From Solitalea longa (GTDB lineage Bacteria > Bacteroidota > Bacteroidia > Sphingobacteriales > Sphingobacteriaceae): 64,000 nucleotides of DNA. The DNA is taken from positions 80,766-144,765 of the forward strand of contig NZ_PQVF01000012.1 in assembly GCF_002920915.1 (NCBI RefSeq). The letters are read 5' to 3'. A program made the translations under genes and the position numbers. The notes under the pieces are model-generated. The model worked only from the letters and a program-made list of their open reading frames with translations, was not told where the DNA came from and ran no database searches. Shown here one piece after another: positions 1 to 64,000 of the stretch (position 1 is its first letter; every line of letters begins with the position of its first letter).

Positions 1-384
1 TTTCAATTGCTCCCAGTTGCGTTTTACTTCCTCCTCGTCCTTTACGGTAACATCGCCATAAATATGGGGGTGACGAGAAATGATCTTGTCGCAAATGCCA
101 TTTAAAACGTCGGTAATAGTAAAGTCATTGGTTTCAGAAGCGATCTTTGCATAAAAAACCAGGTGAAGCATGATATCGCCCAGCTCTTTCTTAACCTCTT
201 CCATATCCTTATCTAAAATGGCGTCGGCCAATTCATAAACCTCTTCGATGGTTAAATGACGCAAACTTTCATGCGTTTGTTTCATATCCCATGGGCAACC
301 TGCGCGAAGGTCATCCATAATGGTTAATAATCGCTGAAAAGCTTCCTGAGGGTTATAGGTGGTGATTTTACGATCGTCGAGCAT
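1..384 (-). CDS. mazG: MazG nucleoside triphosphate pyrophosphohydrolase, partial
   Basis: All-alpha NTP pyrophosphohydrolase of the MazG family, which hydrolyses (d)NTPs to monophosphates and PPi in the cytoplasm and clears non-canonical nucleotides. The 128 codons seen run from an ATG at 384 leftwards off the window edge, so the C-terminal part is missing. The N-terminus shows the family signature CPWD followed by TH.SL..L..E, then the metal-binding acidic pattern EEVYEL and KKELGDIMLHLVFYA, which together form the EExxE...ExxD site. No stop occurs in the visible frame. Upstream lies a repeat-rich spacer rather than another gene. The family call is secure; bacterial full-length MazG is usually about 260 residues, so roughly half is present. 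Confidence 0.93.
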   Translation of the reverse strand, partial: MLDDRKITTYNPQEAFQRLLTIMDDLRAGCPWDMKQTHESLRHLTIEEVYELADAILDKDMEEVKKELGDIMLHLVFYAKIASETNDFTITDVLNGICDKIISRHPHIYGDVTVKDEEEVKRNWEQLK

Positions 385-735
385 GGAATAAAGTTAAAAG
401 TTAGAAGGACAAAGGTAGAAGTTAGAAGAAGAATTTTAGAATTGGGATTTTGGATTTTAGAAGAAAGAAGGTAGAAAACTGTGAAACTCCGTGTTACTCT
501 GTGGTTAATTAAAGTACAAAGTAAGAAGTACAAAATACAAGTTTAGAATGGGTGATTTTAGATTTTAGAAGAAGGCTGGGAGAATAACTGTGACACTCCG
601 TGTAACTCTGTGGTTAAATAAAGTACAAAGTAAGAAGTACAATTTTAGAATGAAGATTTTGGATTTTAGAAATAGTAGTTCTGTAGTGAGTTTTTTTATA
701 CTTCTACAATCGTAAGTCTAAAATCTAACTTCAAT
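385..735. repeat. AT-rich intergenic repeat block (AGAAGTAC/GATTTTAGA family)
   Basis: A 351-bp spacer without a credible gene. It is built from recurring words such as GTTAGAAG, AAAGTACAAAGTAAGAAGTAC, GATTTTAGAAG and AACTCTGTGGTTAA; the unit with TGTGACACTCCGTGTAACTCTGTGG occurs twice (around 479-510 and 589-618). The right end carries the complementary words (CTACAATCGTAAGTCTAAAATCTAACTTC, 704-732), so the block is an imperfect inverted repeat. The same vocabulary recurs at 10024-10166 and 30804-31003. A possible short reading frame on the minus strand here is a by-product of the repeats. Confidence 0.6.
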
Positions 736-897
736 CTATTCTTCCGGATCAACTAAATGATAACTGCCGTTTTCACGAGGAATATCTCTAACATCATCAA
801 AGCAAAAATATTGACCCTGAAAATAGAACATCGGTAATTGAAGTAACAATTGATGAAAAAAACGGCTGTTTTCAATTTCAAATTGTGGCTTTTCCAT
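736..897 (-). CDS. Small hypothetical protein (53 aa)
   Basis: A 53-residue frame from ATG at 897 to TAG at 736. The product begins MEKPQFEIENSRFFHQLLLQ and ends with VRDIPRENGSYHLVDPEE; it is rich in aromatic residues (FFHQLLLQLPMFYFQGQYFCFDD) and acidic at its C-terminus. There is no signal peptide or transmembrane segment. Codon use looks ordinary, unlike the repeat DNA that flanks it on the left. The 217 bp upstream (898-1114) are very AT-rich and could hold divergent promoters for this gene and the acetyltransferase gene. I do not recognise the family and suggest no function. Confidence 0.5.
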   Translation of the reverse strand: MEKPQFEIENSRFFHQLLLQLPMFYFQGQYFCFDDVRDIPRENGSYHLVDPEE

Positions 898-1114
898 GTG
901 AGTTTTTGCGATTTGATTTAATAATACAAATATAAATAGTTTGAAATTTTTTCAAAATAATATTTCATATTTTTTTAAAAATGCAAATTATTGTTTTTTA
1001 TTATAACATAATTGCAAACTATTGGAATGTTTTAACTCTTAGGTGTATAAGTCTAATTTTACAATTTGTTTAAAAAAATTTTAGCTAACCAGTAATTATA
1101 ACCCTCTTAAAATT

Positions 1115-1726
1115 ATGCTTTCATTTTATGAACTAACTGATACGGAAGGCCTTGATTTTGAAAAGGCAATGGAGATTTATACAGAAGCCTTTCCGGCGCA
1201 TGAGCGTCCTTCAATTGCTATTATCAAAAACCGGATAAGATCAGGAGCAGAGCAGTTGATAATTGGTAAGCAGGGCGATGATGTAGGCCTAATGGCCTTG
1301 CTATGGAAACTTCAGGGTACACGTTTTATTTTGCTTGATTTTTTGGCAACTGCTGCTACCTACCGAGGCACAGGTATTGGCGGCAAGTTCATGGAATTTA
1401 TTAAGGATTGGATAATACACCAAAATGAAAACTTGCTGTTTGAAGTAGAACATCCTGATTTCGGCGAAAACACGGAGCAGCGAATAAAGCGAATAAGGTT
1501 TTATGACAAGTACGGAGCCTATACTATCAAGGAGGTGATTTATTACTTACCGGATATGGAAGGAGGAGAGCCTAAAGAAATGCTTATCATGACCATTCCT
1601 GCCATTGATTTAGACCGTAATGAGTTAAAGCAGGTAGTAAAAGCCATCTACGAACAACTATACGGACTTAATGAGGAGGATGAACCGTTTAAAAGGTTTT
1701 TAAGGAATTTAGATCTTAGATTTTAG
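1115..1726 (+). CDS. GNAT family N-acetyltransferase
   Basis: A 203-residue cytoplasmic protein with the GCN5-related acetyltransferase fold, transferring an acetyl group from acetyl-CoA to an unknown amine. Motif A is clear at residues 76-95: DFLATAATYRGTGIGGKFM, with the pyrophosphate-binding loop YRGTGIGG at 83-90. A following RIRFYDKYGAYTI segment matches the usual motif B region, where a Tyr often serves as general acid. The last six codons (NLDLRF) and the stop fall in the left arm of the inverted repeat that encloses the next gene, so the C-terminal end may have been reshaped by that element. Substrate cannot be told from sequence. Confidence 0.88.
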   Translation: MLSFYELTDTEGLDFEKAMEIYTEAFPAHERPSIAIIKNRIRSGAEQLIIGKQGDDVGLMALLWKLQGTRFILLDFLATAATYRGTGIGGKFMEFIKDWIIHQNENLLFEVEHPDFGENTEQRIKRIRFYDKYGAYTIKEVIYYLPDMEGGEPKEMLIMTIPAIDLDRNELKQVVKAIYEQLYGLNEEDEPFKRFLRNLDLRF

Positions 1727-2185
1727 AGTTACGAACTGGTCGGTATTTAGAAGATGTTTCAATCATTTAGATTCCGTTTTGCTGAGTTTATAGAAGAAAC
1801 AAAGATTGCCGTAAGTTCATTGGCTTCTTTCTTTAGTTCAGCCAGCTGAATTGGTTTTAAAATATTGGCTTCCTCCAATAATTCTAGCCAAAAAAGACAT
1901 TCATCACTTTCTTCTTCAACAGTTTTGAGCTTATTAATGAAATCTTTGGATGATTTTGCTCTACAAGCAGATCGATAATTTGCTCCAACTGAGGTTCCTG
2001 ATCTTAATAGTTGATTTCCTAAAACATTTGCAACCTGAGTATTGGGCAAGTGGTTTACCAAATTAATAATTCTTAGTCCAAAATGCTTGGTTCTGTTTTT
2101 CAATTCAATGGTGTTCATAGATTGTTAGGTAGAACACTAAAGTAAAAATTCCCAAGCGATAATCTAAAATCGTAAATCTAAATTC
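1705..2185. repeat. Inverted-repeat-bounded segment carrying an S23-type gene
   Basis: Two 23-nt arms, 1705-1727 and 2163-2185, are inverted copies matching at about 20 of 23 positions (left starts GAATTTAGATCTTAGATTTT; the reverse complement of the right starts GAATTTAGATTTACGATTTT). The left arm contains the stop of the acetyltransferase gene, and the right arm ends on the first base of the mnmD stop anticodon triplet, so the segment fits exactly between two convergent genes. Inside lies only the four-helix-bundle gene. The arm sequence belongs to the same GATTTTAGA vocabulary as the empty intergenic repeats elsewhere in the window. Confidence 0.55.
1759..2118 (-). CDS. Four-helix bundle protein (S23 / 23S rRNA intervening-sequence family)
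   Basis: A 119-residue all-helical protein of the family first known from the intervening sequences of 23S rRNA genes (S23, TIGR02436-like). Diagnostic stretches are the N-terminal helix MNTIELKNRTKHFGLRIINL, the central LLRSGTSVGANYRSACRAKS, the acidic helix KTVEEESDECLFWLELLEEA and the final KKEANELTAIFVSSINSAKR. Related small proteins (for example Avd of diversity-generating retroelements) bind nucleic acid through a basic surface; that role is known for relatives and only inferred here. No rRNA or reverse transcriptase gene is nearby. The gene stands alone inside an inverted-repeat-bounded segment between two convergent genes. Confidence 0.88.
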   Translation of the reverse strand: MNTIELKNRTKHFGLRIINLVNHLPNTQVANVLGNQLLRSGTSVGANYRSACRAKSSKDFINKLKTVEEESDECLFWLELLEEANILKPIQLAELKKEANELTAIFVSSINSAKRNLND

Positions 2186-2871
2186 TACAATTTCTTGGCT
2201 CTCAGCATTTCCCGTTTTCCGGCTGCTCCTTTAGGTTTTTCGATGGTAAAGCCCAATGCTTTTAAGATCCTTTTAAGATTGCCGGTGATGCTGTAGGTGA
2301 CAAATAATCCGCCAGGTTTTAAGAACGAGCAAACATGTTCAATGGTTTCTTTTGACCACATTTCGGGTTGAATAAGAGGGGCAAAAGCATCGTAATAAAT
2401 AATATCGAAAATTGGCTCAAGGTGGGCTTCCATAACAGGTTTTTGCTCCATTTGAAGACGAGTCAATTCGCTGAGCTCAATGGGTTGTCCTTCAATTAAA
2501 TCAGGGTACCTTGTCGAGTATCGTTGCCATATTGCTTTGTTCGAGATAAATGGCTCAAAATCTATCTCATTGATCACATCGGGTTTCACCGGAAAGGCCT
2601 CTATGCCAACATAGTTCAGTTTTAATTTTTCTTTCTCGCAATAATCCGCAGTAACCAAAAAGTTAAGACCTGTTCCAAAACCAACCTCCAGAATGGTTAT
2701 TTCTTCAAAATTGCTGATCGTTCTGAAATACATCAGTCCGGTTTCCAAAAAAACATGTTTAGCCTCTTGCAGTGCACCGTTTACCGAATGGTAAGTTTGC
2801 ATCAGGTCCTGCTGTAAAAGGGTAAAACTTCCGTCGGCGGTTTTTAATAACTGAACGTTGCTGAATTGCAT
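2185..2871 (-). CDS. mnmD: tRNA (mnm5s2U34) methyltransferase, stand-alone MnmD
   Basis: A 228-residue SAM-dependent methyltransferase that would convert nm5(s2)U at the wobble position of tRNA to mnm5(s2)U. The SAM-binding loop LEVGFGTGLN lies at residues 61-70, and the DUF752/MnmD catalytic signature IIYYDAFAPLIQPEMW begins at 158. The C-terminal segment PGGLFVTYSITGNLKRILKALGF and the ending GKREMLRAKKL match the MnmD family pattern of a short C-terminus. In Enterobacteria this domain is fused to the MnmC oxidase; here it is single, as in many other bacteria. The start ATG at 2871 is well placed for full motif coverage. Its stop abuts the right arm of the neighbouring inverted repeat. Confidence 0.92.
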   Translation of the reverse strand: MQFSNVQLLKTADGSFTLLQQDLMQTYHSVNGALQEAKHVFLETGLMYFRTISNFEEITILEVGFGTGLNFLVTADYCEKEKLKLNYVGIEAFPVKPDVINEIDFEPFISNKAIWQRYSTRYPDLIEGQPIELSELTRLQMEQKPVMEAHLEPIFDIIYYDAFAPLIQPEMWSKETIEHVCSFLKPGGLFVTYSITGNLKRILKALGFTIEKPKGAAGKREMLRAKKL

Positions 2872-3050
2872 GGGAACTAATTGAATTATCCTGCGAAATT
2901 AAGGCAAAAAAAGTTGACTGTCTATTGAACAATGTTTTTAGCTTATGGACAATGCAAAGTTTTCAGTACGAAAGATTTGAAAAAGGATGATATGAATGGT
3001 TTACCCGAGCATAAATCTTTAATTTTAAACGAATAGTCAATAAATGAACC

Positions 3051-3398
3051 ATGGCTTACAATGAACTTTTGGCTAACCGGGTACGGGAAGCGCTGATTGA
3101 TTTCCCTGACGTTGAAGAAAAGAAAATGTTCAAAGGCATCACTTTTATGGTGGACGGTAAAATGTGCGTCAGCGTTTCGGGCGATGAGTTAATGTGTCGT
3201 GTTGACCCTATGCTTACAGATGAGATTTTAGAGCGAAACGGCTGCCGGGCCATGATCCATAGCGGTAAAATAATGAAAGGATTTGTGTATGTAGATCAAT
3301 CGGTGTTGAAGAACACTGCTGAGTTTGACTATTTTATCAACCTTTGCAAAGCATATAATAAAGTTGCAAAAGCTGCTAAGTCAAAGAAAAAAGCCTGA
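3051..3398 (+). CDS. TfoX/Sxy N-terminal domain protein
   Basis: A 115-residue protein consisting of the TfoX N-terminal domain alone. Typical features are the start LLANRVREALIDFPDVEEKKMFKGITFMVDGKMCVSVSGDELMCRV, in which MFKGITFMVDGKM matches the family's M.GG..F...GK.F core, and the later GRAMIHSG-like segment RAMIHSGKIMKGFVYVD. The tail KVAKAAKSKKKA is lysine-rich. TfoX in gamma-proteobacteria activates competence genes, but single-domain members in Bacteroidota have no proven role, so no regulatory function is claimed. The gene stands alone ahead of valS, separated by 130 bp with a promoter-like box. Confidence 0.85.
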   Translation: MAYNELLANRVREALIDFPDVEEKKMFKGITFMVDGKMCVSVSGDELMCRVDPMLTDEILERNGCRAMIHSGKIMKGFVYVDQSVLKNTAEFDYFINLCKAYNKVAKAAKSKKKA

Positions 3399-3460
3399 AT
3401 TCGAACACTTTTTCTTCGCTAAATCTTTGTAAGCGTATCAATCATCTGTAGCTAATTTCC

Positions 3461-3468
3461 TATTTTTG
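3461..3468 (+). promoter_or_regulatory. Candidate -7 box (TATTTTTG) of valS
   Basis: TATTTTTG matches the Bacteroidota -7 consensus TAnnTTTG. It lies 60 bp ahead of the ATG at 3529 and overlaps a TTG that could otherwise be taken as an upstream start, which is an argument for the downstream ATG. A clear -33 TTTG at the normal distance is not visible (the nearest, 3426-3429, is about 31 bp upstream). Confidence 0.4.
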
Positions 3469-3528
3469 CAGACTTTTGATTACACCCATTATCAGTGTAA
3501 TCGTAAATTAAATCGGTTTAATCCTATT

Positions 3529-6150
3529 ATGTCAATATCAAAAACATACAATCCACGCGAAACGGAAGATAAGTGGTACAGCTACTGGTTAGAGAAGAAG
3601 TTTTTTAAATCTGTTCCAGATGAGCGTGAGCCTTATACCATTGTAATCCCTCCACCAAACGTTACCGGAGTGTTGCACATGGGCCACATGCTGAACAATA
3701 CCATTCAGGATGTTTTAGTGCGCAGAGCTCGTATGCAAAATAAAAATGCCTGCTGGGTTCCGGGTACCGACCATGCTTCTATTGCAACGGAGGCAAAAGT
3801 GGTTGCTATGTTAAAAGAACAAGGCATTAATAAAAAAGATCTTTCGCGCGAGGAGTTTTTGACATATGCCTGGGAATGGAAAGAAAAATACGGGGGAATT
3901 ATTCTCGATCAGTTGAAGAAACTGGGTGCTTCATGTGATTGGGACCGTACCAGTTTCACCATGGATGCTCCGTTATCGGAAGCAGTTATTGATACGTTCA
4001 TTCATTTATATAAAAAAGGATGGATATACCGTGGCGTGCGTATGGTCAATTGGGATCCGCAAGGTAAAACCGCGGTATCTGATGAAGAAGTGATCCGCAA
4101 AGAAGTAAATCAGAAATTATACTATATCAAATACAAAGTTTCGGGTGAAGATGGTTATGTTATGATCGCCACTACTCGTCCGGAAACCATTATGGCCGAT
4201 ACGGCTGTTTGTATCAATCCTAACGATGAGCGCTTTACCCATTTACATGGTAAAAAAGTGTTTGTACCGTTGATCAACCGTGAGATTCCAATCATTTTAG
4301 ATGAATACGTTGATATGGAGTTTGGTACAGGCTGCTTGAAAGTAACGCCAGCACACGATTTGAACGATTATGAGCTGGGGGTAAAACACAAACTTCCTGT
4401 TATCGATATTTTAAATGACGACGGAACCCTAAATGAAAAAGCCGAGATTTTAGTAGGAGAGGACCGTTTCATTGCACGTAAGAAAATTTCCAAACAGCTC
4501 GAAGAAGCTGGTCAGTTAGAGAAAGTGGAAGATTACAAAAGTCAGGTTGGTTTTTCGGAACGAACTGATGCGGTAATTGAGCCAAAGCTTTCATTACAGT
4601 GGTTCTGTAAAATGAGTGAACTTTCACAGCCTGCTTTAGAAGTGGTGTTAATCGGAGAAGTTCAACTGATCCCTGATAAGTTCATCAACACCTACCGTCA
4701 CTGGATGGAGAATGTGAAAGACTGGTGTATTTCTCGCCAGTTATGGTGGGGGCAGCGTATTCCGGCTTGGTATAATGAGAATGGGGAATTTGTAGTTGCT
4801 AAAACACTTGATGTAGCGGTTGAGGAATTCAAAAAAGCAAACCAATCAGCTAGTGGTATTGCTCAGGATGAAGATGTGGTGGATACCTGGTTCTCATCTT
4901 GGTTATGGCCAATTTCAGTATTTGACCCTACTGTTTTCGGTAACCCAGAAAGTGCCGGCAATGCTGATCTTCAATATTATTATCCAACTAATGATCTGGT
5001 AACGGCTCCTGAAATCCTTTTCTTCTGGGTTGCACGTATGATCATGGCGGGGAAAGAGTTTAAAGGAGAAGTGCCTTTTAAAAATGTGTATCTAACAGGT
5101 ATTGTACGTGATAAACTGGGACGTAAAATGTCTAAGTCGTTGGGTAACTCACCCGATCCTTTAGACCTGATCGAAAAATACGGAGCTGATGGCGTACGTG
5201 TTGGTATGTTATTATCATCACCAGCAGGTAACGACCTTATGTTCGACGAAGCTTATTGTGAACAAGGAAGAAACTTCGCCAATAAAGTTTGGAATGCCTT
5301 CCGTTTGGTAAAAGGCTGGGAAGTTAAAGAAGGTGGCGATGATAACAATGAAATTGCCATTGCCTGGTTCGAAAATAAATTTAACGCGTCACTTGCCGAG
5401 ATCGAAGAGCATTTCAACGCTTTCCGCTTGTCGGATGCGTTGATGAGTACCTATAAATTGGTATGGGATGATTTCTGTGCCTGGTATTTGGAGATGATCA
5501 AACCGGTTTATGGCCAGCCAATTGACCGTGAAACGTATAATGCTACTATCGAGATCTTCGAGCGAATTTTAAAGCTTGTGCATCCGTTTATGCCATTCTT
5601 ATCAGAAGAATTATGGCATGAGATCGCTGAGCGTTCGGAGATGGATTGCATTATAGTTTCTCATTATCCAAAATCAGTTCCTGCGGATGCCAAGGCATTA
5701 AAAGCAATGGATGCTGTTTTGAATGTGATCTCACAGGTTCGAAATATCCGCAACTCAAAACAAATCAGTCCGAAAGAGGCATTGCCTTTGGCGGTTAAAA
5801 TTAATAGTGATGTTCATTATCAGTCGTATGTTGGCTTAATTGCTAAGCTAGCAAACACGTCATCAATTGATTTTGTGACGGAGAAGGTAGCTGGAGCGGG
5901 TTTCTTAATTGGTACCGATGAGTTTTTTGTTGATCTGGGTTCAAACATCGACGTAGAGGCAGAACGCGAGCGTATTGCCAAAGAATTGGATTATCTGAAA
6001 GGGTTCCTGAAATCTGTTGATGCTAAATTAAGCAACGAACGCTTTGTTCAAAATGCAAAACCAGAGATCATTCAGAATGAACGCAATAAAAAAGCCGATG
6101 CGGAATCGAAAATAAAGGCTTTGGAAGAAAGTCTGGCCACATTAGCCTAA
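3529..6150 (+). CDS. valS: Valine--tRNA ligase
   Basis: Class I aminoacyl-tRNA synthetase charging tRNA-Val with valine; cytoplasmic and essential. From the ATG at 3529 it has 873 residues. The HIGH-type motif is HMGH at residues 50-53 (within [15 protein letters not shown]), the KMSKS loop is at 533-537, and the editing (CP1) domain lies between them with [13 protein letters not shown]. The C-terminal end [21 protein letters not shown]... is the usual ValS coiled coil. The frame is open further upstream to a TTG at 3466, giving a 21-residue extension, but that stretch overlaps a -7 box and lacks family resemblance, whereas [20 protein letters not shown] is a normal ValS N-terminus. Confidence 0.97.
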
Positions 6151-6172
6151 TATTCAGATATTATTAAATATT

Positions 6173-6204
6173 GAAACAGGCCATCTCTTTTGATGGCCTG
6201 TTTC
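6173..6204. terminator. Bidirectional hairpin terminator after valS
   Basis: A perfect 13-bp stem, GAAACAGGCCATC (6173-6185) and GATGGCCTGTTTC (6192-6204), with a 6-nt loop TCTTTT. It lies 22 bp after the valS stop and between valS and a convergent gene, so it probably serves both; the U-tract is weak (AGTTT) on the + strand. Confidence 0.8.
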
Positions 6205-6282
6205 AGTTTAAAAGAAAGAAATCATTAATTGTGGATTTCTGTTCCTGATCCTTAGTCTTCGTTTAGGTAGTCGACTGCAGAT

Positions 6283-6798
6283 CTATAGTGAAGCTCTCAC
6301 CTCATCCGGCATTGTTTTTCTCAGGGTTCTAACCTCATTCATATCGCCATCAGCCATTCGTAACACCACATATCCTTTATCGTTTTCTAAATTTACCATC
6401 CAAACATTCGCACCACCTTGTTTAATATTTATGGCTCTGTTAACAGCATATGCTTTGTATTTGCTTTTTACCTGCGATAAAAGATCAGAAGGAAGGTTTT
6501 TCTCAAATCCATAAAGGACATGATAAATGATCTGACCTTTTTTAGTGTACAAAATATGATTGCGAATATCATCCATCATAAAATTAACCAGGTAACGATT
6601 GTTGCTTTCAAACCATCTAACACTAGTGGCTCCTTTAAATGCAGTATTAAAAGAGGTAAACACCTTTTGATTGGTAATGGTGCTCTTAGCACTTTCGGTA
6701 ATAGTAATTTCAGGTAGCTGAACCTGAGCCAAAGCAGTTCCTGCCATAAAAAGTGTTATTACAAATCCGGCAGTTAGAGAGATAAATTCCTTTTTCAT
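6283..6798 (-). CDS. Exported PepSY-like (DUF2874-like) hypothetical protein
   Basis: A 171-residue protein with a Sec signal peptide (MKKEFISLTAGFVITLFMAGTALAQ) and so probably periplasmic. The mature part contains FNTAFKGATSVRWFESNNRYLVNFMMDD, resembling the 'F...yp.a..v.W...' start of PepSY-like DUF2874 domains common in Bacteroidota, followed by a second half-domain LLSQVKSKYKAYAVNRAINIKQGGANVWMVNLEN with the same layout. These proteins are thought to bind peptide or inhibit proteases, but no function is established for this one. It stands alone on the minus strand. The assignment is from pattern resemblance, not from a conserved catalytic residue. Confidence 0.65.
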   Translation of the reverse strand: MKKEFISLTAGFVITLFMAGTALAQVQLPEITITESAKSTITNQKVFTSFNTAFKGATSVRWFESNNRYLVNFMMDDIRNHILYTKKGQIIYHVLYGFEKNLPSDLLSQVKSKYKAYAVNRAINIKQGGANVWMVNLENDKGYVVLRMADGDMNEVRTLRKTMPDEVRASL

Positions 6799-7173
6799 GA
6801 TTTAGTAGTTTTAGTGTTGTAGACAAGTGCTTTATAAATTATTTAAGCGCTTGTGTTTGTTCAGTTTTATTTTTAAAAGAGATAGTTTGATAAGGATGAA
6901 TTTATACAAAGCCTTGTTTTTCAGATGTTTATTTATGTATCAAAGAGATGGAGTTTAATGTATCAAAGTGGTGTTATTGTATTATCGGGGATACATAAAC
7001 TCATTGAAGTTTTTACATGATTTTTGCAGATATCTTTAGGAAAGGCTGCTTTTAGTAGATTGTTTGGTAGTGTTAGGCTATTGATATTTAAACAGCTATT
7101 TTATTTGGTCATACGTAACTCTTTTATTTACATCTTTATTGTTACCCAAAACGCATCTTATAAAATCAAAGCT
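6799..7173. promoter_or_regulatory. Divergent promoter region with repeated TATGTATC boxes
   Basis: Between two divergent genes. ATGTATCAAAG occurs twice as a direct repeat (6935-6945 and 6958-6968, 23 bp apart), and TTTATGTATC (6933-6942) has a perfect inverted partner GATACATAAA at 6990-6999. An ATTTTTGCAGA word (7020-7030) is shared with the valS promoter box and may mark the -7 region of the + strand gene. A reading frame that begins at 7024 ahead of the lipoprotein has no signal sequence of its own and is not taken as coding. Confidence 0.35.
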
Positions 7174-7659
7174 ATGAACAAGTATTTTTTTATTATTCCA
7201 ATCGTGGTATTATTGGTTGGATGTCAGTCGAACCAAAAAGAAAAAGCTGCAGAAAAAGCTGCAGACAGTATAGCGGCAAGCACAGATTCACTCGATTTTG
7301 ATTCAACAGATGCAGCAGATGCTAAGCCGGTAAAACGACTGGCAGCTGCATATCATGGTACTTTGCCCTGTGCCGATTGTGGAGGAATTACCACGGAATT
7401 ATCATTATATGAAGATAATACGTATGAACTTTCAGAAGTTTACCAAGGGAAGGGCGATGGAAAACCTTTTTTATCTAGGGGAAATTATACTACTGATAAA
7501 GGATTTGAAAATGATGATAAAGCGGTTCTTTATGTTTTGGATTACGATAGGCAAGGACACGAACGTTACTTTTTGAAAAGCAATAGTGAGCTTATCATGC
7601 TCGACAGGACAGGAAAACGGATCAAATCAGTACATAATTATACATTAGTAAAGAAGTGA
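7174..7659 (+). CDS. NlpE-like (copper resistance NlpE N-terminal) lipoprotein
   Basis: A 161-residue lipoprotein from the ATG at 7174. The signal peptide MNKYFFIIPIVVLLVGCQSN contains a lipobox LVGC with acylated Cys at residue 17. After an acidic, Ala-rich linker comes the NlpE N-terminal beta-barrel domain: YHGTLPCADCGGITTELSLYEDNTYEL, with the family's CxxC motif (CADC) and GxYxxxxG-like strand SRGNYTTDKG. In E. coli NlpE is an outer-membrane lipoprotein that signals envelope stress or copper surface sensing through Cpx; the sensing role is not shown for Bacteroidota homologues. The frame is open back to 7024, but the lipobox fixes the start. A hairpin terminator follows. Confidence 0.82.
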   Translation: MNKYFFIIPIVVLLVGCQSNQKEKAAEKAADSIAASTDSLDFDSTDAADAKPVKRLAAAYHGTLPCADCGGITTELSLYEDNTYELSEVYQGKGDGKPFLSRGNYTTDKGFENDDKAVLYVLDYDRQGHERYFLKSNSELIMLDRTGKRIKSVHNYTLVKK

Positions 7660-7689
7660 TCATGAAACAGTTAGTTTGAAATAAAAAGA

Positions 7690-7720
7690 ATAAGGCTGTC
7701 GGAGATTCCGGCAGCCTTAT
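7690..7720. terminator. Bidirectional hairpin terminator
   Basis: ATAAGGCTGTCGGA (7690-7703) and TCCGGCAGCCTTAT (7707-7720) pair with one G-U wobble around a 3-nt loop. It sits between the convergent NlpE-like and Ala/Lys-rich genes, with AAAA on one side and a short run of A/T on the other, and suits both directions. Confidence 0.8.
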
Positions 7721-7748
7721 AAAACAATTAACCAAATAAGTATTTACA

Positions 7749-8171
7749 CTAATTTTTCTTTGCAGGAGCAGCTTGATTGGCTTTGTAGCGCATATCAGGG
7801 GTTCCATCTTTTTTAACAGGACCAGTTGTTTTCGCAGCTTCCTGATTGGCTTTATAGCGCATGTCAGGAGTGCCGTCTTTCTTTACAGGTGCTGCAGCAG
7901 TAGTTGTTTTTGTTGTCTCGGTGGCTTTTACTTTACTAACGTTTTTTGTGTCAGCAGAGGCATGCTTAGCAGAAGCTTTCGCAGCTTTAGCATCAGTTGA
8001 TGCCTGTTTAGTAGTTGCATTGGCTGTTGCTTTAGCATCTGTTGAAACATGCTTAGCAGTAGTACTTGCAGCCTTAGCATCCTTTTTGGCCGTCGCAACA
8101 GGGGCTGTTTGGGCAAAGCTCAACGATGTACCTACAAATAAAGCGGCGGTAAATAATAATAGCTTTTTCAT
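7749..8171 (-). CDS. Secreted Ala/Lys/Thr-rich repeat protein with KDGTPDMRYKANQ motifs
   Basis: A 140-residue protein with a signal peptide (MKKLLLFTAALFVGTSLSFA). Residues about 25-95 are a low-complexity, probably helical or extended region of A, K, T, S and D built on ASTDAKA/HASADTK heptad-like repeats. The C-terminal part has two copies of PVKKDGTPDMRYKANQ separated by EAAKTTG. The composition recalls histone-H1-like or cell-wall-binding basic tails, but no enzyme domain is seen. Similar KDGTPDMRYK tags occur, to my knowledge, in small exported proteins of Sphingobacteriales without known function. Alone on its strand, ending at the shared terminator. Confidence 0.75.
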   Translation of the reverse strand: MKKLLLFTAALFVGTSLSFAQTAPVATAKKDAKAASTTAKHVSTDAKATANATTKQASTDAKAAKASAKHASADTKNVSKVKATETTKTTTAAAPVKKDGTPDMRYKANQEAAKTTGPVKKDGTPDMRYKANQAAPAKKN

Positions 8172-8427
8172 AATTTTTATCTTTTGTAAAGCCTAATATG
8201 GAAATAGAAAGTGAAGTATTGATGAAGTTTTTTAGTTAATAATTATGAATGAATTTTTTCAAAAGAATAAGTCTGATGCCTAATTAATTGGTTGGCAAAG
8301 TTTCTATAAGTGTCAATCATGTTACCTGTTAGGTGTGTTCAATGGAAGGAGGCAAGGAGTTACTTTTTGTTGCTCATAGATTCAATTTTTTCATTAATTA
8401 TTTCAATTAACAATCAAGTATGAGTTT

Positions 8428-8435
8428 TACCTTTG
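8428..8435 (+). promoter_or_regulatory. -7 box (TACCTTTG) 4 bp before a start codon
   Basis: TACCTTTG fits TAnnTTTG exactly and ends 4 bp before the ATG at 8440, so transcription would begin at or next to the start codon, implying a leaderless or nearly leaderless message. No ribosome binding site is present. The 268 bp between this gene and the previous one hold nothing else I recognise. Confidence 0.45.
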
Positions 8436-8439
8436 CCCC

Positions 8440-8901
8440 ATGCAACAATTGCCACCATTAAACCTTCCGCCGTATCCTTTTCAGCTAAAAGAAGAAGGAG
8501 GGAGGCTTTTTATCTTTGATGAGATCCGCAAGAAGAATTTAGTGTTAACGCCTGAAGAATGGGTCCGTCAGCATTTTATTCAATACCTGATCAATCAAAA
8601 GAATTACCCTAAAGGCTTGATCAATATAGAAGGTGGTTTAAAAGTGAATGAGCTGAGCAAACGGTCAGATATTTTGCTTTTTAATACCAATGCCGAAAAA
8701 TATCTGTTGGTGGAATGTAAGGCCAGTTCGGTTAAATTAACCCAAAAGGCATTTGACCAATTAGCCCGATATAATACAACCCATAAAGCCAGGATCATAA
8801 TTTTAACGAATGGTTTAGAACACTATTGCTGCGAAATTGACCATGAACTGAAGAACTACAAGTTTTTAGCAGAAGTACCAGATTATAGCAGTCAGCAGTA
8901 G
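8440..8901 (+). CDS. HsdR N-terminal-like nuclease-fold protein
   Basis: A 153-residue cytoplasmic protein of the HSDR_N_2 type (type I restriction enzyme R protein N-terminus). The PD-(D/E)xK core is visible: D77 in KRSDILLF and E92-x-K94 in YLLVECKAS, with a hydrophobic beta strand between, followed by the helix KAFDQLARYN and the strand ARIIILTNG. No helicase, HsdM or HsdS gene is near, so this is not a restriction system. The gene directly precedes holA on the same strand, an arrangement I recall from other Bacteroidota, which hints at a DNA-metabolism role. The last codons (SSQQ and stop) lie in the arm of a short inverted repeat. Confidence 0.85.
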   Translation: MQQLPPLNLPPYPFQLKEEGGRLFIFDEIRKKNLVLTPEEWVRQHFIQYLINQKNYPKGLINIEGGLKVNELSKRSDILLFNTNAEKYLLVECKASSVKLTQKAFDQLARYNTTHKARIIILTNGLEHYCCEIDHELKNYKFLAEVPDYSSQQ

Positions 8902-8963
8902 CCAGTTCCTAGTCGGCAGTCTCCAATAGCCAGTCTGGATTGTAGAATGAATACTGCTGACTG
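8889..8963. repeat. CAGTCAGCAGTA inverted-repeat element
   Basis: Perfect 12-bp inverted arms CAGTCAGCAGTA (8889-8900) and TACTGCTGACTG (8952-8963), with an interior of related words (GCCAGTTCC, GGCAGTCTCC, GCCAGTCTGG). The left arm overlaps the stop codon of the upstream gene. Different in sequence from the GATTTTAGA family, but placed the same way. Confidence 0.6.
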
Positions 8964-8985
8964 AGTACTGTTAACTGAAATTTCC

Positions 8986-8993
8986 TATTTTTA
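8986..8993 (+). promoter_or_regulatory. -7-like box (TATTTTTA) 4 bp before the holA start
   Basis: TATTTTTA differs from TAnnTTTG only in the last base and lies 4 bp before the ATG at 8998. As with the upstream gene, this spacing predicts a nearly leaderless message and no Shine-Dalgarno sequence is present. Confidence 0.35.
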
Positions 8994-8997
8994 CCCC

Positions 8998-10023
8998 ATG
9001 ACCGCCGCCGAAATACTAAAAGAATTAAAAGCCAAAAAATATCGCCCTATTTATTTTCTGCATGGAGAAGAAGAGTTCTATATCGACTTGATTAGTAATT
9101 ATATTGAGGATAAAGTGCTTTCAGACGCCGAGAAAGGCTTTAATCAAACAGTGTTGTATGGCAAGGAAACCGATATGACCACTGTTTTGAATAATGCGAA
9201 ACGTTATCCAATGATGTCCGATTATCAGGTGGTTTTGATTAAAGAGGCTCAGAATATTAAGTTCGGTAAAGATAAGGGGGATAAGGATCAGGATCCATTT
9301 GCTGCTTATGTTGATAACCCATTGCGTTCAACAATTCTAGTTTTCTGCTATAAACACGGTAAAATAGATGGTCGTTTAAAATTGTTTAAGAACATTGAAA
9401 AGCACGGTGTTTTATTTGAATCGAAGAAATTATATGATAACCAGGTGCCAGCCTGGATTGCCGATCATGTTCAGGAGCACGGATTTAAAATAAGTCCGCA
9501 GGCAACAGCGCTATTGGCAGAATACCTGGGAAATGATCTGTTAAAGATCTCCAATGAGTTAGAGAAGCTGATGATCAATATTCAGAAAGGTGCTGAAATT
9601 GGTGTGAAGGAGATCGAAACCAATATCGGCATCAGTAAAGAATACAATGTTTTTGAGCTGCAGAATGCGTTAGGTAAACGTGATGTATTAAAGGCAAACC
9701 AAATCATCAATTATTTTGCTGCTAATAAAAAAGATAACCCAGCTGTTGTGGTTTTGGCTACCCTTGCTGGTTATTTCAGCAAACTGTTTGTGTACCATTG
9801 TTTAAAAGATAAATCTAAACCTGCAGTGGCTTCTGCTTTAGGCGTTAACCCTTATTTTGTTGGCGATTATGAGCTAGCTGCAAGGAATTACCCTCAAGGA
9901 AAAACCATGCAGATCATTAGCTTTTTAAGGGAGTATGATTTGAAAAGCAAAGGCGTTGGCAGCACCGGTAACACCGATGAAGGCGACCTGATGAAAGAGT
10001 TGGTTTGGAAGATATTGCATTAA
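8998..10023 (+). CDS. holA: DNA polymerase III subunit delta
   Basis: A 341-residue clamp-loader delta subunit, which opens the beta sliding clamp. Typical features: N-terminal LKAKKYRPIYFLHGEEEFYIDLISNYIEDKVL (the modified AAA+ domain I without a functional Walker A), the PMMSDYQVVLIKEAQ strand, and the domain II segment ISPQATALLAEYLGNDLLKISNELEKLMI. The C-terminal helical collar domain includes NPAVVVLATLAGYFSKLFVYH and the NPYFVGDYELAARNY motif. The length is normal for the family. It sits 96 bp downstream of the HsdR-N-like gene on the same strand, with an inverted repeat and its own -7-like box between. Confidence 0.93.
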   Translation: MTAAEILKELKAKKYRPIYFLHGEEEFYIDLISNYIEDKVLSDAEKGFNQTVLYGKETDMTTVLNNAKRYPMMSDYQVVLIKEAQNIKFGKDKGDKDQDPFAAYVDNPLRSTILVFCYKHGKIDGRLKLFKNIEKHGVLFESKKLYDNQVPAWIADHVQEHGFKISPQATALLAEYLGNDLLKISNELEKLMINIQKGAEIGVKEIETNIGISKEYNVFELQNALGKRDVLKANQIINYFAANKKDNPAVVVLATLAGYFSKLFVYHCLKDKSKPAVASALGVNPYFVGDYELAARNYPQGKTMQIISFLREYDLKSKGVGSTGNTDEGDLMKELVWKILH

Positions 10024-10166
10024 AAGTTAGAAGTACAATTCCAATAAAGTTAGATTTATGAATTTAGAAGTACGAAAGAGTAAACAATTTACCAACTAGC
10101 CTGAACTACTATTTCTAAAATCTAAAATCCTCAATCTGAAAATGTATTTTTTCCTTTGTACTTTAG
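10024..10166. repeat. Intergenic inverted-repeat element (AGAAGTAC/GATTTTAGA family)
   Basis: Between convergent genes. The left half has AAAGTTAGAAGTACAATT and GAATTTAGAAGTACGAAAG; the right half has the complementary TTTCTAAAATCTAAAATCC and CTTTGTACTTTAG. It follows the holA stop directly (holA ends TAA, then AAGTTAGAAGTAC). No gene or U-rich terminator is seen. Confidence 0.55.
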
Positions 10167-11354
10167 TTAAAACTTATCTCCTGCGCCTCCGCCACCAAAA
10201 TCACCGCCCCCAAAACCTGGTTGTGTATCAGGTTGAATAGGCTGCGTCTTAAAGGTCTCGGCAATAACCAGTGATTCAATATTGAGTTTATCCATTAAAT
10301 GTGCATCATCTAAATCATCATAGGTAAAGCCATATTTAGGTGTTTTTAAGTATTTTATGATGGCATAGGAACCTAAAAGCAATGCAGCGCCCGAAAGTGT
10401 AAGTACTGATTCAAGAGGCATTACTGTGTAAAAACTTCGGATGGTAAACGCAGTGGCTGCCACCAATAAAAGTCCAATCCTCAATAAAACCGTATTTTTC
10501 TTTTGTAACCCTCTTACTATGTAGGCGAATGGTATTGCAATGGTCCAGGTCCAGAACAACCATCCAAAAGGTATATGCAGTCCTTTGGGTTCAGCAGATT
10601 CATAACCCGAATCAGCAGCAAATAAGCTTACAACAAAGAAGTTTCCGGCTGCGTAAAACACCACCAACGCAATAGTTTCAACCACTAACAAGCAGTTGGT
10701 ATAATGAATGAATTTCTCATCTTTCAAGAATTTTGCAGCTAAAAGATATAAGGCCGCCGCAATTATCATAAAGAAAAAAGAAGCTGTTGCTAAACCCCAA
10801 GGGAGCTTTAGCCAGCTATGGAAGAAAAAGCTTAAAAGCGCAATAACAGTAGCTCCAGCCATCAAGAAATCAGCAAAACGGATGGTTAGTACTGTCCCAA
10901 TTAGGAAAGCCAAGAGGTAAATGACGATAAACAGTAGGGTGTCGAAATTATAGCCTAGTAGTTTTTCAAGAAAGATAAATAAGCCGCCAAGGATAAAGCC
11001 TCCTGAAAGCCATAAAAGAGCATCATCAACACCTGAGCGGTAATGATGCTTTTGTTTTACCATTTTTTCGAGAACAACATAATTTGCTACCCCAAAGAAT
11101 ATCATAAAAAAGGAAATAGAACTTTCCCCAAATCCGGTCATCAAACCAAATAAACCTGCCGAAAAAAATGAAATTACTACGGTTAAAATGAACAAACCAA
11201 TACGAATGAAGAAATTAGGCGAATAAAATCCAACCGGATGATGGGTTTTAATGGCTTTAAGCTCCTCGGCGCTAATGGCTTCTGCTTTATACAAATGATT
11301 GATATCCTGATGCAGATATAAATTATTGAGCCAGGTTTTATTGTAGATGATCAT
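10167..11354 (-). CDS. Polytopic membrane protein with Gly-rich C-terminal tail
   Basis: A 395-residue inner-membrane protein with about ten hydrophobic segments between residues 50 and 340 (for example FFIRIGLFILTVVISFFSAGLFGL and TLLFIVIYLLAFLIGTVLTI). The N-terminal 45 residues are soluble. The C-terminus ends in FGGGDFGGGGAGDKF, a Gly-Phe-rich tail of the kind seen on other bacterial membrane proteins such as TPM-domain and DUF2207 proteins. It overlaps the upstream DUF2157 gene by 17 bp, so the two are co-translated and may form one complex. I assign no transport substrate. Its layout resembles the DUF2157/DUF4401 group of membrane proteins, but that is a loose match. Confidence 0.75.
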   Translation of the reverse strand: MIIYNKTWLNNLYLHQDINHLYKAEAISAEELKAIKTHHPVGFYSPNFFIRIGLFILTVVISFFSAGLFGLMTGFGESSISFFMIFFGVANYVVLEKMVKQKHHYRSGVDDALLWLSGGFILGGLFIFLEKLLGYNFDTLLFIVIYLLAFLIGTVLTIRFADFLMAGATVIALLSFFFHSWLKLPWGLATASFFFMIIAAALYLLAAKFLKDEKFIHYTNCLLVVETIALVVFYAAGNFFVVSLFAADSGYESAEPKGLHIPFGWLFWTWTIAIPFAYIVRGLQKKNTVLLRIGLLLVAATAFTIRSFYTVMPLESVLTLSGAALLLGSYAIIKYLKTPKYGFTYDDLDDAHLMDKLNIESLVIAETFKTQPIQPDTQPGFGGGDFGGGGAGDKF

Positions 11355-12324
11355 GTTTCTTTAGTTTTTTGTTAAGATTTATAAGGAATAAAATAACTCC
11401 AATGCCCGAAGCGATGAAGTACATCAATCCAAGATAAATAGCACCTGCATCACCCAAAGATGCCAATACGCGAATAATAACACTGCTAGCAGCAACATAC
11501 CCATAAAGAGTAATGATCAAGAGGAAATAAAAGGAATGCTCACGTATTGCTTCTTTATAATAAAACAATGCTATAACTGCAAGAGCAACAATCCACAGTA
11601 AAGTTGAGCTTCCGAATGAATAATAACCTGCCAGCAAGGCAATGAAAGTAAGATTGAGCCCAAAGTTTTGATACGTAAATTTAAAGTGCTTTTTAATGTT
11701 ATAACGTTCGGAAAGGAAAGCGGCAAAAAGTAAAATAATACCCAACAACAATCCTGAGTAAATGATCTGATCGCTGTTAAAATCATTATTCGAAAGAATT
11801 TGAGCAGGGGTAACGGCAATTCCCATCCAAAGTCCTAGGTTGGTAATAGCAAGGCTTAAAATACCCAAATGATCAAAATAATAAGCGACAAAGAATAAAA
11901 CCAGCATTGGGATAAAGGTGGCCATTCCGTAACGAGTACCAAACACATCATATTGAAACTGCAGATAACCCACAAACGTTAAAAACGAAAGGCAGCCCAG
12001 CAATAAAACATAATCGAAGAAAGAGTTGGGCGACTCAACTTTGTTTAAAGAGAATGGCAACTTCTTTTTTAAATAATAGCTAAAGCATCCAACGCAGATG
12101 GCGGCAATTAAAGCAAGTATAGCCTGATGGCCTATGGTGTCAATATTCTTATAGATGAGCACTCCCAAGCCCGTACTTAAAAGCATAACGCCTAAATAGA
12201 GCAGGGTTTTTAGTTCCCAATGAACCGAAAATAATTGATTGGTCTTTTTTAATTTGATCCTGGATAAAGATTCAGCACTGAGCAAGCCCTCAGCGTATAA
12301 ATCATCATATATTTTACTGTTCAT
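11338..12324 (-). CDS. DUF2157-like polytopic membrane protein
   Basis: A 328-residue inner-membrane protein. The soluble N-terminus MNSKIYDDLYAEGLLSAESLSRIK resembles the DUF2157 helix-turn start (a 'W...G.i....' segment), followed by about nine to ten hydrophobic helices (ELKTLLYLGVMLLSTGLGVLIY, AILALIAAICVGCFSYYL and others). The end KKLKKHDHLQ is basic and cytoplasmic. Its final 17 bp overlap the next gene on the same strand. The pair starts about 130 bp from a divergent HD-domain gene. No catalytic motif is visible, and the function of DUF2157 proteins is unknown. Confidence 0.75.
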   Translation of the reverse strand: MNSKIYDDLYAEGLLSAESLSRIKLKKTNQLFSVHWELKTLLYLGVMLLSTGLGVLIYKNIDTIGHQAILALIAAICVGCFSYYLKKKLPFSLNKVESPNSFFDYVLLLGCLSFLTFVGYLQFQYDVFGTRYGMATFIPMLVLFFVAYYFDHLGILSLAITNLGLWMGIAVTPAQILSNNDFNSDQIIYSGLLLGIILLFAAFLSERYNIKKHFKFTYQNFGLNLTFIALLAGYYSFGSSTLLWIVALAVIALFYYKEAIREHSFYFLLIITLYGYVAASSVIIRVLASLGDAGAIYLGLMYFIASGIGVILFLINLNKKLKKHDHLQ

Positions 12325-12457
12325 GGATAGCGTTAGGTGAAGTTTTTAATAAATAAATGTGATTAAAATCTTTATGAAAACCAACAAAGTAATAAGGTTA
12401 AAACAGCGTGTTTATCCAAAAAAATCAATAAATTGTATGTAATCTTCTCAACTAACT

Positions 12458-13033
12458 ATGTATGATCAGATTTTTGAGCAAATGAAAGCTCAGGTTTGTA
12501 AAAAACTCGACAACCTTGATAAACATCTTACTTACCACTGCAAGGAACATACATTTGACGTACTGGAACAGAGTATTCGTATTGCCAAAGCAGAAGGTGT
12601 TACCAATGCACATCAGTTACATTTATTGAAAGTTGCAGCCTTATATCATGATTCTGGCTTTCTTGAAACCTATGCCGATCATGAGACACATAGCTGCATG
12701 ATTTTTTTAAGTGAGGCCAACCGATATGGTTTCAGTGATGAAGACAAAGAACAGATTATACAGTTGATCATGGCAACAAAAATTCCTCAGGCTCCTGATA
12801 ATCTCATGGAAAGAATAATTTGCGATGCCGATCTCGACTATTTAGGTCGTGATGACTTTTATAAAATAGGAGATACCTTAAGGCAGGAATTTCTTCATTA
12901 TTCAATCGTTAAGTCCGATGATGAATGGGAAGCCCTGCAATTGAAATTCCTTTTAAACCATCATTATCATACCCAAGCATCACAACAACTTCGCGAACCT
13001 GTTAAACAGCGTCATCTGCATCAATTACAGTAA
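12458..13033 (+). CDS. HD-domain phosphohydrolase
   Basis: A 191-residue cytoplasmic metal-dependent phosphohydrolase. HD-superfamily ligands are visible: His31 in KEHTFDVLEQS, His64-Asp65 in LYHDSGFLETY, the histidines of ADHETHS (75, 78) and the late acidic motif IICDADLDYLGRDDFY. The pattern H...HD...H...D is that of HD/PDEase domains acting on nucleotides or phosphate esters; substrate is unknown. The 3' end overlaps the 3' end of the convergent adenylate cyclase gene by 32 bp, so the two messages are complementary there. A link with cyclic nucleotide turnover is tempting because of this neighbour but is only inference. Confidence 0.85.
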   Translation: MYDQIFEQMKAQVCKKLDNLDKHLTYHCKEHTFDVLEQSIRIAKAEGVTNAHQLHLLKVAALYHDSGFLETYADHETHSCMIFLSEANRYGFSDEDKEQIIQLIMATKIPQAPDNLMERIICDADLDYLGRDDFYKIGDTLRQEFLHYSIVKSDDEWEALQLKFLLNHHYHTQASQQLREPVKQRHLHQLQ

Positions 13034-14981
13034 TATCAGGTTTTGACAAATTGTTAACAGCAATGCTATTCGGCCTTACAAAATACATATCTATCTCTCC
13101 TGCATTTTTCGCATAAATTTTACCGCGGTACTCACATTCATATTTGTGCTTTACCAGGTTGTAATGCGCCGCCGATATATTTATTTGTCCAGGCATACCA
13201 TTACTCTCCATACGACTGGCAATATTTACCGTACTGCCCCAAATGTCATAAGCATATTTTTTTCTGCCTACCACCCCGGCAACCAAAGGGCCTGAGTGAA
13301 TTCCAATACGCAATTCCCATGGCTGCTCACCACTTTCTATTTTCTTTTGATTTACGCCTTTCATAAAGTCAAGAATTTCAAAAGCCGCATTTACAATATT
13401 CAGGGCATGTGTACTATCTTCTGTCGGAATTCCTCCGGCACACATATACGAATCACCAATGGTCTTAATTTTTTCCAGGTTGTTTCGTTCCATTATATTG
13501 TCAAAAACGGTAAAGCATTCGCTCAGCTGTGCTACAACTTCCTGGGGTGAAAGTGTTTCAGCTATGGCAGTGAAGCTTTTGAAATCGGTAAACAGCACCG
13601 AAACGTTTTCATAAAATCGTGGAGTAGCCTGACCCTTTTGCTGCAGTTCTTTAGCCACTTCAGTTGGCAGAATGTTCGATAATAATCGTTCGATTTCGGC
13701 ATTTTGCTGATCAAGCAGTTTATTGACCCTTACTTTATTTCGATAATCTCTATAAAGCAACAAGCCGAGAATGCTTAACAATCCTAAAAAAGCGATCAGT
13801 GAGTTTTTGGCTAGTTTTTGTCGTTGTAAATCGAGTTGTTGCAAGGCTTTGTCTTTGGTCAACAGGTTAATCTCACCTTGCTTTTTCTGTAAGTCGAAAT
13901 CAAATTGAAGTTGTCCTAACTTTTTATCCGTTTCGGCATTATAGATCGAATCCTTAACGTTTGAAAAAAGTGATTGATATTCAAATGCCTTTTGATAGTC
14001 GCCGGTTTTGGCGTAAACGCGCGAAAGAACTTCGTAAAGTTCTTCCATCTGATGTCGGGCCTGTATGGCTATAGCATCTGTTTTAGCTTTGTTGAAATAA
14101 AAGAGAGCGGTTTTATAATCACCTTTGTCTGCATAAACATTTCCCACACCCAGCAAAGATTGTATGGTGGCCAGTTTATTTTCCAGATTTTGAGCTAATG
14201 TTAAGGCATTCTGATGGTTTTCAAGTGCGAGATCATATTTCTTTTCGCGTTTATAAAGCCTTCCCATTGCATTGTATGCATTTAAACTGCCTTCAGAATT
14301 TCCATAAGCCTTTAATGCCCTGTTATAATACAGCAGTGCTTTTGCATCGTCATTTTTATCAAAGTAAATCGAACCTATGTTTACGCAAATAGCACCCAAC
14401 TCGTCTGTTCGCTTTAGTTCTTCACATAAAGGAAGCGCTCGATGGTAGTAATCCAACGCTTTATCATATGTGGCCACCTTGTTATAATACACTGCCCCCA
14501 CATTGTTTAAAGCCGAAAGAATACGGAGTTTATCACCTGAAAGTTCGGAGTATTTCAACGACTGGAGGTAATTGTCGAGCGCCTCTGCATCATCTCCCTG
14601 ATCATAATAAATAACACCGATATTGTTGTATAAATTGGCAATGCCCACATTGTCTTTATGCTCTTTAAAAATGCTCAGCGATTGATGATAATTGCCCAGG
14701 GCTTCTACATATTTCCCCTGAAAATAATAGGCAATTCCGATGTTTTTTAAGGCATAGGCTTTTCCTTTTGCAAAATTCGATTTCTCTGCCAGTTCAACAG
14801 CTTTTTGGGCAAGCTTAATGGCCTTTTCAGGTTCATCGGCTAGTCGTTCTTTACTTTGTTTTAAATAGTCATTAACCAATAGGGTATCGGCTGCGTTTGT
14901 CGGTTTTTTTTCATCCGATTGACAAAGGCCATAATTCGGTAGCAGTAGTAACAATATGAAAATTCTCCAGGCTATTTGCAT
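13002..14981 (-). CDS. Adenylate cyclase (class III) with periplasmic TPR domain
   Basis: A 659-residue protein: signal peptide (residues 1-20, LLLLPNYGLCQ), about seven tetratricopeptide repeats (50-345), a coiled-coil linker, one transmembrane helix (393-411, SLIAFLGLLSILGLLLY) and a C-terminal class III cyclase domain (460-635). Catalytic residues are complete: metal-binding Asp466 (FTDF) and Asp510 (TIGD), adenine-selecting Lys506 and Asp579 (YDIWG), and transition-state Asn586 and Arg590 (STVNIASR). Lys/Asp rather than Glu/Cys points to ATP as substrate. The layout suggests that a periplasmic signal sensed by the TPRs controls cytoplasmic cAMP production. It starts 6 bp after the stop of the giant secreted protein gene and is probably its operon partner. 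Confidence 0.93.
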   Translation of the reverse strand: MQIAWRIFILLLLLPNYGLCQSDEKKPTNAADTLLVNDYLKQSKERLADEPEKAIKLAQKAVELAEKSNFAKGKAYALKNIGIAYYFQGKYVEALGNYHQSLSIFKEHKDNVGIANLYNNIGVIYYDQGDDAEALDNYLQSLKYSELSGDKLRILSALNNVGAVYYNKVATYDKALDYYHRALPLCEELKRTDELGAICVNIGSIYFDKNDDAKALLYYNRALKAYGNSEGSLNAYNAMGRLYKREKKYDLALENHQNALTLAQNLENKLATIQSLLGVGNVYADKGDYKTALFYFNKAKTDAIAIQARHQMEELYEVLSRVYAKTGDYQKAFEYQSLFSNVKDSIYNAETDKKLGQLQFDFDLQKKQGEINLLTKDKALQQLDLQRQKLAKNSLIAFLGLLSILGLLLYRDYRNKVRVNKLLDQQNAEIERLLSNILPTEVAKELQQKGQATPRFYENVSVLFTDFKSFTAIAETLSPQEVVAQLSECFTVFDNIMERNNLEKIKTIGDSYMCAGGIPTEDSTHALNIVNAAFEILDFMKGVNQKKIESGEQPWELRIGIHSGPLVAGVVGRKKYAYDIWGSTVNIASRMESNGMPGQINISAAHYNLVKHKYECEYRGKIYAKNAGEIDMYFVRPNSIAVNNLSKPDITVIDADDAV

Positions 14982-14987
14982 CAGGCT

Positions 14988-17900
14988 TTACTCCTTAATA
15001 ATTCTTCCAAATTTATAACCGTTTTGGCCGCTCACCCGTAAATAATACAGGCCTTCGCGTAAACCGGTCATGTCTATTTCAAATGAATCGTCGTTTTGTT
15101 TAGTGATCCTTACCTGGTAAAACTGACCATATATATCGTATAGCAGGCAGGTTTTCGTGTTCAGCTTATCATTCTCCCATTTAAAGGTTACCAATGTTTT
15201 AGCCGGATTAGGGTAAACAGAAAGACTTGCTTTCAGATCTACATCATTACTATAACCAAAGCTTCCATTATTATTCTGATTGGAGGCTGATGATGCCGCT
15301 TTATGACAACGGGTAGAAGTTGAACTTGCTGTACCGGCAATGGCAGTTTTCTTATTGCTTTCAATGGTGTTTATTTCCCAGCGTAAGCTTAGACCATCAA
15401 AGGGAATATCGAAAGTGGTTGTACCTGATTGAAAATACTGAGGTAACAAACTATCGTCATATTTACCTGCAGAGGTAATATGGTTGTCATCACCTTTTTC
15501 AATGTAAACCGAAGACGAGTTCGGGTTCTCGCATTTGAAATGGGCAATATATTTATAGCCCGATACACTCGAGTTCTCTTCTACGCAATCGAGATAGATT
15601 CGTAATTTTTTGGTGTACCTACAGTCGGGATTAACATGCAAGGTGCCGTTGGTATACGTGATTGTATAGTTTGAAGCATTTGGGAACCTGCACGCAGAGG
15701 GAACGATGTCATAATCGCCAACTTTTCCTTTGTAATGCGGACTTACATTAAATGTTAATGTTGGAGTTTCTCCTGCTTTTAAAGTGATAAACCGGGCAGT
15801 AAATTGAGGTAGAGTGTCACCTTGATTAATCACTTTATCATCAGCGATAATATTCAGAGGGGCCTTTCTTATGCGCAACTCTGCATTACAATTACTAAAG
15901 TCGAAGTCGTAATTGGATGAGGAAAGTGTTCCAATGGATACTGAAATAGGATAAACTCCAACGTTACTAAACTGTGTAGCCGAGGTTGAAAATGCAGGTG
16001 TTCCGGTAATACCGCTTGTTTCAAAAGTTTGTCCGTTTAAAAATCCTTTAAACCCGACTGTAAACGGAGGATTAGGATCACCAAACTCTTTGCTGGCGTT
16101 GTTAGCTTTTACGACCAATAGCGCTTTTGAGATAGTTAATTCCCCATTGCTATCGGTAAAATCAAACTCATAATTCTCAGAAGACAATGTTCCTGCCGAA
16201 ACTAAAATCGGATATAAGCCAGCGTTGCTAAACTGCGTAGCAGATGTTGAAAATGCAGGTGTTCCTGTGATTCCACTGGTTTCAAAAGTTTGTCCGTTTA
16301 AAAGACCATTAAATGTTGCAGAAAAGGTTGGATTTGGTTGGCCATATACTTTGCTGGCATCATTTGCTTTTACCGCCAATGGAGCTTTTGTGATAGTTAA
16401 TTCTCCATCGCTATCGGTAAAGTTAAACTTATAATTCTCAGAAGACAGTGTTCCTGCTGAAACTGAAATAGGATAAATTCCAGCATTGCTAAACTGTGTT
16501 GCCGGAGTTGAAAACGCCGGTGATCCTGTGATTCCGCTGGTTTCAAAAGTTTGTCCGTTTAAAAGACCATTAAATGCTGCAGAAAAGATAGGATTTGGCT
16601 CGCCATATACTTTGCTGGCATCATTTGCTTTTACAGCCAATTGAGCTTTTGTGATGGTTAATTCCCCATCGCTATCGGTAAAGTTAAACTCATAATTTTC
16701 AGAAGACAGTGTTCCTGCTGAAACTGAAATAGGATAAATTCCAGCATTGCTAAACTGTGTTGCCGGAGTTGAAAATGCCGGTGATCCTGTGATTCCGCTG
16801 GTTTCAAAAGTTTGTCCGTTTAAAAGACCATTAAATGCTGCAGAAAAGATAGGATTTGGCTCGCCGTACACTTTGCTGGCATCATTTGCTTTTACAGCCA
16901 ATTGAGCTTTTGTGATGGTTAATTCCCCATCGCTATCGGTAAAGTTAAACTCATAATTTTCAGAAGACAGTGTTCCGACTGAAACTAAAATTGGATATAG
17001 ACCAACATTGCTAAATTGTGTTGCTGATGTTGAAAATGCAGGTGATCCTGTGATTCCACTGGTTTCAAAAGTTTGACCGTTTAAAAGGCCATTAAATGCT
17101 GCAGAAAAGATAGGATTTGGCTGACCATATACTTTGCTGGCATCATTTGCTTTTACCACCAGCGTAGCTTTGCCAACAGTAAGTTCGCCATTTATATAGG
17201 CAATGTTATAATTGGAGAGTACCGTATTCTCCCCTCCAATGGCCGCACTTGGTATTATAGGATATTGTCCTGCAGAAGCAATAGCACTTGTTCCAGCACT
17301 GCTTAAGGTTACCGTTTTTATCGAATCATCAAACATTAATACGCCATCGCTTATTGAAAAGGCCGTAGAATCTAATGAAAGTGCCTGACCATATAATTTA
17401 CTGGTGTCGCGAGCTGTAATGCTTAAAGCTGCCGGTAAAATGGTAAGATTTCCTAAGCCATATGAAATATCAAAGTTGTCATTTCGCAAAGCGCCCGGAA
17501 TAATATAGTTCAATCCGTTATTTAAGCCCGTGATCATATTCAGTGCTTTTAATTCACTATTTAATCCCAGACCAATTTCTTGTTCATCAATAATTATAGC
17601 TGTTTTGTTCTCACTGTTTACTATTGGTATTGCTCGTCCGTTTACAATGGTAACAGCTCTTCCATTCACTATACTAACAGCTCTTCCATTCACTTCCGAA
17701 ATTTCCAAACCATTTACAATTGAAATAGCCCGCCCATTGACTATGGTTACTGCTTGTTTATTAGTATAAGATTCAATATCAACCAAACCTTTTGGACTTA
17801 CACCGGTAATGGAATTAAGCATTGAGGTTTGTGCCGAATTAATATTGAAATCCAAAACTGATTCTTGGGTAATGTCAATGATATTGCTGGTTTGATTCAC

Positions 17901-20900
17901 AACAGCGCCATTTATAACTTTTTGATTAGTAACCTGACGAGCTCCTTCAAGCGTTTTTTCGGTGGCCAAAAAACTAATGTTGTTAAGTTGGGTGTCGGTC
18001 AAATTGTTAACAATAGAAACCGCTCTGCCATTTACAATGCTAATAGCTTGTTTATTCACAATTGGAAACGATTCTCCATTTACAATCGTAATAGCCCTTC
18101 CATTTTCAATGCTAACTTCTTGTCCGTTTACAATTGGAATGGCCCTTCCGTTTACAATTGAAACGGCTCTGCCGTTTACAAGTCCGATGTAATCATTCGC
18201 CAGCTGGTTGTTATGGTAATTAAAAACGGTATCGAGTAATGCCGAAGGATCATCCAAAACAACTGAAGGGTCGAACTGATAATTGAAATGTATATCTCCA
18301 ACCTTTTCACCATAGGTTAGGGTAGTATCTCTCGGGGTTATCACCAATGGCATTTTTGCAATTGAAATAAAGCCGTTGTTAAAAGTATAGTTATACAGTT
18401 CTGTAAAACCAGCATCAACAGAGTTTTCGGGATCGAAAATATGAGTCGGTCTGATGATGTAATTGTTTACATTGCTATAACTGGTGGCAGGTGTCAGATA
18501 AGTAATACTGTCTAAACCGATATCTGCTAAAGTCAGTTCGGTACTGTCTAAGGCTACTCCATTCACTTTAATTGTTGAAGTAAACTCAGGAAGGCGTTCA
18601 CCATATTTTATCGTTTTATTATCGGCAGTTATTTCAATGGTTTTCTTTGCAATTTCGAAGAAGGTAATTGAATTTGAAACCCCTCCGTCTAAACCGCTGG
18701 GAGCTTTTGATGGGGTGAATGCCCTGATAGAAGGGTTTCCTGTAAAGCTGGGAATACTGGCTGTTGCAGTGCTGTCGTTTACTACCGTTGTAGAAAGGGT
18801 ATCTTCCCTGAAAAGCACCTTAGTATCCGGACTGATGAACTTGGCCCTTAAGGTTAAGGTAAAGTCTTCGGCACCCGGGGTTACATTTTCAGGTACAATT
18901 AATCTGATCAAAGAAGGCTTGGCTGCCGCAAACGATTGGATAGCTGCATCGGCACGTATAAAGCCATTTCCACTTATATAATCAAATCCAGGAGTGTTCA
19001 TATCAACAGCAGTGCTTGTTAAGAGCGACCGTAAATCGGTATTGCTGTAGTTTTGATTATAGTATCGCTTTCTGGCCTGTTTGATCAAGGCTGCAACGGC
19101 GGCGGCATGTGGCGCAGCGGCAGAGGTCCCAAAGAAATTGAATAACCCATCGCCTTCATAATCTAATGAACCAAGGTTTACAGAAGTATTTATTCCATCA
19201 GGTGCCGTAAAGTCAGGCTTGTTCCTAGGGATCCCATTAATATTAACAGGGCCTCCAACGGACGAGAAGCTTTCAATTTCAGGAGGGTTTACACCTGCCA
19301 ATGGAGTGCGGTTATATCGAACCGCTCCGATTGTAAAGGCTCCGGTCGCATTTGCCTGTCCAATTATCGTTGAAGTTCCAGTGTTGTATTCATTTATGGT
19401 AGCATCGCCTCTGAAAATTATATATTTCAAATCTACATTTCCTGAACCTGCAGCTCTTGTAATTAAAATATTGGTGGAGGTAGCCTGAGTTACCGTAAAT
19501 GGCAATATTTCAATAGGATCTCCTCCTAAATTGTTGCGGTTAAAACCAAACAAAGCCGATCCTGCATCGTCGGTCAGATAAATATCCAGGTCATTTACTG
19601 TTCCTGTGGCCGTTTGTCCTAGCGAATAAATAGGGTCCTGCCATTGCAGAACAATCGTATAGGTTCCGGGTTGCAGCGATATGTTCTGAAGAACATCACC
19701 TCCTCCAAAGTTATGTGCAGTGCCAACAATTCCTGCTGGAGGAGTTGTTGGGTTAAATGTACTTTGATAGGACTTATTAGCAAAGTTTCCTGCGGAAGTG
19801 AAATAAGCCACCCCTTGAGCGCTAACCTCATTTACTGCCTGAGCAACCACTCCATCCTGAAAAAAAGGCTCGGTTATAAAGGTTACATCATCCACCATCA
19901 CATCGCAGTTGGCTTGCTGCAATTGACGGATGCCTTGTGCTAAATCTCCGGGGCTTACAAAACCGGTTCTGAACGCTAGTTTAGCTTTCGGAGCTATATC
20001 GTGAATAATTTGCAGCATGGCCCTGCCTTCATCAGCTCTTCGGCCAAAAGGGTATTCGGCAAAAACTTCTACCGGTTCGGTATAATCAGGGTTGGTCAGG
20101 CCAGGTAAATCACCATTGGACACATCCACTGCAGCCGGATTTCCGGGTAAGGTATTATAACTGTCTGATAAAACGCCAACTTTAATACTGTCCCCATCCA
20201 GATCGTATCCGTTTCTTAAAAAATCACTTCCCTGTGCCCTGTCGCCTTGAGTTTGGGCAATACCAGCACCTGAAATAGCCGGAAATAAAGGCCGGCAATA
20301 GTTTATTAGGTCATCCCTCTCATTTAACTTTTCGAGATTTTTAATGGGTAGTTTACCCGAAATGATGAATTGTGAGTTACCATTGTTAATAATGTTTGTA
20401 AGCCCGAATTCAGCGGATGTTAACAAAGCCAGGGTTTCTTGGAATCGGCCTTCATTTACTATAACTTCCACCCAAACGCTGTCGCTGTTAAGGATAAATA
20501 TATTTTGCTGCGGATCACTGATGCTGTCTCCTTTTTCTGCTAAAGCTGCCAATTCAGCGCCTATAAGCTCATTTTCCTTGCCGTTTTCAGGAGGTGGATA
20601 ATAAGGCAAAATACATGGAGTGTAGTTTACCGTAACCGTGTCGCTTGCGGTGCAACCACCTTTGGGACTTGTAACAGTTAATACATATTTGCCTTTTTTA
20701 TTTACAACCGGAGATTTAGTATCTGCTCCCGAAAGTATATTTCCACCCTCAATGGCAGTCCATAAAAACTTTACATCAGGGGTTGAACACGAACCGCTAA
20801 GGGTTACTTGGGTTTGAGGACAAGTGAAGGTAACATCATTGCCGGCATTAACCACAGGTTTGCTGCACTCGCTGAATGGGGCATATATTATTTTAACACC

Positions 20901-21953
20901 ACACTGAATATTGATTTTTGTACCACTCCAAAGAGCACCTGTAATGGTTGAATTTCCGCTGCTGCTACCAATATTAATGCCCGAAAATGGAGCCCATACG
21001 GTTCCAAACCATTCAGAACAACGGCCGGCTGAAGAATAATTGTTCATCGTAAAGGCATAATCACCCAATTTGCAACTGCTGCCTTTACCGTGTGTTTCGG
21101 TATATATCTTTGAGGCGTTGCACCCGTTTATAAAATCAACCTGTGTAATGTTCAAGTCAATATCATCGTGCACATAAATTTTAATGGTACCATTAGGGTC
21201 GTTTTTTAAATCGAAAATGAATTTATTAGGTAGAGCTCCTGAGTTTTTAATCGAACTGAAAACATAAACGCCGGCCCCTCGAAAAGTAATAGTTTGTCCG
21301 CCGCCAAGTTCCATAACCCCATAACAGCCAGGTTTTATGGTTTGACTCGAAGTGATCTTTTCAGTACCGGCATTGGGGAAATAAGTGATTGCAGGAAGTT
21401 GAGGGGGAAGTGGTTTTGAAGGAGTGCCAAATAGCTTTCCACCAGCGGGCGGTGGCCCGGTATATGTGCTACCTTTGGGCAGGGTAACCTTACCTAAAAC
21501 GTTGCCGCCGCCAATATTAACCGATCCATTTACATCAATATTCGTTTTTAAATATTGATCAGAAGCCGTTTTCAAAATAATACCTGAAGCGCCTGAAGAA
21601 TTTGTGGCCGTAATGGTGCCATAAACAATGTTCCCTTTTGCCAGGTAAATTGTTCCGCCAGAATAAAGGTTGCATGTAAACTTAACTCCACCCAGGGTTT
21701 TAATAAGATTTGTACTGCCCACTGAACCTCCGTAAACCCCCGATCCATTGTCTAAAATAACCGAAGGTTTCTCGGCATATGACTTTATCTGAGGATTTCC
21801 TCCGAATAATACAAAGTCGTTAATACTTAAGTTTTGACCATTGGAAAATGCAGGAATTAGTAAAATGATGAACAGGAAGGGGGTGGAAAGCAATAAATGC
21901 ACGCAAAAACGGGCTGGCTCCAAACAGGACTTTTTGCCGGTAGATATTCTCAT
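14988..21953 (-). CDS. Giant T9SS-secreted protease/adhesin (S8/S53-like, MBG repeats, type A sorting domain)
   Basis: A 2,321-residue secreted protein. Order: signal peptide (1-40), a Gly-rich beta-helix-like domain (to about 365), a PKD/Ig-like domain (370-450), a subtilisin/sedolisin-like protease (about 570-1015), MBG-type beta domains, two clusters of an octapeptide repeat xIVNGRAx (residues about 1255-1320 and 1398-1448), five MBG repeats of 87 residues (about 1595-2030), a beta domain, and a T9SS type A sorting domain (2245-2321, starting VYPNPAKTLVTFKW). The nucleophile is Ser944 in FGTSAAAPHAAAVAAL. At the usual His position stands DEGRAM with Glu642, as in S53-like enzymes, followed by IIHDIAPKA. 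It should be exported through the outer membrane by T9SS and either anchored or released. The downstream cyclase gene follows after 6 bp. Confidence 0.9.
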   Translation of the reverse strand: MRISTGKKSCLEPARFCVHLLLSTPFLFIILLIPAFSNGQNLSINDFVLFGGNPQIKSYAEKPSVILDNGSGVYGGSVGSTNLIKTLGGVKFTCNLYSGGTIYLAKGNIVYGTITATNSSGASGIILKTASDQYLKTNIDVNGSVNIGGGNVLGKVTLPKGSTYTGPPPAGGKLFGTPSKPLPPQLPAITYFPNAGTEKITSSQTIKPGCYGVMELGGGQTITFRGAGVYVFSSIKNSGALPNKFIFDLKNDPNGTIKIYVHDDIDLNITQVDFINGCNASKIYTETHGKGSSCKLGDYAFTMNNYSSAGRCSEWFGTVWAPFSGINIGSSSGNSTITGALWSGTKINIQCGVKIIYAPFSECSKPVVNAGNDVTFTCPQTQVTLSGSCSTPDVKFLWTAIEGGNILSGADTKSPVVNKKGKYVLTVTSPKGGCTASDTVTVNYTPCILPYYPPPENGKENELIGAELAALAEKGDSISDPQQNIFILNSDSVWVEVIVNEGRFQETLALLTSAEFGLTNIINNGNSQFIISGKLPIKNLEKLNERDDLINYCRPLFPAISGAGIAQTQGDRAQGSDFLRNGYDLDGDSIKVGVLSDSYNTLPGNPAAVDVSNGDLPGLTNPDYTEPVEVFAEYPFGRRADEGRAMLQIIHDIAPKAKLAFRTGFVSPGDLAQGIRQLQQANCDVMVDDVTFITEPFFQDGVVAQAVNEVSAQGVAYFTSAGNFANKSYQSTFNPTTPPAGIVGTAHNFGGGDVLQNISLQPGTYTIVLQWQDPIYSLGQTATGTVNDLDIYLTDDAGSALFGFNRNNLGGDPIEILPFTVTQATSTNILITRAAGSGNVDLKYIIFRGDATINEYNTGTSTIIGQANATGAFTIGAVRYNRTPLAGVNPPEIESFSSVGGPVNINGIPRNKPDFTAPDGINTSVNLGSLDYEGDGLFNFFGTSAAAPHAAAVAALIKQARKRYYNQNYSNTDLRSLLTSTAVDMNTPGFDYISGNGFIRADAAIQSFAAAKPSLIRLIVPENVTPGAEDFTLTLRAKFISPDTKVLFREDTLSTTVVNDSTATASIPSFTGNPSIRAFTPSKAPSGLDGGVSNSITFFEIAKKTIEITADNKTIKYGERLPEFTSTIKVNGVALDSTELTLADIGLDSITYLTPATSYSNVNNYIIRPTHIFDPENSVDAGFTELYNYTFNNGFISIAKMPLVITPRDTTLTYGEKVGDIHFNYQFDPSVVLDDPSALLDTVFNYHNNQLANDYIGLVNGRAVSIVNGRAIPIVNGQEVSIENGRAITIVNGESFPIVNKQAISIVNGRAVSIVNNLTDTQLNNISFLATEKTLEGARQVTNQKVINGAVVNQTSNIIDITQESVLDFNINSAQTSMLNSITGVSPKGLVDIESYTNKQAVTIVNGRAISIVNGLEISEVNGRAVSIVNGRAVTIVNGRAIPIVNSENKTAIIIDEQEIGLGLNSELKALNMITGLNNGLNYIIPGALRNDNFDISYGLGNLTILPAALSITARDTSKLYGQALSLDSTAFSISDGVLMFDDSIKTVTLSSAGTSAIASAGQYPIIPSAAIGGENTVLSNYNIAYINGELTVGKATLVVKANDASKVYGQPNPIFSAAFNGLLNGQTFETSGITGSPAFSTSATQFSNVGLYPILVSVGTLSSENYEFNFTDSDGELTITKAQLAVKANDASKVYGEPNPIFSAAFNGLLNGQTFETSGITGSPAFSTPATQFSNAGIYPISVSAGTLSSENYEFNFTDSDGELTITKAQLAVKANDASKVYGEPNPIFSAAFNGLLNGQTFETSGITGSPAFSTPATQFSNAGIYPISVSAGTLSSENYKFNFTDSDGELTITKAPLAVKANDASKVYGQPNPTFSATFNGLLNGQTFETSGITGTPAFSTSATQFSNAGLYPILVSAGTLSSENYEFDFTDSNGELTISKALLVVKANNASKEFGDPNPPFTVGFKGFLNGQTFETSGITGTPAFSTSATQFSNVGVYPISVSIGTLSSSNYDFDFSNCNAELRIRKAPLNIIADDKVINQGDTLPQFTARFITLKAGETPTLTFNVSPHYKGKVGDYDIVPSACRFPNASNYTITYTNGTLHVNPDCRYTKKLRIYLDCVEENSSVSGYKYIAHFKCENPNSSSVYIEKGDDNHITSAGKYDDSLLPQYFQSGTTTFDIPFDGLSLRWEINTIESNKKTAIAGTASSTSTRCHKAASSASNQNNNGSFGYSNDVDLKASLSVYPNPAKTLVTFKWENDKLNTKTCLLYDIYGQFYQVRITKQNDDSFEIDMTGLREGLYYLRVSGQNGYKFGRIIKE
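15850..17160 (-). repeat. Five tandem 261-bp repeats (87-aa MBG units)
   Basis: The word TTTGCTGG of the repeat recurs at 16089, 16350, 16611, 16872 and 17133, an exact period of 261 bp (87 codons). Each unit encodes a YGX-type MBG domain with KANDASKVYGEPNPIF and TQFSNAGIYPISVS. The units around 16400-16900 are near identical in DNA, the outer ones more diverged, as expected from recent amplification by unequal exchange. Confidence 0.85.
17611..17763 (-). repeat. 24-bp minisatellite, cluster 2 (six VNGRA octapeptides)
   Basis: Six tandem 24-bp units encoding VTIVNGRA, ISIVNGLE, ISEVNGRA, VSIVNGRA, VTIVNGRA and IPIVNSEN. Being a multiple of three, any gain or loss of units keeps the frame. 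The opposite strand also reads open here, producing false reading frames. Confidence 0.8.
17998..18190 (-). repeat. 24-bp minisatellite, cluster 1 (eight VNGRA octapeptides)
   Basis: Eight tandem 24-bp units encoding the series IGLVNGRA, VSIVNGRA, IPIVNGQE, VSIENGRA, ITIVNGES, FPIVNKQA, ISIVNGRA and VSIVNNL. The core is VNGRA with alternating hydrophobic residues, suggesting a beta-solenoid or stacked-strand structure. About 230 bp of non-repeat sequence separates it from cluster 2. Confidence 0.8.
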
Positions 21954-22457
21954 GTGACAACGGTTTTATAGATACCCATAGGGGGTGTGTTTAAAAAAAA
22001 CAATGGAAACTTAAGCCAGTAAAAGCAAAAGGGACGTGAAGTGCTATTTATTCCAAGGCAAGCTGGCTAATTTTAAACTATCGATTAATGACGGAAGGAT
22101 GGATCGCGGAAAGGCTCTTTTTACAATAAATTTAATTTAGGCATTTTTTTTATTTTTTAGATGGCGGAACATGTTTTTCTTCAAATCAATAATTCTACTA
22201 TATTTTATAAAATGTTAAGAAAATGGTGAGTAGATTCTGTGTTTTAATTGTAAAATATCTTCTATTGTAGCTCTTTATTCGGACTAAATCATTTAAATAA
22301 TAGATAAATAAACTTTTTTAGCTTAAAATAAAAAGGATTTAAGTTACAGTTTGAGGTGTTTGATAGTTTTTTTCTGAAAAATCAGTCGCAATTAAAATTT
22401 GGTTGGAGTGCTTTTCAATGATAATTTTTATCAGCCCTGTTTTGTATATTTAATTAT
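21954..22457. other. Divergent intergenic region, no gene seen
   Basis: 504 bp between two divergent genes, very AT-rich in its right half. The only candidate signal is TATATTTA (22445-22452), a weak -7-like box ending 5 bp before the ATG at 22458, the same spacing as at two other genes in this window. I see no RNA gene, no strong inverted repeat and no small coding frame. Confidence 0.4.
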
Positions 22458-25199
22458 ATGAAAAACAAGGTATTAAGCGCCCTCAATATTAAGGTTTCTG
22501 AATCGGCATATGTTTTTGATTTGCTTAGAGTGCAAATATTCATCGGGATAGCCGTCTCATACGTTAATATAATTGCCTACACATTATTTCTTAAAACACT
22601 TTCCATTCATTTACTGCCTTATGCCTATTTAACCATGGCGGTTTTATTGCTGCTGTTAAATATTGTTTATGAAAAACTTGAGCATCGATTGTCGCCATTG
22701 AATTTGTTGAAATACATTGTGGTATTTTCAATTGTGATTTTGGTAAGTCTTTGGCTGGGTTTGTCCTTAGGTTTTAAAAATAGCTTTGTTTTTGCTTTAA
22801 TGGTATGGTCCGTATTGTTTTATATGCTGAACGGTTATACTTATTGGGGATTGGTTTCACAGTTATTCAACATTAGGGAAAGTAAGAGGGTGTTTTCAAT
22901 TATTGGTGCTGGTGATATTCCGGCAAAGCTTATCGGATACCTTTCGGCTCCTTTACTTATTCCATTGTTTGGCCTTACACATTTGCTTTGGTTTTCGGTT
23001 ATTGCCATGCTGGCAGGTCTTTGGTTTTTTAATAAAGCGGTAAAGGAAAGAAACTGGGATGCCATTAATGAGCAATCGCATGAGAGCCTCCCGCATGTCC
23101 ACCATAAGCACGAAACTTCGGTTCAAAAGAAGGGATTGATGAGCGTTATTTTTAAGAATGAACTGATTTTCAGCATCTCCATTTTAACAATTCTTAGCTA
23201 TAACGTATTCAATATTATCGACTTCACATTTCTTTCGCAGGTGAAAATGAAATATGAGGATGTGGCCACGCTTGCAGCTTTTGTGGCAACATTTTTTGCT
23301 GTAGGTCGCTTTATTGCTTTGGCGCTAAAACTTTTGATCACCAGTCGGGTAATAGAGCGCTGGGGTATAATCAAGGGGTTGTTCGCTACCCCGTTAATAT
23401 TGTTGACCTTCAGTATGATATTTTTTGCATTGAACCAGCAATCGCAATATATGTTGTATGTTTTTGGGGCAATGGTGCTGCTTACGGAAGTACTACGTTC
23501 AACCATGCAGGAACCGGTTTTCTTTATTCTATTTCAACCCCTGAAAGAAAAACTTCGCTTGCATGGTCATCTTATTTCCAAAGGCTATATGTTGCCACCT
23601 TCATTAATGATCGTTGGCCTTTCGCTGATTTTTTTGGACAAGATAGGGGTGGATGTAACCATTTTGCTTACCATTAAAATTGTTTTGTTGAACCTGGTAG
23701 TATGGGCCGTTGTAATTCTGTATGTAAAAAAAGCTTATCTAAATACCTTACATCAATCAATAAAGAAAGGGTTTTTCAGTAGCGAAGATGTTTACCTGAA
23801 TGATAAAAAATCAATAGATATTTTACTCGACAAGATTTACAATGGCTCTAAGTCGGAAGTTATTTATGCGCTTAAATTATTGGGTAATGCCAATCACCCC
23901 GAAATTAATAACCTTTTGCACCAGCAATTACTGGGTAATGACCCGGATATAAAATTATATGTTTTGTCAGAGTTGAAAAGGAGCAATGCTGTCGACATTA
24001 GTTTGTTAAAGCGATTGATCACCCAAGAGCCTGATTTGGAAATAAAGCAGAAATTAACTTCTATAATTTGCAGGCATGACCCGGAATACCTGCACGAAAT
24101 GGCTAAAAATATCAGTCATCTGGAGTATCCGATCCGTAAAGTTGTGATCATAAATTTGTTGAACCAGGAAGAGTTTAATCACTTGATCATTGCCGGTAAT
24201 GAATTGAATAACCTAATACAATCGGAAGTTCCGGAAGAGAGGGAGTTAGCAGTAAAAATTATCAGTGAGTTAAAGAACGTGCGCTTTACTGCCGCCATAG
24301 AGCAATTGATAGATGACGAGGATGCCACGGTAAAACGCTCGGCCATAGTGGCGGCTTGCAAACTGAAGATGCAAAAAACACTGCCGGAAATTTTGAATAT
24401 GCTTAACCGTCCCTCCGAAAAATACATTGCCTTGCAGGGATTATTACAGTACGGAGATGAGCTTTTCGTTGATGTTGATCCGGAAATCACCGATGATTAT
24501 TCAACTGAATTGATTCGCCTGGCCGGAAAAATGAAAGGAAGCCATTCCACGGGCTATTTGATTGCCTCAATCCAGTCCTCTACCGAAGATATTTATAAAA
24601 TCGTTTATTCGCTGTGGAAAAAAGAATACAAGCCGCTTACAGGAAAAGAAACTAGTTTAATGAACCATTTGCTTGAGACTTGCTTTCAGAATGCCAGGAA
24701 TAAGCTGGAGTATTTTTATTCAATTCAATCTTTAAAAAATCATTTTTTAGTTCGAAATTCATTGCACAGCGAAATTCAGAGTGACTTGGAAACAGCTCTT
24801 CGGATTTGCTGTTTACTATATGAAAAGGGCGAGATAAATCGAATTTTAGAATTGATTGAAGTGGGTGATAATTCGAAACTTTATAATGCAATAGAAATTT
24901 TGGAAATAGTTTTGCCGCAACGAATCACGAAAGAGTTAAACGTGTTGTTCGACCATGTGATCGATCCAAATGATACCCGAAAAGCTTATAAAGCTCAGGA
25001 TATTGATGCCATGTTCGATAAGATAGTGTTTACTCAAGCTGATGAGTTTAATCCATGGACAAAATCGGTTTGCATTTACAGTTCATGGCAAAATAAAGAT
25101 TATGGTTTTATTCAAAAACTTGCTGTAAGCCCTGTGGTATCCCGACAGTCTTATGTGATGAAGGAGACCACTGCATATGTTTTAAACGCTCTAACTTAA
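22458..25199 (+). CDS. MFS/ATP-ADP-carrier-like membrane protein with C-terminal HEAT-like repeats
   Basis: A 913-residue protein with two parts. Residues 1 to about 430 hold some twelve hydrophobic helices in a major-facilitator or nucleotide-carrier-like layout, with the inter-helix segment LFNIRESKRVFSIIGAGDIPAKLIGY (134-160), which resembles the corresponding loop of Tlc-type ATP/ADP carriers. Residues 450 to about 720 are alpha-helical HEAT-like repeats (KSEVIYALKLLGNANHPEINNLLHQQL, ERELAVKIISELKNVRFTAAIEQLIDDEDATVKRSAIVAACKL), facing the cytoplasm. The last 190 residues are helical without a known motif. The next gene, 5 bp downstream, encodes a cyclic-nucleotide-binding domain, so transport or signalling may be cAMP-controlled. 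Substrate is unknown; the Tlc relation is a resemblance, not proof. Confidence 0.75.
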   Translation: MKNKVLSALNIKVSESAYVFDLLRVQIFIGIAVSYVNIIAYTLFLKTLSIHLLPYAYLTMAVLLLLLNIVYEKLEHRLSPLNLLKYIVVFSIVILVSLWLGLSLGFKNSFVFALMVWSVLFYMLNGYTYWGLVSQLFNIRESKRVFSIIGAGDIPAKLIGYLSAPLLIPLFGLTHLLWFSVIAMLAGLWFFNKAVKERNWDAINEQSHESLPHVHHKHETSVQKKGLMSVIFKNELIFSISILTILSYNVFNIIDFTFLSQVKMKYEDVATLAAFVATFFAVGRFIALALKLLITSRVIERWGIIKGLFATPLILLTFSMIFFALNQQSQYMLYVFGAMVLLTEVLRSTMQEPVFFILFQPLKEKLRLHGHLISKGYMLPPSLMIVGLSLIFLDKIGVDVTILLTIKIVLLNLVVWAVVILYVKKAYLNTLHQSIKKGFFSSEDVYLNDKKSIDILLDKIYNGSKSEVIYALKLLGNANHPEINNLLHQQLLGNDPDIKLYVLSELKRSNAVDISLLKRLITQEPDLEIKQKLTSIICRHDPEYLHEMAKNISHLEYPIRKVVIINLLNQEEFNHLIIAGNELNNLIQSEVPEERELAVKIISELKNVRFTAAIEQLIDDEDATVKRSAIVAACKLKMQKTLPEILNMLNRPSEKYIALQGLLQYGDELFVDVDPEITDDYSTELIRLAGKMKGSHSTGYLIASIQSSTEDIYKIVYSLWKKEYKPLTGKETSLMNHLLETCFQNARNKLEYFYSIQSLKNHFLVRNSLHSEIQSDLETALRICCLLYEKGEINRILELIEVGDNSKLYNAIEILEIVLPQRITKELNVLFDHVIDPNDTRKAYKAQDIDAMFDKIVFTQADEFNPWTKSVCIYSSWQNKDYGFIQKLAVSPVVSRQSYVMKETTAYVLNALT

Positions 25200-25204
25200 T
25201 TTTC

Positions 25205-25648
25205 ATGCTGATCATTGAAAAAGTACTACTTCTAAAGAATTCTGAAATTTTTAAAAATAGCCGAGAAACCGACCTGGTAGAAATTGCTTCCATCTGTAAA
25301 GAATGTTCTTTTGATAAAAACGTTTTGATCTTCAGTAAAGGCGACAAAGGAAATTGTATGTATTTTATTTACTCCGGAAAAGTATTGATACATGATGAGA
25401 GACATGAGATCGTTACACTGGCAGAAAATGAAATATTCGGAGAACTTTCTCTGCTCGATACCGAGTCGCGCTCGGCAAGTGTAACTACTTTAACCGACTG
25501 TGTTTTGCTAAAAATTGAACAAGAAGACTTTTATGATGTTATTGCCACGAACACCGATATTTTAAAGGGCATTATGCGTACACTTTGTAAACGCTTAAGG
25601 GAACAAGACCGAGTTACGGTTGAAATGAAAAAAGTAATGGGTAGTTAG
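25205..25648 (+). CDS. Stand-alone cyclic nucleotide-binding domain protein
   Basis: A 147-residue protein made of one CAP-family cNMP-binding beta-roll and the following helices, without a helix-turn-helix. The phosphate-binding cassette is intact: FGELSLLDTESRSASV with Gly79-Glu80 for the ribose and Arg89 for the cyclic phosphate. Upstream, the glycines of FSKGDKGNCMYFIYSGKVLI match the conserved turns. It begins 5 bp after the carrier/HEAT gene and is surely co-transcribed; elsewhere similar carrier, HEAT and cNMP domains are found fused, which supports a joint function. The last four bases overlap the end of the convergent oxidoreductase gene. cAMP from the TPR-cyclase 8 kb away is a possible ligand. 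Confidence 0.88.
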   Translation: MLIIEKVLLLKNSEIFKNSRETDLVEIASICKECSFDKNVLIFSKGDKGNCMYFIYSGKVLIHDERHEIVTLAENEIFGELSLLDTESRSASVTTLTDCVLLKIEQEDFYDVIATNTDILKGIMRTLCKRLREQDRVTVEMKKVMGS

Positions 25649-26631
25649 CTTTCTGTAATTAAAACAATTTTCCCCATGTGAGTACTGCTTTCCATCAGCG
25701 CATGAGCCTCAGCAGCATTTTCCAAAGTAAATGTTTTGTAGATTACCGGTTTAATAGCTCCGTTTTCGAGCAGAGGCCAGATATGTTTTTTAAGATTGTG
25801 GGCAATTTCGGATTTAAACGCATTAGGGCGGGGACGAAGTGTACTTCCGGTGATCAATAATCGTTTTTGCATCACTTTCAGGAAATCTACCTCTGTCTTA
25901 AAACCTTTCATGGCGTTGATAAATACCAGTCGGCCATCATCGGCAAGTGTATTGATGTTTTTGCCTATGTATTCGCCGCCAACCATATCCAAGATCACAT
26001 TCACACCTTTCCCTTCGGTTAACTCTAGTACGGCTTTTTCAAAGTCTTCGGTTTTATAATTAATGCATTTGTCGGCTCCGAGATCTTCACTGTAATTGCA
26101 TTTTTCTGTACTTCCGGCTGTTGCGTAAACAGTGTTTCCCATAGCCTTCGCCATTTGTATGGCTGCAGTCCCAATTCCGCTACTACCACCATGCACCAAT
26201 AAGCTTTCCGTTTTTTTTAATCCTCCACGGTCAAAAACATTGCTCCAAACAGTAAAAAACGTTTCGGGTATGGAGGCTGCTTCGGCCATTGATAAGCCCT
26301 GTGGAATTGGCAGGCAAAGTTCAGCAGGTACGGCACAATACTCAGCGTAAGCGCCGCCTGCAACCAGGGCGCAAATGTTATCACCTGTTTTAAGGTTGTT
26401 AACATTTGCACCTAATTGCATTATGGTTCCGGCCAGTTCCAGACCGGGTATGTCGGGAGGTGCTCCGGCAGGAGCAGGGTATCTTCCTGAACGTTGGGCC
26501 ACATCGGGCCGGTTTATTCCGGCAGCCATTACCTTTACCAATACCTCATCAGCTTTAATTGATGGTGTTGGACGTTCCTGAATTTGTAAAACGTCAGGCC
26601 CTCCGGGTTGGGTAATGACCACAGCTCTCAT
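25645..26631 (-). CDS. NAD(P)H-dependent quinone oxidoreductase (zinc-independent MDR family, PIG3-like)
   Basis: A 328-residue medium-chain dehydrogenase/reductase. The N-terminal GroES-like domain contains KVMAAGINRPDVAQRSGRYPAPAGAPPDIPGLELAG, typical of the quinone-reductase/PIG3 branch, and lacks the catalytic zinc ligands of alcohol dehydrogenases. The Rossmann fold shows SLLVHGGSSGIGTAAIQMAKAMGNTVYATAGS, binding NADPH, and VNVILDMVGGEYI. It reduces quinones or enals by hydride transfer in the cytoplasm. It is the last gene of a three-gene minus-strand run: its start is 3 bp from the end of the hypothetical gene upstream, which in turn lies 7 bp from the propeller gene. Confidence 0.92.
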   Translation of the reverse strand: MRAVVITQPGGPDVLQIQERPTPSIKADEVLVKVMAAGINRPDVAQRSGRYPAPAGAPPDIPGLELAGTIMQLGANVNNLKTGDNICALVAGGAYAEYCAVPAELCLPIPQGLSMAEAASIPETFFTVWSNVFDRGGLKKTESLLVHGGSSGIGTAAIQMAKAMGNTVYATAGSTEKCNYSEDLGADKCINYKTEDFEKAVLELTEGKGVNVILDMVGGEYIGKNINTLADDGRLVFINAMKGFKTEVDFLKVMQKRLLITGSTLRPRPNAFKSEIAHNLKKHIWPLLENGAIKPVIYKTFTLENAAEAHALMESSTHMGKIVLITES

Positions 26632-26634
26632 AGA

Positions 26635-27387
26635 TCAGGGTTTTATCAGTTTTATGGCTTCTTCGTTCCAAATCGTTTCATTGCCTGATTCGTCAACCAG
26701 GGTAAATGTAGCTTCACAATCATCCATCTCACCAAATACAAACTCACCATAACATTCATTATGGCCAATACGGATCTGGTGGTTGATAGGTAAAAGATAA
26801 AATACAGTTGATTTGCCGGTTTTACTGTTTGTCAACGTTGTTTTATACAAATACTCCGATGATTCCTCAATGTCGGCACTTAACCTTACCAAAGACGATT
26901 GTCCTTTAGCCAATTGAATGGTGGTGCGTTCAAGAACCTGTGGTTTTGCTTGCCATACAGGGGCAATGGTATCCGGTATTGAACGTACTATCCACTTCGG
27001 CAGAATTACCTTTTTATCTAGTTTTAATTTTTTGATCGTATTCGGGTCCTTGATCTTAGGATTAATATCAATTTTAAGCTCGTAGGTTTTTCCGGGGCTG
27101 AGGTTGCGCTCCAGTGTAAATAACGACTGCTTCATCGCTAAATCGCCTGTAAAGGTTTCCTTTGCATTCAGTTTCACCACCTCGTTTCCCGATTTTAGGT
27201 AAATAACATACGAGTGATTGAGTTCATTAAGTACTCCAATTTTGTTGCCTGTAGCGGTAATTAAAACAATGCTGTTGGTATTAATAGAATGTTGTTTAGG
27301 CCAAAATGATAATTCATTCTTGGTACAATCGGCAAAAACGTTTAATGACGAAATAAAAAGGATAGTCAGTAACAGGCACTTTCTCAT
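26635..27387 (-). CDS. Exported hypothetical protein (250 aa)
   Basis: A 250-residue protein with a signal peptide (MRKCLLLTILFISSLNVFADC). The mature part looks beta-rich: an Ig-like first half (SIVLITATGNKIGVLNELNHSYVIYLKSGNEVVKLNAKE) and a second half with TTIQLAKGQSSLVRLSADIEESSEYLYKTTLTNSKTG and a C-terminal YGEFVFGEMDDCEATFTLVDESGNETIW. Two cysteines near the C-terminus (CYG, DDC) could pair in the periplasm. I do not recognise a family. It lies between the PQQ-propeller and oxidoreductase genes with gaps of 7 and 3 bp, so it is co-expressed and may be a periplasmic partner of the propeller protein. Confidence 0.7.
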   Translation of the reverse strand: MRKCLLLTILFISSLNVFADCTKNELSFWPKQHSINTNSIVLITATGNKIGVLNELNHSYVIYLKSGNEVVKLNAKETFTGDLAMKQSLFTLERNLSPGKTYELKIDINPKIKDPNTIKKLKLDKKVILPKWIVRSIPDTIAPVWQAKPQVLERTTIQLAKGQSSLVRLSADIEESSEYLYKTTLTNSKTGKSTVFYLLPINHQIRIGHNECYGEFVFGEMDDCEATFTLVDESGNETIWNEEAIKLIKP

Positions 27388-27394
27388 ATTAAAA

Positions 27395-28582
27395 TTAAAT
27401 TCTTACGGCGTAAAAATAGCCATCTGCGCTTCCAAAGTAAACAATATTTTGTTCAACTATTAGAGATCCCATTATACTGCCTAAGTCCATTATTTGTTTT
27501 TCTCCTTTTAGGGTGATAGACATATCATTTCCGTAGTATTGGTAGGTGGGTTGAAAATGGCCCTTTTCGTCGTAAACCACGCTCCAGTTTTGTTTGCTGG
27601 CCTCAGTTTGAAACTCCCAAAATGTTTTACCACTTAATTTATCCACAGCATATAGCTTACCATTGAAACAGCCGAAAAGTACCAGGTTTTCATAAAAAGC
27701 TGCTTGACCATAAATGCGTTCATTCAAAGACATCTTCCATTTAACATCACTTGAATAGGCGTCCAGGCAATAGAAAGAATGGGTATCGGAAGTCCCAAAG
27801 TAAGTTAGTTTATTCGATTGAGCAGGAGTGGCAATAACCCAACTTCCGCGTTCTTTCATGTTCCACATGCCTGTACCTGTTTCGGGGTTTATGGCATAAA
27901 GGTTATAATCCCTCGAACCGAAATAGACCATATCGTTTGCAATGGATGCTCCATTTTGAATCTCTCCTTTAGGAAAATAAGCGTCGCCAATGGTTTTAAA
28001 TTTCCATTTTAGGGTACCTGTTTTAGCATCCAATGCATAAAAACTACCGTCAAAGCTTCCAATGTAAACCTTTTGATTGTTGATCAATGGATCGGCATGA
28101 ACCACACCCTCCGTTTTGTATGACCAAACTTTGGCGCCGGTTTGTTGATCAAGGGCATACACCTGATGATCTCCCGAACCAACAATTACCAGGTTATCAA
28201 TTGTTTTAGGTGAAGAAAGATAATAATCCCACAAATCGACCTGAGTTTCACCCGCTGTGCTAAACTTCCAAACTAATTCTCCTGAATTTGCATTTACAGC
28301 GTAAATATTGCCATCGCTACTGTTAACGAACACTTTACCATTTTCAAACTTCGGTGTCGACCGTATTTGTCCCTGTGTTTTAAACTTCCATTGTTCTTTG
28401 CCCGTAGATTTATCTATGGAATATAGAAAGCCATCCTGACTGCCAAATAAGATCCTGTTTTCGGAAATTGTGGCTGCACCAACAATTTTATCTTTGGTTT
28501 TAAACTTCCAAACCTGGGTTTGAGCTGCACAGGTTAGCTGAAAGCTAATTAGTAATAAAATAAAGAAAAGCTGTTTTTTCAT
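27395..28582 (-). CDS. PQQ-like beta-propeller protein
   Basis: A 395-residue exported protein: signal peptide (MKKQLFFILLLISFQLTCAAQ) followed by about seven PQQ-type repeats, each with a variant of VxxGSxDGxLYAIDxxTGKxxWKFKT (for example ENRILFGSQDGFLYSIDKSTGKEQWKFKT and NQKVYIGSFDGSFYALDAKTGTLKWKFKT). This is the fold of BamB and of quinoprotein dehydrogenases; no PQQ-binding Glu/Asn or metal site is visible, so a scaffold or binding role is more likely than catalysis. BamB itself is a lipoprotein; here the Cys of the signal region (LTCAAQ) does not form a good lipobox. First gene of a three-gene minus-strand run. Confidence 0.85.
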   Translation of the reverse strand: MKKQLFFILLLISFQLTCAAQTQVWKFKTKDKIVGAATISENRILFGSQDGFLYSIDKSTGKEQWKFKTQGQIRSTPKFENGKVFVNSSDGNIYAVNANSGELVWKFSTAGETQVDLWDYYLSSPKTIDNLVIVGSGDHQVYALDQQTGAKVWSYKTEGVVHADPLINNQKVYIGSFDGSFYALDAKTGTLKWKFKTIGDAYFPKGEIQNGASIANDMVYFGSRDYNLYAINPETGTGMWNMKERGSWVIATPAQSNKLTYFGTSDTHSFYCLDAYSSDVKWKMSLNERIYGQAAFYENLVLFGCFNGKLYAVDKLSGKTFWEFQTEASKQNWSVVYDEKGHFQPTYQYYGNDMSITLKGEKQIMDLGSIMGSLIVEQNIVYFGSADGYFYAVRI

Positions 28583-28645
28583 TGTATAAGTATAGTTAGT
28601 CTATAACGAAGGTATAATTTTGAAGTTAAGGGTTTCATAAATTAA

Positions 28646-28690
28646 CTGTTACAGATAGTTGGATAGCTCTATAATTTAGCTGTTACAGAT
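28646..28690. repeat. Direct repeat CTGTTACAGAT upstream of the propeller operon
   Basis: CTGTTACAGAT occurs at 28646-28656 and 28680-28690, 34 bp apart, 64-108 bp upstream of the start of the minus-strand propeller gene and within the 129-bp gap after alkB. Spacing near three helical turns makes a pair of operator sites possible, but nothing else supports it. Confidence 0.3.
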
Positions 28691-28711
28691 GGAGAAAGGG
28701 TAGAAGATTAT

Positions 28712-29323
28712 TTACTGGTCGACAATGGTGCGGAAAGTAAGATTGATACGCGGCGTTATAATTTTCTTACTCTTAGGTAAACTGTGCAGCCAATTTGTTT
28801 GGGTGCTTCCTTTCATTAGTAGTAAACTACCGGGTTCGAGGTTTAGGGAAATGGTTGCTTTGGTTTGTTTATGCTTAAACGAAAACTTGCGTTCGGCACC
28901 TAAACTTACGGAAGCAATAATGGTGTTTCTGCCCAGTGATTTTTCATCGTCGCTGTGCCAGGTCATTCCTTCTTCTCCGTTATGATATAAATTCAAAAGG
29001 CAGGAATTGAATTTTGTAAAGGATAACCGTTCGATAAGGAGTTTAAGTTCAAGGAGTTCTTTAGTCCAGGGTAAGGCCTTCTTTGTAGTGTTTGAATAGG
29101 TATATTCATACTCTTTGTCGCCATACCAGGCTGCTTTACGTTTGGTGATAATATGTTTTCCGTAAATGATGGCCTCGTCATGCTTCCACTCTATTGTTGT
29201 TAACAAATCGAGAAAATATTGATGCGCTTTATTTGGGGGTAAAATGGGGCCAAAGTAATTTACTATGCCATCATAAGGTAGGAGGTTATCTTCAGCAGTT
29301 CTTTTATTTCCAAATAAATCCAT
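28712..29323 (-). CDS. alkB: Alpha-ketoglutarate-dependent DNA dioxygenase AlkB
   Basis: A 203-residue Fe(II)/2-oxoglutarate dioxygenase that repairs N1-methyladenine and N3-methylcytosine by oxidative demethylation. The iron ligands are His123 and Asp125 (MTWHSDDE) and His180 (NWLHSLP); Arg192 and Arg198 (PRINLTFR) bind 2-oxoglutarate and substrate. NLYHNGEEGMTWHSDDEKSLG is the standard AlkB signature. It lies 24 bp after the AraC-MGMT gene on the same strand, so the two form an alkylation-repair operon, analogous to ada-alkB of E. coli. Confidence 0.95.
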   Translation of the reverse strand: MDLFGNKRTAEDNLLPYDGIVNYFGPILPPNKAHQYFLDLLTTIEWKHDEAIIYGKHIITKRKAAWYGDKEYEYTYSNTTKKALPWTKELLELKLLIERLSFTKFNSCLLNLYHNGEEGMTWHSDDEKSLGRNTIIASVSLGAERKFSFKHKQTKATISLNLEPGSLLLMKGSTQTNWLHSLPKSKKIITPRINLTFRTIVDQ

Positions 29324-29347
29324 TACCGAATTCAGTTTAAATCAACT

Positions 29348-30214
29348 TTACCCATTTTTCGATGCAGTTTCCAGTTCCACCTGTGCAGCTTCCCAACCAA
29401 TTATGGCTGTCTTTCGCAAGCTGCCCCAATGATATTGGCCAAAGGTTCCAGTTGATTGAATTACACGGTGGCATGGAATTAAAAATGCAACAGGGTTGTC
29501 TCCAACTGCACTACCAACTGCTCTTGAAGCTTTCGGATTATCGATTTTACCAGCAATGTCGCCATAGGTTGAAACGTTTCCCACAGGAATTTTTAACAAT
29601 GTTTCCCAAACTTTAAGTTGAAATGGAGTTCCTTTTAAATGAAGCTTTATTTGTTCCAGCTCTGTCCAATCTCGTTTAAAAATAAGCAATGCGTTTTGCT
29701 GAAATCGATCTGTTAACTGATTATATCCAGCATTCGGGAAGCTTTTTTTCAATTCATCAAATGCAGATTGCTGTTCATCGGCAAAGGCGATGTAACAAAT
29801 GCCTTTTGTTGTGGAAGCAATGATAACGGTGCCAAAAGGGGTTTCGGCGAAACTGTAATTCAGAACAAGATTTTCGCCACCGTTTTTATATTCTCCGGGC
29901 GTCATACCCTCAATATTAATAAACAGATCGTGTAAACGTCCCGTACCCGACAAACCTGTGTCGACTGCAGTTTCAAAAAGGCTCGACTGTGTTTCCTTCA
30001 ATATCTTTTTAGCGTGCTCAACGCTTATGTATTGTAAAAACTTCTTCGGACTGGTACCGGCCCATTCCGTAAATATGCGTTGAAAGTGAAATGGACTTAT
30101 ATTTACTTCCTCAGCAACTTCATAAAGCAATGGTTGCGATCTGAAGTTCTGCTGCAGGTATTCAATTGCTTCGGCTACCCTTTTGAAATTGATTTCATCT
30201 TGTTCTTTCATCAC
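29348..30214 (-). CDS. ada: AraC-type regulator fused to O6-methylguanine-DNA methyltransferase (Ada-like)
   Basis: A 288-residue fusion of an AraC/XylS helix-turn-helix domain (residues about 14-112, with LYEVAEEVNISPFHFQRIFTEWAG and TGLSGTGRLHDLFINIEGMTPGEYK) and a methyltransferase domain (about 115-280) whose suicide nucleophile is Cys248 in IPCHRVIQSTG. The N-terminal zinc domain of E. coli Ada, which senses methylphosphotriesters through a separate Cys, is absent, so either the MGMT cysteine or another signal must control activation. The downstream gene alkB is the likely regulated partner. Divergent to the EVE gene; the 180-bp gap holds the promoters. Confidence 0.92.
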   Translation of the reverse strand: MMKEQDEINFKRVAEAIEYLQQNFRSQPLLYEVAEEVNISPFHFQRIFTEWAGTSPKKFLQYISVEHAKKILKETQSSLFETAVDTGLSGTGRLHDLFINIEGMTPGEYKNGGENLVLNYSFAETPFGTVIIASTTKGICYIAFADEQQSAFDELKKSFPNAGYNQLTDRFQQNALLIFKRDWTELEQIKLHLKGTPFQLKVWETLLKIPVGNVSTYGDIAGKIDNPKASRAVGSAVGDNPVAFLIPCHRVIQSTGTFGQYHWGSLRKTAIIGWEAAQVELETASKNG

Positions 30215-30340
30215 TTTAATTGTTTGCTGATAACAAATGTAGAAATGAAATTAACCTTTCACCACCCGAAACTTGCTAAGTTTAGTACTATTTAATGAAT
30301 CATTCCAAGATGAAATTTTAATCCGCAAATAGTCTTTTTA

Positions 30341-30348
30341 TATCTTTG
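30341..30348 (+). promoter_or_regulatory. -7 box (TATCTTTG) of the EVE gene
   Basis: TATCTTTG fits TAnnTTTG exactly and lies 47 bp before the ATG at 30396. No clear TTTG is seen at the -33 position. Confidence 0.45.
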
Positions 30349-30395
30349 GCATCGTCTATAAATTAAAGAATCAGGTATCTAAAAATTTAATATAA

Positions 30396-30803
30396 ATGAA
30401 TCATTGGTTAGTAAAATCAGAACCGCATAAATACAGTTGGCAGAAATTTAACGAAGATGGCCGTACCTTTTGGGATGGAGTGCGTAATTACCAGGCGCGT
30501 AACAACCTGAGAGAGATGAAAGAAGGTGATCTGGTGATGTTTTATCACAGCAACGAAGGGAAAGAAATTGTTGGCATAGCAAAGGTTGTAAAGGAGTCCT
30601 ATCAAGATCCAACAACCGATGATACCAATTGGGTGGTTGTTGATCTGTCACCTGTACAAACATTAAAAAACACCGTTACATTAGCAACCATTAAAGCGGA
30701 TGAGCGATTAAAGGATATTTCATTGGTTCGTCAGGGCCGACTTTCGGTTATGCCGTTGAAACAAGAAGAGTTTGATCGGATTTTAGAATTGGCAGAAAAC
30801 TAA
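30396..30803 (+). CDS. EVE domain protein
   Basis: A 135-residue single-domain protein of the EVE/PUA-like family, related to the eukaryotic THYN1. The signature is complete: N-terminal MNHWLVKSEPHKYSW, then FWDGVRNYQARNNLREMKEGDLVMFYHSN, the strand GIAKVVKESYQDPT and the late LVRQGRLSVMPLKQEEFDRIL. EVE domains bind modified bases (methylated or hydroxymethylated cytosine) in DNA or RNA; for stand-alone bacterial members a tRNA- or DNA-modification reading role is suspected. No restriction gene is close, but the neighbour on the other side is the DNA-repair operon. Located alone, followed by a repeat element. Confidence 0.93.
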   Translation: MNHWLVKSEPHKYSWQKFNEDGRTFWDGVRNYQARNNLREMKEGDLVMFYHSNEGKEIVGIAKVVKESYQDPTTDDTNWVVVDLSPVQTLKNTVTLATIKADERLKDISLVRQGRLSVMPLKQEEFDRILELAEN

Positions 30804-31003
30804 GTAAAGTACGAAGTTAGAAGTAAAATAAAGTACGAAGTTAGAAGTACAATTTTAGAAGTACAATTTTAGAAGTACGATGTAAAAAGTACCAAGTACG
30901 AATTGGGATTTTAGATGTTAGTAAAGCCTACAATCTAAAATCCCACCTCTAAAATCGTAAGTCTTATACTTTGTCCTTCGTACTTTGTCCTTTGTATTTT
31001 ATT
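30804..31003. repeat. Intergenic inverted-repeat element (AGAAGTAC/GATTTTAGA family)
   Basis: A 200-bp spacer between convergent genes. The left half repeats AAAGTACGAAGTTAGAAGTA and ACAATTTTAGAAGTAC; the right half has ACTTTGTCCTTCGTACTTTG. At the centre GGGATTTTAGAT (30905-30916) and ATCTAAAATCCC (30933-30944) are perfect 12-bp inverted arms, extendable to about 17 bp with mismatches (GTTAG against CTACA). No coding frame is credible here. Confidence 0.6.
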
Positions 31004-31522
31004 TTATTCTTCAGGAAAGAAAAGTGCTTTAAGCTCTGTGGCTTCGTCAGGGTTCATTTTTCCACCCAGGATCAAACGTAACTGACGACGACGCAGTGCT
31101 CCATCGTAATATTTTACCTCATTTTCGGTTTCGGCAATTACTTCTGGTACCTGAATCGTTTTACCGGTTTGATCAACGGCTACAAAAGTGTAATAGGCCT
31201 CGTTGCTTTTAAATTTAGTGCCGTTCGGAATATTCTCGGCCCAAACTTCCAGACGTACTTCCATTGATGAGGTAAAAGCGCGCGTTACCTGTGCTTTAAT
31301 GGTCACCACATCACCCAAACCAATAGGATGGCGGAATGAAACATTATCAACAGAAGCCGTTACCACCACATGATTTGAATGCTTTTGAGCTGCAATGGCA
31401 GCTGCAATATCCATCATATGTAATAATCGTCCTCCCATTAAATTGTTTAAAGGATTGGTGTCGTTGGGTAACACCAGTTCATTCATAATTGTAAGCGATT
31501 CTTTAGCAGTTTTTGCTTTCAT
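31004..31522 (-). CDS. Acyl-CoA thioesterase (hotdog fold, YciA/BACH-like)
   Basis: A 172-residue hotdog-fold hydrolase cleaving acyl-CoA to free acid and CoA in the cytoplasm. The core reads LPNDTNPLNNLMGGRLLHMMDIAAAIAAQKHSNHVVVTASVDNVSFRHPIGLGDVVTIKAQV: the N..N..GG..L..MD segment carries the conserved Asn and Asp of the BACH/YciA branch, and the FRHPIGLGD strand is typical. A C-terminal helix (RRRQLRLILGGKMNPDEATELKALFFPEE) extends the domain. Chain-length preference cannot be told. Alone on its strand. Confidence 0.9.
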   Translation of the reverse strand: MKAKTAKESLTIMNELVLPNDTNPLNNLMGGRLLHMMDIAAAIAAQKHSNHVVVTASVDNVSFRHPIGLGDVVTIKAQVTRAFTSSMEVRLEVWAENIPNGTKFKSNEAYYTFVAVDQTGKTIQVPEVIAETENEVKYYDGALRRRQLRLILGGKMNPDEATELKALFFPEE

Positions 31523-31984
31523 CAGTAATTTGTTATGATGTATTCTATCTCAAAATACATCTCATCATCATTAAGGGTTAAATTCTGTCGCCAAAGATAC
31601 TCACCAACTGCCTATACTTATAATCTTATAGTTCGATTCCCAATTTTGTACTGAAATGAATACAATTTTTACCAAAAGGATCTCTCGTTCTGTGCAAAAT
31701 GGGATTGGCGCTTTTTATGAGTTGCACGCTGATAATAGTTGTTTGCCACGTTTATAATGTATTAATTAATAGTTCAATACATATACTTATTGTTAAAAAA
31801 ATGCATGGCATAAGGTTTGACATTTCTTCATTAAATAAAAAAATGCTTTCTGTCTAAATAAAAGTCTCGTGACTAAGGTTTAAACAATGTATAAACTGAG
31901 GTCGTTAAGTACAAAACAAGAATGTGATATAAAAAGCTTTAGTATGTAATCAATAAGAACGCCCCCTATCTAAATTTTCGCTCT
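31523..31984. other. Intergenic region, no gene seen
   Basis: 462 bp, AT-rich, between the thioesterase gene and the first gene of the surface-protein island, both reading outward. It presumably holds both promoters. I see no hairpin with a U-tract, no tRNA and no clear TAnnTTTG box near the start at 31985. Confidence 0.4.
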
Positions 31985-33544
31985 ATGTGTATCTTCTCTC
32001 GCTCTTTTTTAAGGAGCAATGCTTATAAGCATCAACGATGGTTGGTGCTATTCTTCATAAGTTTTACCTGTTCCGTTTTTTGGTGCTCATTTGCCGAGGC
32101 AAAAAATAGCAGCAATCGGGCCATTGAAACTTACGTCTCTTTTGTTAACCTTCCAGATAGTGCTGATTTGGCAATTCAAAAAACAATCAATACCAAATCG
32201 GTGGCAGTGGGAAAAACGCTTACCTATTCTATCAGAATTAATAATAAAGGACCTGCTGACGCGGAAAATGTTGTGGTTACCGATACATTACCTAATGAAC
32301 TGGTTTATGCAAGTTCGAAAGTTAATATAGGTACAGTTGAAGTAAACGGTCAAACGGTTAAATGGATGGTAGGAACTTTGCCCAAAAAAACTATTCAGGG
32401 AATGCAGTTAACTGTTAAGGTGGTAAAAGCGGGAACCTTTAAAAATAAAGCGAAAATTACCTCAACAACAAAAACCATTTGTCAATGCAATGATAAGTCA
32501 ACGTCAACCGAAGTGGTGGCAAAAGATACTGCCGATGTAAGCATTGTTAAAACGGTTAATAAAAAAATGGTAACTGAAGGTGATACGCTCAGTTATTTTA
32601 TCACGGTAAAAAATGATGGTCCTTCGCCTGCTAATAATATACGGGTAAAGGACATTTTGCCCAATAACTTTTCATTCGAATTTTCATCAAATAATAAAGT
32701 AACCTTTGATACAGGCACGCATCAATTAGCCTGGGAGATTGATCAGTTGCAAGTAGGGGAGAGCGCTTCGGTAGCAATAAAAGTTAAAGCCTTAAAAGAA
32801 GGAACAGCCACCAATACTGCCGTAATTACTTCTGATGCTTTTGATCCTGCTTTATGCAATAATGTATCAACCGCCGAAGATGTGGTGATTAATGCTAAAC
32901 CCAAAATTAAGAAGGCGGATGTAAGCATTACCAAATCGGCCGACAAACAATTTGTGCCTATTGATACGGAGTTTCATTATGCTTTTCTGATTGAAAACAA
33001 AGGACCTGACACAGCCAGGTTTGTGGTGCTGAAAGATACATTAAACGAGAAAACACAATATGTAAGCTATAAAGTTGATCAGGGATTGTTTATTTACGAT
33101 GCTTTCACCAATTCATTCACACTGAGCGTTGATGAGCTTGCCCCTGGCCGGCAGTTGGTTTTATCGGTTAAAGTAAAAGGTATTAATACCGGATCGGTAA
33201 TTAACAAAGCTACTGTGGAGTCGGAAACAGAAGATCCAGTTTTGGTGAATAATAACAGCGTTTATATCAATAAAATTGTTGGTTTAAAGGTTCCCAATGT
33301 ATTCACTCCTAATGGCGACAATCAAAATGATACTTTCCAGATCAGAGGTCTTGATTTGTGGTCATACAATGAGTTGAGAGTGATGAACCGCTGGGGCAAT
33401 AGTGTGTATGAGACAACTAATTATGCCAATGATTGGGATGGTGACCATTTGGCGCCTGGTACATATTATTATGTGCTAACGGTGAAAAATGAAATGGTTG
33501 ATCCGCAATGTATTACTGGTTGGGTCGCAATTCTAAGAAAGTAG
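31985..33544 (+). CDS. DUF11-repeat surface protein with T9SS type B (CHU_C) sorting domain
   Basis: A 519-residue exported protein. The N-terminus has a long signal peptide (hydrophobic RWLVLFFISFTCSVFWCSFAEA, cleavage near residue 39). Three DUF11 domains follow (about 52-160, 172-295 and 305-425), each beginning like ADLAIQKTINTKSVAVGKTL or ADVSIVKTVNKKMVTEGDTL and containing GPADAENVVVTDTLP. The last 84 residues (436-519) are the gliding-associated C-terminal domain: VPNVFTPNGDNQNDTFQIRG, then NRWGNSVYE and NDWDG, the type B T9SS signal. Type B cargo stays bound to the outer surface or is released with the help of SprF-like partners, and such a gene follows 500 bp downstream. Confidence 0.9.
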   Translation: MCIFSRSFLRSNAYKHQRWLVLFFISFTCSVFWCSFAEAKNSSNRAIETYVSFVNLPDSADLAIQKTINTKSVAVGKTLTYSIRINNKGPADAENVVVTDTLPNELVYASSKVNIGTVEVNGQTVKWMVGTLPKKTIQGMQLTVKVVKAGTFKNKAKITSTTKTICQCNDKSTSTEVVAKDTADVSIVKTVNKKMVTEGDTLSYFITVKNDGPSPANNIRVKDILPNNFSFEFSSNNKVTFDTGTHQLAWEIDQLQVGESASVAIKVKALKEGTATNTAVITSDAFDPALCNNVSTAEDVVINAKPKIKKADVSITKSADKQFVPIDTEFHYAFLIENKGPDTARFVVLKDTLNEKTQYVSYKVDQGLFIYDAFTNSFTLSVDELAPGRQLVLSVKVKGINTGSVINKATVESETEDPVLVNNNSVYINKIVGLKVPNVFTPNGDNQNDTFQIRGLDLWSYNELRVMNRWGNSVYETTNYANDWDGDHLAPGTYYYVLTVKNEMVDPQCITGWVAILRK

Positions 33545-34043
33545 ACGGTTATTTACTTTAAATGATCCTTTTATGCTTTTTAAAACCAAATGATTGTGGT
33601 TAAAATAATACAGTAGAAGAAGAGTATTTAATACACTGAGGTCTGTTTAGATAAGGAATAATTAAATACTGGTTATGTGTAGTTTATGTATTTAATTAAA
33701 AAGAAATAAAATTGTTTATTAGAAATATGCTTGAAATTAATGAAAGTTGTTTTTGGTAAATGGTTTAAAATCAGTTGGATGTATTTTAAAGCCAGCGATA
33801 AATCTCTATTTTAGTTGGAGTTGATAAATATTAATATTAGTAACCAATATAATCTTATAATTAAAGAAACTTTTGTTTCGGATTTTAAAAATAATATTTG
33901 GTACTAAGCTTGTTGATCTTAACCATTTAACGAATAACAAACAGTTTACAGGGAGTTAGGGGGAATGTGCGTTTTCTTGTGAGTTTTAATAACTGAGTAA
34001 TTGCTGGGATACTTGCTCATAAATTTTCATTAGTCGGATTGCT
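33545..34043. other. Intergenic region, no gene seen
   Basis: 499 bp, about 70 percent A+T by eye, ahead of the sprF-like gene. It begins immediately after the DUF11-repeat gene without a hairpin terminator, so read-through is possible. A near-match to a -7 box (TAATATTTG, 33892-33900) is offset by one base and not convincing. Confidence 0.4.
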
Positions 34044-35018
34044 ATGATTCTAAAAAGGTTATTGCTGTTGTTTTTTTTATTCCTTGCGATGAATGCGCAT
34101 GCCCAGCAGGATGCACAATTTTCGCAATACATGTTCAACGGTATTTATATAAACCCAGCTTATGCTGGATATAAAGAGCAGTTAAACATGCATTCTTTCT
34201 ACCGCAGTCAATGGACCGGAGGATTGGAGGGACATCCCGAGACTTTTAGCTTCGCACTTGATGCCATTGCTAACAATGGAAATGTAGGCCTTGCTTTTAC
34301 TTTGTTAAAGGATAAATTAGGTGCTGAAAGTACTTTGGCAGCCTATGCCAACTATGCTTACCGATTAAAAGTAGGAGATGTTTCGCGTCTGGCCTTTGGT
34401 TTAGGAATAGGTATCGCTCAATATGGCCTTGATGGAACTATGTTAGAGTCGTATTCTCCCAATGATCCCAGCGTTCCTAATATGATGCAATCGGTAATTG
34501 TACCCGATATCAGGGCCGGTATCTATTATTCGTCCGACAGGTTTTACGCAGGGGCTTCGGCCGATAATTTAATCGGTAAGTACTTAAATTACACTAAAGA
34601 TCCCTCGATATTAATTCCTACCAAAATGCCCCACTTTTATTTAACGGCAGGTGGTTTAATTCCGGTCTCAAAACAAGTCTTGTTAAAGCCTTCCTTCATG
34701 CTTAAAAATGAATCACACGGACCGGCCAATTTGGATATAAACACTTTTGTATTATTTAATGAGCGGTTATGGTTAGGAATGTCTTACAGAACAGGTATTG
34801 GGGTTTGGAACAAGCAAAATTTACAAGATAATCTTTCAACGACCGACGCATTGGTTGGTTTAGCTGAAATATATGTAACAGACAGATTGAGAATTGGTTA
34901 TGCCTACGATTTTTCGTTTACAAAGTTTAAGGATTATAACTATGGTACCCATGAAATTTCTATGGGATATTCGTTCATACCAAAGAAAATTCGAATGCTA
35001 AATCCAAGGTATTTTTAA
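34044..35018 (+). CDS. PorP/SprF family type IX secretion outer-membrane protein
   Basis: A 324-residue outer-membrane beta-barrel protein. The signal peptide (LLLLFFLFLAMNAHAQ) is followed by the family hallmark QQDAQFSQYMFNGIYINPAYAGYKEQLN, then barrel strands with GNVGLAFTLLKDKLGAESTLAAYANYAYRLKVGDVSRLAFGLGIGIAQY and the C-terminal DRLRIGYAYDFSFTKFKDYNYGTHEISMGYSF. SprF of Flavobacterium johnsoniae is needed for secretion of the SprB adhesin, and PorP of Porphyromonas is a T9SS component; single copies next to type B cargo are usually SprF-like and cargo-specific. It stands 39 bp upstream of the PorE-like gene. Confidence 0.93.
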   Translation: MILKRLLLLFFLFLAMNAHAQQDAQFSQYMFNGIYINPAYAGYKEQLNMHSFYRSQWTGGLEGHPETFSFALDAIANNGNVGLAFTLLKDKLGAESTLAAYANYAYRLKVGDVSRLAFGLGIGIAQYGLDGTMLESYSPNDPSVPNMMQSVIVPDIRAGIYYSSDRFYAGASADNLIGKYLNYTKDPSILIPTKMPHFYLTAGGLIPVSKQVLLKPSFMLKNESHGPANLDINTFVLFNERLWLGMSYRTGIGVWNKQNLQDNLSTTDALVGLAEIYVTDRLRIGYAYDFSFTKFKDYNYGTHEISMGYSFIPKKIRMLNPRYF

Positions 35019-35057
35019 TCAGAAAGAGCAGGCAAGTGCACTATAAATAGATGAATC

Positions 35058-37046
35058 ATGATAAGACGTTTTACATACCTTATAATCAGCTTTTTGCTAC
35101 TTGGTTGCCAATATGTGTTTGCACAGGCTACATTGCGTGAAGCTCAACGTCAGGCCGAATTACTGAATTTCAATGATGCCATCAATTTATATGAAAAGGC
35201 ATTTGACAAGCGGGAAACTTTAATGGCGGCACGAGGGCTTGCCGATAGTTACCGCCAGCTGCATAATTACCCATTTGCCGAAAGCTGGTACGCTAAAGTG
35301 GTTCAAATGGAAGGCCATGAGCCCATGGATCTTTTCTATTATGCCGAAGCTTTACAAAACAATTCTAAATATCATGAAAGCAAGCAATGGTACCTGAAAT
35401 ATAAAGAAGAAGCTGGTGAGGAGGTTCTATCCAACCTAGAACAATTGATCAGTGCCTGCGATTCAGCAGGCTACCGCATGCAGCATCCGGTAAATTTTGT
35501 TTTCAAATTAGATACTTCCCTCAATACACTGCAAAGTGATTGGGGGGCTTTCCCCTATAAAAATGGTATTGTTTTTACTTCCGACAGGATTATAAATCAA
35601 AAGGCAAGCAAAAAACCGATTCTTTTTTTTGATGCCAACAATACCTTAAAAAAAGATGTGTCGGGCTGGACTGGTTTACCTTATCTCAAGTTATTTTATT
35701 CAGAAAGAAAAGGAGAAAAATGGGATGAGCCACAGGTGTTTTCAAATACCCTCAACGGTAGTTTCCATAACGGCCCGGCAAGCTTTTCAAAAGATGGGAA
35801 AGAGGTATATTTTACGCGTACCAGGGAAATAAAAAATAGCAAGGCTTATACACATGACAAACGAAAGCAAAAGGATTATACGATAAGGCTTGAAGTGTAC
35901 AGCTCTAAATTGGATGAACAGACCAGTAACTGGTCCGAACCTCAGCCTTTTGCCTATAATGCCCCTTTGGATTATTCGGTAAGTGATGCCTGTTTAAGTG
36001 CTGATAGCAAATACCTCTATTTTGCATCGGATATGCCGGGCGGAGAAGGTATGTCGGACCTGTACTACTGCAAACGCCAAAGTGATGGATCATGGGGAAA
36101 ACCAGTTAATTTGAAAGGATTGAATACGGCAGGAACCGAACGCTTTCCAAGTTTCGATAATGAGAATAATCTGTATTTCGCAAGCACAGGGTTTGGAGGT
36201 ATGGGAGGCCTCGACATTTACCGTGCTGGTTATTTAGATGAAAATAAATGGGCAAAAGCCCAAAATATAGGCTATCCGGTTAACACTCCACAAGATGATT
36301 TTAATATAGTGTTTGCAGCTGATGGTAAAAGTGGCTATTTATCAAGCAACAGAGACGGAGGGAAAGGGATGGATGATATTTACCAGTTCACAAAAAAAGA
36401 ACTAATGTTTAAACTGGAAGGAACTGTGGTGAATAAGAAAACGGGTGTTCCTTTAAACAATGCTATTGTAACACTTTACAATAAAAAAACGAATACAAAT
36501 ATAAAGGCTCCAACTGATGCTAAAGGTGCTTTTGCATTTAATCTGGAAGAAAACAGTGAATATACTGTTACCGCCGAAAAAACCAATTTTATTACCTCTC
36601 GCAAGGACAGTTTGAGTACAATAGGGTACACCGAATCAAAAACCTTGCACGCCAAACTATCATTAGGTATTGATTCGATTGAGTTGTATAAAGGAATCAG
36701 GTTGGATAATATTTACTACGACTTTAATAAATGGAACATCCGTGCCGATGCTGGCCCTGAACTGGATAAGTTAGTTCAGGTGATGACTGATAATCCAACA
36801 ATGATCATTGAATTGAGTTCGCATACTGATTCGCGGGGAGCTGATAGCTATAACCTGCAATTGAGTCAGAAAAGAGCGGAAGCTGCGGTGAACTATATTA
36901 TTTCAAAAGGAATTGATACTAAACGTATAACAGCCAAAGGCTATGGCGAAACCAAACCTGTAAACAATTGCGGTAATGGAACCAACTGTTCTGAAACAGA
37001 GTTTCAGCTAAACCGCAGAACAGAGTTTGCAATCTTAAGGTATTAG
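35058..37046 (+). CDS. PorE-like OmpA-family lipoprotein (TPR, beta-propeller, CRD, OmpA)
   Basis: A 662-residue protein with the same domain order as PorE of Porphyromonas gingivalis: signal peptide with lipobox LLGC (Cys17), TPR-like helices (24-120), a PD40-type beta-propeller (about 150-445, repeats such as CLSADSKYLYFASDMPGGEGMSDLYYCKR and SFDNENNLYFASTGFGGMGGLDIYRA), a carboxypeptidase regulatory-like domain (450-535) and a C-terminal OmpA domain (545-662). The OmpA part keeps the peptidoglycan-binding Asp591 (SHTDSRG) and Arg606. Such proteins tie the T9SS outer-membrane ring to the cell wall. Whether this is the housekeeping PorE or an accessory paralogue dedicated to the neighbouring type B cargo cannot be told here; paired with SprF, the latter is likely. 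A terminator follows. Confidence 0.9.
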   Translation: MIRRFTYLIISFLLLGCQYVFAQATLREAQRQAELLNFNDAINLYEKAFDKRETLMAARGLADSYRQLHNYPFAESWYAKVVQMEGHEPMDLFYYAEALQNNSKYHESKQWYLKYKEEAGEEVLSNLEQLISACDSAGYRMQHPVNFVFKLDTSLNTLQSDWGAFPYKNGIVFTSDRIINQKASKKPILFFDANNTLKKDVSGWTGLPYLKLFYSERKGEKWDEPQVFSNTLNGSFHNGPASFSKDGKEVYFTRTREIKNSKAYTHDKRKQKDYTIRLEVYSSKLDEQTSNWSEPQPFAYNAPLDYSVSDACLSADSKYLYFASDMPGGEGMSDLYYCKRQSDGSWGKPVNLKGLNTAGTERFPSFDNENNLYFASTGFGGMGGLDIYRAGYLDENKWAKAQNIGYPVNTPQDDFNIVFAADGKSGYLSSNRDGGKGMDDIYQFTKKELMFKLEGTVVNKKTGVPLNNAIVTLYNKKTNTNIKAPTDAKGAFAFNLEENSEYTVTAEKTNFITSRKDSLSTIGYTESKTLHAKLSLGIDSIELYKGIRLDNIYYDFNKWNIRADAGPELDKLVQVMTDNPTMIIELSSHTDSRGADSYNLQLSQKRAEAAVNYIISKGIDTKRITAKGYGETKPVNNCGNGTNCSETEFQLNRRTEFAILRY

Positions 37047-37074
37047 ATTCAATACAAATAATAGCGTTTATAAG

Positions 37075-37106
37075 TCCCTGGATATTAATTAATCCGGGGA
37101 TTTTTT
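37075..37106 (+). terminator. Rho-independent terminator of the sprF/porE-like operon
   Basis: TCCCTGGAT (37075-37083) pairs with ATCCGGGGA (37092-37100) with one G-U pair around an 8-nt loop, followed by TTTTTT (37101-37106), 28 bp after the stop. Confidence 0.75.
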
Positions 37107-37151
37107 GTATATAATATATTTGAGATTCATCCTTGAAACAGCAAATGTTTT

Positions 37152-37197
37152 CCGTTAACTTAATAGTAAGTCATTGTATTGATCGTTAACGGTTTTT
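37152..37197 (+). promoter_or_regulatory. Leader inverted repeat ending in a T-run
   Basis: CCGTTAAC (37152-37159) and GTTAACGG (37185-37192) are perfect 8-bp arms separated by 25 nt and followed by TTTTT (37193-37197), about 54 bp before the start of the first Calx-beta gene. It could be an attenuator-like hairpin or an operator. Only the geometry supports it. Confidence 0.3.
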
Positions 37198-37250
37198 CCA
37201 TCTGCTTGGCGTTGCTTTCCCTAAACATTTCAAATTACTTATATACTATT

Positions 37251-40115
37251 ATGAAAACATTTACATGCCTAATTAAACCCGTTTTAATTTTTATTCTACT
37301 ATTTACATCAATAGAAACCTATGCAAATAGTAAAAACGTCCAATCATCACTTCAGGTTGATCCCATTTGTGTAAGCATTGAAGGGGCAACGGTTATTGAG
37401 CCTGATGAAGGAAGCAGTACGGTAACACTTAATCTCACGTTGAACCGGATCTCTAACCAAGCCGTTAAGGTGCATTATTCCACCACTTCAAGAGCAATTG
37501 ATCCTTATTTTCCAGAAAATTATAATGCAACTGCTAAGTGGGACCTTGATTTTACCGGAGTTGGTGGATATGTAACTTTTTATCCTGGTGAGTTAAGCAA
37601 ACAAATAAGTGTGGTAGTAAAAGGAGATAAAATAGATGAAGACGACGAATTTTTCTATGTCCATTTAACCCATTCAAGTAACGCGGTATTATGTAACAGT
37701 GAAGTAGCGGTTTTAATTATTGATAATGATAATCCTCCTGTTTTAGCTGTGAACGATATGGCTGTTAAAGAGCAGGATGAAGGTCAGGTCCAAATGAAGT
37801 ATTATGTTAATTTATCCAGCCATAGCGGGAAGGAAATAAGTTTTGAATATTTCACCGAACAAGGTACAGCCAGGGCCGGTTCGGATTATATAGCAAAATC
37901 AGGCAAATTGATTATTCCTCCGGGACAAACCAGGGCCGAATTTGTAATACCTGTACTGGGAGATACCGAAATTGAACCAACGGAAAAATTTAAGGTAAAG
38001 ATTTTTAATGCTCAAAACGCCGTTCTATCAAAAAACGAACTGAATGCCACCATTTGGAATGACGATGGCACTTTACCGGCAATTAATATTACGGGCTCTG
38101 CAGAAGTGCAGGAGGATGCGGATAGTGTTGTTTTTTATATCACCTTAAGCAAACCCAGCACAGATACTGTAAAAGCAGATATTAAAACCAATTCAAATTC
38201 GGGTTATGGATTTGCGACACCTGATCTTGATTTTAATACGTTAGATCAACGCCTTGTTTTTTTACCCGGTGAAACCAGTAAAGCCGTTGCAGTTTATATT
38301 CTTGAAGATACTTTAAGTGAGCCTAACGAGGTATTCAATGTCTCTTTAACAAATTTCATTAATTCCGGACATGGACATTCAGTAAGAGAATGTAAAATAC
38401 TTGATAGTGAGTCTATAACGCTTATTCAGTCGCCGTTGATTGTGCAAAAAGCCGAAGATAATGGCAATGTCTTCATTAAGTTAAATTTATCAAGACCAGC
38501 GCCAGATACTGTAAGAGTTCAGTATGCTACGCAGGATAGTACCGCAATAGCAGGACAAGATTATATTTCTGAATCCGGAATAGTAACCTTTTTACCCGGT
38601 CAAACGGAACAATCCATTTCTGTAGCAGCTATCTTAAACACAGGTGCAGAAAGTACCGAATACTTTTTTGTCAATTACACAGCAGCAACAGGGGCGGTTT
38701 TAGCTAACAACAGAACTACTGTTGCTGTATATGACTTTTACGATAAACCATCTCTCTATACCGAAGTTGGAAAATTAAACGTAATAGAGGGAACAGGTGG
38801 TATTACAAATGTTGATGTTAAAATTTTGCTAAGCCATCCAACACATTTGCCTGTTCCTGTTTACCTATATGTGGGTGGAAGGCCTGGGATATATGGTCCT
38901 GATGCTGTGAATGGATCTGATTACGAACAAATTAAAGACACCATAACAATTCCTGCTGGAGATACCTCCATACTCTACACCGTTAAAGTTATAGCCGATA
39001 ATTTATATGAACCCGAAGAGGTGATTCAGTTAAATGTTGACCCGATAGGTGATGTAGCATTGCCTTCGGGAGGTATTGATTCTGATTTATATCTCTACAT
39101 TGAAAACGATGACAATCCTCCGTTAATTTATATTGATGATGTTTCAATACCCGAAGGGAATGCGCCAACATATGTAAATTTTAAGGCAAGGCTCGATAAA
39201 CGAATAGCGACCATTGTAAGAGCTAATATAACGCCAGTTGTTAACGGAATAGAGCAGAGCCCGTTTGAAATATCAGCTGAAAACTTCACATCAGGGAATA
39301 GTATTGATTCACTAATAGAGTTTTCTTACCTGGTCAATGGAGATTTAATTATAGAACCGGATGAAACAATTGTGTTCAAACTTTCAAATCCCTATGAAAG
39401 CACTATAGGAGACAGTACCGGAATTATCACTTTATTAAATGACGATGGCAGTTCGTTAAAGGTAACAGTTAATGTACCCGACAGTATTGTTGCTAATGAA
39501 GGCGAGGACTTTTATTTAACTTTTTTTCTTACAAATCCGCTAGATGCAAGCTTTAATTATTCTACCGAAAATGGAACTGCTATAAATGGTTTAGATTATC
39601 AAGCTGATAATTCTACTGCTAATTTCTTCTCGAATACTCTTCCTGATTTTTCTTATAGTTATGGCTTTGGTACTTATACAGATGATCTAATTGAAGGAAC
39701 TGAATATTACTATATCAACCTCTCAACCCCTTCTAATCCAAATTTAATTTTAACAAATAATCGGGTAAAAATAGTGTTGATGGACAAAACTGAACCTTCG
39801 GCTAGATCAGGCTCATCCTCTATATCCTCCGTAGATGAAAAGAATAGCAGATCCAAGATCACCAATGTGTTCACCCCCAATGGCGATGGAATTAATGACC
39901 TGTTTGTAATTCCTAATCTCGAAACTTCCGTAAATGAATTGCAGGTCTTTAACAAACAAGGAATGCAGGTTTATAAACGATCAAATTATCAAAATGATTG
40001 GGATGGTCAGGGCTGCGCCGATGGCACCTATTTTTACTCCTTAAAACTCCAAAAGGCTTCAGGAGAATATGAAGTTAAAAAAGGTTATATCACTCTTATA
40101 AGAAGTCTAAAGTAA
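37251..40115 (+). CDS. Calx-beta repeat surface protein 1 with T9SS type B sorting domain
   Basis: A 954-residue secreted protein from the ATG at 37251 (MKTFTCLIKPVLIFILLFTSIETYANS is a good signal peptide; the frame is open further back to 37179 but that stretch is not needed). About seven Calx-beta domains follow, the first with the Cys pair described in the findings (DPICVSIEGATVIEPDEG and NAVLCNSEVAV). Each has the GxxY/DY calcium-binding turn (for example TARAGSDYIAKSGKL) and ends in a DDD or DND signature. The C-terminal 84 residues form the type B sorting domain (ITNVFTPNGDGINDLFVIPN ... NDWDGQGCADGTYFYSL). Calx-beta domains probably form a calcium-stiffened rod on the cell surface. 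First of three tandem paralogues. Confidence 0.9.
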   Translation: MKTFTCLIKPVLIFILLFTSIETYANSKNVQSSLQVDPICVSIEGATVIEPDEGSSTVTLNLTLNRISNQAVKVHYSTTSRAIDPYFPENYNATAKWDLDFTGVGGYVTFYPGELSKQISVVVKGDKIDEDDEFFYVHLTHSSNAVLCNSEVAVLIIDNDNPPVLAVNDMAVKEQDEGQVQMKYYVNLSSHSGKEISFEYFTEQGTARAGSDYIAKSGKLIIPPGQTRAEFVIPVLGDTEIEPTEKFKVKIFNAQNAVLSKNELNATIWNDDGTLPAINITGSAEVQEDADSVVFYITLSKPSTDTVKADIKTNSNSGYGFATPDLDFNTLDQRLVFLPGETSKAVAVYILEDTLSEPNEVFNVSLTNFINSGHGHSVRECKILDSESITLIQSPLIVQKAEDNGNVFIKLNLSRPAPDTVRVQYATQDSTAIAGQDYISESGIVTFLPGQTEQSISVAAILNTGAESTEYFFVNYTAATGAVLANNRTTVAVYDFYDKPSLYTEVGKLNVIEGTGGITNVDVKILLSHPTHLPVPVYLYVGGRPGIYGPDAVNGSDYEQIKDTITIPAGDTSILYTVKVIADNLYEPEEVIQLNVDPIGDVALPSGGIDSDLYLYIENDDNPPLIYIDDVSIPEGNAPTYVNFKARLDKRIATIVRANITPVVNGIEQSPFEISAENFTSGNSIDSLIEFSYLVNGDLIIEPDETIVFKLSNPYESTIGDSTGIITLLNDDGSSLKVTVNVPDSIVANEGEDFYLTFFLTNPLDASFNYSTENGTAINGLDYQADNSTANFFSNTLPDFSYSYGFGTYTDDLIEGTEYYYINLSTPSNPNLILTNNRVKIVLMDKTEPSARSGSSSISSVDEKNSRSKITNVFTPNGDGINDLFVIPNLETSVNELQVFNKQGMQVYKRSNYQNDWDGQGCADGTYFYSLKLQKASGEYEVKKGYITLIRSLK

Positions 40116-40890
40116 GCTAAACTTTAACTCTTTATACTATGAATGCGCTCTATTTAAAAGTACTCGTTGGTCTCTTTTTTATGCTAACGGGTACTATTTT
40201 TAATTGTTCAGCACAGCTTTCCTGTTTAACGGTAAACGATATTGCTGTAACTGAACCCGACAATGGAGGTGGCTCCGCCAGCTTTAAAATAAGCCTGAGT
40301 ACCCCCAGCACACAGGAAGTAACGGTGTATTACTCCACTTCAAATGGTACGGCCAGTTCGAGGAACGATTATACAGCTGCTTCGGGCTATTTGACCTTTC
40401 AACCAGGTGAAACCACTAAATTCCTTTTCTTATCCATTGCTGGAGATCTGCATGATGAGTATGACGAAACATTTTATCTTAACCTCAGCAATGCAACAAA
40501 TGCCACTATTTGCGACAATAAAGGTACTGCTACTATTTTGGATAATGATGCTCCTCCAACAATGACTATTAGTAACATGGCAGTTCGGGAACAAGATTCT
40601 GGAACGGTGAAGGTGAAATTTTTGATTCAGTTAAGCAATTGGAGCTATAAGGACATTACTTTTGATTATGCCACCATCAACGGTACAGCTACAGCAGGCT
40701 CCGATTACCAGGCATCCAGCGGAACATTTACCATACCTGCAGCCCATATCAGATCCGAAATCGTAGTAACCTCTTATGGCGATACCACGAAAGAAAGTAA
40801 TGAAACTTTCACCGTCAATTATTCAAACCCAGTGAATGTTCAATTGACGAACACTTCTTCTTCAGCTACCATTTCAAATGATGATTTGCA
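39850..40890 (+). repeat. About 1-kb direct repeat, copy 1 (tail 1 - spacer - head 2)
   Basis: This segment covers the end of Calx-beta gene 1, the 23-bp spacer (GCTAAACTTTAACTCTTTAT and next bases) and the first 250 codons of gene 2. It recurs with an offset of exactly 3,542 bp (39864 against 43406, and ATG 40139 against 43681) and only scattered substitutions, mostly at silent sites. Confidence 0.85.
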
Positions 40891-43657
40891 GTACCCGGTA
40901 ATCTCAATCAAACCATATCAGCAAAATGTATCTGAGTCGACAGACAGCGTTGTTTTTGATCTCAAACTAACCCGCAAAGGTTCAATTCCTTTAAGTGTGA
41001 AAGTATCTACGCCTTATTCAAGTTTGTCTTCTGAAGTTGAAGCCAAGCCCAATATTGATTTTTTTCCACTGGATACAACCATTACTTTTTTACCCGGAGA
41101 ACTTGTAAAGCCAGTAAAACTGGCCATTATAGATAATGCCGTGGATAATATTGATAAACGGATTTTGGTGTGGCTTTCTAGTCCTCAAAATGTGATACTT
41201 GATGGATATCAAACTTCTGAAGTTTGGATTAAAGATGATGAAGAAGCAGTTACTATTAGTGTACCTGACAGTATTATTGTTTCAGAGGGCGGGGCAGCTG
41301 TGTTAAATTTTACTCTTTCAAGTCCGGTAAATGTAACTTTTGATTATTCTACTGAAGATGGAACCGCTGTGAATGGTTTGGATTATTCTGCTAAGCAAGG
41401 GCCCCTTACATTTTATTGGTATTCACCAACCACTTATCCTCTTTATTTTTTTACAACCAACGATGAAGTTTTTGACGGGAAGGAATATTTCTATATCAAT
41501 CTCTCAACTCCCTCTGATCCCAATGTAATTTTAACTAATAATCGAATAAAAGTAATTGTTAATGAAGCCACGCGGCCTACGGCCTCTTTTACAGAGCCAA
41601 GTGTAATTGAAGGTGGAGCAGGGGACACTACCGATTTAATTATTCAGGTAAAGCTGAATTTTCCTTCACCCAATAAGTCTAAGTTTATCTATCGAGTTTT
41701 TGGTGATATAGAAGATCATTATGATTTTACTGCAGGACCTATTGCGAGACCAGGGGTCGAGTATATATCAAAGATTGATAGTGTGGTTTTTATGCCTGGA
41801 GATACGGTGAAAAATATTATTGTTAAGGTGCTGGGTGATGATATGAAAGATGGGAGTGATATTGAGAACGTTTTAATAAAATACATTAGTGTAGAAAATG
41901 TTATTGTACCCGGTTATTATCCCGTAAACTCTCCTTTCATAGCCTTAGGGAAAATTATAGATGATGACGATCTGCCCACCATCAGTATAGACAGCATTAG
42001 TGTTGTGGAAGGAAATAGTGGCACTACCAATGCTGTTTTTACCCTTAATTTAAATCATCCCAATGAAGATCAGGTATATGTTGATGCACGATTAATTGAT
42101 GTTTCAGCCAGTAAAGCATCCGATTATAATGACTTGAATGTTTCATATGTTTCTTTTGAAAAAGAAGCAACCAGTAGCCAATTAATAGTTCAAATTAAAG
42201 GAGACATCCTCGCTGAACTCAATGAAACTTTTAAAATTGTTCTTTCCAATCCGCAGAATGGAATTTTATCAACCGATTCTATAGGATTAGGTACCATTAT
42301 AAATGATGATGCTGTTTCATTGCCAATTATCGGTGTTGAAACAGAATCAGTAAATGAATCGACTGGAATATTGAATTTTAAGGTAAAGTTAAATGAACCA
42401 GCCCAACAGTCTATCAGTGTTAATTATACTACAGCCGATTCAACAGCATTGGCAACACACGATTATACTGCTGCATCCGGAGTATTAAATTTTGCAATTG
42501 GTGATAGTGTGAAAACAATATCCATAACACTTATTGATGATGATCAATGGGAGGTTGATAATGTTTTTAATTTGAAACTGAGTAACCCAATAAATGCAGC
42601 TTTTGGAACTCGTCAAGCAATGGGAACAATTTTAAACGATGATGAACCACGATATAATTCTACTGTTATAATCTCTGATGGGTTTCTTTATTCTAATGGT
42701 ACTTACAATTTTATAGTCAAGCTAGTGTTTCCTAACAACCACACAGTTACAGTTGATTATTCAACTGCTGATGGAACAGCGGCTGCTGGTAGCGATTATT
42801 CACCTGCTTCCGGAACATTAACTTTTTTGCCTGGTCAAACAGAGAAAACCATATCAATCACTCCGGTAGCTCCTACAAGCGGCGAAGGCGATGAATATTT
42901 TTATGTGAATTTAAGCAATCCTGTATATGGAGTTTTTGTTGATAGTGTTGGAATAGCAGCTATAAGAAATAATAGTTTCCTCAAACCTTACCTAAGTTTT
43001 AATAATTTATGGTATATGGTCAATGAAGGAGATGAGAGCGATACTACTGATATGGTTATGACACTTTCATTATCTGATCCTTCTTCATTACCGGTAATTA
43101 TGGAATATACTACTGTCTTTAATAGAGACGATTTTCGAGCTTTCTTTGATGACGATTATATTCCATCTATAAATGAACGGATAACTTTTGCGCCCGGAGA
43201 GACCTCAAAAAATATAATTATTAAAGTTATTGGAGATAATTCCGAAGAAATAGATGAGGAATTTAAATTGTATCCAACATTAGTAATAAACGCTACATTG
43301 AGTTTCGATTATGTAAATGGTCAAATCTTAAACGATGACGGCAGCTCATTAAGGGCATCCTCCCTTTATTCCGTGGAAAACTCAAAATCTTCAGCTAAAA
43401 TCACCAACGTGTTCACCCCCAACGGTGATGGTATCAATGACCTGTTTGTAATTCCTAATCTCGAAACCTCCGTAAATGAATTGCTGGTCTTTAACAAACA
43501 AGGAATGCAGGTTTATAAACGATCGAATTATCAAAATGATTGGGATGGACAAGGCTGTACCGATGGCACCTATTTCTATTCCTTAAAATTGCAAAAGGCT
43601 TCAGGCGAATATGAAGTTAAAAAAGGTTATATCACTCTTATAAGAAGTCGAAGGTAA
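40139..43657 (+). CDS. Calx-beta repeat surface protein 2 with T9SS type B sorting domain
   Basis: A 1,172-residue secreted protein: signal peptide (LKVLVGLFFMLTGTIFNCSAQ), about nine Calx-beta domains and a type B sorting domain (1088-1172). The first two domains (to residue about 250) are almost identical to those of the next gene, while the tail is almost identical to that of the gene before (two differences seen in about 84 residues). The middle, from VISIKPYQQNVSES on, is related to the next gene but much diverged. Domain 1 keeps the Cys pair (LSCLTVNDIAV and NATICDNKG). Separated by 23 bp on either side from its paralogues, it is transcribed as part of the same run. Adhesin or gliding-related surface filament is the likely role. 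Confidence 0.9.
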   Translation: MNALYLKVLVGLFFMLTGTIFNCSAQLSCLTVNDIAVTEPDNGGGSASFKISLSTPSTQEVTVYYSTSNGTASSRNDYTAASGYLTFQPGETTKFLFLSIAGDLHDEYDETFYLNLSNATNATICDNKGTATILDNDAPPTMTISNMAVREQDSGTVKVKFLIQLSNWSYKDITFDYATINGTATAGSDYQASSGTFTIPAAHIRSEIVVTSYGDTTKESNETFTVNYSNPVNVQLTNTSSSATISNDDLQYPVISIKPYQQNVSESTDSVVFDLKLTRKGSIPLSVKVSTPYSSLSSEVEAKPNIDFFPLDTTITFLPGELVKPVKLAIIDNAVDNIDKRILVWLSSPQNVILDGYQTSEVWIKDDEEAVTISVPDSIIVSEGGAAVLNFTLSSPVNVTFDYSTEDGTAVNGLDYSAKQGPLTFYWYSPTTYPLYFFTTNDEVFDGKEYFYINLSTPSDPNVILTNNRIKVIVNEATRPTASFTEPSVIEGGAGDTTDLIIQVKLNFPSPNKSKFIYRVFGDIEDHYDFTAGPIARPGVEYISKIDSVVFMPGDTVKNIIVKVLGDDMKDGSDIENVLIKYISVENVIVPGYYPVNSPFIALGKIIDDDDLPTISIDSISVVEGNSGTTNAVFTLNLNHPNEDQVYVDARLIDVSASKASDYNDLNVSYVSFEKEATSSQLIVQIKGDILAELNETFKIVLSNPQNGILSTDSIGLGTIINDDAVSLPIIGVETESVNESTGILNFKVKLNEPAQQSISVNYTTADSTALATHDYTAASGVLNFAIGDSVKTISITLIDDDQWEVDNVFNLKLSNPINAAFGTRQAMGTILNDDEPRYNSTVIISDGFLYSNGTYNFIVKLVFPNNHTVTVDYSTADGTAAAGSDYSPASGTLTFLPGQTEKTISITPVAPTSGEGDEYFYVNLSNPVYGVFVDSVGIAAIRNNSFLKPYLSFNNLWYMVNEGDESDTTDMVMTLSLSDPSSLPVIMEYTTVFNRDDFRAFFDDDYIPSINERITFAPGETSKNIIIKVIGDNSEEIDEEFKLYPTLVINATLSFDYVNGQILNDDGSSLRASSLYSVENSKSSAKITNVFTPNGDGINDLFVIPNLETSVNELLVFNKQGMQVYKRSNYQNDWDGQGCTDGTYFYSLKLQKASGEYEVKKGYITLIRSRR

Positions 43658-44432
43658 GCTAAATTTTAACTCTTTATACTATGAACGCGTTATCTGCAAA
43701 AGTGCTAATTGGCATCTTTTTTATGCTAACGGGCACTGTTTTTAACTGTTCAGCACAGCTTTCCTGTTTAACAGTAAACGATATTGCTGTAACTGAACCC
43801 GACAATGGAGGTGGCTACGCCAGTTTTAAAATAAGCCTGAGTTCCCCAAGTACGCAAGAAGTAAAGGTGTATTACTCTACCTCAAATGGTACGGCAAGTT
43901 CGAGGAATGATTATACTGCCAATTCGGGTTATTTGACCTTTCAGCCTGGCGAAACCGTTAAATTCCTTTTCATAGCGATTAACGGAGATCTATATGATGA
44001 GTATGACGAGACCTTTTATCTTAACCTAAGCAATGCAACAAATGCCACAATTTGCGACAATAAGGGTACTGCCACCATATTAGATAGTGATGCCCCGCCC
44101 ACCATGACCATCAGTAATATGGCTGTTCGGGAACAAGATTCTGGAACGGTGAAGGTGAAATTTTTGATTCAGTTAAGCAACTGGAGCTATAAGGATATTA
44201 CTTTTGATTATGCCACCATCAACGGTACTGCTACAGCGGGCTCCGATTACCAGGCGGCTAGCGGAACTTTTACCATACCTGCTGCCCATATTCGGGCCGA
44301 AATAGTGGTCACCTCCTACGGCGACACCACCAAAGAAGAAAATGAAACCTTCATCGTTAACTATTCAAATCCGGTAAATGTTCAACTGACCAATACTTCT
44401 TCTTCAGCCACCATTTGGAATGACGATCTGGA
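43392..44432 (+). repeat. About 1-kb direct repeat, copy 2 (tail 2 - spacer - head 3)
   Basis: Second copy of the junction segment, covering the end of Calx-beta gene 2, the spacer (GCTAAATTTTAACTCTTTAT and next bases; one change from copy 1) and the first 250 codons of gene 3. It starts near the codons for the type B sorting domain and fades after the second Calx-beta domain. Confidence 0.85.
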
Positions 44433-47400
44433 GTTTCCGGTAGTTTTGATTTCTCCTTATCATCAAACTGTTTTGGAGTCGGTTGATAGCGTTGCTATGA
44501 ATTTAAGATTAACCAGAAAGGGAAATATCCCATTAATTGTTAGGTTAATGTCTTTTTATGGAAATCAACCCTGGATAGTGGATGAAGCAATTCCGGATGT
44601 TGATTACGTTGCTCTTGATTCTCTTGTAACTTTTCTTCCGGGAGAACTTTCGAAACAGATCAAGTTTAAGATCATTGACAACGCGATCGATAATCATGAT
44701 AAGTTTATTCATATTGTGATGCTTGAGCCTCAAAATGGAATATTAGATGGACTTATTGATGCTGGTATTGATATTATAGATGATGAGAATAACGTAATGA
44801 TCAATGTTCCGGATAGTATCGTAGTGTCCGAAGACTGGAACAGTTTTATTCTACAGCTATCAAGTTCGACCCCTATTTCAACTAATTTAAGTTACAGTAC
44901 CGAAGACGGCAGTGCAGTTGCAGGATCAGACTATGATCAAAAGAGTGGAAATTTGACCTTCAATAATTTTGATAAGTTCTTCTTTGATCTAAATGTGATC
45001 AAAACGGATGACTTTGAACAAACCGAATACTTCTATGTTAATTTTTCTACACCAACCGATCCAAATATTTCATTATCACGGAATCGAACCAAGATCATTA
45101 TAAAAGATACTACAAAGCCTACCGCTATTTTTAGCGCGCCCAGTGTAATTGAAGGTAACAAAGGTGATACTACTGATGTCAACTTTCAGGTGAAATTGAA
45201 TTTCCCATCGCCTAAAAAAGTAAAAATTGAGTATGCTATGGATAGTTATGTGACCGAAAATGTTGGAGGAGGTATCATAGCTGATTCTAACATCGATTTT
45301 ATTCTTAAGAGTGACAGCGTGGTTTTTATGCCCGGCGACACAGCTAAAGTAATAACAGTTCGAGTTATTGGAGATGATACGGATGAAAATAATGAACAGA
45401 TCTTTGTTTTAGCCAGAAACGAAGAAAATGTAATACTAAATAGAAATACTGGAGACCCTTACTGGGGAGATGTCGCAAGAGGAAATATTATTGATGATGA
45501 TGATACCCCATCAATAAGTATAAGTGATACGACCATAATTGAAGGGGATGATGGAGTGAAAATGGCTTATTTTAGAATTTCATTGAGTAACCCGAGTCAG
45601 TGGGGGGTGTTTTTTAAAGCCAGGCTTGAGGATCTATCAACTGCAAAAAGCAAAGATTATAGAGATACCTTAAATTATGATAATAGAGGGTATATGTATG
45701 TTGGTCTTAGCATTCCCCCTTACAGATTATTACCTATCCCTATAATTGGTGATACACTACCAGAGATCAATGAACGATTTAAAATTCTTATTTCTGAGAT
45801 TCAAAATGCTATTGTTACCGACAGTATTGCGATCTGTACAATAATAGACAATGATACGGCTCCAAATGAGGTAATTGGATTAGAAACGCAATCGGCAAAA
45901 GAATCTGCCGGTATTTTAAATGTTACTGTTTTATTAAATGAACCTGCCTCACAGCCAATTAGTGTTGATTATTCCACTTCAGATGGCTATATAAGCGGTC
46001 AGGCCAATTACGTGCCTGTTTCAGGGACGCTAAACTTTGCTATAGGTGATAGTGTTAAATATGTACCGGTTACCCTTTTAAATGACACTATAATTGAAGG
46101 CGATGAATTCTTTAATTTTAATTTAAGTAATGCTTTAAATGCACAAATAAGTACCCCTCAAACGAGAGTATGGGTTTTAGAGGATGCAGACGATATACTA
46201 TTTTTTGATTCAGGAATTCAATTTGCCCGGGATCCTTACTATGCTAGTGACACATTAATGGTCTTCAAGGTCAACTTATTACAACCTAATAATCATACTG
46301 TAAAAGTTGATTATACAACCGTTCCCGGAACCGCTACTGAAGGGAGTGATTATAGTTCTACTTCAGGAGTATTAACCTTTTTACCAGGTGAAACAATTAA
46401 GGAAATAGCTGTCAAATATGATCCAGCATCGGCGGATGAGGGAGATGAATATTTTTACCTGAAGTTAAGCAACCCAATATTTGGTCATTTTGTAAGAGAC
46501 TACTTTCTTGATGAAGACAGCATTAAAAGAGTCTTTATTTATGATCACCTCACTCAAGGCCGTCGAAGTGTATCGATGCGAAGAGATAATTATATCTGGA
46601 TACATGAAGGCAACAGTGGAGATACAACATTGATTTCCGTTCCATTATATCTTAATGGCGGTCCTTCTATTCTACCAGTAACCGTTGAATTTAAAATCAT
46701 CTATAATAATGACTATCCTGGAGCATTTAACAATGATCTTGTTTTTGATGATGGTCCTAGGGTAACTTTTGCTCCGGGCGAAACGCAAAAGGATATGGTT
46801 TTTAAAGTAGTTGGAGATAATGATTTTGAATTTGATGAGTACTTTACTGCTTACCCCGTAAACGGGATCAATGGTAGTCCACCGGAAGGGGATATAAATG
46901 GTTATATTTTAAATGATGATCCTCCATTAGAAGTAACTATTGGTAACGATGTTACAATAACAGAAGGAGATGATGGTATTAAGAAACTTGTTTTTGAAGT
47001 ATATACTAAGAATTTGCCAAACTGGGGGATAGGAAATCCTATTCCAGCTGCCGTTGGTTTTGAAGTAATTGATGTGACCACCTCTAAGCAGGTTGATTAT
47101 TTTATTTATGGTGGAGGTGTATTTGGTGAGCTTTCCGATACTACTTTCATAATAATAGATGTGCGGGGAGATACTATTAATGAAGGTGACGAATCATTTA
47201 TTGTTAGACTGCTGCCTTCATATTACTTTATTGCAGGAGAACGGTTTGAAGCTATTGGTACCATCCTCAACGACGATGGTCCAGTTTTTTTAACCTCTTC
47301 AGCAGTGTCCACAGAAAACCTAAAAACTCAACCTAAAATAGCCAATGTTTTTACCCCAAATGGCGATGGCATCAACGATTTGTTTGTTATTGATGGAGTG

Positions 47401-47595
47401 ACAAATGCCCAAAATGAACTTATTGTTTTTAATAAAGAGGGTACTCAGTTCTTTAAACGCAGCAATTATCAAAACGATTGGGATGGTCAGGGCTGCGCGG
47501 ATGGTACTTATTATTATATCCTCAAACTAAAAGACCAGGATGGAGGGTTTACAACTAAGAAGGGATATATAACTTTAATAAGAGGGTTCAGATAG
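43681..47595 (+). CDS. Calx-beta repeat surface protein 3 with T9SS type B sorting domain
   Basis: A 1,304-residue secreted protein with the same plan: signal peptide (AKVLIGIFFMLTGTVFNCSAQ), about ten Calx-beta domains (the first with the Cys pair LSCLTVNDIAV and NATICDNKG) and a type B sorting domain (1220-1304, IANVFTPNGDGINDLFVIDG). The head is near identical to gene 2. The sorting domain, however, differs (NELIVFNKEGTQFFKRSN, KDQDGGFTTKKGYI) and resembles that of the 2,430-residue protein more than those of genes 1 and 2. The middle domains are diverged from gene 2 and include extra acidic, calcium-binding-like segments. A hairpin follows the stop. Confidence 0.9.
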   Translation: MNALSAKVLIGIFFMLTGTVFNCSAQLSCLTVNDIAVTEPDNGGGYASFKISLSSPSTQEVKVYYSTSNGTASSRNDYTANSGYLTFQPGETVKFLFIAINGDLYDEYDETFYLNLSNATNATICDNKGTATILDSDAPPTMTISNMAVREQDSGTVKVKFLIQLSNWSYKDITFDYATINGTATAGSDYQAASGTFTIPAAHIRAEIVVTSYGDTTKEENETFIVNYSNPVNVQLTNTSSSATIWNDDLEFPVVLISPYHQTVLESVDSVAMNLRLTRKGNIPLIVRLMSFYGNQPWIVDEAIPDVDYVALDSLVTFLPGELSKQIKFKIIDNAIDNHDKFIHIVMLEPQNGILDGLIDAGIDIIDDENNVMINVPDSIVVSEDWNSFILQLSSSTPISTNLSYSTEDGSAVAGSDYDQKSGNLTFNNFDKFFFDLNVIKTDDFEQTEYFYVNFSTPTDPNISLSRNRTKIIIKDTTKPTAIFSAPSVIEGNKGDTTDVNFQVKLNFPSPKKVKIEYAMDSYVTENVGGGIIADSNIDFILKSDSVVFMPGDTAKVITVRVIGDDTDENNEQIFVLARNEENVILNRNTGDPYWGDVARGNIIDDDDTPSISISDTTIIEGDDGVKMAYFRISLSNPSQWGVFFKARLEDLSTAKSKDYRDTLNYDNRGYMYVGLSIPPYRLLPIPIIGDTLPEINERFKILISEIQNAIVTDSIAICTIIDNDTAPNEVIGLETQSAKESAGILNVTVLLNEPASQPISVDYSTSDGYISGQANYVPVSGTLNFAIGDSVKYVPVTLLNDTIIEGDEFFNFNLSNALNAQISTPQTRVWVLEDADDILFFDSGIQFARDPYYASDTLMVFKVNLLQPNNHTVKVDYTTVPGTATEGSDYSSTSGVLTFLPGETIKEIAVKYDPASADEGDEYFYLKLSNPIFGHFVRDYFLDEDSIKRVFIYDHLTQGRRSVSMRRDNYIWIHEGNSGDTTLISVPLYLNGGPSILPVTVEFKIIYNNDYPGAFNNDLVFDDGPRVTFAPGETQKDMVFKVVGDNDFEFDEYFTAYPVNGINGSPPEGDINGYILNDDPPLEVTIGNDVTITEGDDGIKKLVFEVYTKNLPNWGIGNPIPAAVGFEVIDVTTSKQVDYFIYGGGVFGELSDTTFIIIDVRGDTINEGDESFIVRLLPSYYFIAGERFEAIGTILNDDGPVFLTSSAVSTENLKTQPKIANVFTPNGDGINDLFVIDGVTNAQNELIVFNKEGTQFFKRSNYQNDWDGQGCADGTYYYILKLKDQDGGFTTKKGYITLIRGFR

Positions 47596-47624
47596 TTAAA
47601 AAAATCAAACCTTACGATTGTTTT

Positions 47625-47660
47625 TAAACGGGGGCTTCATGAAAATGAACTCCCGTTTTT
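47625..47660 (+). terminator. Probable terminator of the Calx-beta gene run
   Basis: An imperfect stem, AAACGGGGGCTTCAT and ATGAACTCCCGTTT (one bulge and one wobble), with a short AAA loop is followed by TTGTTTTTA. It lies about 30 bp after the stop at 47595. Confidence 0.65.
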
Positions 47661-47911
47661 GTTTTTATTGAATAAATTTAATTGTATACAAAAAGTGATT
47701 ATTTACTATCAAATTGTTGTAAATGAGTAGTTTATGAGTTAATTTTAATCTTGCAATTACTGTGTAGGTACCAAATTCATTTCTTCCGTTTCGTCATTTC
47801 TATATCATCCGTCTTTTTTATTTCTAGACACATTCATTAAAACACTCTTCATAGTTCTCTTATCGACGGTTCTCTTATTGAAACAAATCGTTAAATGCTA
47901 ACCGCAGATTT
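47661..47911. other. Intergenic region before the 2,430-residue gene
   Basis: About 250 bp after the terminator, very T-rich. The leader just before the ATG has a repeated word TTCTCTTAT (near 47853 and 47869). No gene, and no clear TAnnTTTG box, is seen. Confidence 0.35.
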
Positions 47912-50900
47912 ATGAAAGATTCTACCAATGTTTTAAAAAATGATCAATTCAAGGGATTGGCTCATTCTTTTACGAAAACTTTTGAAAGCATTATTGGAGC
48001 AATAAAAAACAGTTCTTTTTCTTTAGCGATAAAATTGTTTTCATTGTCCTTATTGCTGTTTCTTTTAAGTTCGGCTGATGATTACGATGGAGCTCAAACC
48101 GTTAAACCGCAAAAAGGTTTAATAATTATGAGCGCACAAGCCGCTCCTCCCTGCGTTAGTGTATTATCCGCTTCCTGTAAGGAAGCCAATAGTGGTTACT
48201 CTACTATGGACTTTAAGGTAAACCTTGATGGTCCGTGTAAAGAGGAAATAACGGTTGAATACTATACAGGCAATGGAACGGCCCTTGTGAAAGAAGATTA
48301 TAACGCCACTTCTGGTACAATAACTTTTGCCCCTGGTGAAGTTTCAAAAATAGTGAAGGTGCTTTTTAAAGGTGATTATTACGATGAGGAGAATGAGCAG
48401 TTTTTCATTTATCTGAAGAATGCTAAAAATGCAACCATTTGTGAAAGCAAAGCGGCTGGAACAATCATAGATGACGATCCTTTCCCTACATTACGCGGAG
48501 CTGATATGTCGGTTGGCGAAAAAAATGACGGTATTGTAAACCTTAAGTTTTACTTCAATTTTAAAACCTGCAGCCATAAAGAAACCCGTGTGGATTATTA
48601 TACCTATGATGGCACCGCAACTGCAGGAGAAGATTATCAGGAAACTAAAGGCACATTAATCATTCCTGCTGAACAAACAAAATTTGAAATAGTAGTTCCA
48701 GTTTACGGCGATACTAAGGTTGAACCTAATGAAACCTTTTTCATCAAATTATTGAATCCTGATGGTTTGATCTTAAATGATGATGTTTTTCAGGCAACGA
48801 TTTTAAATGATGATAAGGAATCAGCTATCCCCGCATTATCGATCAGTAATTCAACAGTTAGTGAGGCTGATGGAACGGCTTCATTTACAGTTAGTTTGAG
48901 TTCAGCAGCAGCACAGGCTGTAACCGTTGATTATGCAACTGCTGATGTAACGGCCACTGCGGGATCAGATTATACCGCTGCTTCGGGTTCCTTAACCTTT
49001 GCACCTGGTGAAACCTCTAAAATCATAGATGTAGCTATTACAGATGATACAGAGGATGAATCGGATGAAACCTTTAATGTTAATTTATCCAATGTATCGG
49101 CTACTGCCACAATAAGTGACGGCCAAGGTGTTGGAACGATCCAGGATAATGATGAACCTCCAGTAACTCCTGAACTAACAATTAGTAGTTCAACGGTTGG
49201 CGAAAGTGAAGGCACAGCAGTCTTTAATGTTAATTTGAACGTTGCTTCCAGTGAAACCATAACCGTTGATTATGCTACGGCAGATGGCAGTGCCAATTCA
49301 GGAAGTGACTTTTCTGCCACCGGAAGCGGAACACTAACTTTTGCTCCTGGGGAAATATCAAAAACCATTATTATTGATATTCTTAATGATACTGAAGAGG
49401 AAGGTGATGAGCAGTATTATGTAAATCTGTTCAATGTAACAAATGCTACAATAATAAATGGTCAAGGATTGGGAACCATTGTTGATGATGACCAGCCAGT
49501 TATTTTGCCGGGTGTGCAAATCTCAGGTGGTGTTTTCAATGAAGCTGTAGGCTCTGCCGAAATAACCATCTATTTATCACAGGCAGGTACTGAATCTATA
49601 TCGGTGGATTTTAATACAGCCGATGGTACTGCAACAGCCCCCAACGACTATACCGCTAATTCAGGAACAGTAACTTTTGCCCCAGGCGAAACCTCGAAAG
49701 TAATTAACGTATCGATTGCAAATGATCAGATCGATGAAGAAGATGAAACTTTCCGGGTTGTTTTATCGAATGTAGTTAATGCTGATCTTTTAGATGCTGA
49801 CGCTACTTTTTCAATCTTAGATGACGACGGTCTTCCAACAGTAAGCGTATTGAACGCTCAGGCAAATGAAGGTGACGGCACAATAACAGTTACAATTCAG
49901 CTTAATGGCGAAAGTTCACAAGATGTAAGTGTTGATTACGCCACTGCCAATTCTTCGGCAGTTGCTGGTCAGGATTATACCGCTACCTCAGGAACGGTTA
50001 CTTTTCCTGCGGGATCAAGTAATTCAACACAAACATTTACTGTTGCAATTACCGACGATAATGAAGATGAAACCAACGAATCATTTTTGGTGAATTTAAG
50101 TAATGCAGTTAATGCAGATATTGCTAATGCACAGGGCGAAGAGACCATAATTGATAATGATGAAACGCCTCCTGCAATTTCAATCAGCAATGTAACTGTA
50201 AACGAAGGAAATTCAGGTACGGTGGATGCAGTGTTTACGGTGTCTCTTGATAAAGCTGCAACAGGGTCAGTTACGGTTGATTGGGCAACTCAGGATAATA
50301 CAGCCGCTTCACCTGCTGACTATGTCTCGGGAAGTGGAACACTAACCTTTGCTGTCGGTGAAACGTCAAAAACCCTTACGGTAACCGTAAACGGAGATGA
50401 AACGGTTGAAAACGACGAATCGTTCCTGGTTAATTTAACCAATGCTACCGGCGGGGCCACCATAGCCGATGCACAAGGAGTGGGAGGTATCACCAATGAT
50501 GATGAGACTCCTCCGGCGTTTACAATTGATGATATAACAGTTGCTGAAGGAAATTCAGGTACTGTTAATGCTGTGTTTACTGTTTCACTGAGCAAGGTAG
50601 CCGAAGGAACCACCACCGTTGATTGGTCAACACAGGATAACGGTGCAACTTCGCCATCAGATTATGCTTCGGGTACAGGAACGCTCAGTTTTGCTGCTGG
50701 TGAAACATCAAAGACAATAACCATAGTTATAAATGGTGATGAAACCGTGGAAGGAAATGAAGCTTATCTGATTAATTTAAGTAATGCAACCGGTGGGGCA
50801 ACCATTGGTGATCCACAAGGATTTGGTGTGATTACTAATGATGATGAAACCTTGCCAGCATTAACTATCAACAATGTATCAGTAACTGAAGGTAATTCAG

Positions 50901-53900
50901 GTACAGTGAATGCCGAATTTACTGTTACGTTGGATAAAGTTGCAGGCGATATCATAACTGTTGACTGGTCTACACAAGATAATGGTGCAATTTCACCATC
51001 TGATTATGTTTCAGCAACCGGCTCACTTAGCTTTGCCGCCGGTGAAACTTCAAAAACGGTAACCGTTACCATAAATGGAGATGTAACGGTAGAAGGCGAT
51101 GAAGGCTTTTTGGTGAACCTTAGCAATGTTAGCAGTGGTGCCACTATTGCCGATGCTCAGGGAATAGGAACAATTGAAAACGATGATGAAGCTCCTCCAT
51201 CATTTGACATTGACGATGTTTCAGTAGCTGAAGGTAATTCAGGAACATCAACAACTATTTTAACAGTTACCTTAAATAAAGCGGCAACTGGAACTGTCAC
51301 CGTTGATTGGTCAACTCAGGATAATGGTGCTTTATCACCTTCAGATTATGTTTCGGGCAATGGAACGCTCACATTTGCTGCAGGTGAAACCTCAAAAACG
51401 ATCACCTTAACTATTAATGGAGACGTTATTGTTGAAGGCAATGAAGGCTTTTTGGTGAATTTAACCAACGCAACCGGTGGAGCTGCCATAGGTGATTCTC
51501 AAGGTTCGGTAACTATAAGTAATGATGATGAAACCCTGCCTGCCTTAACAATTGGTAATGTTGAGCTGACCGAAGGAAATTCAGGAACCAGCAATGCTGT
51601 GTTAACGGTTACCATGGATAAGGCGGCTGCCGGTGCTATTACCGTCGACTGGTCTACACAAGACAATGCAGCCGTATCACCTACCGATTTTGCTTCCGGT
51701 AATGGAACACTCACATTTGCCGCAGGCGAAACTTCTAAAACTATTACCGTTGTAGTAAATGGTGATTTGACCAATGAACCCGATGAAATATTGTACGTTA
51801 ACCTTGCCAATATTAGCAGCGGTGCCACCATTTCTGACGGCACGGGCTATGTAAATATTTTAAATGACGATGAGCCACTACCGGTTTTAAGTTCTCAGGA
51901 TATTCAGGTAAATGAAGGGAATTCAGGTACCGTTGATGCGGTGTTTACTGTTACGCTCGATAAAGCAGGTACAACCCAAATTACGGTCGACTACCAAACA
52001 GTTGAAAATTCGGCGACAGATCCTGAAGATTTCACGGCTGTTACAGGTACATTAACATTTGCCCCTGGTGAAACTTCTAAGACCGTTACCGTAAAAGTAA
52101 TTGGTGATGTAGATGAAGAAGGAACCCATGGATTTTATCTTCAGTTATTAAACCCTTCAAGCAATGCGACAGTAGGAACTGCCTTTGTTTATTGCACAAT
52201 CACAGACGATGATTTGAATATACCTGCTGTTCGTATTTATGATACCTATGTGTATGAAGGAAATTCAGGTTCTAATGATGTTACTTTTTATGTTTATCTG
52301 AATAAAACCTCAACAGAAACTATTACAGTTGATTTTGCAACCGAAGATGTAACAGCTGTTGCTGGTGAAGATTACGTGGCAGCATCTGGAACTTTAACCT
52401 TTAATCCGGGTGAAACCTACAAAACCTTTACAGTAGCTGTTAACGGTGATGTTGATTTTGAGGCCAATGAGCAGTTCAAAATAAATTTAACCAACATTAC
52501 AAATGCAACCACTGAAGATGGCGTCGGTAATTTTATAATTTATAATGATGATAATGCAGTTATCGCTTATGTACCCGACTCCTATTTTAACCCTGAAGGG
52601 GATTCGGGAACTACTACCAAAACCTTCTATGTTTACCTTTCAAATTATGCATCAAAAGTAGTAACTCTTGATTATGAATTGCTTGACGGTTCAGCAAAAG
52701 ATGGAGAAGATTATGTGGTACAAACAGGAACACTGACCTTCAATCTTAACGAGTATTATAAAGGAATTGACATTGTTTGTAATGGAGATAATGATTATGA
52801 AGGTAACGAGTTCTTTATACTTAAAATAAGCAATATTCAAAATTCATTAATAACCGACTCGGAAGGTATCATTACAATATACGATGACGATGCTCCTACT
52901 GAATTGTATGTTTCGGATACTTATGTAAACCCGGAAGGAAATGAAGGAGAGACACAAACAGCTACATTTACGGTGTTCCTAACTAATTATTCCGACCAAG
53001 TTGTCACAGTTGATTACGCTACCGGCAATGGAACGGCAGTTTCAGGTACTGATTACGAGTCAACTAGCGGAACATTAACCATTAATCCGGGTGAATATTA
53101 TAAACAAGTGACCGTTAATGTAAACGGAGATAATGCACTTGAATCAAATGAAATATTCCAACTCCAGATCAGCAATCCAACAAATGCTACCATGCGAGAT
53201 GCATTCGGTATAACTACCATTTATGACGATGATAATCCTCCTTATTTTTATGTTACCAGCACAAGTGCAACTGAAGGTAATGATGAAACATTTTATATTT
53301 ATAGATCGGTTTTAACAGGAACAGCAACAGTTAATTATGCCACCATCAATCAGAGCGCAGTTGCTCCTGGTGATTATACTGCTGCAAATGGCACCATGAC
53401 CTTTAATGCGGGTGAATATTTCAAGCCGGTGACTGTTACAACTATTAGCGATGGTGAAGATGAGCCATATGAATATTTTACCATGCGATTATCAATGCCT
53501 TCTACGGGTTATGTAATCCTCGATCAGGACGGCTATGGAGAAATACAGGGTCAATCAGGTATTAACTATAATTATTTAGCTACAAGTGGTGCATCAGTTA
53601 CTGAAGGTGATAGTGGAACACAAACGTTGTCTGTTTATATTTCATTAAATCGTGCCGGCAACAATAATCCGGTTACAGTAAATTATGCATTGCAAAATAT
53701 TACAGCCACGGGAGGTAGTGATTACGTGGCATCATCAGGTACTTTAACCTTTGCGACAGACGAATATTTTAAACAAATTGATATTACGATAAACGGAGAC
53801 AATACTTTTGAACCAGATGAAACATTTAGGGTCCTGATAAGTTCGCCTACTAATGCGTTCATTTTTGAGCCTTCGGCAAATGTTACCATTACCAATGATG

Positions 53901-55204
53901 ACACTCCTGCATTATTATGGGTTGGTGATAATTCGGTTACAGAAACTGATGCCGCAACGGGTAATACTATAACCATAGGTGTATCACTTTCGCCGGCTAA
54001 TTCTGATCAAACAGTTACCGTTAATTACACCACACAAAATGCGGGTGCAACTTCGGGAAATGATTATACAGCCACTTCTGGTACTTTAACTTTTGATCCA
54101 GGAGAAACGTATAAGACTATTGATATAAATATTATTGGAGATAATGCGTTTGAACCGATAGAATATTTCAGGCTATTGCTAAGTTCTCCTGCAAATGCAA
54201 TAATTGGCGACGGTGATGGATATGTTCAAATTAATGATGATGATCAAACGCCATATATTTACACTACTGATCCAGCTATAACAGAGGGTGATTCCGGTGA
54301 TCCTATACTTTATTTCTATGTATACCTTAGTAATTTTACCGATAAAGTAGTTACGGTTGATTATACAACACAGGATGTTACTACAACCACAGATGACTAT
54401 ACGCCAGTTAATGGAACTTTAACATTTGATGGAATTAATGGGCAATATGTGGAAGTGCATGTAAACCCTGACTTGGTGTTTGAACCAAATGAGTATGTAA
54501 ACCTTATACTGAGCAATCCAGTAAATGCAGTGCTAGCGGATACAGAGGGTACAGGTTTAATCAATGATGATGACAATACCCCAATCGTATCCATTTATGA
54601 TACCTATGTTTATGAAGGTAATGATGGTGAAACGGATATGTATTTCGGGGTTTGGTTGAATCAATACAGTGATCAAACCATAACAGTTGATTTTGCCACA
54701 ACCAACGGAACAGCAGCTTCACCTGGTGATTTTACTGCACAGACCGGAACCCTAACTTTTGCTCCTTTTGAAACCTATAAGGCAGTAAATATTAAAATTA
54801 TTGGCGATGTAGTTGATGAATCAGATGAAGCCTTTAAAGTAACCATCAGCAATCCAACCAATGTGTTAATTGGTGATAATGAAGCCACCGGAACCATTTA
54901 CGATGATGATGCCGGAAGTGGTTTTGCACCAACATCAGGCCGTATATCCAATGTATTTACCCCTAATGGTGATGGTGTTAACGATCGTTTTAAAATAGAA
55001 GGTGTTGAAAATGCTGATAATGACCTTACAGTTGTTAACCGCTATGGTTCGCAGGTGTTTAAATCGGTTAACTACAAGAACGATTGGGATGGACAGGGCT
55101 GTTCTGACGGTACTTACTTTTATCTGCTGAGAACTAAAGACAAAGACGGTAAGGTAGTGGTGAAAAAAGGATATATAACTTTAGTTAGAAACCTGAATAG
55201 GTAG
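47912..55204 (+). CDS. Very large Calx-beta repeat surface protein with T9SS type B sorting domain
   Basis: A 2,430-residue secreted protein. It has an unusually long N-terminus before the hydrophobic segment (FSLAIKLFSLSLLLFLLSSADD at about 36-57), so export may start from a downstream site or use a long signal peptide. Twenty Calx-beta domains follow, mostly near 107 residues each; domains 6-10 (DNA about 50180-51870) are very alike, with NEGNSGT, VDWSTQDN and FAAGETSKT recurring. Domain 1 has the Cys pair (PPCVSVLSASC and NATICESKAAG). The C-terminus (2345-2430) is a type B sorting domain (SNVFTPNGDGVNDRFKIEG ... NDWDGQGCSDGTYFYLL). The length of the rod, if fully extended, makes it a good adhesin or gliding filament. 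Terminated by a strong hairpin. Confidence 0.92.
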   Translation: MKDSTNVLKNDQFKGLAHSFTKTFESIIGAIKNSSFSLAIKLFSLSLLLFLLSSADDYDGAQTVKPQKGLIIMSAQAAPPCVSVLSASCKEANSGYSTMDFKVNLDGPCKEEITVEYYTGNGTALVKEDYNATSGTITFAPGEVSKIVKVLFKGDYYDEENEQFFIYLKNAKNATICESKAAGTIIDDDPFPTLRGADMSVGEKNDGIVNLKFYFNFKTCSHKETRVDYYTYDGTATAGEDYQETKGTLIIPAEQTKFEIVVPVYGDTKVEPNETFFIKLLNPDGLILNDDVFQATILNDDKESAIPALSISNSTVSEADGTASFTVSLSSAAAQAVTVDYATADVTATAGSDYTAASGSLTFAPGETSKIIDVAITDDTEDESDETFNVNLSNVSATATISDGQGVGTIQDNDEPPVTPELTISSSTVGESEGTAVFNVNLNVASSETITVDYATADGSANSGSDFSATGSGTLTFAPGEISKTIIIDILNDTEEEGDEQYYVNLFNVTNATIINGQGLGTIVDDDQPVILPGVQISGGVFNEAVGSAEITIYLSQAGTESISVDFNTADGTATAPNDYTANSGTVTFAPGETSKVINVSIANDQIDEEDETFRVVLSNVVNADLLDADATFSILDDDGLPTVSVLNAQANEGDGTITVTIQLNGESSQDVSVDYATANSSAVAGQDYTATSGTVTFPAGSSNSTQTFTVAITDDNEDETNESFLVNLSNAVNADIANAQGEETIIDNDETPPAISISNVTVNEGNSGTVDAVFTVSLDKAATGSVTVDWATQDNTAASPADYVSGSGTLTFAVGETSKTLTVTVNGDETVENDESFLVNLTNATGGATIADAQGVGGITNDDETPPAFTIDDITVAEGNSGTVNAVFTVSLSKVAEGTTTVDWSTQDNGATSPSDYASGTGTLSFAAGETSKTITIVINGDETVEGNEAYLINLSNATGGATIGDPQGFGVITNDDETLPALTINNVSVTEGNSGTVNAEFTVTLDKVAGDIITVDWSTQDNGAISPSDYVSATGSLSFAAGETSKTVTVTINGDVTVEGDEGFLVNLSNVSSGATIADAQGIGTIENDDEAPPSFDIDDVSVAEGNSGTSTTILTVTLNKAATGTVTVDWSTQDNGALSPSDYVSGNGTLTFAAGETSKTITLTINGDVIVEGNEGFLVNLTNATGGAAIGDSQGSVTISNDDETLPALTIGNVELTEGNSGTSNAVLTVTMDKAAAGAITVDWSTQDNAAVSPTDFASGNGTLTFAAGETSKTITVVVNGDLTNEPDEILYVNLANISSGATISDGTGYVNILNDDEPLPVLSSQDIQVNEGNSGTVDAVFTVTLDKAGTTQITVDYQTVENSATDPEDFTAVTGTLTFAPGETSKTVTVKVIGDVDEEGTHGFYLQLLNPSSNATVGTAFVYCTITDDDLNIPAVRIYDTYVYEGNSGSNDVTFYVYLNKTSTETITVDFATEDVTAVAGEDYVAASGTLTFNPGETYKTFTVAVNGDVDFEANEQFKINLTNITNATTEDGVGNFIIYNDDNAVIAYVPDSYFNPEGDSGTTTKTFYVYLSNYASKVVTLDYELLDGSAKDGEDYVVQTGTLTFNLNEYYKGIDIVCNGDNDYEGNEFFILKISNIQNSLITDSEGIITIYDDDAPTELYVSDTYVNPEGNEGETQTATFTVFLTNYSDQVVTVDYATGNGTAVSGTDYESTSGTLTINPGEYYKQVTVNVNGDNALESNEIFQLQISNPTNATMRDAFGITTIYDDDNPPYFYVTSTSATEGNDETFYIYRSVLTGTATVNYATINQSAVAPGDYTAANGTMTFNAGEYFKPVTVTTISDGEDEPYEYFTMRLSMPSTGYVILDQDGYGEIQGQSGINYNYLATSGASVTEGDSGTQTLSVYISLNRAGNNNPVTVNYALQNITATGGSDYVASSGTLTFATDEYFKQIDITINGDNTFEPDETFRVLISSPTNAFIFEPSANVTITNDDTPALLWVGDNSVTETDAATGNTITIGVSLSPANSDQTVTVNYTTQNAGATSGNDYTATSGTLTFDPGETYKTIDINIIGDNAFEPIEYFRLLLSSPANAIIGDGDGYVQINDDDQTPYIYTTDPAITEGDSGDPILYFYVYLSNFTDKVVTVDYTTQDVTTTTDDYTPVNGTLTFDGINGQYVEVHVNPDLVFEPNEYVNLILSNPVNAVLADTEGTGLINDDDNTPIVSIYDTYVYEGNDGETDMYFGVWLNQYSDQTITVDFATTNGTAASPGDFTAQTGTLTFAPFETYKAVNIKIIGDVVDESDEAFKVTISNPTNVLIGDNEATGTIYDDDAGSGFAPTSGRISNVFTPNGDGVNDRFKIEGVENADNDLTVVNRYGSQVFKSVNYKNDWDGQGCSDGTYFYLLRTKDKDGKVVVKKGYITLVRNLNR

Positions 55205-55258
55205 GTTGATTTTGATTAACTGACGGTTAATCCGTAGTTATTGAATTAAATTAATAAT

Positions 55259-55306
55259 AAGGTCAATAAAGCTTAAACTTAAATAAGCTTTATTGACCTT
55301 AAATTT
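55259..55306 (+). terminator. Strong Rho-independent terminator
   Basis: A perfect 17-bp stem, AAGGTCAATAAAGCTTA (55259-55275) and TAAGCTTTATTGACCTT (55284-55300), with an 8-nt loop, followed by AAATTTTTTA. It lies 54 bp after the stop of the 2,430-residue gene. Confidence 0.85.
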
Positions 55307-55313
55307 TTTAAAT

Positions 55314-55340
55314 TATACATAGAAAGCCAATCTATGTATA
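55314..55340. repeat. Second perfect hairpin after the terminator
   Basis: TATACATAGA (55314-55323) and TCTATGTATA (55331-55340) are perfect 10-bp arms around the loop AAGCCAA. It has no U-tract, so it is either a backup stem or a protein-binding palindrome ahead of the next gene. Confidence 0.5.
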
Positions 55341-55582
55341 CTATAGTAAACGTTTGATAGATCGCTAAGTGTGGGTTTATTCACATAATTCTGGCAATTA
55401 ATCTGATGCGGAGGATTTCTTTTCAGTTGTTAAGGTTTTTTCAATGAAATAATAGCTGTGGTGGTGTTAGATAAAAGTATAGGAATTGTTTTTGTAACAA
55501 AAATGCAAAATAATTGCTGCTAACCTTTGCTTTTCAATAAGGCAGTATTTATTTCCTTATATCTACCACTGGGTATTGTTTT

Positions 55583-58500
55583 ATGGTCAAAAAGTTTACG
55601 CTCTCAACTTTTGCTGTAAAGGCTGATTACCGTTGGCGATTATTTAATTGCCTTAGCTTTTATGTGCTTTTTCTTTTGTTTCTCTTCAGTTCTGTTTTAG
55701 CAACGGCCCAAACAGTTAGTATTAGTAATGCAACCGCCGTTAACGAAGGCAATACAGGAACTCCAAATACACTCTCTTTTACTGTAAGTTTAGATGTAGT
55801 TAGTCCGGTTGATATTGTGGTAGGGTATGATTTTACGGGTAGTTCAGCAACTCCGAGTACCGATTTTGTTAATTCTACCACAACAGTTACTATTCCTGCC
55901 AACAGTTTAACAGCCACCATTTCAGTTCCTGTAAAAGGTGATTTGATCGACGAACCCAATGAATTGGTACAAGTTAACCTTACAGGTATTTTAAGCGGAT
56001 CGGCAACTATTGCAGGATCTCCTTCTAATTCTGCAACAGGCCAAATTACCGATGATGATGCCACTCCGGTTATTTCCATATCAAATCCGGCTAATTTTAT
56101 CGAAGCCAACAGCACTTTAAACTTTCCGGTAACGTTAAGCAATCCAAGCTCGGTCGATCTTACACTTTCGTTTTCATACAGCGGAACTGCCTTTGGCGGT
56201 GCGGCTGCTGATCCGGGAGTTGATTATAACAATACGATCACTTCTATTGTAATTCCTGCGGGAAGTACGTCGGCAACCATTCCTATAATCACTTTTAACG
56301 ATCGCCGTGACGAGGATAATGAAACCATTATTATTACGCTGAATTCGGTTACCTCGGGAGCAAGCATTGCTGCTGGCGCTGCAAGAATAGGAACCGCACA
56401 AATTATTGATAATGACGGGGGGCCTAAGGTAGGTTTTGAATACCTCAGCTCATCTTATATCGAAGGTGTTGGAACCGCCGTAACCATTCGGGTTAAATTA
56501 ACAGGTAATACCACTGAACGCTTGGTTACTGTTCCATATACTATTAGCGGAACAGCCCTGCAATCACCTGCTGCAAATTTCGATTATCAAATTACCGCTA
56601 ATGCTTCCCCTTTGGTATTTAACGGCAATAATCCATTTGCCGGAACTAACGGTCAACGTACTAAAGATATCACGCTGATCATTACCAATGATAATTTGGT
56701 GGAGCTGAATGAAACCGTTGTTTTTACACTCGGAACGCCACTTAACTCATCCGCAGTTTTAGGAAACAATAAGGTGCATACGCTTACCATTTTAAATGAT
56801 GATGCACAAATAAGTATTCAGGAATTATCATCTACCATTGCCGAAGGCACAGGGGGTGGAACCACTAATTTTACTTTTGTTGTAAAACGCGATGGTGATA
56901 CACCAATTGATCAGCCAATTGATTTTACATATACGGTTTCACCCAATGGAGCTAGTCCGGCTGATGCGGCTGATTTTTCATCGGGTTTTCCAATAAATGT
57001 ATCGGCAACTATTCCTGCCAATCAAAGTTCGGTGGTGATCTCAATTCCGGTTAATAAAGATCCGGACATAGAACCTTCCGAAGGTTTTTCAGTTCAGATT
57101 ACACCGCAGACAGGTGTTGTAACAGGAACTAATACCGCATTAGGGGTTATTCAAAATGATGATAATGCGGTTTCCCTGGAGTTTGCTGCCACCTCAATAA
57201 ATGAAGGAACCAATACTACATTGTTTGCACGAATTCCTGATGTGCTGCCTTTGCCTGTAACGGTTACTGTAGCTGTAGGAAACATCGCAGGATCAGCAGT
57301 AAGGGGAACGGATTATACGGTTACGGCAGGTACCCTTACGTTTACTATTCCAGCCGGTTCAACGGTAAGTAACAGCTATACGATTGCAGCTTTAAACGAT
57401 AATATTTTTGAAGGAACACTTCCCGAAACATTGATTGCTTCCATTACTTCGGTTACCAATGCCACGGCGGGAGCAGGAGCAATTCTCGCAATTAATGATA
57501 TCCAGACAGCTCCTACAGTTAGCATTTCGGCAAATAATCTTGTTATAAATGAAATAGGTGCACCCACACAATCAATAGTAACTGTTACCCTAAGCACACG
57601 AACTTACGAACCTGTGACGGTTGATCTCGCAGTAGGTATTACTGGAACCGCTTTAATAGGTGATGACTATACGGTAACAGGACAAACTGTAACTATTCCG
57701 GCAGGTTCCTTGTCAGCTACAGTTACCATAACGGCTATTAACGATGGTTTTTACGAAGGCTTACCCAATGAAACTGCTGATGTAAATATTTTGGCTGTAA
57801 AAGGGGGAGCGGCAACGGAAAGTTCTTCAAACAATAATCTGACTGTTCAGATTGTTGATAGCACTCCATTACCGGTAATTCGCATTGCCAGTGCACCGTC
57901 AATTGTTGAGGGAGCCTCAGGCGAGATCAGGTATTTGCAATACACCTACACCCTTGAAAATAATAGGCCAAGTGCTACAGATATCCAGTTAAACTATTCT
58001 TTTTCGGGTACTGCCAGCGGAGGAAATAACAGTTCCTTTGATTATGATAATACTACCACACAGGTTTTAATTGAAGCCGGACAAACTACAGGTACTATTT
58101 TAGTACCTGTTTATGGAGATAATATCAGTGAGATCCCTTCTCCCGAAACGGTAATCATAACACTTCAAAATGGTAGTGGTTACAATGTAAGCGCTAGTCC
58201 CAATAATACCGCCACAGGTAATATTATTGAGGATGATCAGATTCCGACAGTAAGTTTAGTTACTGACTTTTCATTTGTACGTGAACCGGGGGCACATTCT
58301 CAGCCCACCACAGCGAGGATCAGAGCCAGGTTATCTAATTCTGACGTTGTATCGGCATCTGATATCACGGTACAGGTTAATCTTAGTGGTACAGCAGCTA
58401 ATGGTGCTGATTATACTACGGTAATCACCCCAATCACATTAACTATTCCAGCCGGATTAACTGAAAGCGACACCTTTATTAATATTGGAGCAATAACCGA

Positions 58501-61500
58501 TAATCTTTATGAATCATTTGATGAAACCGTTATTGCCGATATTTCATCCGTTAGCAACAATGCTCAAATAGGAGTTGGGACACAGGTAAATATCATTGAT
58601 AACGATCCGGCGCCGTTACTCACCATTAACGATGTTTCAACTACAGAGGGCAATGCCGGCATGAAATTGTTGAGTTTTACGGTTACCAAAACCGGAAACA
58701 CCGCTTTAAATGCCACCGTTAATTATTTTACAGTAATTGGTACTGCCACCACAACCGATGCCGATTTTGTTGGCATTGCGGTCAATACTATTACCTTGCT
58801 TCCTAATCAGACTTCTGCAACCGTTAATATCAGTATTAATGGTGATACAAAATATGAGAACGACGAAACGTTTTCAGTTTCCCTTCAATCTCCTCAGTTT
58901 GCAAATTTAGGCACCAAAAGTACAGGGGTCGGAACGATTATTAATGATGATATTTTACCGGTAATAACTATACAGGGTGTAATTGTTAATGAAAATGCCG
59001 GAACCGTTTCGCTTACATTAACCAAAACCGGCACTACTGATTTTGGTTCTACGGTAAATTATTCAACTGCCAATGGATTGGCAGTAGCACCGGGAGATTT
59101 TACTAATGCTTCTGGTTCAGTTACGTTTTTGGCAAATGAAACCACAAAAACCATTTCCATCCCAATTATTAATGATGTTTTAGTTGAAACTCCCGAAACA
59201 TTTACTGTAAATCTTAGCGGGGTATCAGGTGCAACTTTAGGAAATACGGCCGGTACCGTAACTATTGTTGACGATGATGCCACCCAGTTTTATGTAGAAA
59301 GCAAAACGGTTAATGAGGGCGCAGGAACAGTTACCTATAAAGTTTTTAAAACCAGCAATACTGTTGCAAGTGTAAATTATACGGTAGCAAGCGGAACAGC
59401 AGTTTTAGGAACAGATTTTAACGTATCACCTGCAACAGGAACGCTGAATTTTGCGACTAATGAAGCATCAAAAGATATCACTGTAGCTATTATTAATGAT
59501 AATATTACCGAGCCATCTGAGAATTTTACCATTACGCTCAGTAATCCTTCGGCAGGAGCAACAATTATTGCCGGTTTGGATGTTGGAACCGAAATAATAA
59601 CAGATAACGATCCAACACCGGTTGCGAGTTTTGTGCCTAATGCATTACTGGTGAATGAAGGGAACTGTGCTAATACAACGGCCACATTTACTGTTCAGCT
59701 GAATAATCCAAGTGCGCAAACAGTTACGGTCAATTATTCAACAGCAAGCGGAACAGCAACAGCCGGCACTGATTTTACCCCAGCTTCCGGTACACTGACC
59801 TTCAACCCGGGAGAAACCAGTAAAACTTTTACGGTAACCATTTTGCCCACCGATTTGACCGATGAACCCAACGAAGATTTTACGGTTACATTAAGTAATC
59901 CGGTAAATGCAACGCTTGGAGTATTAACGGCCACGGCCACCATTCAGGATATTCCGAATTTAACCTTAAATGTTTCTGGAACCGATTTAACCTGTAACGG
60001 CAATAATTCGGGTTCTATCACGGCAATAGCAGGAGGTGGAACGCCTTCTTATGAATATTCTATAGGAGGAGCTTTTCAAACATCAGGTGTGTTTACGGGT
60101 GTTGCTGCTGGAACCTATACCGTAACGGCCCGCGATGCGGCAAATTGTACCATCGCTCAAAGCAACGTGGTGATCAGCCAGCCTACAGCACTTTCGGTAA
60201 CTGTGCAAAGTTCGGCCAATGTTACCTGTAATGGTGGGACAAATGGTTCAATATTACTTTCAGTAACCGGTGGAAACGGAAATTATACCTACCAATGGAG
60301 CAACGCTTCAGGTATATTCAGTACCAATAAAGATCAGTTGGCTTTAGCAGCGGGCACTTATCAGGTCATCGTTACTGATGGTTTGGGTTGTAATACTACC
60401 TTAAGCAATATTCAAATTACTCAGCCAACTGCCTTAGGAATTTCTCTGGCTCAAACCGGAGCCACCTGTAATGGTTCTAGTAATGGTTCGGTAACGGTAA
60501 CTGCTTCAGGAGGAACATCTCCTTATTCTTATTCCATTGATGGAGGAACTGCACAGACAAGCGCAACTTTTAGTAACCAGGCTCCGGGCGGTCATACAGT
60601 AACAGTATTTGATGCAAATTCATGCCAGGTTACAGATATCATTACGGTTACCCAGCCAGCAGCATTTTCAGTAACGCAGTTCATCCTTACTGATCCTACC
60701 TGTTTTGGAGCTTCTAACGGCAGCATTCAGGTTGTTGGTGCAACAGGAGGAACGGGAGCAATACGCTACAGCGTTGACGGTGGAGCTTTTCAGGCTTCAT
60801 CAACCTTAACCGGCTTAACCACGGGAACACATACGGTTTTATTAAGAGATGCGAATAATTGTACCAGCCAGCCTTTCGTTGAAACCCTTACTCAACCTGC
60901 CGCTATTTCGGCGGTAACTACACCTTCGGATGCAATTTGCGCCGGACAAGCAACAGGTTCTATTACAGTAAACAATGCTTCGGGCGGATCAGGAACTTAT
61001 CAATACAGTAGCAATGGCGGAACGACTTTCCAGGTTTCAAATGTGTTCAGCAATCTTGCAGCAGGTAATTATAATATTGTTGTAAGAGATGCAAACGGAT
61101 GCTTAAGTCCTGTTTATACCACAACGGTAGGAGAGCCTGCTGCATTTACAGCAACCATTACAGCCGGAGGCAATACTGCTTTATGTCAGGGAGATGCCGT
61201 AACCTTAACAGCATCTTCAGGTGGTTCTTATGCCTGGTCAACTGGCGAATCCAGCCAATCTATTGTTGTCAATTCTGCAAATACATATTCGGTTTTAGTT
61301 ACTGATGGTTCCGGTTGTACGGCCACAGCTTCAATCGCTGTTACGGTCAATCAGCTTCCGCAGGTAACATTCGCTAAAGTTGATCCTTCCTGCGGCAATT
61401 CTAACGGATCCATTAATGTCACTGTAACAGGAGGCCTTTCTCCTTATTCTTATTTATGGTCGAGCTCAGAGAATACTTCGAATATTTCCGGTAAGATTTC

Positions 61501-64000
61501 CGGGGTTTACACGCTCGAAGTTACCGATGCCAATGGTTGTAAAGTTACTACTTCAATTCCTTTGACCGACCAAAATGGTCCCACCGTTACAGTTGATAAT
61601 AAGGTTGATGTTACCTGTAATGGCGGAAATAATGGATCGGTAAATGTTACCGCAAGTGGTATTGGTACTTTGAGCTATGAATGGACCTCTTCTAATGGTT
61701 TTACATCTTCATCCGAAGACATTAGTAATTTATTAGCCGGAAATTATAGCTTAACTGTAACCGATGCAAATGGTTGTATAGCCAATTCAAGTGTGGTAAT
61801 TAATGAACCGGTTGCTCCGATTGCTACTATTAGTGCCGGAGGAAGTACTAATTTTTGTCAGGGCGGAAGTGTAACGCTAACGGCCTCAGCAGGCACATCT
61901 TATTTATGGTCAACAGGTGCAACAACTGCAGCTATAACAGTAAACAATTCTGGTAATTACTCAGTTACCGTAACAGATGCAAATGGATGTAACGCAACGT
62001 CTGCCCCTGTTGTTGTAACGGTAAATCCGCTACCACCAACAACTATCACAGCAGGAGGTCCAACCACGTTTTGCCAGGGTGGAAGTGTTACGCTTTCTGC
62101 TCCGGCTGGGTATTCTTATCTATGGTCAAACGGAGCGACAACCCAAAGCATCAACGTTACCACTGCAAATAATTATACGGTAACCGTAACAGATGCAAAC
62201 GGATGTTTTTCTACTTCTGCAGCAACAACAGTCACAGTTAATACGCCACCTACCGTTACAATTACTCCGGGAGGTCCTTTAATTTTTTGTCAGGGTGGAA
62301 GCGTAACACTAACTGCAACAGCTGGAAGTGCTTATTTATGGTCGAACGGAGCTGTATCTCAAAGTATTAGTGTTAATGCCTCAGGTAGTTATTCGGTTAC
62401 GGTAACCGATGCAAACGGCTGTACGGGAACATCCGGTATTACTTCGGTAGTGGTTAACGTTCCTACAACCCCTGTCATTAATCCAAATGGTCCAACTACT
62501 TTTTGTCAAGGAGGAAGCGTACTATTAACTGCTTCGGCAGGAAGCTCATATAGCTGGTCTAACGGCGCTAACACTCAAAGTATAACAGCAACCACCTCAG
62601 GGAACTATTCGGTAACAGTAACCGATGCAAATGGTTGTTCGGCAACTTCACTACCAACTGCGGTGCTGGTAAATTCATTGCCAACAGCCACTATAACAGC
62701 TGGCGGTCCTACTACTTTCTGTATTGGAGGAAGTGTGACCTTAACAGCTCCCGTAGGTTACACTTATTTATGGTCAACAGGAGCTACCACCCAAAGTATT
62801 AGTGCTACCGCTTCAGGTAATTATACCGTAACTATTTTTGATGTCAATAGCTGCTTTGATAACTCTACTCCAACAACAGTAACAGTTAACCCACTTCCGG
62901 CTGCTCCGGGAGTAAATATTATTCAACCTACTTGTACTGTTGGTACTGGTTCGATTACTGTTACTAGTCCAACAGGGGTAGGTTTTGAGTATTCAATAGA
63001 CGGAACGACCTATCAGAGTTCAACTTCATTTACCGGATTAACACCCGGTCCATATAGTTTAACCACTAGAAACGCCCAAGGATGTGAGTCGGCAATAACC
63101 TCGGTTACGATTAACTCGCAACTGCCAACACCAGCAGCACCAACAGCCAGCACTATTCAGCCAACCTGTACAGTTGCCTCTGGTTCCATTACTGTAACAA
63201 GTCCAACAGGAGCAGGCCTCGAGTATTCAATTGATGGCACGAATTACCAGGCAGGACTAACCTTTAACGGACTTACTTCTACTACCTACACTCTAACTGT
63301 AAGAAACGCACAAGGCTGTGTGTCGACTGCAACTTCGGTTGTTATCAATGCGCAACCTGCTACTCCTGCAGCACCAACAGCTACTACTGTTCAGCCAACT
63401 TGTTTAGTGGCGAACGGTTCAATTACCGTGACTGCCCCACTTGGAGCAGGTTTGGAATATTCGATTGATGGAACAAACTATCAGGCAGGGGTAACCTTTA
63501 ACGGACTTACTTCTACTACCTACAATCTAACTGTACGCAATGCCCAAGGTTGTGTGTCGTTGGCAACTTCAGTTACCATTGATGCTCAACCGTCAACACC
63601 TGCCGCACCTACGGCCAGTACTGTTCAACCAACTTGTTTGGTAGCGACCGGTTCAATTACCGTGACTGCCCCACTTGGAGCAGGTTTGGAATACTCAATT
63701 GATGGCACGAATTATCAGGCAGGACTAACCTTTAATGGACTTACTTCTACTACCTACAATCTAACTGTACGCAATGCCCAAGGTTGTGTGTCGTTGGCAA
63801 CGGCTGTTACTATCGATATTCAACCGTCAACACCGGTAGCGCCAACAGCTACTACTGTTCAGCCAACTTGTTTGGTGGCGACCGGTTCAATTACCGTGAC
63901 TGCCCCAACCGGAGCAGGTTTGGAGTATTCAATTGATGGAACGAATTACCAGGCTGGACTAACCTTTAACGGACTTACTTCTGCTACCTACACTCTAACT
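55583..64000 (+). CDS. SprB-like giant cell-surface adhesin, partial (5' part)
   Basis: An open frame of 2,806 codons from the ATG at 55583 to the window edge, with no stop. The signal peptide is MVKKFTLSTFAVKADYRWRL plus a hydrophobic core FNCLSFYVLFLLFLFSSVLATAQ. About twelve Calx-beta-like domains follow (to about residue 1456), then five SprB-type repeats (about 1460-1851, each with TCNG..GSI and an end like GTYTVTARDAANC), then Ig-like repeats with FCQGGSVTL ... YLWSNGATTQSI ... VTVTDANGC (about 1852-2440), then a near-identical 78-residue array (from about 2441). The combination and the SprF-like gene upstream point to SprB, the mobile adhesin of gliding Bacteroidota, probably also ending in a type B sorting domain, which is not visible here. 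Unlike the four genes upstream, domain 1 lacks the Cys pair. Confidence 0.9.
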   Translation, partial: MVKKFTLSTFAVKADYRWRLFNCLSFYVLFLLFLFSSVLATAQTVSISNATAVNEGNTGTPNTLSFTVSLDVVSPVDIVVGYDFTGSSATPSTDFVNSTTTVTIPANSLTATISVPVKGDLIDEPNELVQVNLTGILSGSATIAGSPSNSATGQITDDDATPVISISNPANFIEANSTLNFPVTLSNPSSVDLTLSFSYSGTAFGGAAADPGVDYNNTITSIVIPAGSTSATIPIITFNDRRDEDNETIIITLNSVTSGASIAAGAARIGTAQIIDNDGGPKVGFEYLSSSYIEGVGTAVTIRVKLTGNTTERLVTVPYTISGTALQSPAANFDYQITANASPLVFNGNNPFAGTNGQRTKDITLIITNDNLVELNETVVFTLGTPLNSSAVLGNNKVHTLTILNDDAQISIQELSSTIAEGTGGGTTNFTFVVKRDGDTPIDQPIDFTYTVSPNGASPADAADFSSGFPINVSATIPANQSSVVISIPVNKDPDIEPSEGFSVQITPQTGVVTGTNTALGVIQNDDNAVSLEFAATSINEGTNTTLFARIPDVLPLPVTVTVAVGNIAGSAVRGTDYTVTAGTLTFTIPAGSTVSNSYTIAALNDNIFEGTLPETLIASITSVTNATAGAGAILAINDIQTAPTVSISANNLVINEIGAPTQSIVTVTLSTRTYEPVTVDLAVGITGTALIGDDYTVTGQTVTIPAGSLSATVTITAINDGFYEGLPNETADVNILAVKGGAATESSSNNNLTVQIVDSTPLPVIRIASAPSIVEGASGEIRYLQYTYTLENNRPSATDIQLNYSFSGTASGGNNSSFDYDNTTTQVLIEAGQTTGTILVPVYGDNISEIPSPETVIITLQNGSGYNVSASPNNTATGNIIEDDQIPTVSLVTDFSFVREPGAHSQPTTARIRARLSNSDVVSASDITVQVNLSGTAANGADYTTVITPITLTIPAGLTESDTFINIGAITDNLYESFDETVIADISSVSNNAQIGVGTQVNIIDNDPAPLLTINDVSTTEGNAGMKLLSFTVTKTGNTALNATVNYFTVIGTATTTDADFVGIAVNTITLLPNQTSATVNISINGDTKYENDETFSVSLQSPQFANLGTKSTGVGTIINDDILPVITIQGVIVNENAGTVSLTLTKTGTTDFGSTVNYSTANGLAVAPGDFTNASGSVTFLANETTKTISIPIINDVLVETPETFTVNLSGVSGATLGNTAGTVTIVDDDATQFYVESKTVNEGAGTVTYKVFKTSNTVASVNYTVASGTAVLGTDFNVSPATGTLNFATNEASKDITVAIINDNITEPSENFTITLSNPSAGATIIAGLDVGTEIITDNDPTPVASFVPNALLVNEGNCANTTATFTVQLNNPSAQTVTVNYSTASGTATAGTDFTPASGTLTFNPGETSKTFTVTILPTDLTDEPNEDFTVTLSNPVNATLGVLTATATIQDIPNLTLNVSGTDLTCNGNNSGSITAIAGGGTPSYEYSIGGAFQTSGVFTGVAAGTYTVTARDAANCTIAQSNVVISQPTALSVTVQSSANVTCNGGTNGSILLSVTGGNGNYTYQWSNASGIFSTNKDQLALAAGTYQVIVTDGLGCNTTLSNIQITQPTALGISLAQTGATCNGSSNGSVTVTASGGTSPYSYSIDGGTAQTSATFSNQAPGGHTVTVFDANSCQVTDIITVTQPAAFSVTQFILTDPTCFGASNGSIQVVGATGGTGAIRYSVDGGAFQASSTLTGLTTGTHTVLLRDANNCTSQPFVETLTQPAAISAVTTPSDAICAGQATGSITVNNASGGSGTYQYSSNGGTTFQVSNVFSNLAAGNYNIVVRDANGCLSPVYTTTVGEPAAFTATITAGGNTALCQGDAVTLTASSGGSYAWSTGESSQSIVVNSANTYSVLVTDGSGCTATASIAVTVNQLPQVTFAKVDPSCGNSNGSINVTVTGGLSPYSYLWSSSENTSNISGKISGVYTLEVTDANGCKVTTSIPLTDQNGPTVTVDNKVDVTCNGGNNGSVNVTASGIGTLSYEWTSSNGFTSSSEDISNLLAGNYSLTVTDANGCIANSSVVINEPVAPIATISAGGSTNFCQGGSVTLTASAGTSYLWSTGATTAAITVNNSGNYSVTVTDANGCNATSAPVVVTVNPLPPTTITAGGPTTFCQGGSVTLSAPAGYSYLWSNGATTQSINVTTANNYTVTVTDANGCFSTSAATTVTVNTPPTVTITPGGPLIFCQGGSVTLTATAGSAYLWSNGAVSQSISVNASGSYSVTVTDANGCTGTSGITSVVVNVPTTPVINPNGPTTFCQGGSVLLTASAGSSYSWSNGANTQSITATTSGNYSVTVTDANGCSATSLPTAVLVNSLPTATITAGGPTTFCIGGSVTLTAPVGYTYLWSTGATTQSISATASGNYTVTIFDVNSCFDNSTPTTVTVNPLPAAPGVNIIQPTCTVGTGSITVTSPTGVGFEYSIDGTTYQSSTSFTGLTPGPYSLTTRNAQGCESAITSVTINSQLPTPAAPTASTIQPTCTVASGSITVTSPTGAGLEYSIDGTNYQAGLTFNGLTSTTYTLTVRNAQGCVSTATSVVINAQPATPAAPTATTVQPTCLVANGSITVTAPLGAGLEYSIDGTNYQAGVTFNGLTSTTYNLTVRNAQGCVSLATSVTIDAQPSTPAAPTASTVQPTCLVATGSITVTAPLGAGLEYSIDGTNYQAGLTFNGLTSTTYNLTVRNAQGCVSLATAVTIDIQPSTPVAPTATTVQPTCLVATGSITVTAPTGAGLEYSIDGTNYQAGLTFNGLTSATYTLT
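61807..62900 (+). repeat. Tandem Ig-like repeats of about 71-72 residues
   Basis: Units with the word FCQGGSVTL or FCIGGSVTL recur near 61855, 62068, 62286, 62501 and 62717, about 213-218 bp apart. Each has YLWSNGA and VTVTDANGC. A related copy (LCQGDAVTL) lies earlier at about 61183, separated by two SprB-like units. Confidence 0.7.
62905..64000 (+). repeat. Near-identical 234-bp tandem repeats (78 aa), cut by the window end
   Basis: The word TTTAACGG (or close variants) recurs at 63029, 63263, 63497, 63731 and 63965, an exact period of 234 bp. The units encode SGSITVT.P.GAGLEYSIDG, TNYQAGLTFNGLTSTTY and NLTVRNAQGCV. The copies become more alike toward the right, and the array continues past 64000. 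Confidence 0.85.

Follow-up and report, generated by a model that had tools for sequence, protein, structure and literature searches.

The window, i.e., the whole stretch of 64,000 nucleotides of Solitalea longa that was analyzed, harbors an array of four genes for Calx-beta repeat proteins, called g1 to g4 (Table 1). All four are complete open reading frames; the one of g1 opens at a TTG at 37179, with an ATG in frame at 37251. Each of g1–g3 has its own start and its own sorting domain, and in all four proteins the C-terminal CHU_C / Bac_Flav_CTERM domain scores above the Pfam as well as the NCBIfam cut-offs. By eye the starts of g1–g4 resemble signal peptides, and these are thus predicted only.

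In combining a type B substrate with genes of the PorP and PorE kind, the locus is similar to the type B substrate/PorP-SprF/PorE loci of Flavobacterium johnsoniae and Porphyromonas gingivalis (PMC12618676, PMC9143113). In contrast to these, the PorE-like gene, for which the Pfam domain search gave no TPR match, precedes an array of four Calx-beta genes. Furthermore, none of g1–g4 is directly followed by a PorP/SprF-like gene in the sequence at hand, such a neighbor being common, not universal, for type B substrates; g1–g3 are each followed by another Calx-beta gene and g4 by a giant gene at 55583. Type B substrates without a linked shuttle gene have been termed orphans, and one shuttle common to three orphan substrates has been reported for F. 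johnsoniae (PMC12618676).

Table 1. Features of the Calx-beta array of Solitalea longa (positions within the window).
Feature	Position	Strand	Description
519-aa DUF11 protein	31985..33544	+	With type B sorting domain; PF01345, PF13585; immediately upstream of the PorP-like gene
PorP/SprF-family gene	34044..35018	+	Likely sorting-domain shuttle; PF11751, E 2.2e-73
PorE-like gene	35058..37046	+	Beta-propeller repeats PF07676, carboxypeptidase-regulatory-like PF13620, OmpA PF00691
Gene 1 (g1)	37251..40115	+	Calx-beta repeats and type B (CHU_C) sorting domain; Pfam PF03160, PF13585, TIGR04131 above cut-off
g1 tail	39864..40115	+	Type B sorting domain
Junction block J1	39864..40895	+	g1 tail, spacer of 23 bp, start of g2 with predicted signal peptide, and its first Calx-beta domains
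Gene 2 (g2)	40139..43657	+	Calx-beta repeats and type B sorting domain; body nearest g3, tail nearest g1
g2 middle	40913..43324	+	Diverged from g3 middle; bounds are those of the slice counted
Junction block J2	43406..44437	+	g2 tail, 23-bp spacer and g3 head; repeats J1 at an offset of +3542
g2 tail	43406..43657	+	Type B sorting domain
Gene 3 (g3)	43681..47595	+	Calx-beta repeats and type B sorting domain; head in common with g2, tail not
Gene 4 (g4)	47912..55204	+	Large gene of the Calx-beta kind, sorting domain present; orthologue in G001 used as silent-site control

As stated in a preliminary description of this DNA, the tail of one gene, the spacer and the head of the next recur at a period of exactly 3,542 bp, which is the length of one gene (3,519) and one spacer (23 bp) together. 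The repeat is ungapped over about 1 kb (39864–40895, 908/1032 = 88.0% identical). An identity of over 90 percent, as described before, holds for the tail (39864–40115, 233/252 = 92.5%) and the spacer (22/23), but not for the head (40139–40747, 537/609 = 88.2%), which falls to 78.4% at its end (40748–40895, 116/148). At the same offset, 60-bp windows are 23–43% identical from 39000 to 39839 and 27–48% from 40980 to 41459; at 41460–41639 the identity is back up to 58–70%, with the homologous middles in register again. A third, weaker copy of the tail forms the end of g3 (63% over 300 nt). Between g2 and g3, the middles were rightly called homologous yet clearly diverged, since they are collinear and 33–60% identical on amino acid level (60-codon windows, g2 codons 241 to 1051). 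The middles of g1 and g2 are not specially close (24–55% in register, 14 of 17 windows at 24–35%), and one out-of-register domain of this pair is closer than the in-register middle.

At silent sites the edges are younger than the middles. The tails of g1 and g2 (95% identical on amino acid level) differ at 15.0 of 58.8 silent sites (silent differences per silent site, pS, 0.26) and the heads of g2 and g3 (codons 1–203) at 51/145 (pS 0.35), whereas the middles of g2 and g3 differ at 378/545 (pS 0.69, a value near saturation, at which an unusually fast evolution of the middle would not show; pN 0.37). Head and middle are clearly distinct (p = 1.4e-13), while tail and head are not (p = 0.19), which is consistent with one tract of one age. 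A synonymous change point lies at g2 codon 203, at about 40747 in J1, with a likelihood ratio of 60.4 compared to a maximum of 34.8 in 2,000 permutations; the contrast at the junction is therefore not due to chance. A comparison of silent distances, as suggested earlier, hence found edges (0.26–0.35) and middles (0.69) to be unequal.

Purifying selection might by itself, without recombination, keep sorting domain and head alike, since sorting domains are functionally constrained: the tails of g4 and its orthologue D in G001, a genome of another species of the genus, are 90% identical on amino acid level. These orthologous tails, however, differ at 45.5 of 59.1 silent sites (pS 0.77), which indicates that silent sites of tails are free of constraint, and the g1/g2 tails deviate strongly from this control (p = 5e-8). 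The likeness of the junctions extends to silent sites and to the spacer. This control rules out purifying selection as the sole cause, leaving it a negligible probability, and it would also not explain a switch in genealogy within g2.

This switch is evident from the best matches of g2, which lie in g3 for 13/13 windows up to residue 1070 and in g1 for the last 2/2. A tree of the tails joins g1 and g2 (99/99) and rejects g2 with g3 (AU p 0.004); a tree of head and body, calculated for residues 26–320 and thus including the homogenized head, joins g2 and g3 (100/100) and rejects g1 with g2 (AU p 0.002). By genealogy, the body of g2 thus belongs with g3 and its tail with g1.

Precisely this topology, i.e., g2 with a g1-type tail, g3 with the old tail and the bodies of g2 and g3 as sisters, is predicted if one unequal crossover between the sorting domains of g1 and an ancestral g2/3 duplicated the 3.5-kb unit and the middle of g2 or g3 was later replaced or diverged. 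The initial growth of the array may well go back to such an event. As an explanation of the junctions it is rather unlikely, because edges and middles should then be of the same age, in contrast to the silent divergence of 0.26–0.35 vs. 0.69. Nor do the middles appear foreign by their GC3 (0.253 for g2/g3 pooled, 0.270 for g1, 0.267 for g4), and a donor of like composition could still be assumed.

A second species speaks against a single crossover as well, since the contrast there is found in the tail alone and no head is shared. In G002, a genome that matches Solitalea canadensis, the tails of the tandem genes A and B at the syntenic locus differ at one of 56 silent sites (1.0/56.3, pS 0.02; p = 2e-18 against the g4/D control). 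Including 39 identical bases after the stop, there is one difference in 317 bases (−278 to +39 around the stop), whereas A and B are 40% identical on amino acid level outside this tract, with a pS of 0.67 (387/581). This is an independent, younger and tail-only case at the same locus. Between the two genomes, which represent two species, not strains, and in which g1/g2 and A/B are not necessarily orthologous, the tails reach a pS of 0.72–0.74, compared to 0.26 and 0.02 within each genome. The preliminary description had offered either a tandem duplication with a fast-evolving middle or conversion acting on the edges only. Recombination at the edges is supported and the duplication with a fast middle is not, since the edges are younger at silent sites and a tail-only repeat occurs in the other species.

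That these repeats are an artefact of assembly is extremely improbable. The genome of Solitalea longa is a draft of 36 contigs; however, J1 and J2 differ at 12% of their sites, and assemblers do not normally collapse copies that are 12% different. The G002 case lies in a single-contig genome, although its one difference in 317 bases could in principle reflect over-polishing.

Taken together, J1 and J2 most probably owe their likeness to homologous recombination (gene conversion) between neighboring junctions well after gene duplication. The genes would thus have been duplicated first and their junctions homogenized much later, for which one tract of about 0.9 kb would suffice in Solitalea longa. 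Conversion of the type IX sorting tail would here extend through the spacer into the head of the next gene. Repeated unequal crossing over would leave the same signature; we infer conversion as the process. A gradual decay of similarity, as would result from repeated conversion, is not favored, since one step describes the data better (AIC 1141.1) than a ramp (AIC 1144.9); the logistic slope has a p of 0.005 for the whole block, 0.036 for the head alone and only 0.14 up to codon 220.

GC-biased conversion was not adopted either. The heads of g2 and g3 have a GC3 of 0.40 compared to 0.25 in their middles (p 1e-8), but the head of gene A is raised in GC3 without homogenization and tails are generally richer than bodies (on average 0.344 vs. 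0.298 in the preceding body over all 66 genes).

As a point against conversion, homogenization does not reach every tail of the two arrays: the g3 tail differs from those of g1 and g2 at a pS of 0.66–0.77, and the tail of gene C in G002 from those of A and B at 0.68.

A young tail on a diverged body was found only in g1/g2 and A/B among 64 sampled tandem pairs of sorting-domain genes, 22 in four genomes of the genus and 42 elsewhere. Within genomes, three of 532 sorting-domain pairs have a tail pS below 0.45 (0.02, 0.26, 0.29), the homogenized pairs and the threshold being chosen post hoc, after the data had been seen. In the first two, the bodies are diverged (0.53, 0.67), and both pairs lie at the g1–g4/A–B locus, while the body of the third is equally conserved (0.33). 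For the genus, 66 of 68 sorting-domain matches were used, the two weakest partial ones being omitted, and no pair among the 66 was dropped. Outside the genus, 0/15 and 0/27 pairs display the pattern; these are a sample, not a census, chosen by eye among the matches listed, with at least two listed pairs of one genome (G038) outside the stretches fetched and with pairs of fewer than 50 (set of 15) or 45 (set of 27) aligned codons dropped. A general habit of tandem sorting-domain genes is therefore rejected for the 42 sampled pairs, the nearest of which (L194 of G005) has a tail pS of 0.51 and a body pS of 0.70; at L232 the tail pS is 0.39, but the body pS is 0.49 and the tail pN 0.33. In eight stretches with large Calx-beta loci, the sorting-domain profile matched only one gene each in L207 and L212, without any tandem pair. 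Among the 120 matches listed for g2, only g2 itself and g3 exceed 36% identity.

The closest precedent are the bab and hom adhesins of Helicobacter. In Helicobacter pylori, the Bab proteins are almost the same at their ends and differ in the middle, and gene conversion occurs between their loci (PMC4552749). In homA/homB, the divergence of the 3' segment is more recent among copies of one strain than among strains, which was read as concerted evolution by gene conversion; the same pattern was reported for babA/babB (PMC2795765). Similarly, the Solitalea tails are younger between paralogues of one genome (0.26, 0.02) than between genomes (0.72–0.74), and the remaining gene is diverged at silent sites (g2/g3 0.69, A/B 0.67). 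In contrast to babA/babB(/babC) and homA/homB, the Solitalea genes lie in tandem and the tract spans the spacer and the head of the next gene; further, it is a type IX sorting domain that forms the conserved end, and the pattern is known from one genome per species instead of a strain series. The gingipains and hemagglutinin of P. gingivalis are likewise type IX secreted surface proteins diversified by recombination: domain rearrangement and allelic exchange between strains are reported and gene conversion is mentioned (PMC5266723). In that case, recombination affects adhesin modules and exchange affects alleles; the C-terminal domain is conserved, and the portion of the article at hand describes no concerted evolution of it (PMC5266723). 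No report of a type IX sorting domain evolving in concert was found in the open-licence literature, most subscription papers being outside this search.

Conserved ends around a divergent middle would also permit an antigenic or phase-variable cassette system in which middles are swapped between fixed ends, and by sequence arithmetic an exchange between J1 and J2 adds or removes exactly one gene equivalent with the frame kept. Such a system is nevertheless very unlikely here. All copies are full-length genes, and no silent cassette is seen at the locus, where a repeat search of 36000–49000 listed no partial middle copies (elsewhere in the genome, the DNA search used the junction block only). 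Furthermore, J1 and J2 differ at 12% of their positions, so that exchange is not frequent, and nothing in the analysis points to a host immune system.

Through homogenization, neighboring genes would continue to agree in the predicted export signal, the first adhesin domains and the predicted type IX sorting tail, with their middles left to drift. This suggests that a secretion tag can be overwritten from a neighbor while the functional part diverges. Selection might favor this copying, since orphan type B substrates have to make do with a common PorP/SprF-family shuttle and the tails of an array would thereby stay recognizable. Against this idea, the nearest PorP-family gene does not directly follow any of g1–g4 but adjoins the 519-aa protein, whose tail is 39–42% identical to those of g1–g3 and 36% to that of g4.

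More tentatively, the junctions could be a recombination platform, with copied tail-spacer-head blocks keeping the export head and sorting tag at the standard of the locus, a doubtful though conceivable reading. If so, a new adhesin middle placed between two junctions would at once be secreted and anchored by the same shuttle, the sorting tag would evolve in concert as a unit, and the array would provide a series of slots for surface adhesins that Bacteroidota can exchange. Concerted evolution of the sorting tag offers a testable route by which adhesin families could remain matched to a smaller number of PorP/SprF shuttles; within the genus, the four genomes have 14–22 sorting-domain matches and 6–12 PorP/SprF matches.

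In G001, a possible remnant of a lost sorting domain lies upstream of the kept g3–g4 spacer, with shuffle p-values of 0.076 for the g3 end, 0.13 for g1, 0.53 for g2 and 0.002 for g4.

The junction between the first two Calx-beta genes of the array, g1 and g2, recurs ungapped at an offset of +3542 at the junction of g2 and g3, as stated in the preliminary description, and 908 of the 1032 positions are identical. This period corresponds to one gene plus one spacer. Here, identity is 92.5% in the tail, 22/23 in the spacer and 88.2% in the head (codons 1–203), followed by 78.4% from there to position 40895. Directly flanking the block it falls to 23–48% (60-bp windows), and it is back at 58–70% where the homologous middles are in register again. 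A profile search placed all four proteins above the cut-off for PF13585 and TIGR04131.

Coordinates of the array, the repeated junction block and the loci compared
Feature	Genome	Position (strand)	Description
519-aa protein	window		DUF11, own sorting domain; first of three genes upstream of g1–g4
PorP/SprF-family gene	window		second
PorE-like gene	window		third
g1–g4	window	37251–55204 (+)	four Calx-beta genes head to tail, type B type IX sorting domain at each gene end
Junction block	window	39864–40895	g1 tail, 23-bp spacer, g2 head
Block copy	window	43406–44437	g2 tail, spacer, g3 head
g1 residues 721–830	window	39411–39740	last Calx-beta stretch before tail
Heads, g2 and g3	window	40139–40747; 43681–44289	
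Middle in register	window	41460–41639	
Giant ORF	window	55583–64000	downstream of array, runs past end of its contig
Genes A, B, C	G002 (matching Solitalea canadensis)		counterpart position; A (983 aa) and B (980 aa) tandem, C large
Giant-gene counterpart	G003, L132	5164–9813 (-)	1,550 aa, directly after PorE-like gene
Sorting-domain trio	window genome, C13 (L148)	3869, 8159, 12887	tandem genes of ~1,390 aa
Giant ORF	window genome, C14 (L210)	4366–9850	4,398 aa

Silent differences per silent site, from our own Nei-Gojobori-type count, were 15.0/58.8 for the g1/g2 tails (dS 0.31), 51/145 for the g2/g3 heads (codons 1–203; dS 0.47) and 378/545 for the g2/g3 middles, in which silent sites are near saturation. 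Heads and middles differ (p = 1.4e-13), and no difference was found between the g1/g2 tail and the g2/g3 head (p = 0.19). The proposed inequality of edges and middles is thus borne out: a change point lies at g2 codon 203 with a likelihood ratio of 60.4, exceeding all 2,000 permutations (maximum 34.8). Outward, the windowed proportion of silent differences (pS) climbs from 0.24–0.27 in the tail to 0.30, 0.35, 0.42, 0.51, 0.59 and 0.68. Despite this rise, the synonymous profile is fitted better by a step (AIC 1141.1) than by a ramp (1144.9) or two steps (1143.2), so that one tract of ~0.9 kb would suffice. The two heads have a GC3 of 0.40 versus 0.25 in the middles (p 1e-8); a raised GC3 is also present in the head of gene A, which is not homogenised.

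Tail likeness would carry little weight under constraint on the silent sites of sorting domains, hence the g4 orthologue in G001, another genome of the genus, served as control. Its tail is 90% identical in protein, yet pS is 0.77, with 0.59 in the 300 codons preceding the tail and 0.64 in the first 247 aligned codons. Orthologues of the PorE-like and PorP-like genes reach a dS of 2.1 and 1.7 between these genomes. The g1/g2 tails and g2/g3 heads lie far below this, so their common ancestors would postdate the species split, if rates are alike.

Furthermore, the closest relative of g2 changes along its length. In sliding windows of 110 residues, g3 gives the best match in all 13 windows that reach up to residue 1070, and g1 does so in both of the last two. 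A tree of eight tails joins g1 and g2 (99/99) and rejects g2+g3 (AU p 0.004), whereas residues 26–320 of the eight genes join g2 and g3 (100/100) and reject g1+g2 (AU p 0.002). The latter tree takes in the homogenised head, and therefore the windows are the cleaner evidence on the middle. Had the array grown by crossing over between sorting domains, an identical topology would be expected, but no age difference between edges and middles. We favor homologous recombination, most simply gene conversion, as the process that copied sequence between neighbouring junctions. At its 5' edge the tract begins together with the sorting domain, and the g1 and g2 sequences before that point show little similarity in register; at its 3' edge, g2/g3 homology persists. 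As a separate observation, g1 residues 721–830 have their closest match in g2, starting at residue 364 (identity 45%, score 227; 168 against g3), possibly reflecting domain shuffling.

An independent case was found in G002. The A and B tails are identical in protein, with 1.0 silent differences over 56.3 silent sites; 1 of 317 bases differs, from 278 before to 39 after the stop-codon end. The match ends there (L030), on the final base of an inverted repeat (arms of 9 bases), and upstream it fades within ~350 bp of the stop. Without the tail and its 40 preceding codons, A and B are 40% identical in protein (pS 0.67, 387/581). Their heads revealed no homogenisation. Between the genomes, the g1–g3 and A/B tails are 53–55% identical over 85 codons (pS 0.69–0.74). 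Recombination would have copied one tail in G002 and the tail-spacer-head block in the window genome.

Such pairs are rare. Four genomes of the genus contributed 66 sorting domains, and a tail pS below 0.45, a threshold set after the first cases were seen, occurs in 3 of their 532 within-genome pairs: A/B (0.02; body 0.53 over 200 codons before the tail, partly inside the tract), g1/g2 (0.26; body 0.67) and one G003 pair. The latter was rejected as a plain duplication, its body being equally conserved (0.33 versus 0.29). A young tail on a diverged body thus characterizes 2 of the 22 tandem pairs (<15 kb apart, same strand), namely A/B and g1/g2. Outside these genomes, samples rather than a census yielded 0 of 15 (91 loci) and 0 of 27 (20 loci); the nearest sampled pair (G005, L194) has a tail pS of 0.51 and a body pS of 0.70. 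The tails of the C13 trio are not homogenised (pS 0.59–0.74), showing that tandem layout by itself is insufficient.

The closest parallel is provided by the bab/hom adhesins of Helicobacter pylori, which are likewise reported to combine similar ends, divergent middles and an end segment in concerted evolution (PMC4552749, PMC2795765). In contrast to these adhesins, the converted unit here would be the sorting domain, and the tract extends over the spacer as far as the head of the following gene. Both features are new relative to that system, as is the presence of such a case in two species at a shared locus; among titles retrieved on concerted evolution or gene conversion in connection with type IX secretion, including PMC5266723, none concerned sorting domains.

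Copied tails may have been retained because type B substrates depend on a PorP/SprF shuttle. In a study on F. johnsoniae, one shuttle is common to three orphan substrates with tails >44% identical, and the Fjoh_3952 tail was accepted by a shuttle whose own tail is 68% identical to it, whereas shuttles of tails with 43% and 26% identity did not handle it (PMC12618676). The g1–g4 tails are 55–87% identical to each other (last 100 residues) and 36–42% to the 519-aa protein. Judged from these sequences, one common shuttle would fit, and the values speak against the PorP-like one adjoining that protein. In all four genomes, PorP/SprF matches are fewer than sorting-domain matches (8/22, 6/14, 12/18, 8/14; one of the 12 below cut-off).

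The number of Calx-beta genes that separate the PorE-like gene from the giant gene starting MVK(K/R)FTLS is four in the window genome, three in G002, one in G001 (the g4 orthologue) and zero in G003. The G003 giant-gene counterpart carries Calx-beta and DUF11 domains as well as a sorting domain; the window gene at 55583 is, from its position, probably this giant gene's counterpart. In G001, sequence aligning with the g3-g4 spacer adjoins the PorE-like flank, which suggests that g1–g3 were gained or lost as a block. In G002, a PorP/SprF gene lies immediately 3' of gene C. In another genus of the family (G004, L207), a 2,006-aa Calx-beta sorting-domain gene is directly followed by PorP/SprF-family and PorE-like (OmpA, TPR) genes, the order known from F. 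johnsoniae, from which the window locus differs. The giant ORF on C14 contains internal tandem units of ~1,371 bp, 87–91% identical, and its counterpart in G001 (L208–L209) has this unit too (91–95%).
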